Source: Bacteroidota bacterium
GTDB lineage: Bacteria > Bacteroidota > Bacteroidia > Bacteroidales > B18-G4
Assembly: GCA_018831055.1 (NCBI GenBank)
Contig: JAHJRE010000171.1
Span: 1-40,454 of the forward strand
Length of the DNA: 40,454 bases
Reading direction: 5' to 3'
Shown piece after piece: positions 1 through 40,454 of the stretch. Positions within the stretch are counted from its first letter, which is position 1; every line of letters begins with the position of its first letter. The position numbers were made by a program, and so were the translations under genes. The notes beneath the pieces were generated by a model that was not told the DNA's origin, ran no database searches, and was given only the letters and a program-made list of their open reading frames with translations.

Positions 1-63
1 AGAACCGCAGGGACGCAGGGATTTTGGTGATTCTGACTTCACGCCCTCTGCGCCCCTTGCATA

Positions 64-151
64 CTCTGCGCCTCTGCGCGAAAAAAATAGCTCTCTCAGA
101 GTGGAAATTTTTTATCTCATAGCTGAGTTTATTTCGCGCAGAGCCGCAGAG
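64..151. repeat. Imperfect inverted repeat, GC-rich dispersed-type element
   Basis: Left arm CTCTGCGCCTCTGCGCGAAA (64-83) and right arm at 132-151 are reverse complements with one mismatch in 20, around a 48-bp AT-rich centre. Related fragments (GCAGGGACGCAGGG at 7-20, CCCTCTGCGCC at 44-54) lie just upstream, so the window seems to start inside a larger repeat cluster. No coding capacity is credible here. I infer a REP/MITE-like dispersed element; genome copy number cannot be seen from this window. Confidence 0.7.
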
Positions 152-321
152 GAGAAGTAATTACCTGAATAAAGCTGGCAGAACCGCTTTTGTCATTGCC
201 CCGCAGCAAAGGCATGAGATCATAATTCCCGACATCCTGGAATATAAAACCCTGAAATGCGACCTCCACATGCATACTGTTTTTTCCTATGGACTGGTAT
301 GGCCAACAGTAAGGGTCGATG

Positions 322-412
322 AAGCCTGTAACCTGCAGCCTGCAACCTGCAGCCTGCAACCTGCAGCCTGCAACCTGCAGCCTGCAGCCTGTAACCTGTA
401 ACCTGTAACTTG
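322..412. repeat. Tandem heptamer array (YARCYTG x13)
   Basis: Thirteen contiguous 7-bp units of pattern YARCYTG (CAGCCTG, CAACCTG, TAACCTG, TAACTTG; first unit AAGCCTG) occupy 322-412. Because 7 is not a multiple of 3, any frame through it gives a heptapeptide repeat, which explains the low-complexity reading frames on the minus strand here; I do not call them genes. The same heptamer reappears at 26790-27017. The rest of 1-538 holds no recognisable gene, only the promoter region of the first secreted protein. Confidence 0.85.
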
Positions 413-494
413 ATTTCACTCATTCCGAATACTCATAATATTTTTTTGTTTTCTGTATGCTTTCATAAAATGGTGCGACTAAACAAAAGACCCT

Positions 495-502
495 TATTTT
501 TG
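495..502 (+). promoter_or_regulatory. Candidate -7 box for the first T9SS protein
   Basis: TATTTTTG matches the Bacteroidota -7 consensus TAnnTTTG and lies 36 bp before the ATG at 539. No clear -33 TTTG is present at the expected 19-21 bp spacing, so this is a half-site prediction. Confidence 0.3.
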
Positions 503-538
503 TTTCTTTTTTATTTGTGAAATTCAACCAGATTTAAA

Positions 539-2890
539 ATGAAGAGATTACTATTAGTTTTTGTTGCGCTTTCACTCATTGCAGCAACTGCCATTTCTCA
601 GGAAAAGTATACTAAGCCTACTCTTGTTCAGAAGGCTGTTTATTTCGATAAAACACCTCCATTGCGCGACATGCCCGTGATCCTTCCCGGTCAACGCGAC
701 CGGAGCTGGAAAGATGGCGTCATTCAAAATGAATCTTTTGAAGGCGAGATACGCGAGATGGTCAGAAATAATCCTTTTAACGGCCCCGATGCCGCTGTTC
801 AGTCATCACGCTCCTCCCGTTCGGTAATGGGCCCCCTGGTAAGCATGGATGGTACAGGGAACGTTAATGGTGTATATCCGCCGGATACCGATGGTGATGT
901 CGGCCCTAACCATTATTTTCAGATGATCAATCTTTCGTTTGCCATTTATGATAAAAACGGAACCAAACTTTACGGTCCGGTTGACAACAGCACTCTCTGG
1001 AGCGGTTTCCCCGGCCCATGGAGCGGAACCAACGACGGTGACCCTGTTGTGCTCTATGATGAACTCGCCGACCGTTGGATCGCCACACAGTTCGCAGTAA
1101 ATACCAGCAATGGAACCTACTGGGAACTGGTTGCAGTGTCGCAGACTCCCGACCCGTTGGGTGAATGGTATCGTTACGCTTTTCAGTTCTTTGCCTTTAA
1201 TGATTATCCCAAGCTTGCTGTGTGGCCGGATGCTTATTACATGACATTCAATATGTTCGGATCATACACCCGTGTGGGGGTCGCCGCTCTTGAACGTGAT
1301 GAGATGCTTGCAGGAAACCCCAATGCAAGAATGGTTTATTATGACCTTTCAGCCAGTACCTTCGGGATGCTTCCTTCGGATTTTGACGGAACTCCTCCTC
1401 CGGCAGGAACACCGGCTTATTTTGCGCACCTCAGGACTTTTGATAACCATAACCTGGAGATATACGAATTTGATGTCGATTGGAACAATACAGGAAACTC
1501 TTCCTTCACCCTTGTCAATACATTGACTCCTGCCACTTTCAGTTCCAGTCTGAACGGGATCCCGCAGCCGGGTACTTCCCAGAAACTCGATGACCTGGCT
1601 GTTTTCCTGATGTACCGGCTCCAGTACAGGAACTTTGGATCGCATCAGACGCTTGTGCTCAATCATACTGTTAATAACAGCGGCCGTGCAGGTGTGCGCT
1701 GGTATGAACTCAGAAAGACCGGTTCCAATTGGACGATCTATCAGCAAGGCACCTATTCTCCGGATATCACCCACCGTTGGATGGGCAGTATTGCTATGAA
1801 CGGAAACGGTGACATCGCTCTGGGATTCAGCGCATCAAGCTCAACTGTTTATCCTTCTGTCCGTTACACCGGACGCCGGGCTGAAGATCCTCTGGGACAG
1901 ATGACCGTCCAGGAAGTAGAGGTTATCACAGGATTAAGTTCCCAGACCTTCCTGAACCGCTGGGGTGACTATGCCTGCATGTCGGTGGATCCTGTTGATG
2001 ATTCCACATTCTGGTTTACTCAGGAATATATGAAAGCATCCAACTGGGGAACAAGAATAGTTTCCTTTAATCTCTCACCTCTCGCACCACCCACCGTAAA
2101 TGCCGGTGCTGATACCGCTATTTGCGAAAATATGCTATACCCCGCCAACGGAATTGTTACCTCTGCACAAAGTGTTTTATGGACAACCGCCGGCGACGGC
2201 TTTTTCCAGAATCCTAATAATATAAGCACTTTGTACCTGAGAGGCCCGCAGGATATTGTGAATGGCACTGTTATGCTTACCCTTACTGCACAAGGATATG
2301 AACCGGGTTTCGTTGCCAGCGACAGTGTACTGGTTACTGTTAACAAACTGCCATCGGCTTTTGCAGGAAATGATACTCTACTCTGTATCGGTGAAGTACT
2401 CTGGCTGGATCAGGCTTCGGCTATAAGCTATGACTCTTTGCTCTGGACTACCAGCGGGGACGGATCCTTCGATGATGCAACCCTGCTTAATGCTGTCTAT
2501 ACCCCGGGAAGTACTGATATCGCTGCTGGAACTGTTGACCTGACTCTCACCGCAAGCGGCAAAACTCCCTGTGCCGAATCAGATGCCAGCACGATCACCG
2601 TCACAATCGAAGAATGTACCGGCATTGGAGAGGTATCGTTGACAAGTCCTGAAATGACTATTATCCCCAATCCAAACACCGGAACTTTCAACGTGATCAT
2701 GAACGGTAGCGGAAACATGACCTTGCAGGTATACGATTTAAGCGGACAAAACCTGTTTACCCACAGGCTTTCATCCCTGAAGGAAAACCACAGCAAAAGA
2801 ATTGATATGTCTGCTTTCCCGAAGGGAATATATTTCATCACTCTCAGCAATGAGGATGCTCATCAGACCAGGAAACTCGTAATATATTAG
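539..2890 (+). CDS. Secreted T9SS protein with Ig/PKD-like repeats and sorting tail
   Basis: This 783-residue protein starts with a clear signal peptide (MKRLLLVFVALSLIAATAIS, cleavage near residue 20). The first ~510 residues form an uncharacterised domain, with blocks such as VNGVYPPDTDGDVGPNHYFQ and several Trp/Tyr-rich stretches. It ends in about 60-80 residues typical of a type IX secretion C-terminal domain: an NPNTGTFNV block, a QVYDLSGQ block and a terminal GIYFITL...KLVIY strand. Between them sit two repeats of about 90 residues, each opening with AGADTAIC/AGNDTLLC and containing LWTT(A/S)GDG, which resemble PKD/Ig-like surface repeats. I expect export by Sec, then T9SS across the outer membrane. 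The catalytic or binding role of the N-terminal domain is not recognised. The next gene is a paralog in tandem. Confidence 0.9.
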   Translation: MKRLLLVFVALSLIAATAISQEKYTKPTLVQKAVYFDKTPPLRDMPVILPGQRDRSWKDGVIQNESFEGEIREMVRNNPFNGPDAAVQSSRSSRSVMGPLVSMDGTGNVNGVYPPDTDGDVGPNHYFQMINLSFAIYDKNGTKLYGPVDNSTLWSGFPGPWSGTNDGDPVVLYDELADRWIATQFAVNTSNGTYWELVAVSQTPDPLGEWYRYAFQFFAFNDYPKLAVWPDAYYMTFNMFGSYTRVGVAALERDEMLAGNPNARMVYYDLSASTFGMLPSDFDGTPPPAGTPAYFAHLRTFDNHNLEIYEFDVDWNNTGNSSFTLVNTLTPATFSSSLNGIPQPGTSQKLDDLAVFLMYRLQYRNFGSHQTLVLNHTVNNSGRAGVRWYELRKTGSNWTIYQQGTYSPDITHRWMGSIAMNGNGDIALGFSASSSTVYPSVRYTGRRAEDPLGQMTVQEVEVITGLSSQTFLNRWGDYACMSVDPVDDSTFWFTQEYMKASNWGTRIVSFNLSPLAPPTVNAGADTAICENMLYPANGIVTSAQSVLWTTAGDGFFQNPNNISTLYLRGPQDIVNGTVMLTLTAQGYEPGFVASDSVLVTVNKLPSAFAGNDTLLCIGEVLWLDQASAISYDSLLWTTSGDGSFDDATLLNAVYTPGSTDIAAGTVDLTLTASGKTPCAESDASTITVTIEECTGIGEVSLTSPEMTIIPNPNTGTFNVIMNGSGNMTLQVYDLSGQNLFTHRLSSLKENHSKRIDMSAFPKGIYFITLSNEDAHQTRKLVIY

Positions 2891-2896
2891 TCGGTT

Positions 2897-2969
2897 GAAA
2901 ATCTATGCAAATCTGTGTAATCTGTGTTTTACAATTAACCACAGATTACACAGATTTGCACGGATTTTT
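2897..2969. repeat. Long palindrome between tandem paralogs, possible terminator
   Basis: Arms of about 30 bp (2897-2926 and 2940-2969) flank a 13-bp loop. The inner 20 bp (GCAAATCTGTGTAATCTGTG and its complement) are perfect, and the right arm ends in a T-run. RNA from this sequence would fold into a strong hairpin just 6 bp after the upstream stop codon, so it could terminate the first T9SS gene. Its structure also fits a dispersed palindromic repeat family. Confidence 0.8.
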
Positions 2970-2971
2970 TA

Positions 2972-2999
2972 TTGCGGTATATATATTTATTTAATTTTG
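2972..2999 (+). promoter_or_regulatory. Candidate Bacteroidota promoter for the second T9SS protein
   Basis: The -7 box TAATTTTG (2992-2999) is an exact TAnnTTTG match, with a TTG at 2972-2974 about 17 bp upstream, slightly shorter than the 19-21 bp described for Bacteroides. The start codon at 3052 would leave a leader of roughly 45 nt. Together with the upstream palindrome it suggests the two paralogs are transcribed separately. Confidence 0.4.
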
Positions 3000-3051
3000 A
3001 ATGCGAAATCCCGGCATTTCACACCCTTGTGTTTAACTAATTTTAAATTTG

Positions 3052-5448
3052 ATGAAAATATCTTACCGTTCATTATTATTGTGGTCTGTCATGGTATTGA
3101 TTGCCTTTACCGCAGCCGGCCAGCAGGGGCCTCTTCGCATTGAACAGGCTTCTTATTTCAGGAAAACGGAACCGCTGAGGGAAATGAAAGTGATCCTTCC
3201 CGGGGAACGTGACCGCAGCTGGAAAGATGGAATCATCCGGAATGAGATGAACCTCATGATCGGTGACGGAAACATGGAAGGTTCCCAACCTCAAGGGCCT
3301 GATCCTGTTTTACAGGAATCGTTTGGCAAGTTGTACCACCGGGGGCCACATATGAATTTTGATGGCGTAGGTAATGTTAACGGTGTATTGCCTCCGGATA
3401 CCGATGGAGATATTGGCCCTGACCATTATTTCCAGATGATCAATCTATCCTTTGCCATTTGGGATCGTGCCGGGAACAGGCTTTACGGACCTGTCGACAA
3501 CAGCACCTTGTGGAGTGGGTTCATCGGATCCTGGACAGGCACGAACGATGGCGACCCTATTGTGCTTTATGATGAGCAGGCTGACCGCTGGCTTGCCAGC
3601 CAGTTTGCCATCAATACCGGCGACGGTACTTTCTGGCAACTCATTGCCATCTCCGAAACCGGTGACCCTCTTGGCTCCTGGTTTCAGTATGCATTCCAGT
3701 TTCCAGGATTCAACGATTATCCTAAAATTGGTATCTGGCCTGATGCATATTACGCGACATTTAATATGTTCGGAGAATATAACCGTACTGCCGCTGCCGC
3801 TTTTGAGCGCGACCGTATGCTGGCCGGTGATCCGGATGCCCGTATGATACTTTTCGATATGCCGCAAGGAACGATAGTGTTTAATGCCCTCCCTGCCGAT
3901 TTTGACGGTGCGCCCCCTCCTGAAGGAACACCAAACTACATGATGTTCTTTAAAGACGATGCCTGGGGCTTCCCTTACGACCAGCTCCGGATCTGGGAGT
4001 TCAAAGCCGATTGGGATAACCCCTCGGCCAGCACGTTTACCGAGAAGTCCATCCTGCAAACCCAGCCTTTCACTTCACAGCTTTGTGAGGCCCCGCGTTG
4101 GCAGTGTATTCATCAACCCGCCACCGGTACAAGGCTGGAAGCCATATCCGACCGCCTTATGTACCGTCTCCATTACCGGAATTTTGGAAGCCATGCTGCC
4201 ATGGTGGTTAACCATACCGTGAATGCCGATGGGGCTGGAAAAGCCGGAATACGCTGGTATGAACTAAGAGACGATTTTAACGGAAACGGATGGTATATCT
4301 ACCAGCAGGGAACCTATGCCCCCGATGATAACAGCCGCTGGATGGGAACAATGGCCATGAACAGCAAGGGAACCATCGCCCTGGGCTTTTCCATTTCAAG
4401 CGATACCCTTTTCCCTTCTATGAGGTATGTCGGCAGAACCGCCGATGCCCCCCTCGGCGAAATGAACCTTGCTGAAATAGAGGTTATTGCCGGTAGCGGT
4501 TCGCAAGGGGCTTACAGCCGCTGGGGCGATTATGCAATGATGTCGGTAGATCCCCTGGATGATTCAACTTTTTGGTATACTCATGAATATTGCATCGGAG
4601 GATGGAAAACCCGGATTTGTTCGTTTGACTTTGGCCCCATTTCTGCTCCTCTCGTGAATGCCGGAAATGATACCGCCATTTGTGTTAACCAGGTGTTCTA
4701 CCATACACCCCAGGCAGAATTTTATAAAAGCGTTCGTTGGACTACCTCCGGCGATGGAATGTTCCAAAACCCCAATAAACTGAATATGGCCTACCTCAGA
4801 GGTCCCCAGGATATTGCAAAGGGCTCCGTGGACCTTTCCGTGACCGTAACAGGATATCTCCCGGGGCAATCGGCCACGGATATGATGACCTTGTTCATTG
4901 ATTCTCTCGTTACCGTTAGAGCAGGCAATGATACCACCGTTTGTACCTACAGCGTAGTACCGTTGAATGGCTACGCGAGGAACTATGATCAGGTAACATG
5001 GTCTTCTTCCGGCGATGGTTCTTTCTCTGATCCTTTTGTCCTTTCCCCTGTTTATTTCCCGGGAACCGCCGATACTGCAGCCGGTAGCACTGAACTGATG
5101 ATAACCGGGATATCCACCGCGTGTGAGGATACCGCATCCAGTTCACTCGTGGTGACGTATGATCCCTGCTTTTCTATCGGGGAATTCAGGAATGATCCTT
5201 ATATTATGGTAATTTACCCCAATCCAAACCCGGGAAATTTTACTGTTGATATTGCAGGAAAAAAAAGCAGTGTGATCGATCTTGAAATCCTGAATGCTTC
5301 CGGACAAAGCTTGTTCAAAGAAAGAATGCGTAATTTCAATGGTGAATACCTGCGTAATTTCGACCTGAACCTCCTGGGTAAAGGAACGTATTATGTCAGG
5401 ATTACCGATGGCAGGCATGTTCAAAGCTTACCGGTGCTCATCCGGTAA
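3052..5448 (+). CDS. Secreted T9SS protein, tandem paralog of the 539-2890 product
   Basis: I start this at ATG 3052 rather than the TTG one codon earlier; the product is 798 residues. It begins with a signal peptide (MKISYRSLLLWSVMVLIAFT, then AAGQQG) and shares its whole layout with the preceding gene. The common blocks include LPGxRDRSWKDGxI, VNGVxPPDTDGD, FQMINLSFAI and NSTLWSGF, followed by two AGNDTAIC/AGNDTTVC Ig-like repeats containing W(T/S)(T/S)SGDG. The end is a T9SS sorting domain (IYPNPNPGNFTV, LEILNASGQ, GTYYVRITDG). It arose by duplication and has diverged considerably, with insertions in the middle, for example a TGTRLEAISDRL segment. I expect a cell-surface or secreted protein of unknown activity. 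A clear hairpin follows the stop. Confidence 0.9.
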   Translation: MKISYRSLLLWSVMVLIAFTAAGQQGPLRIEQASYFRKTEPLREMKVILPGERDRSWKDGIIRNEMNLMIGDGNMEGSQPQGPDPVLQESFGKLYHRGPHMNFDGVGNVNGVLPPDTDGDIGPDHYFQMINLSFAIWDRAGNRLYGPVDNSTLWSGFIGSWTGTNDGDPIVLYDEQADRWLASQFAINTGDGTFWQLIAISETGDPLGSWFQYAFQFPGFNDYPKIGIWPDAYYATFNMFGEYNRTAAAAFERDRMLAGDPDARMILFDMPQGTIVFNALPADFDGAPPPEGTPNYMMFFKDDAWGFPYDQLRIWEFKADWDNPSASTFTEKSILQTQPFTSQLCEAPRWQCIHQPATGTRLEAISDRLMYRLHYRNFGSHAAMVVNHTVNADGAGKAGIRWYELRDDFNGNGWYIYQQGTYAPDDNSRWMGTMAMNSKGTIALGFSISSDTLFPSMRYVGRTADAPLGEMNLAEIEVIAGSGSQGAYSRWGDYAMMSVDPLDDSTFWYTHEYCIGGWKTRICSFDFGPISAPLVNAGNDTAICVNQVFYHTPQAEFYKSVRWTTSGDGMFQNPNKLNMAYLRGPQDIAKGSVDLSVTVTGYLPGQSATDMMTLFIDSLVTVRAGNDTTVCTYSVVPLNGYARNYDQVTWSSSGDGSFSDPFVLSPVYFPGTADTAAGSTELMITGISTACEDTASSSLVVTYDPCFSIGEFRNDPYIMVIYPNPNPGNFTVDIAGKKSSVIDLEILNASGQSLFKERMRNFNGEYLRNFDLNLLGKGTYYVRITDGRHVQSLPVLIR

Positions 5449-5509
5449 GATACCATATTTTATACCCTTTCTAAATTATTGACCGGGTTCAATTTAGATG
5501 TATTCTAAG

Positions 5510-5550
5510 AAAATCCTGAATTCCTTATTATAAAAGGTTTTCAGGATTTT
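5510..5550 (+). terminator. Hairpin terminator after the second T9SS gene
   Basis: AAAATCCTGAA (5510-5520) pairs with TTCAGGATTTT (5540-5550). An inner CCTT/AAGG pair (5523-5526 with 5534-5537) extends the stem. The T-rich end supports intrinsic termination 60 bp after the stop codon. Confidence 0.65.
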
Positions 5551-5654
5551 GTTGTTACAGGGTGTTTTATGCCTGTTGGTTAACAGGTTGTTAATCAATG
5601 TTTAATATGGTAGTAAAAAAGCTCCCAAATCATGGATGGGTGCGGCATTTATTT

Positions 5655-5662
5655 TAATTTTG
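5655..5662 (+). promoter_or_regulatory. Candidate -7 box for the rnf operon
   Basis: TAATTTTG matches TAnnTTTG exactly and lies 63 bp before the proposed RnfB start at GTG 5726. It falls inside the coding frame if the longer ATG 5636 start were used, which argues for the later start. No convincing -33 element is visible. Confidence 0.35.
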
Positions 5663-5725
5663 CCTCTTGTTAATTCCCAAACAGCGCGATTTTCGCGTAT
5701 TGAAACACAAAAAAGGAATAGTGCC

Positions 5726-6637
5726 GTGAACGATGTAATACTTTATTCTTTCATTTCCCTGAGTGCCATTGGCGTTGTTGCCGCCGTAGTTTTATACGTG
5801 GTAGCTCAGAAATTCAAGGTGATAGAGGATCCGAGAATCGATGTGGTAGAAGCGGCTTTACCTGCTGCCAATTGCGGTGGATGTGGTTTTGCCGGTTGCA
5901 GAAATTTCGCGGAGGCCATGGTCAAGGCGGTTAGCAAGGGAGAGAACCTCGACAATTTTAACTGCCCGGTGGGTGGTTCTGCAGTGATGACTAAAGTTGC
6001 GGGCCTGCTGGGTATGACGGTGGAGGAGAAGGAGCCCATGATCGCAGTGGTCAGATGCAACGGAAGCCGAAGCAATGCTCCGAAGAAGATAAATTATGAT
6101 GGTCCTGCAACCTGTAGCTTTGCCCATAATCTCTATTCGGGAGAAAGCGGCTGCCCCAACGGCTGTCTCGGATTGGGCGACTGTGTAATATCATGCCAGT
6201 TCGATGCAATATTTATCGATGAAGAAACGGGCTTGCCGGTGGTAAATGATAAATGCGTTGCTTGTGGTGCCTGCGTCAAGGCTTGTCCGAGGGGTATCAT
6301 CGAACTCCGGCCCAAAGGAAAGAAAGACCGTCGCATCTATGTGTGCTGCGTTAATGAAGAAAAAGGCGGCCCGGCCCGTAAAAATTGCGAAGTGGCCTGC
6401 ATAGGTTGCGGAAAATGTGTGAAGGTGTGCCCTTTCGAGGCCATTACCATGGAAAACAACCTGGCTTATATCGATCCTGTGAAATGCAAACTATGCAGGA
6501 AGTGCGTAACGGAATGCCCCACCGGCGCCATACACGAACTGAATTTTCCTCCCAGAAAAGCCGAAACGGAAAAGAAAACCGAATCAGCCGGGGAATCCAC
6601 TACCGCGGATAAAACTGAAGAAACCAAGGAAAAATAA
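5726..6637 (+). CDS. rnfB: Rnf complex subunit B, iron-sulfur protein
   Basis: RnfB passes electrons between ferredoxin and the other Rnf subunits at the cytoplasmic face of the inner membrane. I choose GTG 5726 (303 aa) because family members begin with a short peptide directly before the membrane helix; here the frame reads VNDVILYSFISLSAIGVVAA, with an AAGGAA-like site just upstream. The open frame extends to ATG 5636, adding 30 residues. After the helix (about residues 5-30) comes the four-Cys FeS domain (C50, C53, C58, C80). Then come a Cys-rich segment (C143, C147, C153, C157, C177, C180, C183, C187) and two further C-x2-C-x2-C-x3-C clusters (225-235 and 254-264). The tail is Lys/Glu rich. 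It is first in the rnfBCDGEA operon, 32 bp before rnfC. Confidence 0.95.
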   Translation: MNDVILYSFISLSAIGVVAAVVLYVVAQKFKVIEDPRIDVVEAALPAANCGGCGFAGCRNFAEAMVKAVSKGENLDNFNCPVGGSAVMTKVAGLLGMTVEEKEPMIAVVRCNGSRSNAPKKINYDGPATCSFAHNLYSGESGCPNGCLGLGDCVISCQFDAIFIDEETGLPVVNDKCVACGACVKACPRGIIELRPKGKKDRRIYVCCVNEEKGGPARKNCEVACIGCGKCVKVCPFEAITMENNLAYIDPVKCKLCRKCVTECPTGAIHELNFPPRKAETEKKTESAGESTTADKTEETKEK

Positions 6638-6669
6638 TAAAACATCAACGTATAATCCATATATACAGG

Positions 6670-8010
6670 ATGAGTACTTTAAAAACTTTCAGTATTGGGG
6701 GAGTCCATCCGGCTGAGAATAAAATTTCTGCCGGCAGGGCCATTGAAGTGCTTGAACCACCTAAGCAAGCTTTTATACCGCTGAACCAGAACCTGGGAGC
6801 CCCGGCTAAACCGCTGGTCAATAAAGGGGATGAAGTAAAGGTGGGTCAACTGATCGCCAATGGTGAAGCATTTATCTCCTCCAACGTACATTCCTCCGTT
6901 TCAGGGAAGGTGCTGAAGATTGATACTATTACCGATACCAGCGGTTATAAAAGACCGGCTGTATTCATTACCGTGGAAGGTGATGAATGGGATCCCTCAA
7001 TCGACAGGACCGAAACAATTATTAAGGATATTAAACTGTCGCAAAAAGAGATCATCGACAGGATCAAGGAGATGGGAATTGTAGGCCTTGGAGGGGCTAC
7101 CTTTCCTTCCCATGTGAAACTGATGGTCCCTGACGGGAAAAAGGCGGAATACCTCCTGATCAATGGGGTAGAGTGCGAACCTTACCTGACTTCCGACCAC
7201 CAGCTAATGCTGAGTAAGGGGGAAGAGATTCTTATCGGTACAAAGATCCTGATGAAAGGTCTGGGTGTACAAAAAGCATTCATCGGAATAGAAAACAATA
7301 AACCGGATGCTATCCGCCATCTAAGCGGATTAGCAGAATCCTTTGAAGGTATCACCATAGTCCCGCTGAAGGTGAAATATCCTCAGGGGGGTGAAAAACA
7401 GCTCATCAAGGCGGTGATCAACCGTGAAGTGCCTTCCGGAAAACTGCCTATTGAGGTTGGCGCTGTAGTTCACAATGTAGGAACTGCTTTTGCCGTTTAT
7501 GAGGCTATCCAGAAAAATAAACCGCTCATCGAACGGGTGGTTACCCTGACAGGAAAACCGGTCAGCCGGCCTTCCAATTTCATGGTCAGAATTGGAACCC
7601 CGATTTCCCAGTTGTTTGAAAAAGCCGGCGGTCTGCCTGAAAATGCAGGAAAAATAATCAGTGGTGGTCCTATGATGGGTAAAGCTTTGATATCCCTGGA
7701 AACCCCGGTGGTCAAGGGTACTTCAGGCATCCTGGTTATGGAGGAAAAAGATTCTGCCAGGGTGGAAATTAAACCTTGTATCCGTTGCGGCCGCTGTGTT
7801 TCTGTTTGTCCTATGGGACTTGAACCCTTATTACTTTCTCAGCTGTCTAAAAGGGAAATGTGGGATAAGGCAGAAAATGAAAGGATCATGGATTGCATCG
7901 AATGTGGATCCTGCCATTATATTTGTCCTTCAGGCAGGCCTCTGCTTGATTATATCAGGCTGGGCAAGAACAAGGTTGGTCAAATCATTAGAAACCGAGG
8001 AAAAAAATAG
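6670..8010 (+). CDS. rnfC: Rnf complex subunit C, NADH/FMN and iron-sulfur protein
   Basis: RnfC is the peripheral subunit carrying the NAD(H) site, FMN and two [4Fe-4S] clusters. At 446 aa it has the compact Bacteroidota/clostridial length, without the long C-terminal extension of E. coli RsxC. The N-terminal barrel-sandwich part is followed by the Rossmann-like NADH/FMN region (GIVGLGGATFPSHVK, near residues 137-151, and NGVECEPYLTSDH, near 166-178). A SLBB-like segment follows. Two ferredoxin clusters lie near the end: C370, C373, C376, C380 and C409, C412, C415, C419. Only three bases separate it from rnfD, so translation is probably coupled. Confidence 0.97.
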   Translation: MSTLKTFSIGGVHPAENKISAGRAIEVLEPPKQAFIPLNQNLGAPAKPLVNKGDEVKVGQLIANGEAFISSNVHSSVSGKVLKIDTITDTSGYKRPAVFITVEGDEWDPSIDRTETIIKDIKLSQKEIIDRIKEMGIVGLGGATFPSHVKLMVPDGKKAEYLLINGVECEPYLTSDHQLMLSKGEEILIGTKILMKGLGVQKAFIGIENNKPDAIRHLSGLAESFEGITIVPLKVKYPQGGEKQLIKAVINREVPSGKLPIEVGAVVHNVGTAFAVYEAIQKNKPLIERVVTLTGKPVSRPSNFMVRIGTPISQLFEKAGGLPENAGKIISGGPMMGKALISLETPVVKGTSGILVMEEKDSARVEIKPCIRCGRCVSVCPMGLEPLLLSQLSKREMWDKAENERIMDCIECGSCHYICPSGRPLLDYIRLGKNKVGQIIRNRGKK

Positions 8011-8013
8011 CAT

Positions 8014-9024
8014 ATGAACATGTTGACAGTTTCGGGTTCCCCGCACGTCCATGGGGATGATTCCGTTAAAAAGATCATGTACGGCGTGGTATATGCCATG
8101 ATACCGGCCATCCTGGTATCGGTGTATTTTTTCGGGCTCGATGCCCTTAAAATACTGGTCATTTCATCCGTTGCCTGTATCTTTTTCGAATGGATAGTAC
8201 AAAAGTATATCCTGAAAGGACCAAACACCATTAATGACGGATCCGCTCTGGTAGCCGGAATACTCCTGGCATTCAATGTACCGGCCAACCTGCCGGTATG
8301 GATGATCATCGTCGGAGCATTTGTTACCATTGTTGTGGCAAAAATGTCTTTCGGCGGACTGGGAAAAAATCCCTTTAATCCCGCCCTGGTTGGTAGGATT
8401 TTCCTGCTGATCTCCTTTCCTGTGCAAATGACGTCCTGGCCCCTGCCAAAACCCGTTTTCGGTGGCACCGCCCTTATGGATGCAGTAACAGGACCGACAC
8501 CACTCGGATTGATGAAAGAACAACTCAAGATGGGGCAGAGTATACCCGATATTATGCAAATGCCCGAAATGCCCGGATATATCAATGAACTTATGGGCAA
8601 TCAGGGAGGATCTCTTGGTGAAATATCCGCTATTGCATTGATCCTGGGAGCTTTATATATGCTGATCCGTAAGATCATCACCTGGCATACCCCTGTGGCT
8701 TATTTGTTGACATTCTTTGCTTTTACCGGTATCATGCACCTCATCGATCCCATGCAGTATGCCAGTCCTTTCTTCCATCTGGTGACCGGCGGACTCATGC
8801 TTGGGGTTTTCTTCATGGCCACCGATATGGTCACAACTCCAATTGCCTTTCGGGGGATGCTGATTTTCGGAATCGGTGCAGGTTTGCTCACGGCCATCAT
8901 CAGGTTGTGGGGGGCATATCCCGAAGGTGTGGCTTTCGCCATCCTGATCATGAATGGCTTTACTCCTTTGATAAACAGGGCCTTCAAGCCCAGGCGCTTC
9001 GGTGAAAAAGTGGCTCAGGCTTAA
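8014..9024 (+). CDS. rnfD: Rnf complex subunit D, flavinylated membrane protein
   Basis: RnfD is an integral inner-membrane subunit related to NqrB that carries covalently bound FMN and takes part in ion translocation. The 336-aa product has many hydrophobic helices. It contains the flavinylation-type motif DAVTGPTPLG; by family knowledge the threonine before PL (Thr162) would be the FMN attachment site. The highly conserved GGLGKNPFNPALVGR stretch (about residues 112-126) is typical of NqrB/RnfD. It starts three bases after rnfC and is followed by rnfG after 27 bp. Confidence 0.97.
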   Translation: MNMLTVSGSPHVHGDDSVKKIMYGVVYAMIPAILVSVYFFGLDALKILVISSVACIFFEWIVQKYILKGPNTINDGSALVAGILLAFNVPANLPVWMIIVGAFVTIVVAKMSFGGLGKNPFNPALVGRIFLLISFPVQMTSWPLPKPVFGGTALMDAVTGPTPLGLMKEQLKMGQSIPDIMQMPEMPGYINELMGNQGGSLGEISAIALILGALYMLIRKIITWHTPVAYLLTFFAFTGIMHLIDPMQYASPFFHLVTGGLMLGVFFMATDMVTTPIAFRGMLIFGIGAGLLTAIIRLWGAYPEGVAFAILIMNGFTPLINRAFKPRRFGEKVAQA

Positions 9025-9051
9025 TGATTAACGCTTTTTAATAAAAAAGAT

Positions 9052-9630
9052 ATGGCAAAAATAGAATCAACTTTTAAGAATATGGTGCTTACCCTGTTCA
9101 TAATCACCCTGATTGCTTCTTTGTCGCTTGGAGGTATTTATAACCTGACTAAGGGCCCCATTGCCCTGGCTGAAAAAGCAGCACAGGAAGCTGCAATACG
9201 ACAGGTTATTCCGGGTTTTGATGAGTTGAAAACTTTCAGGGTTCTGCCGGTGAATGGTGCCGACTCGCTGGTTTTTAACCAGGGAATCAAGGATGGAAAT
9301 GTTGTGGGTACAGCCGTGCTTTCTTATTCCACACAAGGCTATGATCCTACTCCCATTAAGCTCATGGTTGGCATCCTTCCTGATGGAACCATATCTAATA
9401 CAGAAGTAATTCAGCAAAAAGAAACACCGGGTTTGGGAACTAAAATGTCGCTACCGGAATTCAAGGATCAGTTTATGAATATAAATCCAAAGGATTTTAC
9501 GTTGAAAGTGAAAAAAGATGGGGGTCAGGTGGATGCAATCACAGCAGCAACCATCAGTTCAAGAGCATTCTGTGATGCTGTGGAAAGAGCATATCTAACT
9601 TATGAAAACATTAAGGAGGAAAGCAAATGA
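9052..9630 (+). CDS. rnfG: Rnf complex subunit G, covalent FMN protein
   Basis: RnfG is a single-span protein with a periplasmic FMN-binding domain that transfers electrons within the complex. The 192-aa product has one N-terminal membrane helix (about residues 10-32) and a soluble domain containing [10 protein letters not shown] (residues 122-131), the usual NqrC/RnfG block. Near the C-terminus [10 protein letters not shown] replaces the classic S/TGAT motif; the second threonine (Thr167) fits the FMN phosphoester site. The motif has Ala where Gly is most common, a mild variation. The last four bases (ATGA) overlap the start of rnfE. Confidence 0.95.
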
Positions 9631-10211
9631 ACCAATGGGTCAATTTTACCAAGGGATTTGTAAAAGAGAATCCGGTATTCAGTTTGTTGCTGGGGCTCTG
9701 TCCCACGCTTGCGGTAACATCTTCTGCCTTTAATGGATTTGGAATGGGTATAGCAACCACGTTTGTATTATTGTCTTCCAATATGGTTGTTTCCCTGATC
9801 AAAAATCTGATTCCCAATAAGGTAAGAATACCATCTTTTATCGTGATAATTGCTTCTTTTGTAACCATAGTGGAACTGGTGATGCAGGCTTATGCTCCTT
9901 CATTGTTTGCAGCCCTGGGAATCTTTATTCCACTCATCGTGGTCAATTGTCTTGTGCTGGGTAGAGCTGAGGGCTTTGCCTCCAAACAGGGATTCTTCTC
10001 ATCCCTGATCGATGGACTTGGGATGGGTCTCGGATTTACCTTTGCCCTTACTTTACTCGGTTCCGTAAGGGAAATGCTGGGTGCAGGTTCCATCTTCGGT
10101 TATAAATTTGTTCCCGGTGATGCCATCCTGGTATTTATCCTTCAACCGGGAGCGTTCCTCGTTCTTGGTTACCTCATTGCCATGTTCAACAGATTCAAAA
10201 AAACCGCTTAA
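9627..10211 (+). CDS. rnfE: Rnf complex subunit E, integral membrane protein
   Basis: RnfE is one of two homologous six-helix membrane subunits (with RnfA) that form the core of the pump, equivalent to NqrD. The 194-aa product is hydrophobic throughout and has the family blocks [13 protein letters not shown] (about residues 22-34) and [17 protein letters not shown] (about 99-115), including the conserved Cys before VLGRAE. It overlaps rnfG by four bases, suggesting coupled translation, and rnfA begins 11 bp after its stop. Confidence 0.97.
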
Positions 10212-10222
10212 ATCAATAAGAT

Positions 10223-10795
10223 ATGGAATATTTTATTATAATCGTCTCCGCCATTTTCGTTTCCAATATCGTATTGGCCCAATTCCTGGGTATTTGCCCC
10301 TTCCTGGGTGTATCGAATAAGGTTGACACAGCCGCCGGTATGAGTGGTGCCGTTTTGTTCGTAATGACTATCGCAACTGTCGTTACCTGGCTTATTTATA
10401 ATTATGTGCTTGCCCCGCTTAATATCACCTTCCTGCAAACCATAAGTTTTATCCTGGTGATAGCAGCTTTGGTCCAGATGGTTGAAATTATTCTGAAAAA
10501 AATAAGCCCCCCTCTGTATCAGGCCCTGGGAATTTTTCTGCCTCTTATTACAACGAACTGTGCTGTGCTCGGTGTTGCCCTGCTAACCATCGCCAAAGAT
10601 TTCAACCTCCTGGAAGGGGTTGTTTTTGCCATTTCTAATGCTTTGGGTTTCGGTCTGGCTATGCTACTTTTCGCCGGACTACGGGAACACCTCGACCTTA
10701 TGGAAGTCCCTAAAGGAATGAGAGGCGTACCGATCGCACTCGTTACCGCAGGAATTCTTGCCCTTGCTTTTATGGGATTTGCAGGAATGGTCTGA
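10223..10795 (+). CDS. rnfA: Rnf complex subunit A, integral membrane protein
   Basis: RnfA pairs with RnfE in the membrane core and is equivalent to NqrE. The 190-aa product shows the expected six helices and the diagnostic blocks [16 protein letters not shown] (about residues 15-30) and [17 protein letters not shown] (about 103-119), each with one conserved Cys. By family knowledge such cysteines in RnfA/NqrE and RnfE/NqrD help hold a membrane-embedded Fe-S centre. It is the last gene of the operon: a strong terminator follows 22 bp after the stop. Confidence 0.97.
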
Positions 10796-10817
10796 TCATA
10801 CGTCAAAAGAGTCTTTG

Positions 10818-10848
10818 AACCCGGCTTGCATGCTTGCCGGGTTTTTTT
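10818..10848 (+). terminator. Intrinsic terminator of the rnf operon
   Basis: AACCCGGC (10818-10825) pairs with GCCGGGTT (10836-10843) around a 10-nt loop and runs directly into a T7 tract. This is a textbook rho-independent structure directly after rnfA. Confidence 0.9.
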
Positions 10849-10855
10849 ATTTTTG
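10826..10855 (+). promoter_or_regulatory. Candidate marC-ftsE promoter overlapping the rnf terminator
   Basis: TTG at 10826-10828 (terminator loop) is followed after exactly 19 bp by TATTTTTG (10848-10855), which matches the -33/-7 spacing described for Bacteroides promoters. The marC ATG lies 23 bp after the -7 box. The -7 box uses the last T of the terminator tract. Confidence 0.5.
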
Positions 10856-10878
10856 TATGTTAAACCAAAACAACCTCC

Positions 10879-11550
10879 ATGCATAAGGAAATATTACTGA
10901 TGACAACTATGATCATGGGCTTTTTTGCTATCATGAATCCTATTGCCAATACACCCATTTTTCTTGGCCTTACCTCGAACCTTGATAGAAAATCACAAAG
11001 ACAGGTGGCCGTGAAATCTGTTATGTATGCATTCATAATAGTCACAGTGTTTATCATCCTGGGAAAATTTATTTTTAAACTTTTTGGAATAACCCTACCG
11101 GCTTTTCAAATCACCGGTGGCATTTTATTGTTCTGGGTAGGTTATAATATGTTGCAGGGTAAGAATGCAGAAGCCCACAACCCGCCAAAAGAAGAGAGTG
11201 ATGAGATCCAGGCCGAGGCCTCTGATCCCGATTCTACCCTGAACATAGCTTTAACGCCTTTGGCAATACCTATCCTTGCAGGTCCCGGCACTATTGCAAC
11301 TGCAATGAACTTCGCAGGATTAAATTCGGTACTTCCCTGGTTGATCCATATTATTTCCGTTATTGCCGCTTTTGCTTTGATGTGTTTTATTACCTTTATC
11401 CTGTTTATATCCGGAAACAGGATCGTTTCATTTCTTGGTAAGCATCTGATTAGTGTAATATCGAAGATCATGGGGCTTATTCTCGCAGTTATTGCCACGC
11501 AGATGGTCCTGTCAGGAATAAAAAATGCAATAGACCTGTTATATAAATAA
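10879..11550 (+). CDS. MarC family integral membrane protein
   Basis: This 223-aa protein belongs to the MarC (UPF0056) family of six-helix inner-membrane proteins whose transport activity is still unclear. The recognisable family signature is GFFAIMNPIANTPIFLGLT at about residues 14-32. A second conserved block, LTPLAIPILAGPGTIATAM, lies at about 125-143. The two halves are joined by an acidic, hydrophilic linker (about residues 93-118, rich in Glu/Asp). It starts from a promoter overlapping the rnf terminator, and the next gene (FtsE-like) begins six bases after its stop, so both are likely on one transcript. Confidence 0.9.
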   Translation: MHKEILLMTTMIMGFFAIMNPIANTPIFLGLTSNLDRKSQRQVAVKSVMYAFIIVTVFIILGKFIFKLFGITLPAFQITGGILLFWVGYNMLQGKNAEAHNPPKEESDEIQAEASDPDSTLNIALTPLAIPILAGPGTIATAMNFAGLNSVLPWLIHIISVIAAFALMCFITFILFISGNRIVSFLGKHLISVISKIMGLILAVIATQMVLSGIKNAIDLLYK

Positions 11551-11556
11551 TACTTT

Positions 11557-12234
11557 ATGTCTCTTGATGTTGTCATAGAATTCGATAAAGTCCCGATCTA
11601 CCAAAAAGATAACCTGGTGTTAACCGAGGTTTCCTTTCAGATTGAAAAAGGTGAATTTGTATACATAATCGGCCGGACGGGAAGCGGCAAAAGCTCCCTG
11701 CTGAAAACCATTTATGCCGAACTGCCTGTGCTGGAAGGAAGTGCACGGGTGGTAGATCATGACCTCCGTAAACTGAGATCCCGCGAAGTGCCTTTCCTGA
11801 GAAGAAAGCTCGGTATTGTTTTCCAGGATTTTCAGTTGCTTACAGACCGTAATGTGAACGAAAACCTCTTATTTGTCATGAAAGCCACCGGCTGGAAAGA
11901 CAAACGAAAGATGGAGGAGCGCATGCAGGATGTGCTGGAAAAAGTCGGCCTCGGAACCAAAGGGTTTAAAATGCCACACCAGCTTTCCCAGGGCGAACAA
12001 CAACGTGTGAGCATAGCCCGTGCTCTCGTTAATGATCCTGATATCATCCTGGCTGATGAGCCTACAGGTAACCTCGACCCCGAATCATCCAAAGGTATCA
12101 TGAGGCTTTTGTTCGATATTCGCACTGCCGGCAGGGCCGTGGTTATGGCTACTCACGATTATTCATTGTTTCAGGATTTTAAAGCACGTACCCTGAAATG
12201 TGAAGATGGAAACCTTCTGGAATTAATAGATTAA
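11557..12234 (+). CDS. ftsE: FtsE-like ABC transporter ATP-binding protein
   Basis: The 225-aa ATPase has Walker A GRTGSGKS (residues 39-46), a Q-loop in VFQDF, the ABC signature LSQGEQQR, Walker [13 protein letters not shown] and the switch His in ATHD. Length and the DEPTGNLDP block fit the FtsE/LolD group. FtsE works with FtsX in controlling peptidoglycan hydrolases during division, but no ftsX is adjacent, so a LolD-like or other partner cannot be excluded. Its last 12 bp overlap tail-to-tail with the minus-strand glycosyltransferase. Confidence 0.85.
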
Positions 12235-13350
12235 CTCGATCAAATGGTCGGCATTGGAATCATTGCTGTACAGATCCTGAAGAATTTCTTCCCTCTTGAT
12301 AATCTCCTGCCGGTCAAATTCCCTCCCGGATAATTCCGCCAGCCTGGCCTTCAATTCAATTGCAGTGTTCCCGGTGATGCATAGACCGTTAAGCCTTGTC
12401 CCGTTCAGCATCTTGTCGTTGACAAGACAAAACCTCCCATTATACAGCGTGTTCAGCAGTTTCAACTTTAAACCGGTCGCCTGAAAGGTAACCAGAATGT
12501 TAACGTGGGCGTCGCGGATTAACCGGAACATCGTCTCATCATCCGGGTTCTCAATGATTTCCACATTGGTCATACCGGAGGCTAACTTTTTAATATACAA
12601 CGGTGGCTTCATTCCTGCAATGACCAGCTTTTGATCGAGGTCGTTAAAGACTTCTGTCATCAAAAATTGTGCGGCATGGGCATTCTCCGGAACCTCAATG
12701 TTACCGTGATATAGTACATATTCTCCTTTTCCACCTTTAACAGAAACCTGATCGTTGGGATGGAAACTGGGGAGATAATAAACCTTGTTATTCCTGAAAT
12801 GTTTTTTCAGGTATATAGTGTCTTTCTGCGAAACTACCAGCATGAGATCGGCATGGCGCAAAACGCGCTGATATAATCTCAGTTTCATACTGGCAGTGAG
12901 GAAATACAACTTGTGAAGAAATTTCCTGTCGACTTTGAACAGATTGAAATAATATCTATGCTCAATATTGCTTTCCCGGTAAATCTTTTTCCTCGATTGC
13001 AAGGCCTTGTGGGAGATGTAAAAACAACTGTGTAAGCCTTCAAACAAAATAGGGTAATCGTCTTTCAGGAGTTTATCAAGCATTTCCTTCGAACGGCGGC
13101 TCGACACAATATAGGGTTTCAGGCTCAGGGCAGAGATAAATCCCATCTTCCTGGGATAATAATGAACTTCTTCACAATATTGATTCAATTCATCGGCACG
13201 GTCACGTCCGGGATATTCAATGCAATGAAGATGTATCCTGATCCCCTTGGCATGTAAGGCCTTTATCTTGTAAAAAACATCGATAACTCCCCCGTAATTA
13301 GCCGGATAGGGAACGTCGAAGGAGATGATATGCAGATGCCGTTCAGACAA
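12223..13350 (-). CDS. Glycosyltransferase (GT4-like)
   Basis: The 375-aa product has the two-domain layout of a GT-B glycosyltransferase. The N-terminal part opens with a Rossmann-like strand and a loop (ISFDVPYPANYGGVIDV, about residues 9-25), typical of acceptor-binding domains. The C-terminal part contains VLYHGNIEVPEN and ATGLKLKLLNTLYNGRF, which occupies the place of the usual sugar-nucleotide-binding ExxPxKxxE region. The donor and acceptor are unknown; envelope polysaccharide or LPS is likely. It overlaps the preceding minus-strand glycosyltransferase by eight bases, indicating coupled expression. Its 3' end overlaps ftsE by 12 bp. Confidence 0.85.
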   Translation of the reverse strand: MSERHLHIISFDVPYPANYGGVIDVFYKIKALHAKGIRIHLHCIEYPGRDRADELNQYCEEVHYYPRKMGFISALSLKPYIVSSRRSKEMLDKLLKDDYPILFEGLHSCFYISHKALQSRKKIYRESNIEHRYYFNLFKVDRKFLHKLYFLTASMKLRLYQRVLRHADLMLVVSQKDTIYLKKHFRNNKVYYLPSFHPNDQVSVKGGKGEYVLYHGNIEVPENAHAAQFLMTEVFNDLDQKLVIAGMKPPLYIKKLASGMTNVEIIENPDDETMFRLIRDAHVNILVTFQATGLKLKLLNTLYNGRFCLVNDKMLNGTRLNGLCITGNTAIELKARLAELSGREFDRQEIIKREEILQDLYSNDSNADHLIELIY

Positions 13351-14458
13351 AGGGACTGTATATTTGTTTTAGTTTATTTTCTTCCTTTTCCCAGCACAGT
13401 TCTTTCGCAGCAAATGTAAGATTTTCTTTCCAGATTGCCATTCTCTGCCTGTCACTCAACATGTTTAGCAGGCAATCCGCAATGTGCCGGGGATCATGGT
13501 TTTGTATCGTCATGCCTATATCGTATTTTTTGATGATCTTCTTAACTTCTACCAATGGGGATGCCAGGATGGGAAGTCCGGCATGTATGTAATCAAACAG
13601 TTTGTTGGGCAGGCTAAACCGGTAATTGATGTTGGTGTCTTTGTCGAGGCTTATACCAATGTCGGCCAGGATGGTATACTGTCTCACCTTTTCCAGGGGT
13701 TGCCTGGGGATGAATTTTACCTTTTCTTCCAGGGATAAATCCCTGACCATGCTCTTAAGAACGGGAAGCACATCCCCATCGCCAACGATCAGGAAGATGC
13801 TATCCTCCATATAGGTCATTGCTTCCACCATTTCCTCGGCTCCCCGCTGTATGTTGATGCCGGCACCCTGCAACAGAATTATATTTTTGTCGTCCGGTAA
13901 TCCCAGTTCCGCCCGGGAAAGCTTTGGCTGAACCTTGCCGGAAGCGGGAATATTGCGGATAACATGCGGCCGTATACCGTATTCCTGCTCGTAAAGCCCT
14001 GCGATGGACTCATTGACGGTGTACACGGTTTTTAACTTCGGAAAGATTTGGCGTTCAAACCACTTCCATATTGACTGAACCCGTTTCCGGTTCACCAACT
14101 CCGGGGTCTCTGTGAAATATTCGTGGCTGTCGTGGATGAGCGGCTTGCGCTTTATCCGTGAGGCAAGGTAATTCGCCGGAAGGGTGTCGAGGTCATTGGA
14201 AACCAGGATGTCGGCCCGGTGAAAGAGGAGATACAGAAACAAGCGGATATTGTATTCGGCATAGAATAACGCTCCTTTGGAAAAAAGCAGTTTCATCCGG
14301 TGCATGCGGTAATCCCTGGGCTGCAGTGGCAGACTGCCCTTTTTCCTGCGCCCTACCAGCATTACCTCAAACCCCATCCCTGTGAGGGTTGTGCATATAC
14401 GGTCGAGACGCTGGTCGGTCACAAGATCGTTAATGACAGACAGGACTGCTTTCTTCAA
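13343..14458 (-). CDS. Glycosyltransferase family 4 protein
   Basis: The 371-aa product is a GT-B fold enzyme of the GT4 type. It shows IHDSHEYFTETPE (about residues 118-130) in the acceptor domain, a donor-domain entry ILLQGAGINIQRGAEEMVEA, the IVGDGD strand and the classical end motif SLPNKLFDYIHAGLPILAS, where K and the acidic/aromatic residues bind the nucleotide sugar. It is upstream in a two-gene minus-strand unit and shares eight bases with the second glycosyltransferase. The 96 bp to murB hold two divergent starts. The sugar transferred is unknown. Confidence 0.9.
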   Translation of the reverse strand: MKKAVLSVINDLVTDQRLDRICTTLTGMGFEVMLVGRRKKGSLPLQPRDYRMHRMKLLFSKGALFYAEYNIRLFLYLLFHRADILVSNDLDTLPANYLASRIKRKPLIHDSHEYFTETPELVNRKRVQSIWKWFERQIFPKLKTVYTVNESIAGLYEQEYGIRPHVIRNIPASGKVQPKLSRAELGLPDDKNIILLQGAGINIQRGAEEMVEAMTYMEDSIFLIVGDGDVLPVLKSMVRDLSLEEKVKFIPRQPLEKVRQYTILADIGISLDKDTNINYRFSLPNKLFDYIHAGLPILASPLVEVKKIIKKYDIGMTIQNHDPRHIADCLLNMLSDRQRMAIWKENLTFAAKELCWEKEENKLKQIYSPFV

Positions 14459-14541
14459 GGTCGTTGGTTTGGATTAAATGCTAATTTAGTATTATTAGCA
14501 AAACGTACCATTCCCGTTTCTATTTTTCTGCCGGAAAGGTT

Positions 14542-14549
14542 TATCTTTG
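14542..14549 (+). promoter_or_regulatory. Candidate -7 box directly upstream of murB
   Basis: TATCTTTG matches TAnnTTTG and ends only five bases before the ATG at 14555. Transcription would then start at or next to the start codon, which implies a nearly leaderless mRNA if this is the real promoter. Confidence 0.35.
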
Positions 14550-14554
14550 AAGTG

Positions 14555-15574
14555 ATGCAACTGCTTGAAAATATATCATTAAAAGGTCTGAATACCTTTG
14601 GTTTGGATGCGTCAGCCCGGTATTTCAGCCATGTCTTTTCCGAAACCGATCTGCTTCATATCCTGGAATTATATAAGAAAAACAGTCTGAAGGATCTTCT
14701 CATCCTGGGTGGGGGTTCCAATATCCTTTTTACCCGGGATTTTCCCGGTTTGGTAGTTTTAATCGATAACAAAGGCATTTCTGAAGAAGAAGGAGACAAC
14801 GGGCATGTGATGGTTAAGGCTGCTGCCGGGGAGATTTGGGATGATCTGGTAAGCTATTGTCTCTCGAAAGGCTATGGTGGCCTCGAAAACCTTAGTATGA
14901 TACCGGGAAAGGTTGGGGCAGGACCGATTCAAAATATAGGGGCCTACGGAGTAGAGCTGAAAGACCATTTCTACGCATTGCAGGCTGTGGAGATTGAAAC
15001 AGGAAATATCATGTCTTTCTCCGCGGAGGATTGCCGCTTCGGTTACCGCGACAGTGTTTTTAAACAGAAACTCCAAGGTAAATATATTATTACTTCGGTG
15101 ACTTTCAGACTTGATCGCAATCCACAGCTTAACATCTCCTATGGTGCCATAGCTTATGAATTGATGCAGGATAACATAGTTTTCCCGGGAATCCGTGATG
15201 TAGCCGCGGCCGTTAGAAGGATCCGCTCCTCCAAATTGCCCGATCCTGAAATCACAGGTAATGCAGGCAGTTTTTTTAAAAATCCTGCGGTATCCACGGA
15301 TTTTTTTGAGGGATTAAAGGCTGATTATCCTGATATCCCGGGATACCCTCAACAGGATGATACCGTTAAACTTGCCGCCGGATGGCTCATTGAACAATGC
15401 GGATGGAAAGGTTATCGTGAAGAGGATGCCGGAGTTCATGAAAAGCAGGCCCTGGTACTGGTGAATTATGGAAAAGCTTCAGGAAATGATATTTTTAACC
15501 TCTCCGAAAGAATCAGATTATCGGTGCTGGAAAAATTTGGTGTTGAGCTGGAGAGGGAAGTGCGTATTATTTAA
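14555..15574 (+). CDS. murB: UDP-N-acetylenolpyruvoylglucosamine reductase
   Basis: MurB reduces UDP-GlcNAc-enolpyruvate to UDP-MurNAc with NADPH and bound FAD, the second committed step of peptidoglycan synthesis in the cytoplasm. I start at ATG 14555 (339 aa): the upstream open frame to 14300 runs through the divergent glycosyltransferase and lacks MurB-like sequence. The FAD-binding block LILGGGSNILF is near residue 50. CRFGYRDSVFK contains the catalytic Arg165. GNAGSFFKNP contains the proton-donor Ser239. Glu335 in LEREVRII matches E. coli Glu325. It is a type I (E. coli-like) enzyme in length and motifs. The stop codon touches the first unit of a 35-bp repeat array. Confidence 0.96.
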   Translation: MQLLENISLKGLNTFGLDASARYFSHVFSETDLLHILELYKKNSLKDLLILGGGSNILFTRDFPGLVVLIDNKGISEEEGDNGHVMVKAAAGEIWDDLVSYCLSKGYGGLENLSMIPGKVGAGPIQNIGAYGVELKDHFYALQAVEIETGNIMSFSAEDCRFGYRDSVFKQKLQGKYIITSVTFRLDRNPQLNISYGAIAYELMQDNIVFPGIRDVAAAVRRIRSSKLPDPEITGNAGSFFKNPAVSTDFFEGLKADYPDIPGYPQQDDTVKLAAGWLIEQCGWKGYREEDAGVHEKQALVLVNYGKASGNDIFNLSERIRLSVLEKFGVELEREVRII

Positions 15575-15805
15575 ACCACAATAGTCACAGTAGAACACAT
15601 TAGTAATAAACCACAATAGTCACAGTAGAACACAGTAGTAATAAACCACAATAGTCACAGTAGAACACAGTAGTTTTTTATAATACTAAAGTGTTAATAT
15701 CTTCATTGTTTTATAGTTATGGAGGTATTTGATTAGTCATAATATATCTCTAATGTGCTCTATTGTGACTATTGTGGTTTATTACTACTGTGCCTATTGT
15801 GGTTC
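15573..15805. repeat. 35-bp direct repeats with inverted copies
   Basis: Three head-to-tail units of 35 bp begin at 15573, 15608 and 15643 and open with AAACCACAATAGTCACAGTA. Units 1 and 2 differ by one base; the third runs into a T6 tract instead of its last bases. After about 70 bp, two inverted units follow (15746-15780 divergent; 15781-15805 shortened). The whole can fold into a large hairpin and may end murB transcription. The family recurs at 29264-29376. This accounts for most of the 322-bp gap before DUF2752. Confidence 0.85.
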
Positions 15806-15826
15806 AAAGAAAATTCTAAATCTACA

Positions 15827-15857
15827 TTGCTTTTCATCTCCGATTGAACTAAATTTG
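15827..15857 (+). promoter_or_regulatory. Promoter for the DUF2752-TM2 pair
   Basis: TTG (15827-15829) is separated by 20 bp from TAAATTTG (15850-15857), an exact TAnnTTTG box. The start codon is 39 bp further on. Both elements and their spacing fit the Bacteroides pattern. Confidence 0.5.
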
Positions 15858-15896
15858 ATTTCACTTTAAACCGGCTTAAAGAGTATATTTAGCAAT

Positions 15897-16208
15897 ATGA
15901 GCAAAGCCTGGCACTTCCTCCGGCACAACCTGGAAGCATTTGTCTGGATTATCGCACTGTTCTCGCTGGCCATGACCGATCCGGGATGCGATCATTTCAG
16001 CCTGTGCCCGCTAAAGAACCTGGGCTTTGAGTATTGTCCGGGCTGCGGACTGGGACATTCTATTTCCTGGTTCTTCAGGGGTGAACTGCTGAGGTCATTT
16101 GAAGCTCACCCACTGGGAGTTCCGGCAATAGTTATACTTTTATACAGGATCGTCAATATTTTCTATAAATATAGAAAGGATTTAATCACACAAAAATCAT
16201 TAACGTAA
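15897..16208 (+). CDS. DUF2752 family membrane protein
   Basis: The 103-aa product has the DUF2752 signature: a first hydrophobic helix, then CPLKNLGFEYCPGCGLGHS (about residues 38-56) with the CPxCG core, and a second helix. The role of the family is not established. The conserved cysteines suggest metal or disulfide chemistry at the membrane. It overlaps the next gene by one base (TAATG), and DUF2752-TM2 pairs are often seen together, so a shared function is likely. Confidence 0.85.
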   Translation: MSKAWHFLRHNLEAFVWIIALFSLAMTDPGCDHFSLCPLKNLGFEYCPGCGLGHSISWFFRGELLRSFEAHPLGVPAIVILLYRIVNIFYKYRKDLITQKSLT

Positions 16209-16561
16209 TGGCAAACATTTATCAGTATTTACCTGAGCTACAGGGAAGAGAACTTGTTTTGGTGCAAAGCCTGACCAAGGAGTATACCGAGTCCCAGATC
16301 CAGACTTTTGCAAATATTTACCGGACACGCAGACGTGATCCTCAAATGATCCTGCTGACCACATTATTGGGCTTTATAGTGGTTGCCGGCGTGCAACGCT
16401 TTCTCGTCGGTCAGATCGGTATGGGATTGCTTTACCTGTTTACAGCCGGGCTGTGTTTCATCGGAACCATTATTGACCTGATCAATTACCAGGATCTGGC
16501 ATATGAATATAACCAGCGCATGGCGCATGAAACTGCCGGAATAGTTAAGGATATTAAATAA
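16208..16561 (+). CDS. TM2 domain-containing protein
   Basis: The 117-aa product has a hydrophilic N-terminal half (about residues 1-45, charged and helical) and a TM2 module: two helices (about 48-65 and 70-92) joined by the short turn [15 protein letters not shown]. Like other TM2 proteins it has the Gly/Arg/Phe-rich turn. Function is unknown. Its last eight bases overlap the 3' end of pyrD on the other strand, leaving no room for a separate terminator. Confidence 0.85.
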
Positions 16562-17459
16562 CTCCAACGAGTTCATTTACATCTTTAACCCCGTATTTTT
16601 CGCAGTATTCAACAATACCGTCGATGATCCTTACGGAAACGGAGGGGTCGATGAAATTGGCGGTTCCTACTTGTATGGCTGTTGAACCTGCCAGCATGAA
16701 TTCTATGGCATCCGTGGCATCCATGATACCGCCCATGCCGACAACCGGTATTTTAACGGCTTTATAAACCTGCCATACCATCCTGAGGGCAATGGGTTTG
16801 ATGCAGGGACCGGATAAGCCTCCGGTGATGGTCGACAGGATGGGCTTGCGTTTTTCTGCGTCTATGGCCATTCCCAGGAATGTGTTCACCAGCGACACGG
16901 CATCTGCCCCCGCGTCTTCCACGATCCGGGCCATCTCATCGATGTGGGTCACGTTAGGAGATAGCTTAACAATAAGAGTCTTTTTATAGACTTTCCGGAC
17001 TTCTTCTGTTGCTTCCCTGGCCGATTTAGGATTGATGCCGAAGGCCATGCCGCCCTCCTTAACATTGGGACAGGAAATGTTCAATTCAATGGCTTCCATT
17101 CCCTCCAGATCATTCAGCTTCTCGGAAACGGCTATATAGTCTTCGATCGTACTTCCATTGACATTGGCAATGATTTGAGTGCCGGAGTCTTTGATGGCCG
17201 GGAAAATATGTTCGATGAAATGATCGATTCCCTTATTTTGTAAACCTACAGAATTCAGCATGCCGCTTGCTGTTTCAGCCATACGGGGGTAATTGTTGCC
17301 TTCCCGGTTGTGCAGAGTCAAGCCTTTCACAAAAATCCCACCCAGCCTGCTTATGTCCATGAAATCATTGAATTCCTGCCCGTATGCGTAAGTCCCGGAG
17401 GCCGTGGTAACCGGGTTCTTCAGCTTAAGATTTCCGATGTTGACATTCAGGTTTACCAT
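16554..17459 (-). CDS. pyrD: Dihydroorotate dehydrogenase B, catalytic subunit
   Basis: PyrD (class 1B) oxidises dihydroorotate to orotate in pyrimidine synthesis using FMN, and passes electrons via PyrK to NAD+. I start at 17459 (301 aa), where [17 protein letters not shown] begins as family members do; the frame extends 13 codons upstream but that part lies inside pyrK. Seen in the sequence: the N-terminal [14 protein letters not shown] loop, the base-containing Cys in [13 protein letters not shown] (typical of class 1B), FMN-contacting VKLSPN and the phosphate-binding GMGGI block near the end. It overlaps pyrK by seven bases, matching a PyrK-PyrD heterotetramer made in equal amounts. Confidence 0.96.
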
Positions 17460-18220
17460 AACAACTCTTTTATGTTGAATACAGGTCCGTCGGTGCATAC
17501 ACAGCGTTTGCCGGTTGTGGTATCGGTCACACAGCAGAGGCAGGCCCCGAAGCCGCAGGCCATAGTGTTCTCAAGGGAGGCCTCACACCCGGCAGCTTTC
17601 CGGCGGGCAATGGCAGCAACGGCTTTCATCATGGGATCAGGCCCGCAGGTATATATTTTCCGGTAAGGAAAACCTTCTTCCTGGAATACAGGATGGTCTG
17701 TTACCATTCCTTTAACGCCCGCTGATCCGTCTTCGGTGGTAGTCAATACGTTCCCATAGCGCCCAAATTCCTCCGTAAGGTACACATCTGCAGATGTTCG
17801 CCCTCCGATAAGGTAGGTCGCAGGGACTCCCTTTTCCTGCAATGCTTTGCCAAGGAGCAGGAAGGGAGCTATTCCGGAACCTCCTCCGACAATGAGGACC
17901 GGACCTTCGTTGCTGACCGTAAAATGATTGCCCAAAGGGTACAGGATGTTTACCGTCTCGCCCTGCCGGAGATTGCCCAGTCCGGCTGTGCCTTTACCAA
18001 TGACTTTTACAAAAAATGTAAGGGTATTGTAAATGGTATCTGCATCATATATCGAAAACGGCCGGCGCAGGAAAACACCGGGGTTTCCCGGAACCTTGAT
18101 TTCGGCGAAATTACCCGGCAGGATAGGAGGGATGCTCTCTTCCGAACGGAACTCGATCAGGAAGCTGTTGTCGCTGAGCCACCGGTGACCGGCTACTTTA
18201 AAATCCTGGACTCTTTTCAT
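17453..18220 (-). CDS. pyrK: Dihydroorotate dehydrogenase electron-transfer subunit
   Basis: PyrK carries FAD and a [2Fe-2S] cluster and lets the class 1B dehydrogenase reduce NAD+. The 255-aa product shows FAD-binding RRPFSIYD (about residues 53-60), the NAD-binding GGGSGIAPF region, and the C-terminal cluster: Cys residues in CGFGACLCC plus a later CVCTDG. It precedes pyrD with a seven-base overlap. A hairpin terminator lies between it and the DUF5606 gene upstream, so it may need its own promoter or depend on read-through. Confidence 0.96.
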
Positions 18221-18230
18221 TCTGTTGTTT

Positions 18231-18258
18231 ACAAAAATGTCCCGCTTGTACGGGACAT
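18231..18258 (-). terminator. Hairpin terminator between DUF5606 and pyrK
   Basis: ATGTCCCG and CGGGACAT (18237-18258) form an eight-base stem with a six-base loop, followed on the minus strand by TTTTTGT. It sits directly after the DUF5606 stop and 11-38 bp before the pyrK start, a short and constrained position. Confidence 0.7.
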
Positions 18259-18261
18259 CAG

Positions 18262-18747
18262 TTATTCCTTCTTTTCCTCTTCCTTATCTTCTTCCGTTTC
18301 CTCCGCTTTTCCCGTATCACCTGCTTCGGGCTTGTCTTTTTCTTCCTCAGTACTCTCTTCTTCGGTAAAATCAAGCATTTCTTTTTCCAGGAGGAGATTA
18401 TACCAGGTCAGGACTTTCTTGATATCCGAATGATAAACCCTGTCGCGGTCGTATTCCGGAAGCACTTCCTCGAAAAAGGCGCGCACTACTTCCGTTTCGC
18501 CCTTAGGGTCGGGAGCCGGCCCACCTGCCTGCTTCTCATGGATCTTCTTCAACACCTCCTTCAAAGGGATATCATCATTCTCAATGAAAATGCTGATCTC
18601 TTCCAGCGAGCTTATCTTTTCATGCGCAAAAGCGGGAAAACGCTTGCCGTCAGTAAGGGATTCCACAATAGCACCAGTCTTGGTCTGGGAAACCAGTTTA
18701 TATAACCCCGGCTTTCCTGAAATGGCTAAGATTTCCTTTAGGTCCAT
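18262..18747 (-). CDS. DUF5606 family protein
   Basis: This 161-aa soluble protein opens with DLKEILAISGKPGLYKLVSQ, which I recognise as the Bacteroidota-specific DUF5606 start. The first ~125 residues form a compact domain with two conserved stretches (the N-terminal block above and DRVYHSDIKKVLTWYNLLLE at about 106-125). The C-terminal ~30 residues are almost entirely Glu/Lys/Asp/Thr and are likely disordered. Function is unknown. It has no membrane segment and is separated from pyrK by a terminator; upstream lies a good -7 box. Confidence 0.85.
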   Translation of the reverse strand: MDLKEILAISGKPGLYKLVSQTKTGAIVESLTDGKRFPAFAHEKISSLEEISIFIENDDIPLKEVLKKIHEKQAGGPAPDPKGETEVVRAFFEEVLPEYDRDRVYHSDIKKVLTWYNLLLEKEMLDFTEEESTEEEKDKPEAGDTGKAEETEEDKEEEKKE

Positions 18748-18761
18748 TGATGTATTTTTTG

Positions 18762-18769
18762 CAAAAATA
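18762..18769 (-). promoter_or_regulatory. Candidate -7 box for the DUF5606 gene
   Basis: On the minus strand this reads TATTTTTG, an exact TAnnTTTG match 14 bp before the start codon. No obvious -33 TTTG was found. Confidence 0.35.
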
Positions 18770-18890
18770 GGAAAAATTGTAATTAGGTTTTTATTGCCGG
18801 ATTAAATGGATAATCGAACAGTCAATCGTAATAACATGATTGTAGATACAAAATTGAAGACTTCCTGTTCTAAAAAGATACCACCCCATT

Positions 18891-20711
18891 TCACGCAAAC
18901 GTCTGTAAATCATGCAGCTTCTTGTATATACCGTTTTTATTTAACAGATCCTGGTGGTTGCCGCGCTCCACGATCTCGCCTTTTTGCAGCACGATGATCT
19001 CATCGGCAAACTTGATGGTGGAAAGCCGGTGGGCGATCACTATGGAGGTCCTGTTGCTCATTACCTTGGCCAGGGCATCCTGGACAAGCCTTTCCGATTC
19101 GGTATCCAGGGATGATGTTGCTTCGTCCATGATCAGGATCGGAGGGTTGCGCAATACGGCACGGGCAATGGAGATGCGCTGCTTCTGCCCGCCCGAAAGC
19201 TTGGTGCCCCGGTCACCGATATTGGTCTGGTAGCCTTCCGGCATCTGCACGATGAATTCATGGGCATTGGCGATCCTCGCCGCTTCAATGATATCCTCTT
19301 CACTCACATCTTTCAGGCCGAAGGCGATATTGTTGAATACCGTGTCGTTGAACAAAATGGATTCCTGCGTAACAATCCCCATCAATGCCCTCACATCACT
19401 GATGCGGTAATCCCGGAGATCTACCCCGTCGATCATAATGGAGCCTTTTACCACATCATAAAACCTGGGTAATAAATCAACCAGGGTGGATTTCCCCCCG
19501 CCCGACTGCCCGACCAAGGCAATGATCCTGCCCTTGGCCACCTCCAGGTTGATATCTTTCAGGACAAACTGTTCTTCGTAGCGGAAAGAAACATCCCTGT
19601 ATTCAATATTTCCCCTGAATTCGGTAATGGTTTTCGCATCAGGCTTTTCTTCGATCACCTCCTCGGCATCCATGATCTCGAAGATCCTTTCGGCGGAGGC
19701 TATCCCTTTCTGGATACTGTAAAACCCTGTGGCAAATGTTTTGGCCGGAGGGATGATCTGGGAAAACACCGCGATATACGTAATGAATATTTCTGCGCTG
19801 ATGCCTGATTTTTCACCCAACACAAGGTTGCCTCCAAACCATAAAACAAAAATGATCACCACCGAAGATAAAAATTCACTCAGGGGTGAAGAAAGATCCC
19901 TGCGTCGGTAAATGCCCATGGAGAGGCTGGAATAGGATTCATTCTGATCCTTAAACTTGTTATTCAGGAAACCAATGGCATTAAACGCTTTGATAATCCT
20001 CAAACCCGATATGCTTTCTTCAATGGTGGATAACATGGCAGAAAAACGGGCCTGCCCTGTCCTGGATCTTTTTCGCAATGTCCGCCCTATCCTTCCGATC
20101 ACATACCCGGTAACCGGAAGTACGATAATGACAAACAATGTCAATTGCGGGCTCATGCTCAGGAGAAAAATAAAATAAGCTATAATGGTAATGGGATCAC
20201 GGATGATCATTTCCATATAATTCATAATAGAATATTCCACTTCCTGAACATCCGTGGTGACTCTGGCTATAATGTCTCCTTTTTTCCTGGAGTTGTAAAA
20301 AGATAATGGCAGGATGAGCATTTTTGAGAAAATCTCACTCCGTATATCCTTTACTGCGCCAATCCTGACATTGGCCAGGAAATACATAGAAAAAAAACGG
20401 GCCAGATTCCTGAGAAAAAATGCTGCCAGCAAGGCTATGCAAATGAGAACCAATGCATTTGCAGGGCCCTGGGAGATGATTACCTGGCTCATGTGATAGT
20501 TCAAAAAGTCAATCAATGCATCGGAGCTGAAACTGAATTCCGGTTTATCTGTCACCAGGTTTCCCTTTTCAAACAATAATTTCAGGAAAGGGGCAAGCAT
20601 GGCAAAAGAAAACAGCGAGAACACAATGGTGAGCAGGTTGAAAAGAACATTCAGAACTGCGAAAAACCAATAGGGTTTTATGTATGCCAGGATACGGTAA
20701 TAACTCTTCAT
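18891..20711 (-). CDS. MsbA-like ABC exporter (fused permease-ATPase)
   Basis: The 606-aa half-transporter has an N-terminal membrane domain of six helices (about residues 15-330) and a C-terminal ATPase domain. ATPase motifs are all present: Walker A VGQSGGGKST, Q-loop in IVTQES, signature LSGGQKQR, Walker B ILIMDEATSSLD and the switch His in IAHRLS. It is of the MsbA/lipid A or multidrug exporter type and acts as a homodimer in the inner membrane; the substrate cannot be fixed from sequence. It starts 28 bp after the purB stop on the same strand, so read-through from purB is plausible. Confidence 0.92.
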   Translation of the reverse strand: MKSYYRILAYIKPYWFFAVLNVLFNLLTIVFSLFSFAMLAPFLKLLFEKGNLVTDKPEFSFSSDALIDFLNYHMSQVIISQGPANALVLICIALLAAFFLRNLARFFSMYFLANVRIGAVKDIRSEIFSKMLILPLSFYNSRKKGDIIARVTTDVQEVEYSIMNYMEMIIRDPITIIAYFIFLLSMSPQLTLFVIIVLPVTGYVIGRIGRTLRKRSRTGQARFSAMLSTIEESISGLRIIKAFNAIGFLNNKFKDQNESYSSLSMGIYRRRDLSSPLSEFLSSVVIIFVLWFGGNLVLGEKSGISAEIFITYIAVFSQIIPPAKTFATGFYSIQKGIASAERIFEIMDAEEVIEEKPDAKTITEFRGNIEYRDVSFRYEEQFVLKDINLEVAKGRIIALVGQSGGGKSTLVDLLPRFYDVVKGSIMIDGVDLRDYRISDVRALMGIVTQESILFNDTVFNNIAFGLKDVSEEDIIEAARIANAHEFIVQMPEGYQTNIGDRGTKLSGGQKQRISIARAVLRNPPILIMDEATSSLDTESERLVQDALAKVMSNRTSIVIAHRLSTIKFADEIIVLQKGEIVERGNHQDLLNKNGIYKKLHDLQTFA

Positions 20712-20739
20712 GCAGTGGTATTTCTTCTGTTTTCAGGAA

Positions 20740-22092
20740 TCAGATAAGATTAATGCCGGTATAGTTCTCCGGTGTAATCTTTTTCATTTCATTTTTTATG
20801 TCAGCAGGAAGTTTCAGCTTATCGATAAAGGCATGTATAGCTTCCTTTGAAATGCGTTCATTGGTGCGGGTCAGCTCCTTCAGATGTTCATAGGCATTGG
20901 GGTATCTTTCCCTTCTCAGGATGGTCTGTATCCCTTCTGCAACAACAGCCCAGTTGTCATCAAGATCTTGCTCAAGCTTCTGCTTGTTGAGAACCAGTTT
21001 GTTCAGTCCTTTGATCAACGACCTTATGGCGATGAGCATATGGGCTATGGGAACGCCAATGTTCCGGCTGATCGTTGAATCGGTTAGGTCGCGTTGCAGC
21101 CGTGATATAGGTAGCTTAGCCGAAAGAAATTCGAATAAAGCATTGGCAATGCCCAGGTTTCCCTCCGCATTTTCAAAATCAATGGGATTAACCTTGTGCG
21201 GCATGGCCGAGGAGCCTACTTCTTCCTTGCGGATGGCCTGCTTGAAGTAATCCATGGAGATGTATGTCCACATATCTTTCGAAAGGTCTATCAGGATGGT
21301 GTTGATCCTCTTCAGGTTGTCGAAAAGGGCTGCCAGATTGTCGTAATGGTCTATCTGCGTTGTGGTTTTTGAACGGCGCAGTCCCAGGGTATTGTTCACA
21401 AAATCATCGGAAAAAGCCACCCAGTCGATGGTTGGATAAGCTACGTAATGGGCATTGAGATTTCCGGTTGCACCGCCGAATTTTGCTGAAAACGGGATGG
21501 ACTGCAAAAGTTGCAACTGGTTTTTCAGCCTTTCCACAAACACCATGATCTCTTTTCCAAGCCGGGTAGGGGAGGCGGGTTGTCCATGCGTACGGGCCAG
21601 CATGGGTATATCTTTCCAGGTCTTTGCTTTTTGAGCAAGCTTCTTCTGTAACTCCAGGATCATAGGCATCAGGGTGTCATTAAAACATAACCGTGTTGCA
21701 TAAGGCACGGCAGTGTTGTTAATATCCTGGCTGGTAAGTCCAAAGTGGACAAATTCGCGGTACTCCTTTAATCCCAGCTTGTCGAAGCGTTTTTTGATGT
21801 AGTATTCAACTGCTTTCACATCATGGTTGGTTGTTGCTTCGATCTGCTTGACTTCCTCTGCGTCTTTGAAGGTAAAATCCCGGCTGATGGAGCGGAGTTC
21901 TTCAAACATGGAGGTGTCAAAATTCTTTAACTGCGGCAGGGGAAGCTTGCATAAGGCGATGAAATACTCAATCTCTACAAAAACCCTGTAATTAATAAAG
22001 GCAGCTTCCGAGAAGTAATATGCCAGTGTTTCCGTTTGTTTGCGATAGCGGCCGTCTATGGGAGAAATGGCGCTAACAGTCGACAGTTCCAT
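20740..22092 (-). CDS. purB: Adenylosuccinate lyase
   Basis: PurB cleaves SAICAR to AICAR and adenylosuccinate to AMP in purine synthesis. The 450-aa product opens with LSTVSAISPIDGRYR, the usual E. coli-type start. It has TSQDINNTA (about residues 120-128) and the fumarase/aspartase superfamily signature SSAMPHKVNPIDFENAEG (about residues 290-307), with the flexible catalytic loop serine. It has its own promoter (22115-22147) and is separated by a strong terminator from the small gene upstream. Confidence 0.97.
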   Translation of the reverse strand: MELSTVSAISPIDGRYRKQTETLAYYFSEAAFINYRVFVEIEYFIALCKLPLPQLKNFDTSMFEELRSISRDFTFKDAEEVKQIEATTNHDVKAVEYYIKKRFDKLGLKEYREFVHFGLTSQDINNTAVPYATRLCFNDTLMPMILELQKKLAQKAKTWKDIPMLARTHGQPASPTRLGKEIMVFVERLKNQLQLLQSIPFSAKFGGATGNLNAHYVAYPTIDWVAFSDDFVNNTLGLRRSKTTTQIDHYDNLAALFDNLKRINTILIDLSKDMWTYISMDYFKQAIRKEEVGSSAMPHKVNPIDFENAEGNLGIANALFEFLSAKLPISRLQRDLTDSTISRNIGVPIAHMLIAIRSLIKGLNKLVLNKQKLEQDLDDNWAVVAEGIQTILRRERYPNAYEHLKELTRTNERISKEAIHAFIDKLKLPADIKNEMKKITPENYTGINLI

Positions 22093-22114
22093 ATACCATG
22101 TGTTTTAAAGTGAC

Positions 22115-22147
22115 CAAATATAGGAAAGTTACCATAACTTTCACAAA
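22115..22147 (-). promoter_or_regulatory. Full Bacteroidota-type promoter of purB
   Basis: On the minus strand, TTTG (22147-22144), a 21-bp spacer and TATATTTG (22122-22115) give both consensus elements at the expected distance. The start codon follows 22 bp after the -7 box. This is the best promoter in the window. Confidence 0.65.
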
Positions 22148-22238
22148 ATGATAACCCGATATCATTGGCTAAAAGTATTAAAAATTACAAGCGAAGTAAA
22201 GCAATTATCACGAAATTGATTATGATTTGGCAGGAAAT

Positions 22239-22269
22239 AAAAAACCGGACCTTGTGGGTCCGGTTTTTT
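22239..22269. terminator. Strong bidirectional hairpin terminator
   Basis: AAAAAACCGGACC (22239-22251) and its exact complement (22257-22269) form a 13-bp stem with a 5-nt loop and A/T flanks on both sides. It lies just after the small unknown gene and prevents its transcript from running into purB. Confidence 0.9.
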
Positions 22270-22285
22270 GGCTTTTTCACTTTTT

Positions 22286-22474
22286 TTAACTTAAAACTTT
22301 AAATGTGTCCTTAATCAGGTCTCCGTAGATCTCTCCGAACATAAGCATACACCAGGTGTATAATGCAAGTATCTCATCTTTCTGAAGCCATTTGAATGAC
22401 TTCCTGAGTTCTTTGGAAAACAAATACTGATCGAAACTGACTTTGTCAAGGATTGTCTTCGTGTACTCTAGCAT
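22286..22474 (-). CDS. Small unknown protein
   Basis: This 62-aa frame (starting MLEYTKTILDKVSFDQYLFS) is followed 16 bp later by a strong terminator, which supports real expression. The sequence is charged and helical, with an aromatic-rich segment LALYTWCMLMFGEIYGDLIK (about residues 36-55) that is amphipathic rather than a clear membrane span. I do not recognise a family. It sits between the TonB-receptor operon and purB on the same strand, without overlap. A role in either is not shown. Confidence 0.6.
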   Translation of the reverse strand: MLEYTKTILDKVSFDQYLFSKELRKSFKWLQKDEILALYTWCMLMFGEIYGDLIKDTFKVLS

Positions 22475-22569
22475 TTCTGGTTCGATTTTTTGTTAATCCT
22501 TTGTTGAGAAACGTCAATGAACGTGAAATTGTTGCTCAATTTACAACATAATTAGACTAAAGTCAATAG

Positions 22570-23439
22570 TTATTGATAAATTGTTGATGCATAATTTGTT
22601 GAAAAGGCTGAAAAGAATCCGATGGCTCCATTGTCGATATTGCTGGAAATATTGGCAGGCGGCCCGCTGAATAACGGAGTGTTGAACTGTATCTCTGCCT
22701 GGGCCTCCCAGATAAACTTGGCGTACTCTTCCGTAATGCTTCCTGCCTGGAATGTTATGGTATCCCCGGGGTAAACCTTTTGATCTTTCCTCGATTGATC
22801 CAGGAATCCCACTCCTATGCCATTGGTGTAGCCTCCGTTATAGAAAAGATCGTCGGATACGGATTTTTCTGACAAAGAGTCTGTTACCAGGATGCCGTTT
22901 TTGTATATGTTAAAAAGGTACCATTCACGGGTGGGAGGATCCTGGTAATAACACTTTACTACGATATAGCCTTCCTTTCCCCAGTCTTCTTCCAGTTCCA
23001 GCTCTATCTCAAGGCCTGTCCTTGAAATGGGAGGACAAAAGGTTTCGGCTGTGTAGGTTCCTTCAATATCTGAATCCTGAACACTTGCAACCAGCTTGTA
23101 ATAATGGTTCTCTATGGCATAGGTTTCCTGTCGGGTAACGTAGATCCCGTCGTTTTTGCCGCTCGGGTCGAGGTCAATAACCCTGGTCATCGATGACTTA
23201 TCGCTGTTCCACTCTTCAATTTTAACCTGTGCGTTTTGTACCGGAACCGGTGGGGCATTGAAGAAATAATCTGCCGAATAAGTGAGCGATATCTGGTGTT
23301 TCATGGTGTCTGTAGTGAGATAACCATATAAGACCAGTCGTTTGTTCTGTTCATCGTTCAGGTCTATCTCAACTCTTTCCGAACATGCTGTTCCCAGGAT
23401 GACCAATGATATAAAGGCAGGTATAATAAACTTTTTCAT
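22570..23439 (-). CDS. DUF4249 outer-membrane lipoprotein
   Basis: The 289-aa product has a lipoprotein-type signal (MKKFIIPAFISLVILGTAC, Cys19 as the lipid site) followed by SERVEIDLND, the usual DUF4249 start. DUF4249 lipoproteins are encoded next to certain TonB-dependent receptors and probably act as the receptor's surface partner. The remainder is beta-rich, with many Tyr and Thr and no helical spans. It starts 19 bp after the TonB receptor stop, so both are co-transcribed. Confidence 0.85.
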   Translation of the reverse strand: MKKFIIPAFISLVILGTACSERVEIDLNDEQNKRLVLYGYLTTDTMKHQISLTYSADYFFNAPPVPVQNAQVKIEEWNSDKSSMTRVIDLDPSGKNDGIYVTRQETYAIENHYYKLVASVQDSDIEGTYTAETFCPPISRTGLEIELELEEDWGKEGYIVVKCYYQDPPTREWYLFNIYKNGILVTDSLSEKSVSDDLFYNGGYTNGIGVGFLDQSRKDQKVYPGDTITFQAGSITEEYAKFIWEAQAEIQFNTPLFSGPPANISSNIDNGAIGFFSAFSTNYASTIYQ

Positions 23440-23458
23440 GGTATTTCGTTTTTGTCGG

Positions 23459-25837
23459 TTAAAATCTGAAATTAAATGTCAATGAGGGGATGATCCCGAA
23501 GAGATATACATTCTCCACATAGGTATCGTATGCCTTGGTGGGATCGGACTGGTCGGGATCTTCCTGCGCAAAATTCAGCGACCACATATTATGCCTGTTG
23601 TAAACATTGTAGATGGAGAGATTCCAGTCGTACTGGAAACGCTGCCCTTTGTCTTTTCCCCTGAAAGTGACGGATACGTCCATTCTGTGATAGGGCTTAT
23701 ACCTGAAATCATTACGATCGGAATAAACTGGAATGACATTACCTTCTATCACTGCCCTGCCTGTCGGGATAGTGAGCGGCCGGCCCGTTTGATAGATCCA
23801 GTTGGCAGCAACGCTGAGGCGTTTGGTGATATCGTAGTTCCATACTATGGAAATATCGTTGGGCTTATCATAGGGTGCGCTGTATTTTTCCCCACGATTG
23901 ATTTCCTTAATTTCTCTGAAAGCACGGGAGTAGGTATAGCTTACCCAGCCGTTCATATATCCTTTTCCTACCTGCATTTCCAGGAGTTTTACCATGAGTT
24001 CCACTCCGTACGACCAGGATTTTCCGAACCTGAGTTCTCCTTCTATTTCCTTGTTTAGCAGGAGGCTGGCGTGATCCTTGAAATCAATGGTATTTTGCAT
24101 GTTTTTATAATAAACTTCCAGGGATGTTTCCAGAGCATTCTGCATAAAATTCCTGAAATAGCCTACCGCTACCTGGTCGGCGATCTGGGGTTTTACATTT
24201 GGACTTGCCGGGAACCATATGTCGAGCGGTGTGCCTGCCGTTGAGTTCTGGGCCAGCTGAATATACTGGTATGTCCTGGCATAGCTTGATTTAAAGGATG
24301 ATGTTTCCGTTAGTACATAGTTTAATCCAAGGCGGGGTTCCCATCCTGTATAGGTATTATAGAAATCGAGGTCTTTCATCGACTCTTCATGGTCGTAGTC
24401 GTAATTTTCATCGAAATAATATACTGTCGTTGGTCCTATATTGTTGAACATGGAAAAGCGCAGCCCATACCTTGCCGTCAGCCTGGCTCCGATCTTCTGT
24501 TCGTTGCTGATGTATACCGCGCTTTCCAGCGCCCTGGCTTTGGGCTGGTTATATTCGGTGAAGAGGCTCTCGCTTCCTGTTCCTTTGGCTTTACCCGGAT
24601 CAAAGAAATGATGGATAACGCTGGCACCTACTTTAAGGGTGTTGTTGGCGTTAAGATAATAGGTGAAGTCGGCCTTTAATCCTACATCCTCCAACTCGCT
24701 TGTCCATTCAAAGGAGTTGGGTGTGTCTTCCTCTGCTGTTCCGAGTAAATACTGGTAATTGCTGTAAATGAATGAAAAGTTGCTGAACGTTCTTTTCGAA
24801 AATAAATGATTCCATCGTATGGTCCCGGTCTGGTTTCCCAAAATCATTTTGGCAAAATCATTCTTAAAAACGTCTCTTCCGAAATATCCGGATGCGAAGA
24901 TCCTGTTGTTTTCGTCGATCACATGGTTGATCTTCGCGTTGAAGTCGTAAAAATAAAGCTTGTTATCACGTATATCTTTATTATTTGAAAAAGGCAGGAA
25001 AAGGTCAGCATAGGTCCTTCGCCCTGAGGCGATAAACGATGTCTTTTCCTTAATGATCGGGCCTTCCACGGTGAGACGGGAAGATATGAGCCCGATGCCT
25101 CCGGTTACCCCGAATTTTTTGGTGTTGCCGTCTTTCATTCTTACATCCAGGACAGAAGCCAGCCTCCCTCCGAATTGAGCCGGAATATCCCCTTTGTATA
25201 GCATTACGTCTTTTACAGCATCGTTATTGAAAACCGAGAAGAATCCCAGCAGATGGCCGGCGTTGTAGACGGTTGCTTCGTCGAGCAGTACAAGGTTCTG
25301 GTCCGGACTGCCTCCCCGGACGCTGAACCCCGTGCTACCCTCAGAAGTGAATTGTACTCCTGGCAACAACTGAATGGCCCTGATAACATCCACCTCACCG
25401 AAGAGTGAAGGTATCTCACGTATGGTCCGGGCTTCAATCTTTGCAACGCTCATTTCCGGTTTTTGCAGGATCTCACCCTTTTTTTCGGCTATGATCCTTA
25501 CTTCTTCAAGTTGTGTTTTTACCTGCTCGAGCTCAATATCTATTCTAATATCCTCCTTGAGCTCTAGGGCCCGTGACAACGGTTCGTAACCGATATAGGA
25601 ATAGGAAATATGATAATTCCCTTTGGGCAGACTAATTGAATAAAATCCGTACACATTGGTAACCGTTCCGGTACCAAGTTCCTTTATATAAATGGTTGCG
25701 CCGATGAGATCCTCTCCACTACGGGCATCTTTTATATGCCCGCTTATGGTTTTATTATCGCGGGAGACATCATCACCGGCAAGGGCCGTGAAAAACAGAA
25801 TCTGGGATAAGAAAATAAATAAAACAAATCTTTTCAT
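23459..25837 (-). CDS. TonB-dependent receptor with carboxypeptidase-like domain
   Basis: The 792-aa outer-membrane receptor has a signal peptide (about residues 1-20), then a carboxypeptidase-like regulatory domain (ISGHIKDARSGEDLIGATIY, about residues 31-50). The plug follows (DVIRAIQLLPGVQFTSEG, VRGGSPDQNLVLLDEATVY, GGRLASVLDVRMKDG), and then a long beta-barrel ending in LTFNFRF, a typical C-terminal Phe. It imports a ligand too large for porins using TonB energy. The DUF4249 lipoprotein follows by 19 bp. It lacks the SusD partner of glycan systems, so a non-glycan ligand (metal chelate, peptide) is possible. Confidence 0.93.
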   Translation of the reverse strand: MKRFVLFIFLSQILFFTALAGDDVSRDNKTISGHIKDARSGEDLIGATIYIKELGTGTVTNVYGFYSISLPKGNYHISYSYIGYEPLSRALELKEDIRIDIELEQVKTQLEEVRIIAEKKGEILQKPEMSVAKIEARTIREIPSLFGEVDVIRAIQLLPGVQFTSEGSTGFSVRGGSPDQNLVLLDEATVYNAGHLLGFFSVFNNDAVKDVMLYKGDIPAQFGGRLASVLDVRMKDGNTKKFGVTGGIGLISSRLTVEGPIIKEKTSFIASGRRTYADLFLPFSNNKDIRDNKLYFYDFNAKINHVIDENNRIFASGYFGRDVFKNDFAKMILGNQTGTIRWNHLFSKRTFSNFSFIYSNYQYLLGTAEEDTPNSFEWTSELEDVGLKADFTYYLNANNTLKVGASVIHHFFDPGKAKGTGSESLFTEYNQPKARALESAVYISNEQKIGARLTARYGLRFSMFNNIGPTTVYYFDENYDYDHEESMKDLDFYNTYTGWEPRLGLNYVLTETSSFKSSYARTYQYIQLAQNSTAGTPLDIWFPASPNVKPQIADQVAVGYFRNFMQNALETSLEVYYKNMQNTIDFKDHASLLLNKEIEGELRFGKSWSYGVELMVKLLEMQVGKGYMNGWVSYTYSRAFREIKEINRGEKYSAPYDKPNDISIVWNYDITKRLSVAANWIYQTGRPLTIPTGRAVIEGNVIPVYSDRNDFRYKPYHRMDVSVTFRGKDKGQRFQYDWNLSIYNVYNRHNMWSLNFAQEDPDQSDPTKAYDTYVENVYLFGIIPSLTFNFRF

Positions 25838-25962
25838 GGTTATAAGATTTTTTAAATAACGGGTTAATAATCTATAAACAATTTTCCGGGTAATCGTTCA
25901 TAAGAAGAACGGGGTGAGAAGTAATTTTCCTGAAACAATCCAGGATGGTACAAACAAAATGA

Positions 25963-26682
25963 TTACTGATGGAACCAGCCGAAAACCAGGTTGATGGATC
26001 CTTCTATGCTGTTGAAATCGGATGATTCGAAGTATTTTTTCTCAACGACCTCGGTTCCCGTGTCGTAGGCATATTCTTTGTTTAGTCCGGTTACGACCCT
26101 GTATCCAACGGTGGCATTGATCTTCATCCATTTGGTCAGATTCAGCTCGGCGCCAACTTCGGGGATCATCACAAAGATCCTGTCATACACCGCATCCGTA
26201 TTTTTGTTGTTGTTATGGTAATCGTTGGTGAGGGCAACCGAGCCCCATCCGAGCTTGGCCCCGGTCATGATGTGGAAAACGTGATGAGAGCTGAAGACAT
26301 ATCCCGTCCAGAATCCTCCATGCCCCATGAGCATCCTGTAATCATCAATGGTTTCGTTATAAACCACTTTACCGTCGATGATGACTGCTTCAGGAAGTTT
26401 CCTTGTAAGAGGTCCGTACTCATGCCGGGTAGCCACACCCTGCCCGTAACCTCCGAAAAAGAATCCCTGGTTAAAGATCAAAGCAGCCCCGCCTCCGCTG
26501 GAAACGGCGAAATCACCGTGCAATGCTGAAAATTGCGTGAAAACGGCTGCAAATGCCGAGACCTTCACGTCCTTATCCTTTCCGCTGAATAAATATTTTG
26601 TTTCCGGTTCCTGGGCAAACCCGGCCAGAGAGAACAAAACAGATAAAAATGCCAATGTGTAAATACCTGCGTGCTTTTTCAT
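25963..26682 (-). CDS. Putative outer-membrane beta-barrel protein
   Basis: The 239-aa product has a signal peptide (MKKHAGIYTLAFLSVLFSLA, then GFAQE) and alternating, Gly/Tyr/Phe-rich beta strands (GGGAALIFNQGFFFGGYGQG, GHGGFWTGYVF, GAKLGWGSVAL), ending in SINLVFGWFHQ. This pattern suggests a small outer-membrane barrel. No specific family is recognised. It lies 125 bp upstream of the TonB receptor on the same strand and could belong to the same unit. Confidence 0.75.
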   Translation of the reverse strand: MKKHAGIYTLAFLSVLFSLAGFAQEPETKYLFSGKDKDVKVSAFAAVFTQFSALHGDFAVSSGGGAALIFNQGFFFGGYGQGVATRHEYGPLTRKLPEAVIIDGKVVYNETIDDYRMLMGHGGFWTGYVFSSHHVFHIMTGAKLGWGSVALTNDYHNNNKNTDAVYDRIFVMIPEVGAELNLTKWMKINATVGYRVVTGLNKEYAYDTGTEVVEKKYFESSDFNSIEGSINLVFGWFHQ

Positions 26683-26789
26683 GATGCTAAAATTAATGAT
26701 GTTTTGATTTGAGTGACAGAAAAAAGAAAGAGGGGTTGCAAAAAAGTGAAAATTTTAGTTGAATATCCGCAAAAAATGAGAAAACGGTG

Positions 26790-27017
26790 CAGGTCAAAAG
26801 TCACAAGAGGCAGGTCACAGGTTACAAGTTGCAAGTAGCAAGGATCACTCACCACCCTGCACTCTGTAACTTGTAACCTGCAACTTGTACCCAGTTCCCA
26901 GGTCCCAGTTCCCAGGTCCCAGGTTGCAAGTAGCAAGGATCACTCACCACCCTGCACTCTGTAACTTGTAACTTGCAACCTGCAACTTGTCTCCAGTTCC
27001 CAGCCCCCAGCAACCTG
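26790..27017. repeat. Second heptamer-repeat region with 50-bp direct repeat
   Basis: Units of CARGTYR occur at 26811-26845 on one strand, and the opposite form YAACYTG at 26867-26887 and again near 26962-26988. Between them are five CCCAGKT heptamers (26890-26924). A 50-bp block at 26828-26877 is repeated at 26923-26972, 95 bp apart. Sequence and 7-bp period match the array at 322-412. It fills most of the 381-bp gap between the barrel gene and the rhomboid gene; no gene is credible. Confidence 0.85.
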
Positions 27018-27030
27018 CCTCTATTCTCAT

Positions 27031-27038
27031 TATCTTTG
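27031..27038 (+). promoter_or_regulatory. Candidate -7 box for the rhomboid protease gene
   Basis: TATCTTTG matches TAnnTTTG, 25 bp before the ATG at 27064, directly after the heptamer-repeat region. No -33 element is visible at the expected spacing. Confidence 0.35.
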
Positions 27039-27063
27039 GAATAGTTTTTGACAATCTGCAACT

Positions 27064-27729
27064 ATGGTATCCGGCATTCAGGAAAAGAAACACATTTTCA
27101 ACAGTCTGTTGATTTCCGCAGTCATCATCCTTTTGATGTGGGCGGTGAAGTTTTCGGAAATGATTTTTGACATCTCTTTTGGGTTTCTGGGTGTGTATCC
27201 TCTTTCCTGGAAAGGACTTCCGGGCATCGTGCTGGCGCCTTTCGTTCATGCCGACCTTAAACATATTTCGGCCAATTCGGTGCCTCTTTTTGTTTTAATG
27301 CTAACCCTCTTTTATTTTTATCGCAAGATCGCCTTTAAAGTTTTGATCCTTATCTGGTTATTCACCGGTTTCTGGGTGTGGATAGGGGCCAGGGAAGCGT
27401 ATCACATCGGTGCCAGCGGGATAGTATACGGACTGGCGGCTTTTCTGTTCATCAGCGGATTGATTCGCAAAAATCCCCGGCTGATGGCCATTTCAATGAT
27501 AGTGGCTTTCCTTTACGGCAGCCTTATCTGGGGTGTCTTCCCCGAGCTTTTTCCTGAAGAAAATATTTCCTGGGAATCCCATTTGCTGGGACTGGTGGCA
27601 GGTACCTTACTGGCTTTGTATTTCAGGAAAGAAGGGCCGCAGCGCAAGCAATATTCCTGGGAGCTGGAAGAAGAGGACGAGGAGGATGAGGATGATCCCC
27701 ATGCGTATTGGAAGAGAACGGTCGAGTGA
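27064..27729 (+). CDS. Rhomboid family intramembrane serine protease
   Basis: This 221-aa membrane protein has six hydrophobic helices and the rhomboid signatures: the HxxxN motif (H67 to N71 in KHISAN), the nucleophile Ser118 in GASG, and the catalytic His173 in SWESHLLGLVAG. It should cleave membrane proteins within or near the bilayer; substrates are unknown. The C-terminus has an acidic stretch (about residues 200-212, mostly Glu/Asp). It converges with the transporter gene, with only 17 bp between stop codons. Confidence 0.93.
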   Translation: MVSGIQEKKHIFNSLLISAVIILLMWAVKFSEMIFDISFGFLGVYPLSWKGLPGIVLAPFVHADLKHISANSVPLFVLMLTLFYFYRKIAFKVLILIWLFTGFWVWIGAREAYHIGASGIVYGLAAFLFISGLIRKNPRLMAISMIVAFLYGSLIWGVFPELFPEENISWESHLLGLVAGTLLALYFRKEGPQRKQYSWELEEEDEEDEDDPHAYWKRTVE

Positions 27730-27746
27730 AGAGAATCAGAGAGGGA

Positions 27747-29207
27747 TTAGGGGTTAGAGGTTGGGGATCTTCTCAATACGAATTTATCAAAAAGAAACAG
27801 CAAAACAACAGTTCCCAGCCCGATGCCGGTGAAGACCATCCAGATATTGCAAGGATGGTAGGTTGTCCAGAGATAGTTTGTCAGTTCCTGGGAATTCATC
27901 TCTAAAGCATTCGCGGCAGCGCTGAAATATTCATTTTGAGTGAATGAAGTGGATATTTCAGGTAATTCAATCCCTCTTTTTGCCACTTCTTCCTGCAGCA
28001 GGCTGATCTTATCCGACATATTGGCATACACATTTCCCGACAGTATGCCAGCCAGGAAATTTCCACCGGCAAGCGGCAGGTAATAGGTTCCCATGTACAT
28101 GGCCACTTTGTCTTTGGGCGCAATATTCCCGATATATTCCAGGATGCGCGGGGAACTGGCCATCTCACCAACGGCAAAAACCAGGATGGTGACGAAAAGA
28201 TACATGCCGTTCTGGGTCACAAACCACAAGCCTATGCCAATAGCGCTGATCAGAAAGCCGGTGATGATTGTGTTTACGGGTTTTATTCTTTTGATCATCC
28301 AGGAAATAAGTACCTGCAATATAACAATATACAGCGCATCGATATTCACCAGCAACTCCGCGTTGATTCCTGATTCTTCGTTGGCCAGGAACCCGGCCAG
28401 CCAGGGCCACACCGAGTGAATGTTCCTGTATACGACGTTGGTATCGACCCATTGGTCGATAAAAACCGGAAGGGTGAAAAATAACTGATTGTACATAGTC
28501 CAGAATCCGACGATGATGATCAGGAAAAAGATCAGCTTAAGGTCTTTCAGGGCAGTGAAAAGATTGGCGAATATGCTTCTGATGGTTTTCCCCAATGGCT
28601 CGGATACTTTATCTCTTGGTGGTTCTTTATACAGGATGAGTACCAGCGCCAGGTTAATCAATATGGCAACAGAGGAGATCATGAATGCGTATTGCCAGTC
28701 GAGCACGCGCATTTTGGCCGCTGTAACCGGACCAAGAAAAGCGCCTATGTTCACGATCATGTAAAATATACCGAATCCGACCGTGGCGGTTTCTTTGGTG
28801 GTCGTCCTTGCTATAGTGGCCGAAATCACCGGCTTAAACAGTCCTGCCCCAAGGGCAACATACAGGAAAACCAGGAACATGCCTGCATAACTCCTGGCAT
28901 AACCCATCAGGAAATAACCGCTGGCAAGGATAAGATAAGAGAGAATAAGCATGCGTTTGTACCCGAACCTGTCGGCAATGGCTCCTGTGATGGTTGGCAG
29001 AATATACAGAATGCCTACAACGGTTCCCATAAGGTACCCTTTCTGCACCTGCGTGAAGCCCAATGCTCCTTCGTCGGTGGAACCGGTCAGGTAAATGGCT
29101 AAAATAATGAAAATGCCATACCATGCCCAGCGCTCGAAAAGCTCCATGACGTTGGCAATCCAGAATGTACGGGGGAAGCGGGTTATGCCCCTTGGCTCTC
29201 TTTTCAT
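27747..29207 (-). CDS. Major facilitator (POT/peptide-like) transporter
   Basis: This is a 12-14-helix MFS protein. The first helix contains ELFERWAWYG, resembling the ExxER(F/Y) proton-coupling motif of POT peptide transporters, and the loop GAIADRFGYKRML is the MFS motif. I choose the start at 29207 (486 aa, MKREPRGITR), because an AGGA site lies about 10 bp upstream. The longer start at 29234 would lie within a TATATTTG -7 box (29239-29232). A proton-coupled oligopeptide transporter is likely, but drug or other substrates cannot be excluded. Confidence 0.85.
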   Translation of the reverse strand: MKREPRGITRFPRTFWIANVMELFERWAWYGIFIILAIYLTGSTDEGALGFTQVQKGYLMGTVVGILYILPTITGAIADRFGYKRMLILSYLILASGYFLMGYARSYAGMFLVFLYVALGAGLFKPVISATIARTTTKETATVGFGIFYMIVNIGAFLGPVTAAKMRVLDWQYAFMISSVAILINLALVLILYKEPPRDKVSEPLGKTIRSIFANLFTALKDLKLIFFLIIIVGFWTMYNQLFFTLPVFIDQWVDTNVVYRNIHSVWPWLAGFLANEESGINAELLVNIDALYIVILQVLISWMIKRIKPVNTIITGFLISAIGIGLWFVTQNGMYLFVTILVFAVGEMASSPRILEYIGNIAPKDKVAMYMGTYYLPLAGGNFLAGILSGNVYANMSDKISLLQEEVAKRGIELPEISTSFTQNEYFSAAANALEMNSQELTNYLWTTYHPCNIWMVFTGIGLGTVVLLFLFDKFVLRRSPTSNP

Positions 29208-29231
29208 AAAATGCATGTCCTGGTAAAGAGG

Positions 29232-29239
29232 CAAATATA
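29232..29239 (-). promoter_or_regulatory. Candidate -7 box for the POT-like transporter
   Basis: On the minus strand this reads TATATTTG, an exact consensus match. It ends 24 bp before the preferred start codon at 29207. No clear -33 box was found. Confidence 0.4.
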
Positions 29240-29263
29240 AGGATTGTACAGCGAAAACCCTGC

Positions 29264-29376
29264 TTTTTTCTACTGTGCTCTATTGTGACTGTGGTTCTAT
29301 TTATTTACCACAATAGGCACAACCTGTCCCGATGAAAATCGGGATTAGTTCACAATAGTTTTTTCTACTGTGCTCT
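29264..29376. repeat. Repeat cluster related to the 15573-15805 family
   Basis: The 18-bp sequence TTTTTTCTACTGTGCTCT occurs at 29264-29281 and again at 29359-29376. Between them are ACCACAATAGGCACA and CACAATAG pieces matching the 35-bp repeat family near murB. A hairpin, TCCCGAT-GAAA-ATCGGGA (29327-29344), is inserted in the middle. The second 18-bp copy supplies the last codons (Arg-Ala-Gln-stop) of the ankyrin/MBL gene. The cluster lies at the left limit of the AT-rich region. Confidence 0.8.
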
Positions 29377-30696
29377 CTCAATCCAGTAAATTATACTTAG
29401 TTGAGGAATAAATTCACCCCATTGGTCATATCCGGATAAACCTGATGATTTTCTGATTTCCTTAACTGTTTCTCCGTCCTTTAATTTTTGAAGAATAACA
29501 GTATTTGTTTTCAAAAGCATTTTATAATAGTTACCTAAATCATCATAGTTTACTTCTTTTCCATGTCCGCCAATATAAATCGTGGATTCGGGGAAAACAT
29601 TTAATATTATTTCAAGAAATTCTAAATAACCTGGCACATTTTGGAAAACAGAAGGAAAGGATTGGGAAATAAATAAATCTCCAAGATGAACAACACCAGA
29701 ATTGGGAAAATAAACCATTATGTCCTCATTAGTGTGAACACCCGGATACGGAATTATCTGTTTTTTTTCATCATCAAAATTCAAGGTGTAAATGCTATCG
29801 AATGACTTACCGTTTGAACCTTTCAGGGGCTTATTCTGTTTGGTCAAAGTTCCTTCCGTAACCAACTTTTCCAGGTTTGTATAAGAAATAATTGTGCAAT
29901 TATCCCCTCCAATACTGTTTCCGGCTATGTGATCCTGGTGTAGGTGTGTGTTGATAATGTATTGAATTTCTCCTGAATCAAGTTTGATTAAATCATTTTT
30001 AAGTATTTCTATTAATTTCTCATCGCATCCGGTATCCACGAGAAGCAGGCCATCATTGCCTCTCAATACAGCGATGTTCGATCTTTCGCAATATGGGTAC
30101 GTAATGCGATATACATTTTCAGTTAATTGTGCAATTTCAGGATCACCTGGTTGAGAGGCAAGCGCCCCATACGATTTGAGATATTTTATAACATCTTCTT
30201 TATGAAAAGCGCAGGCATAATCAAGTGGTGTATAATCAAGTATGTTCCTGGCATTAACATCAGTACCATTTTCAACAAGTGGTTCAATGCTTTGCATATC
30301 GGCAAACTGAACTGCATAGTGAAGGGGTGTGCTACCTTCATAGTTTTTGGCATTTATATTGGCTCCATTTTTTAGCAGAACTATTATTGCATCTGGATGT
30401 CCAAATGCCGCTGCAAAATGTAAAGGTGTTTCCTGAGCAATATTTTCACTATTTACATCTGCTCCTTTTTGGATAAGAAATTCGATTATTTCTACAAAAC
30501 CTGTCCTTGCTCCATAATGAATACATGAATTGTAATTGTCGTTGGTAAATTCCAATAAGTTGGGGTTATTTTCAACCAGGCTTTTTACTTTAAGCAGATC
30601 TCCATGTAGTATTACATCGTGTATTGATTGTGAATGTAAGTTTGCTATTAAAAAGAAATAGATCATTAGGAAAAAGTGAGTTCTTTTTATTTTCAT
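29365..30696 (-). CDS. Exported ankyrin-repeat / metallo-beta-lactamase-fold fusion
   Basis: The 443-aa product has a signal peptide (residues 1-23), four to five ankyrin repeats (about 25-180, with units such as ETPLHFAAAFGH and STPLHYAVQFAD) and a metallo-beta-lactamase fold (about 190-443). Metal ligands are complete: H251, H253, D255, H256 in HLHQDH, then H321, D340 and H378. It should be a di-zinc hydrolase in the periplasm with ankyrin repeats as a binding module. HxHxDH and a GxH late ligand fit the general hydrolase superfamily, including subclass B-type lactamases, lactonases and glyoxalase II-like enzymes. The substrate is unknown. Its final three residues come from a dispersed repeat. 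Confidence 0.88.
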   Translation of the reverse strand: MKIKRTHFFLMIYFFLIANLHSQSIHDVILHGDLLKVKSLVENNPNLLEFTNDNYNSCIHYGARTGFVEIIEFLIQKGADVNSENIAQETPLHFAAAFGHPDAIIVLLKNGANINAKNYEGSTPLHYAVQFADMQSIEPLVENGTDVNARNILDYTPLDYACAFHKEDVIKYLKSYGALASQPGDPEIAQLTENVYRITYPYCERSNIAVLRGNDGLLLVDTGCDEKLIEILKNDLIKLDSGEIQYIINTHLHQDHIAGNSIGGDNCTIISYTNLEKLVTEGTLTKQNKPLKGSNGKSFDSIYTLNFDDEKKQIIPYPGVHTNEDIMVYFPNSGVVHLGDLFISQSFPSVFQNVPGYLEFLEIILNVFPESTIYIGGHGKEVNYDDLGNYYKMLLKTNTVILQKLKDGETVKEIRKSSGLSGYDQWGEFIPQLSIIYWIERAQ

Positions 30697-30794
30697 GATT
30701 CTTTTTTCAATTATTTTTTTTCGGTTCTAATTTTTCTATGGTTTTTGCTATGGCCTTATACATCTATCAATAGAAAAATTTCATGGATGATTGA

Positions 30795-32708
30795 CTAATA
30801 TGCCCATAACATCAGCCCGATGATCTCATAATTATAAAGAAATATTGATAGGGCTACAAGGGTTGATGACACAATGATTAGATATACTTTCTCAAGCTTA
30901 TTTTTAATCTTCGTACTCTTCCTGAAGCTACAAATCCAAAAACCGATTATTGAAAAAAGCGAAAAGAACAATGAAAAAACAAATATTGATACACTGGCAA
31001 AGCTGACTATACCAGCATTGTTATAATCACCAAACCACACAGAAAGTGAAATTAAGCAAACTAGAAGGGAGATAATTGCAGCTAAAGGAATCAGGCGAGA
31101 AAGAAATGATATTTTTTGACGTTCTTTTTTCCACAAGATTAATATCACCCTTTTGACAGGCCAATAAAAAGTAAACAAAACAAACGATAGAATTATAAAA
31201 ATGCTGAACAACAGGAATAAGCGATCAAATATAGGCTTCCAGGCAGCGTCTTTCTTGTAGAAATCCTTTCCCGAAACGGTCAACATCATTTCCCCATCCG
31301 AATTCTTGAAAAAATATAGCAACTCATAGTTTTCATTTATCCTCTTGTATGCGTTTCCTTCTACATGGATTATCGCTTTCTTTTCACTTTGAAATTCCTT
31401 ACTAAACAATGTATCGTTTTCAAAAAACAATGTTTTACCGGACAAGAAGTAATTAGGAAATCTGTCCAGGTTGATCCCAAAATTAGCTTGTGAGTAATAC
31501 CCGGTAATGTCATCAAGAACTAATCTGTTTTTTGGATATTCCAATGCCTTTTTCTGAGTACTATTCTCAAGTTGAATTAATGATACAACTTTTCTAACCA
31601 CTTTCCAGAAATAATCAGAATTCTTATTTATCAAGACAACAATACCAACTTCTAGGTCTGGATCAAAAAGAAAAATAGAATTAAAATCAGGTATTCCTCC
31701 TCCGTGACCATATAATTTATGCCCATCTATATAATAAGAACCAAACCCTGAACCATATCCTGGCTTAAATCCTTCCTTTGCCGGGATTGATGATGATGGG
31801 AATAACATCCTGATTAAAGTTGAAGAATCAATTAGTAGATTATTATTGTAAGATCCTTTGTCTAAAAGCATTTGAACAAAGCTGGCCAAATCCCACACAT
31901 TTGAGTTGAGCCCCCCTGATGGTCTCATTAAAACAGGGACAAAGTCAAGTGGATGGCCGTCATTTGTATATCCTTGCGCAAAAAGGTTATTGTTTTTATC
32001 ATTTCTTAAATAAGTTGTTGAAACAGTTCCGATTTTATCTAAAATATGCTTTTGAATATAGTCTTCAAATTTCTGGCCAGTAGTTCTTTCGATGATTAAT
32101 GCCAGTAAGGAATAGGCATCGTTTGAATAACTGCAAATTTCACCGGGTTTCCAACGAACATATCTGGATCTAGGATTAATAGAAAAAACTTCATTTAATG
32201 GCAGTTCCTGCTTGGATGTTGTATTATAGCCTTCATTAAAATGAACATCATCAATACTTGATGTATGCTCCAGGAGGTGAATGATTCGTACCGGATACTT
32301 TTTTCCCCATTTGTTGTTCATTTCAATTTCCGGCAATATATTTTGAACAGGATCATGAAGGTTTATTTTCCCTTCCTCAACCAATTGCATAATTGCTATT
32401 GCCAGAAAAGTTTTTGAGATTGATCCTAACCTGAAAATTGTTTTTTCAGAAACCTGGTCTTTGCTTATTATATCAGCATATCCATGTGTTCCAATCCATA
32501 TGCTATCTTTAGTAATAATGGCTAATGCAATTCCAGGGATATCATATTTCCTGGTTAACTCAGCTATTTCTTTGTTTATTAAGGCAGTGTCGAATTGCAA
32601 GTTCACTGGTTGATATCCTGAGGCTTTTCCAGGAAAGGATATTATCAGCAATGCAAGCAGATTGCAATATAATGCAACAATAGGAATTAGTGAAAATAGT
32701 TTTTTCAT
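30795..32708 (-). CDS. Serine beta-lactamase-like hydrolase with C-terminal membrane helices
   Basis: The 637-aa product has an N-terminal hydrophobic signal or anchor (about 1-28), then a penicillin-binding/class C beta-lactamase-type domain. Its active-site motifs are SISK (Ser96, Lys99), YSN (residues 194-196) and HGG (335-337, in place of KTG). A linker domain (about 390-490) is followed by four membrane helices (about 495-517, 538-558, 567-592 and 607-627). This serine hydrolase family includes esterases, D-amino peptidases and lactamases; the sequence does not say which. The membrane tail anchors it with the catalytic domain outside the cytoplasm. It is 98 bp downstream of the broken amidohydrolase. 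Confidence 0.9.
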   Translation of the reverse strand: MKKLFSLIPIVALYCNLLALLIISFPGKASGYQPVNLQFDTALINKEIAELTRKYDIPGIALAIITKDSIWIGTHGYADIISKDQVSEKTIFRLGSISKTFLAIAIMQLVEEGKINLHDPVQNILPEIEMNNKWGKKYPVRIIHLLEHTSSIDDVHFNEGYNTTSKQELPLNEVFSINPRSRYVRWKPGEICSYSNDAYSLLALIIERTTGQKFEDYIQKHILDKIGTVSTTYLRNDKNNNLFAQGYTNDGHPLDFVPVLMRPSGGLNSNVWDLASFVQMLLDKGSYNNNLLIDSSTLIRMLFPSSSIPAKEGFKPGYGSGFGSYYIDGHKLYGHGGGIPDFNSIFLFDPDLEVGIVVLINKNSDYFWKVVRKVVSLIQLENSTQKKALEYPKNRLVLDDITGYYSQANFGINLDRFPNYFLSGKTLFFENDTLFSKEFQSEKKAIIHVEGNAYKRINENYELLYFFKNSDGEMMLTVSGKDFYKKDAAWKPIFDRLFLLFSIFIILSFVLFTFYWPVKRVILILWKKERQKISFLSRLIPLAAIISLLVCLISLSVWFGDYNNAGIVSFASVSIFVFSLFFSLFSIIGFWICSFRKSTKIKNKLEKVYLIIVSSTLVALSIFLYNYEIIGLMLWAY

Positions 32709-32805
32709 ATCAATTAATTTTCTTTTTTGATGATTTAAGGATTCGATAAAATATTACAGTTCTGACCTAAATATATCATTACCCGTCAACAACAGATTCT
32801 TTTCA

Positions 32806-34118
32806 CTATCTAATCTGTCTTTTATCATAAACAATTTCACCATTCTTTATAATTATAGCCTGATCTTCTATGTTCATAATATTTTCAGCTGGATTACTTT
32901 TGAGTACAATAAGATTAGCCCGTTTCCCAACTTCAATAGTCCCACAGGTTTCTTCAATGCCCAATAGTTCAGCATTGGTTTTTGTACAGGCGGTAATTAC
33001 CTCGATAGGAGACATCCCAATCTCATCTACCAATAGATACATTTCATCAAAAATGGTGGGTTTATCAGTCTCTTCATTTATCAGTGAGAAGTCAGTGCCT
33101 ACTGCAATTTTAATTCCTTTTTGGTAAGCCTTTCTGGTAATTTCATAAGCTAGTTCGAGCTTCTCATTTAGTTCTGGTTTCTCGTCAGACAGTTCGCTAA
33201 CAGTTACTTCAAACAGGTACAATGTTGGGTCAAGGATTATACCTTTTTTCTGCATATTATTTAAAATGTCATCAAGTCTTTTCGAATCTAACACCTCTTT
33301 ACTCAAATCAAATGAACCTTGTGGTTGATACTGCCAATCGGTAGGATATATCAGAAATGGGGCATGCGATAAGCTATTCACCCCGGCTGAAACCAAATCC
33401 TCTGGGGTTGCAGGATAAACAAAAGCATGAGCCCAGACTTTCAGGTTTTGTTTGTTTGCTTCAGCTACTATTTTGGTTACAAGATCTGGATTCAGATAAG
33501 CATATAATTTGATACCTGTTGCACTGCAATTTTGTGCTTCAGTAACCACTTCTCCGATATCTGTATTTTCGTCAATTTGCCTTATCCAAGGTGCAGAACC
33601 CAAGGGTATTGATTCGGGAGTTGCTATTCTGGCCCGGAAATCATTTTGGATAAATTCCCTGCCAGCAAACAAACAGAATAATAAATGTCAGGAGCAAGAA
33701 GTTCCCCATTATCAATTCTGGTCTGGATATCCTTTAGGAACATAGCATCTCCGGCCATATCCCTGATTCCCATTACTCCATGTTTTAATGATTTCTGGAG
33801 TTCCTCATCAGTTATACCGCTTATATGATTATGCCCTTCAATTAGGCCAGGGATGATATAATGCCCTGATAATTCTATGATTTCACCATCTGGTAATATT
33901 TCATCGCTATCCGGACCCAAAATGGATTTTATCAATCCGTCTTCTATAATCAATGTACGATTTGGAATGGATACATTATTTTGACTTCTAATTATTACGG
34001 CATTTTTCAATATCAATGTTGGAGAGGAAAAATGGGTTATATTTTGTGCATACAGATTGGCACTTATTATAATAAAAAAGAAAACGATAGCATTTGTTAA
34101 ATTTAGTTTTGTATTCAT
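32806..34118 (-). pseudogene. Exported amidohydrolase split by a single-base frameshift
   Basis: Two frames together encode one protein: an N-terminal part 33624-34118 (164 aa) and a C-terminal part starting near 33672 and ending at 32806. The first carries a signal peptide and the metal motif EGHNH; the second has the KxxAY Lys region, WAHAFVYPAT and the GTD Asp motif. Aligned with the intact paralog at 36696-37967, the break falls in the T-run just after PDIYYS (about 33671-33674). Adding one T restores SVLFAGREFIQND, parallel to SALMGGEELIKND. The restored protein would be about 437 aa. Either a recent pseudogene or a sequencing error; I see no slippery site. Confidence 0.85.
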
Positions 34119-34187
34119 TATTTATGTTGATTTTAGTGATTAGTTTTTATTATTAAATTGCTATTATCAATCAGATACTTATATTTC

Positions 34188-36074
34188 TTATTCATAAGTA
34201 TAGGCTTGTATTGTATTATTATAGAAAGTCGGAACAATCAACATTTTTTTTGAGGGGATGTACTCGAAATCTGCACTATACTTTCCTTTGTTTTCAGTAT
34301 GCATAATCAATTTTATTGACCCTTCTTCTGAGACTTTATAAATCTTTCCTGACCATAATGAAACAAGCAATTCACCGTTATTAGCAACTTTGATCCCATC
34401 AATAAATCCTTTGGGAAACCTGGCAACTTTTGTAATATCTTTAGTGTCAAGATCAACTGCTTTAAGCCAGCTATCACCACTATTACCAAATAATAGTTTT
34501 CCCTTAAACATATAAAGAGAATTAGGGTCAAGAACTTCGTTACCTACCAGCCATTGTTCTGCTGTGCTGTCGGAAAGCTTCCATATTACATTTTTTCGTG
34601 AATCGGAAACATAAATATTCCCTTTTTCATCAATTGCAATATCATTTAAGAAAATAGAACCTGGAACGTCTATGTGCTTGATTATTTTATCATTATCCAG
34701 ATCAATTTCCGCTACCTGATTTCGCTCAGCAACATAAAGTTTGTCATTATATATTGTCATCCCTAATGGATTCTTCAAACCACCAATCCATTTTAAATCA
34801 ATAATTTCACCTTTTAGTGAAACTTTTGATATATGTTGATTTACATTTGGATTACCAACATTTAGCTGGTCGAAGTTGGAAACATAAAGCACATCTCTTT
34901 TAGGATCATACACAACAGATTCAGAGATATTAAATTGCTTTTCTGTTTCCCAGAGTTCGGTCATATTTTCATTCTTGTAAATCAAACTACCGTACTGAAA
35001 CATGAATCCCCATCCACCCATTACTTCAACCAAACCTATGAGTAATTCATTCTTACCTCTTTTTAAAGGGAGATAGACTGCATCATGCAAACCAATTATT
35101 CCTAAAAAGGAAGGATCACGTTGAGTGTACGCACTATTTCCGAAATACATTTTTTGTCCATTCAAGAATAGCATTATCGCATCACTATATCCGAATTTCA
35201 ATTCGATAAGTGAATCCTGATCGACATTAATAATGGTTTTGGCATATATTATATCTGAGGCCATCGTAATTCTGCCGTAATGATTCGCAATATTTACAAG
35301 CCCGCTTTCATCCGCTTTGATTTTCTTCCAGTTAATTTCACCCAGATTTTGCTGCGAGGGAGTCTTCTCAAAATCAACTTCCAATATTCCGAAAGGTTGA
35401 GAGATTTCCCAGTCTGAGATAAACCCAATTGGAGTGTCTTTGACAGGTGGAACATCAAAAATTACCTCATCAGTTTGGTAATAAGAAAAGTTTGAAAAAT
35501 ATGCGCTGTTATCTATTGGGCCGCTTAAACCAATGGAGCCATCACTATCTCCATGATATAGTTCAAAGATGTCAAAAGATGATGATAGGGTATCATTAAT
35601 AAATACTCTGGCCCTTGAATCTTTAATTTCTAATTTAACATGAAACCATTCGTTTTTTGGAATGATTACTGAAGCTGTATTACCCTCTCCGTTGAAGAGT
35701 TGCCATGAATCGATTCCGTTACAGCAAGGTGTATATTGCAATGCGTCAGGATAAAGTCCGGCCCGATGCGGGCGAATATAGAAATGTTCAAAATTACCCG
35801 GAGAACTTATTCTGAAATTAATTCCAGGGTAAGATCGTCCGCCATTGACAGCCATATCGACTTCTATTATTCCATTCTTGAATTTTAAATCAGAAACTAC
35901 CCCAAAACCTTTAAAGGTCTTTCGTCCAAGATAATCAAGAGTTTCACCCTGAATAATTTTAAATTGCTGCGAATTAAAATCGACATGATTTTTCTGTTGT
36001 TGTGCTTGCAAAGATACACCTGGATGCAAACCCAAAATGCAGCATATCATAATGATGTGAGTATGTAATTTCAT
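34188..36074 (-). CDS. Exported LamG-like plus beta-propeller (NHL/SMP-30-like) protein
   Basis: The 628-aa product has a signal peptide (about residues 1-24). The first ~210 residues have strand patterns of a concanavalin-like (LamG/3-keto-disaccharide hydrolase type) fold: FKNGIIEVDMAVNGG, NFRISSPGNFEHFYIRPHR and WFHVKLEIKDSRARVFIND. The C-terminal ~250 residues are a repeated beta-propeller (VYDPKRDVLYVSNFD, GMTIYNDKLYVAERNQ, DIAIDEKGNIYVSDSR, IKVANNGELLVSLW), NHL/SMP-30-like. It probably binds or processes a small molecule or glycan outside the cytoplasm; no catalytic residues can be assigned. It sits between the two amidohydrolases on the same strand. Confidence 0.8.
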   Translation of the reverse strand: MKLHTHIIMICCILGLHPGVSLQAQQQKNHVDFNSQQFKIIQGETLDYLGRKTFKGFGVVSDLKFKNGIIEVDMAVNGGRSYPGINFRISSPGNFEHFYIRPHRAGLYPDALQYTPCCNGIDSWQLFNGEGNTASVIIPKNEWFHVKLEIKDSRARVFINDTLSSSFDIFELYHGDSDGSIGLSGPIDNSAYFSNFSYYQTDEVIFDVPPVKDTPIGFISDWEISQPFGILEVDFEKTPSQQNLGEINWKKIKADESGLVNIANHYGRITMASDIIYAKTIINVDQDSLIELKFGYSDAIMLFLNGQKMYFGNSAYTQRDPSFLGIIGLHDAVYLPLKRGKNELLIGLVEVMGGWGFMFQYGSLIYKNENMTELWETEKQFNISESVVYDPKRDVLYVSNFDQLNVGNPNVNQHISKVSLKGEIIDLKWIGGLKNPLGMTIYNDKLYVAERNQVAEIDLDNDKIIKHIDVPGSIFLNDIAIDEKGNIYVSDSRKNVIWKLSDSTAEQWLVGNEVLDPNSLYMFKGKLLFGNSGDSWLKAVDLDTKDITKVARFPKGFIDGIKVANNGELLVSLWSGKIYKVSEEGSIKLIMHTENKGKYSADFEYIPSKKMLIVPTFYNNTIQAYTYE

Positions 36075-36192
36075 ATTATTAATTTTATTTATTATTGATC
36101 ATATACTTAGTAGGTTCTATTCAAATATTGACAAAAACAGTTTATTTATGCCTGCCCCATCATTGTAATAAAATTGTCTGTTAAATGGAATC

Positions 36193-36681
36193 TTAAAGAC
36201 TTATTTCGCCAATAACTTTTGGCCCCTGAATAAAGATTTTTGTGACTTCTCTTGGTAACTCTACAATGAGATACCTCTTAAATTTATCGTTTTTACCAAC
36301 TCCAATATTTATAGAAACTTCCGGATCGGTATACCAATATTCTGTGGTTGTTCCTGTACCTCTATCGATCACCTTTGTTCCAAAAGCAACTGCTGCAGTA
36401 ACCAACACCTGGCCCCTGTATTGAAACATACAATTGAACATCTTTGGGTACAATCCAAATTCTCCTTCATCATAGGATGTAATCTCTAATTTAACTTCAA
36501 ATAATTGGTTGCTACGCTTATTTGCCGATATTAAGTCTCCGCTTTCGCTGGTAAAGTTCTCAATCTTTTTGACCTCGGCTATCTGAACCTCAAACTTGCC
36601 AAAGTCAAGCAATTTTTGACTAAAAATGTGAGATGCTGATAATAAAATAGCACATACGAGTAAAGTAATTTTAGTTTTCAT
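36193..36681 (-). CDS. Exported DUF4352-like protein
   Basis: The 162-aa product has a signal peptide (MKTKITLLVCAILLSASHIF, then SQ). The mature part is all-beta: a first segment FEVQIAEVKKIEN, a middle with EVKLEITSYD and an end with LIVELPREVTKIFI. This strand order resembles immunoglobulin-like DUF4352/TQXA-type stabilising domains, but I treat the assignment as tentative. It starts 14 bp after the amidohydrolase stop, so the two are an operon and could work together. Confidence 0.7.
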   Translation of the reverse strand: MKTKITLLVCAILLSASHIFSQKLLDFGKFEVQIAEVKKIENFTSESGDLISANKRSNQLFEVKLEITSYDEGEFGLYPKMFNCMFQYRGQVLVTAAVAFGTKVIDRGTGTTTEYWYTDPEVSINIGVGKNDKFKRYLIVELPREVTKIFIQGPKVIGEISL

Positions 36682-36695
36682 TTTATTTATTTATT

Positions 36696-37967
36696 TTAGT
36701 TAATAATTAATCCATTTTTTATTACGAACTTAACTTCTTCAATATTATGAATATCATTAAGTGGGTTTTTTGTAAGTACAACAAGATTCGCAATTTTTCC
36801 TACTTCAATGGTTCCCTGTGTATTATCGATTCCCAATACTTCACAGTTGTAAATAGTAGCTGCTCTTAGAGCATCTATCGGGCTTATTCCGGTTTTTGTT
36901 ACCAGAAATTCAATTTCTTCATGAAGTGGTAGATTATCAATTTCATTCCCTGGAAAGAAGATATCTGTTCCTGCAATAATCTTTACCCCTTCATCATAAG
37001 CTGCTTTTACTATTTTATAAACAGCCGAATTTAATTCGTCCACCTTTTTTCTATCTGTGTTTGAACTAAACATTTCTCTTGATACTACAATGGTAGGATC
37101 AAGATAAATGTTGTTATTCTTCATAATATCAAATAAACTTTTATTTCTGAACGAATCAGAATAAACAGGATCCAAATTTTTAGAACCGTCTTTATAATTC
37201 CAATCAGGTGGAGATAGTAAAAAATAAACATGTGAAACAACTTCAATGCCAGCATTAATAACATCTTCAGGAGTTGCAGGATAAACTTCCCAATGCGCCC
37301 AAACTTTCATATTCTGCTTTTTTGCTTCTTCTGATAATTTAGAAACTAAAGCAGCAGACAAATAAGCATAAATCTTTATTCCGGTTGCCCCACAATTTTT
37401 GGCGTCGCTGATAATTTTAATAATATTACTTGTATCATCAACAAGTCTCATCCATGGTGCTTCGCCTATCGAATAATTTGACGATGTTGATAATCGCACC
37501 CTTGAATCATTCTTTATCAACTCCTCCCCACCCATGAGAGCTGAAAAATAAATATCAGGCCCGATAAGTTCACCTGACTTAACTGCATCCTGTAACAATT
37601 TTAAATATTCTCCATCACCTGCCATGTCCCTAAGAGCTGTTACACCGTGTTTTAATGCAATTGTTAAATTTTTTTCCGGAATAGCAGTAATATGAGTGTG
37701 CCCTTCTATAAGTCCGGGAATAATATAGCACCCTTCCAGATTAAGTAATTTGGCCCCTGTATAATTCTTATCTTCAGAATGTTGATTTATTTCTTTGATT
37801 ACTGATCCCTCAATCACGATATCAACATTGCTGCATAACTTACCCTTTTTCACATCAACGAAATTTGTGTTTTTTAATACAATCAATTCTGTTTCTTGAG
37901 CAAATGCAGGTAAGAAAATTAATAATCGTGCTATTATTAAAACAGCAATAAAAGTAGTTTTCTTCAT
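36696..37967 (-). CDS. Exported amidohydrolase (imidazolonepropionase-like)
   Basis: The 423-aa product has a signal peptide (MKKTTFIAVLIIARLLIFLP, then AFAQ) and an amidohydrolase TIM barrel. Metal ligands by family pattern: HTH (His90, His92), Lys198 in the KIYAY segment (possibly carbamylated), His225 (KVWAHWE), His246 (VVSHVYF) and Asp335 (AGTD). The C-terminal strand region (LGIDNTQGTIEVGKIANLVVL) is the typical returning beta-sandwich. It acts on an amide, lactam or similar bond outside the cytoplasm; the substrate is unknown. The split gene at 32806-34118 is a paralog. Confidence 0.9.
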   Translation of the reverse strand: MKKTTFIAVLIIARLLIFLPAFAQETELIVLKNTNFVDVKKGKLCSNVDIVIEGSVIKEINQHSEDKNYTGAKLLNLEGCYIIPGLIEGHTHITAIPEKNLTIALKHGVTALRDMAGDGEYLKLLQDAVKSGELIGPDIYFSALMGGEELIKNDSRVRLSTSSNYSIGEAPWMRLVDDTSNIIKIISDAKNCGATGIKIYAYLSAALVSKLSEEAKKQNMKVWAHWEVYPATPEDVINAGIEVVSHVYFLLSPPDWNYKDGSKNLDPVYSDSFRNKSLFDIMKNNNIYLDPTIVVSREMFSSNTDRKKVDELNSAVYKIVKAAYDEGVKIIAGTDIFFPGNEIDNLPLHEEIEFLVTKTGISPIDALRAATIYNCEVLGIDNTQGTIEVGKIANLVVLTKNPLNDIHNIEEVKFVIKNGLIIN

Positions 37968-38137
37968 TTATTATTTTCTCATTTTAGTTTTGTGGTTTTA
38001 ATTCTTTTTTACATTCAGCATTTTTTTTGGCATTCTCGATATCAGGATTTAGCTTTAAGGATTTCTAATAATGTTAAAAGCGAATTCTTTTTGTCCATTT
38101 CTCATTTAGGCTTCACCTAAACCATTCAATAAATTTC

Positions 38138-39373
38138 CTACCATATACAAATCCGTAAATTCTCAGGAATATAGTATATTGATTTAATATCTATTTTGAA
38201 GACATCATAGAATTCATTCTGATTATATATTGGACCAATTGCTCTAAATTTTTGTGGTGTATGCGACCTTGTTAAACCTAATAATGCAAATTCAGGGGTG
38301 ACTTTCTCTCTCCAAAATGCCACATATGCTAAAAAATAGTTACGAATTACATCCAGCTTTTCCTTTTCTGAATATTGTGGAAATTTATCTTTCAAAAAGA
38401 GTTGTAATGCTAATAAAGATACTTCCACTCCACCCAAGTCAGCAAAGTTCTCCTGAAGAGTAGTTTTTCCATCTACTATATAGTTCTCTTGAATTGAATA
38501 TTTGTTAAACTGATTGATTAAGGAAGTATTAATATTTTCCCAATCCTTCTTAATAAATTTTTTTCCAAGCTTATCGAACGCATGAGTCATTTCATGCGCT
38601 ATCGTTCTACCAATTGTTGCAAACACTTCAGCAGCACCATTCTCATTAGAGAAATTTGAAGCATATAAAGTACCTGCATATATTTTTACTTTATTTTCAT
38701 TATAATTATATCTACAATCTGTCTCAAAAGGAGGCGATTCCCAATAAGGCTTTTCTGTATTTATAATGGCTTGATATTCTTCTGTTAACTCAATATTTGT
38801 TTCTAAAGAATTTGTTGAGAGTTCTGGTATTTTGGGAAGATGGGATATATCCGGAGCTCCAATTTCAAATTTCATATCTTCTAAGATTGATAGGAAGAAA
38901 TCAATATTTTTCTCTTCAATATGGTTGCTATTTTCAATTTTTTGCCTGAAAGTTAAGGCCAAATATTTTATTAATTCTTTAATTTTTTCTTCTTTTTCTT
39001 TTGGTATGGTAATTTTTGAAAATATTACACCAAATATTATTGGGTAATGCTTTTGAACTAAATAAACTCTTTTTCTTTCATTGGGAATATTTTCAGCTGC
39101 ACTTTTATAAAAATTTTGTAATTGAATCAATATGTATTGATTGTTCTCATCAAGTTCGTACTGTACTTTATCAGAAAGTATTTCGATCGATTTTTCAATA
39201 ATTTCTTCCCAAAGTATCCCCCAATTGTTAACTACACAAACTTTTTCAGGAATAATTGTATTATCCAGCCATTCTTTGTTTGCATATTCATAGAAATCAA
39301 AAATTGTATCTTTCTTCTGAGCCAGAATAATATTTGAATTGAAAAAACAAGTTAAAGTAAAAATAATAATCAT
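38138..39373 (-). CDS. Short exported M13 (neprilysin-like) metallopeptidase
   Basis: I prefer the start at 39373 (411 aa), where the signal peptide MIIIFTLTCFFNSNIILAQ begins; the frame extends 18 codons upstream. The protein has the M13 N-terminal mark DFYEYANKEWL and, near residue 260, the zinc motif HEMTH (His, Glu, His). The later ENFADLGG supplies the third ligand Glu and the Asp that orients it. The NENKVKIYAGTLY and RSHTPQKFRAIGP blocks replace the usual NPxxNxIxFPAG and VDxxxRxxxPEWFRV. Typical M13 enzymes are about 650-700 aa; here the large helical N-terminal gating domain is much reduced. It is likely a free or periplasmic peptidase of the Bacteroidota short type. Confidence 0.82.
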   Translation of the reverse strand: MIIIFTLTCFFNSNIILAQKKDTIFDFYEYANKEWLDNTIIPEKVCVVNNWGILWEEIIEKSIEILSDKVQYELDENNQYILIQLQNFYKSAAENIPNERKRVYLVQKHYPIIFGVIFSKITIPKEKEEKIKELIKYLALTFRQKIENSNHIEEKNIDFFLSILEDMKFEIGAPDISHLPKIPELSTNSLETNIELTEEYQAIINTEKPYWESPPFETDCRYNYNENKVKIYAGTLYASNFSNENGAAEVFATIGRTIAHEMTHAFDKLGKKFIKKDWENINTSLINQFNKYSIQENYIVDGKTTLQENFADLGGVEVSLLALQLFLKDKFPQYSEKEKLDVIRNYFLAYVAFWREKVTPEFALLGLTRSHTPQKFRAIGPIYNQNEFYDVFKIDIKSIYYIPENLRICIW

Positions 39374-39686
39374 GTATTTTTTGTAATTATCACCAATATT
39401 CAGAAAATTGTGGTTTATAAAATTCATAATTTCAATTATTCTAGATTAATATTTAGATTTACTATCCCACATTGATTCATCCATTCTATGTGTAACTCCT
39501 AACTCACAGTATGGATCATCTTTGAGTGATTCAAATCAAATCGTTTTGACTAGTATAGTTAATTCCAGTGGCTTGTGTATATTATGATCTGACGAAGATG
39601 AATCTTTTAAGCCGTGAAATGCAATTATTGAGGATAAAGTCGATAATTGTGATCCTTGAGGCAGCATATTTGGAAATGAGTATCTA

Positions 39687-40454
39687 TTATAATTCAATAC
39701 TATTTAAAAATTCTATAACTGATGCGTTGAAAGCTTCAGGCTGCTCAAAAGGAATCAGATGACCGGAATTATATATAATCCTACGCTTTGCATCAGGGAT
39801 TCCTGACTCAATCGCCCCTGAATGTGCATGAACATCCGGGATATCAAATTCACCAACCAAAACCAAAGTAGGTACGCTGATCTCAGAGAGAAATTTTATC
39901 GCGGTTCGTTCAGCGGGTTTCATATAATTGAATTTCTCAGCATCAACATTGATCGGATTGGCTTGTAACAATTTTAAGCATGTTTCTTTTGCCTCTAAAT
40001 TTTCCGGATATATCTGATAAGGATCTTCCCTTCCAAAATATTGAATCATTTTTGGTGGACTGGCCAATAGCTTCTCCAATGAATTGACATGACCACCACG
40101 GGTCATAAAATGAGACGTATAAGAAAACCCTCCTACTATAGCACCAACTAAAACCAAGGCAGATACATTTTGGGGATATTTCAGGGTGAAATCGATGGCC
40201 AAACCACCACCGGCCGACATCCCGAACACGATAGCCTTATCTATCCTTAGCTGAACAAACAGTTGTTTTAGATCCTCAACATCTGAGAAAGGGGTAGGAG
40301 GATTAGGAGATTTACCGTAACCACGACGATCGTAGCGGACAACGCAATAACTTTTTGCAAATACGGGGAATTGTTTATCCCAAATTTCGCAGTGTATTAA
40401 TCCATCATGAATTAAGATGATGTTATCTCCCTTACCAGCAATTTCGTAATATAA
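39687..40454 (-). CDS. Alpha/beta hydrolase, 5' end cut by the window edge
   Basis: The frame is open to the end of the window and beyond, although an internal GTG at 40229 can be read as a start; the true N-terminus lies outside. Translating from 40454 gives an alpha/beta hydrolase start region (LILIHDG oxyanion-type loop, then VVRYDRRGYGKSPNPP). The nucleophile elbow GMSAGG (Ser) follows, with the acid in LVGEFDIPD and the catalytic His in NSGHLIPFEQPEAF. This fits a haloperoxidase/3-oxoadipate enol-lactonase-like hydrolase. No signal peptide can be judged because the start is missing. It ends 259 bp before the M13 gene; that gap shows no clear gene. Confidence 0.88.
   Translation of the reverse strand, partial: LYYEIAGKGDNIILIHDGLIHCEIWDKQFPVFAKSYCVVRYDRRGYGKSPNPPTPFSDVEDLKQLFVQLRIDKAIVFGMSAGGGLAIDFTLKYPQNVSALVLVGAIVGGFSYTSHFMTRGGHVNSLEKLLASPPKMIQYFGREDPYQIYPENLEAKETCLKLLQANPINVDAEKFNYMKPAERTAIKFLSEISVPTLVLVGEFDIPDVHAHSGAIESGIPDAKRRIIYNSGHLIPFEQPEAFNASVIEFLNSIEL

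Follow-up and report, generated by a model that had tools for sequence, protein, structure and literature searches.

The window, that is the whole stretch of 40,454 nucleotides that was analysed, contains a minus-strand gene that joins ankyrin repeats to a metallo-beta-lactamase (MBL) fold within one protein. The gene stands at the edge of a low-G+C island whose other genes include several for hydrolases. Features of the gene and its surroundings are given below by window coordinates, strand and basis of assignment.

29365..30696, minus strand: ankyrin-MBL fusion gene, 443 aa plus stop (ORF list, Pfam, residue check)
30628..30696, minus strand: signal-peptide-like N-terminus, residues 1-23 (by eye and by alignment with ankyrin-PD40 N-termini)
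30157..30627, minus strand: ankyrin domain, residues 24-180, a cap and four repeats (Pfam, AlphaFold2, structure comparison, motif positions)
29368..30138, minus strand: MBL-fold domain, residues 187-443, C-terminal helices included (Pfam, 26-row alignment, model, structure comparison)
29929..29946, minus strand: HLHQDH metal motif with H251, H253, D255 and H256 (alignment and residue check)
29734..29736, minus strand: metal ligand H321 (alignment and residue check)
29677..29679, minus strand: D340 at the bridging-Asp position, which is Cys in B1 lactamases (alignment and residue check)
29563..29565, minus strand: metal ligand H378 (alignment and residue check)
30795..32708, minus strand: serine beta-lactamase-like (PF00144) protein with a signal-like start and a hydrophobic C-terminus (Pfam; ends by eye)
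34188..36074, minus strand: SGL protein, just above cut-off, with a 3-keto-disaccharide hydrolase match below cut-off (Pfam)
36696..37967, minus strand: amidohydrolase with a signal-like start (Pfam, composition; start by eye)
29377..40454, no strand: part of the low-G+C island on the window contig (G+C 0.29-0.36 versus 0.41-0.51 leftward; family DNA comparison)
29264..29376, no strand: island edge, a copy of a dispersed CTATTGTG/CACAATAG hairpin element (repeat analysis, own-genome search)

The reading frame of the fusion gene begins with ATG and runs uninterrupted through 443 codons (ORF list), and the longest open run in the other five frames across 29365-30696 is 82 codons. GC3 is alike in the two halves of the gene (0.24 and 0.30). 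A Pfam scan of the fusion protein returned Ank_4 (4.5e-30), Ank (3e-27), Ank_2 (6.4e-24) and Lactamase_B (1.3e-16), all above the curated cut-offs, and AlphaFold2 modelled the full protein (27-row alignment) as two well-folded domains with a mean pLDDT of 86.8 and a pTM of 0.74. The preliminary description had reported ankyrin repeats and a complete MBL metal site in a single 443-aa protein; the ORF, the Pfam matches and all seven ligand positions agree with it.

The Lactamase_B profile covers residues 204-349 with 61.6 bits (cut-off 22.7). In the structure comparison of the full model all matches listed fell on the ankyrin half, so that the absence of other families there is no evidence, and for this reason the MBL half was folded and compared by itself. 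On its own the MBL domain reached a pLDDT of 88.2 and a pTM of 0.88, and the 50 structure matches listed for it scored Z 18.6-23.7; all 50 we take to be MBL-type, some by their titles and some by established knowledge. They include the alkylsulfatases Pisa1/SdsA1 (Z 18.6-18.9, 236-238 residues). Across the 26-row MBL alignment H251, D255, H256, H321, D340 and H378 never vary, and H253 hardly does; with Asp340 at the bridging position, these seven ligands are the set of the superfamily's two-metal hydrolases. Class B1 beta-lactamases carry a Cys ligand at position 221. Since Asp340 occupies the place of this Cys and no lactamase cut-off is reached (none of the best 25 of 32 curated profile families attains its own), the enzyme half looks like a two-metal hydrolase of the MBL superfamily, and lactamase activity, judged from the metal site, is unlikely. 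The profile of quinoprotein relay zinc metallohydrolase 2 (TIGR04559) scored 68.9 bits against a cut-off of 280, and a SoxH-like identity was rejected on profile scores and metal ligands.

Known structures help to place the enzyme half further. The best match to the MBL domain, its C-terminal helices included, is chlorothalonil dehalogenase, Chd (PDB 6uxu; Z 23.7, rmsd 3.0, 241 aligned residues), which is 17% identical to it and has no ankyrin domain. As set out in part of the published account (PMC12784990), Chd holds one catalytic Zn per monomer, with Asp116, His117, Asn216 and His257 as ligands, whereas our protein possesses the full seven-ligand set with Asp in place of Asn. Identity as a chlorothalonil dehalogenase was rejected, given that Asp340 replaces the Asn of that enzyme and that the HxH pair is present. 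The second structure match, a Burkholderia cenocepacia MBL protein (PDB 8d2z; Z 21.7, rmsd 2.8, 231 aligned residues), is also the top PDB sequence-profile match to the fusion protein (88.5 bits). It has no ankyrin part, its title names no function and the DH of its HxHxDH is unconserved, whereas the HxHxDH of our protein is complete.

Turning to the N-terminal half, the ankyrin motif recurs in four units that start at residues 57, 89, 122 and 155 behind an N-terminal cap. The best Pfam stretches place ankyrin repeats at residues 26-128, at scores that reach the cut-off, as expected of exported ankyrin-repeat proteins; PDB sequence matches extend the ankyrin part to about residue 180, and the nearest structures are DARPins and other ankyrins (Z about 26). 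Residues 1-23 are signal-like by eye, also by eye devoid of a lipobox cysteine, and align with the N-termini of other ankyrin proteins; one of these, the ankyrin-PD40 protein L019, matches our protein from the signal region through the repeats with 32% identity over 194 residues. The signal peptide of the preliminary description stands to this extent, whereas a cleavable peptide is a prediction from the sequence. Anti-phage defence was also considered: in a PADLOC run on nine proteins, the fusion protein matched two models over its ankyrin part, the NHL protein of contig C64 (see below) matched one over partial length, and the other seven matched none.

An ankyrin protein in the periplasm has a precedent in AnkB of P. 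aeruginosa, which aids the catalase KatB (as cited in PMC2830190; also PMC7567364; both sources in part). AnkB, as far as the portion of PMC2830190 consulted describes it, is a separate polypeptide encoded beside the catalase gene, whereas the ankyrin part of our protein is fused to its enzyme. Among the nine other window proteins scanned with Pfam, none pointed to a catalase gene.

Protein searches for the fusion covered 393 genomes at the level of the order, 395 of the phylum, 395 of the class and 9 of the family, the three Bacteroidota-side draws (393, 395 and 395 genomes) overlapping, and further draws comprised 299 genomes around a Ramlibacter centre and 149 around a Peptococcaceae centre. 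The large searches mostly scored the best four or five candidates per genome at thresholds of 1e-6 to 1e-22, some of the ankyrin frames from the order-level search were read further, and the genome searches are blind to an ankyrin part fused to a distant MBL. Among the matches listed in all these genome searches, none except the query gene itself spans both domains; the empty result from the 149 genomes around the Peptococcaceae centre tells little, because that search gave no positive whatever. Some alignments cross the domain boundary by tens of residues, and L013, L034 and L154, when scanned, proved to have a single domain each. When both halves were compared with the ORFs of loci L001-L037 and L009-L119, the sole loci with the two together were L001 and L074, which are copies of the query itself. 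In the own genome, the ankyrin half found no second match at E 0.001 (two matches overall, the other a partial MBL).

Mobile elements and assembled contigs gave the same picture. One place covering at least 80% of the query was found in none of the 103 matching plasmid records and in none of the 15 matching phage records. The boundary-crossing plasmid matches H1, H2 and H4 consist of frames that each resemble one half only; these three were the ones read from a set of boundary-crossing alignments to which H3 and Wolbachia phage rows extending to residue 239 also belong. One scan of assembled genome contigs yielded six weak MBL loci and no fusion, and a scan of viral contigs yielded no match. 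Judged by their listings, none of the papers returned by the literature searches was evidently concerned with ankyrin repeats fused to an MBL, nor with PD40 combined with a metallo-beta-lactamase. The union of ankyrin repeats with a periplasmic hydrolase had earlier been called unusual, and no second case was encountered in the genomes, plasmids and phages searched; the search for this domain architecture, proposed at the same time, has now been run, and a common architecture with a known function was not met among the sequences searched. Six proteins of the same order (L019, L026, L012, L017, L129 and L157) each have one half of the query, and none pairs ankyrin with MBL. By all appearances in these sequences, the ankyrin-MBL pairing is rare, and its parts are already combined in other ways within the same bacterial order.

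Such other combinations are found on both sides of the fusion. The scan took in thirteen distinct ankyrin proteins, a set selected for match quality rather than drawn at random: six carry PD40, one a PDZ and one a cytochrome c domain, and none an MBL. The PDZ protein also has a DUF3471 match below cut-off; the cytochrome c protein (L155:1165-2103, Ramlibacter-centre sample) has ankyrin repeats followed by the cytochrome c domain in one chain. Among the close MBL relatives, Pfam detected TPR C-terminal of the MBL domain in L012 and L157 and PD40 in the same position in L017 and L129, and the tail of L016, which has no Pfam match, aligns with that of the TPR-bearing L012 (39% over 375 residues). 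The position of the module differs, being N-terminal for the ankyrin part of our protein and C-terminal for TPR and PD40 in the relatives. As separate observations, L129 also contains a 923-residue frame (12735-15503) in which TPR and an M28 peptidase are combined with a domain like the serine beta-lactamases, and six genes in L128 (1885-11377), next to an MBL-PD40 gene, have signal-like starts and share a GPYLGQKPPG-like motif near the N-terminus (by eye).

A tree was built from 34 MBL domains. Its six rows with a repeat module (ankyrin, TPR or PD40, the query included) cluster near the query and need two label changes, as compared with a mean of 5.7 in shuffled labels, none of 500 shuffles being as low. 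The query groups with L009 (support 100/99), and the TPR-bearing L012 joins this pair (96/86). Of the 28 plain MBL rows, 27 are set apart by a branch with support 92/91; around the rows with modules the deepest splits have weak support (63/75), and the branch of L157 is long. For this tree L027 and L146, long branches in an earlier tree, were dropped and L157 was added; L041 and L042, close to L039/L040, are in neither MBL tree, and L047 was removed between alignments A2 and A3, part of it aligning to the MBL half. L009, the remaining plain row, is the nearest MBL relative of the query (34%) and lacks both an additional domain and an evident signal peptide, from which it follows that a repeat module is not essential in this clade. 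Because the modules differ in kind and in the end at which they are attached, several separate gains appear likelier than a single one. Of the two results, the rare pairing and a probably exported MBL clade that seems to change its repeat module, the latter is the more interesting, and it is based on six proteins.

The genomic setting of the fusion gene is that of an island. At 29.3 kb the G+C content falls from 0.47 to about 0.35 and stays low up to the contig end, and GC3 drops from 0.58 to 0.28 between the adjacent genes at the edge. Parts of window 21000-29181 align at 65-80% identity in each of eight other family genomes, whereas to the right of 29376 no DNA match is listed in these eight (at most 33 candidates were scored per genome, and by protein the fusion alone was searched among the island proteins). 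Five relatives were read at this site. In four of them (L167, L168, L170 and L171) the MFS-transporter gene comes straight after a helix-hairpin-helix gene, which in turn is preceded by an SNF-type transporter in L167 and L168, by an alanine symporter in L170 and by the end of the contig in L171. L169 differs in that a DNA methylase gene with a G+C content of 0.34 separates its MFS gene from the helix-hairpin-helix and SNF genes; this methylase (L169:7992-9272) has a nuclease-like tail and occupies the same slot as the island, a possible insertion hotspot.

In the genome of the window, the helix-hairpin-helix gene (39-51% identical to those of the relatives) and the SNF gene (75-80%) are located on another contig, C64 (L166). 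Beside them are about 10 kb of low-G+C DNA with genes for an Rce1-like protease, an S41 peptidase, an alpha/beta hydrolase, an NHL/SGL-type protein with a secretion-sorting tail and a histidine-kinase/LytTR pair. The alpha/beta hydrolase (L166:3878-5044) is 86% identical, and 89% in DNA, to the one at window 39687-40454, which is cut by the contig end. The kinase/LytTR pair (L166:7639-9389) lies at the far side of the island; L138 has a comparable pair (13339-15138) close to an ankyrin-PD40 gene. From the gene order in the relatives and from the co-occurrence of host and island genes on C64, an island with a minimum of 11.1 kb on the window contig and about 10 kb on C64, hence some 21 kb or more, with a gap between the two parts, appears to be inserted between the MFS and the helix-hairpin-helix genes; the order of C64 and the window contig is that suggested by the relatives. 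Both features by which genomic islands are recognised, a foreign composition and a defined site at which relatives lack the DNA, are found here. The island proteins that were scanned include no integrase, though a portion of the island falls in the assembly gap. At the edge, an 18-nt direct repeat (29264-29281 and 29359-29376) overlaps the last codons of the ankyrin-MBL gene. The hairpin element it belongs to is dispersed in the own genome (at E 1 a total of 41 matches, including that of the window itself), with another CTATTGTG/CACAATAG copy at window 15577-15800, and the island's other edge shows a weak 27-nt match to it; in place of exact attachment repeats, this was the only match seen between the two edges. 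Sigma-70-like sites are not enriched in 29000-40454 (58 versus 50.2 in shuffles, sd 8.3), and the Bacteroidota-type promoter pattern has one match in the whole window, at 22115, where 1.83 are expected.

Two neighbours of the fusion gene look damaged. An amidohydrolase at window 32806-34118 is divided between two frames that overlap (33624-34118 and 32806-33672) and is for that reason probably a broken gene, and the M13 peptidase gene at 38138-39427 is short, with the start of the N-terminal profile followed by the C-terminal part and the middle absent. These two cases suggest that the island may be decaying. Relatives of both the PF00144 and the SGL protein occur in one of 20 neighbourhoods of MBL or ankyrin relatives (L129, E 1e-8), and a conserved operon of the fusion gene with its neighbours was accordingly rejected.

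Ankyrin repeats are among the best-known natural and engineered protein binders. We consider it moderately probable that the gene was acquired horizontally and encodes a periplasmic metallohydrolase that docks through its ankyrin arm and acts on a small ester-, lactone- or amide-like substrate. The signal peptide would export a soluble ankyrin-MBL protein to the periplasm, where the MBL site would bind two metals, one through H251, H253 and H321, the other through D255, H256 and H378, with D340 as the bridge, and would hydrolyse such a substrate. The non-catalytic ankyrin stack would serve as a docking arm that binds an exported or envelope protein and thereby positions the enzyme, and the gene would have arrived on the low-G+C island of exported hydrolases. 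The preliminary description had proposed docking onto another exported protein, perhaps the neighbouring hydrolases. The general role fits, because close MBL relatives bear other protein-binding repeats, TPR or PD40; the neighbouring hydrolases as particular partners find no support, a single neighbourhood out of 20 also having relatives of the serine beta-lactamase-like and SGL genes. Among the genomes searched, none held a fusion orthologue by which conservation of the ankyrin surface could be displayed.

Could the ankyrin part instead act in cis, covering or shaping the mouth of the MBL active site and selecting or gating the substrate with no outside partner? In the model both domains are well resolved, and the short linker (about residues 180-186) and the pTM of the full protein would permit a fixed arrangement. 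The relatives, however, bear unrelated modules at the opposite end, or none, which fits interchangeable docking better, and we hold action in cis to be unlikely. Doubtful to a greater degree is a neutral or decaying fusion, in which the two halves came together recently and by chance on an island in the course of losing function, with the ankyrin part unselected. The lack of an orthologue among the genomes searched and the damage to neighbouring genes speak for it, but the 443 codons are open, the seven ligands are intact and the two halves are alike in GC3. A class B beta-lactam resistance enzyme with an extra domain is highly improbable: B1 lactamases share the fold (Z 18.6-19.8; BcII and CcrA about 19-20) and the B1 subclass profile (NF033088) scores 48.9 bits, yet its cut-off is 200 bits, the protein remains far under the subclass cut-offs, and D340 stands where these enzymes have their Cys ligand. 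Finally, an assembly chimera, in which the low-G+C part or the fusion itself was misjoined, would agree with the sharp G+C step at the dispersed repeat 29264-29376, but it is rejected as the least credible of all, because both island flanks are present: C64 of the same genome has the island's other side together with the helix-hairpin-helix and SNF genes, which relatives have upstream of their MFS gene, the related hydrolase gene is on both contigs, and the two halves of the fusion meet inside a single open frame, some 0.8 kb away from the repeat.

The docking enzyme we favour may belong to something larger. Rather tentatively, a clade of exported MBL hydrolases may repeatedly gain swappable protein-binding modules, ankyrin N-terminally and TPR or PD40 C-terminally, from a pool common to the exported proteins of the order, and the pieces may travel on secreted-hydrolase islands that bring along LytTR regulators of their own; this would amount to a plug-in system of placement, with the ankyrin-MBL protein as one of its products. 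If true, a natural enzyme with an ankyrin binder outside the cytoplasm, and with relatives in which the module is swapped, would offer a testable case of how secreted bacterial enzymes gain and exchange their targeting parts.
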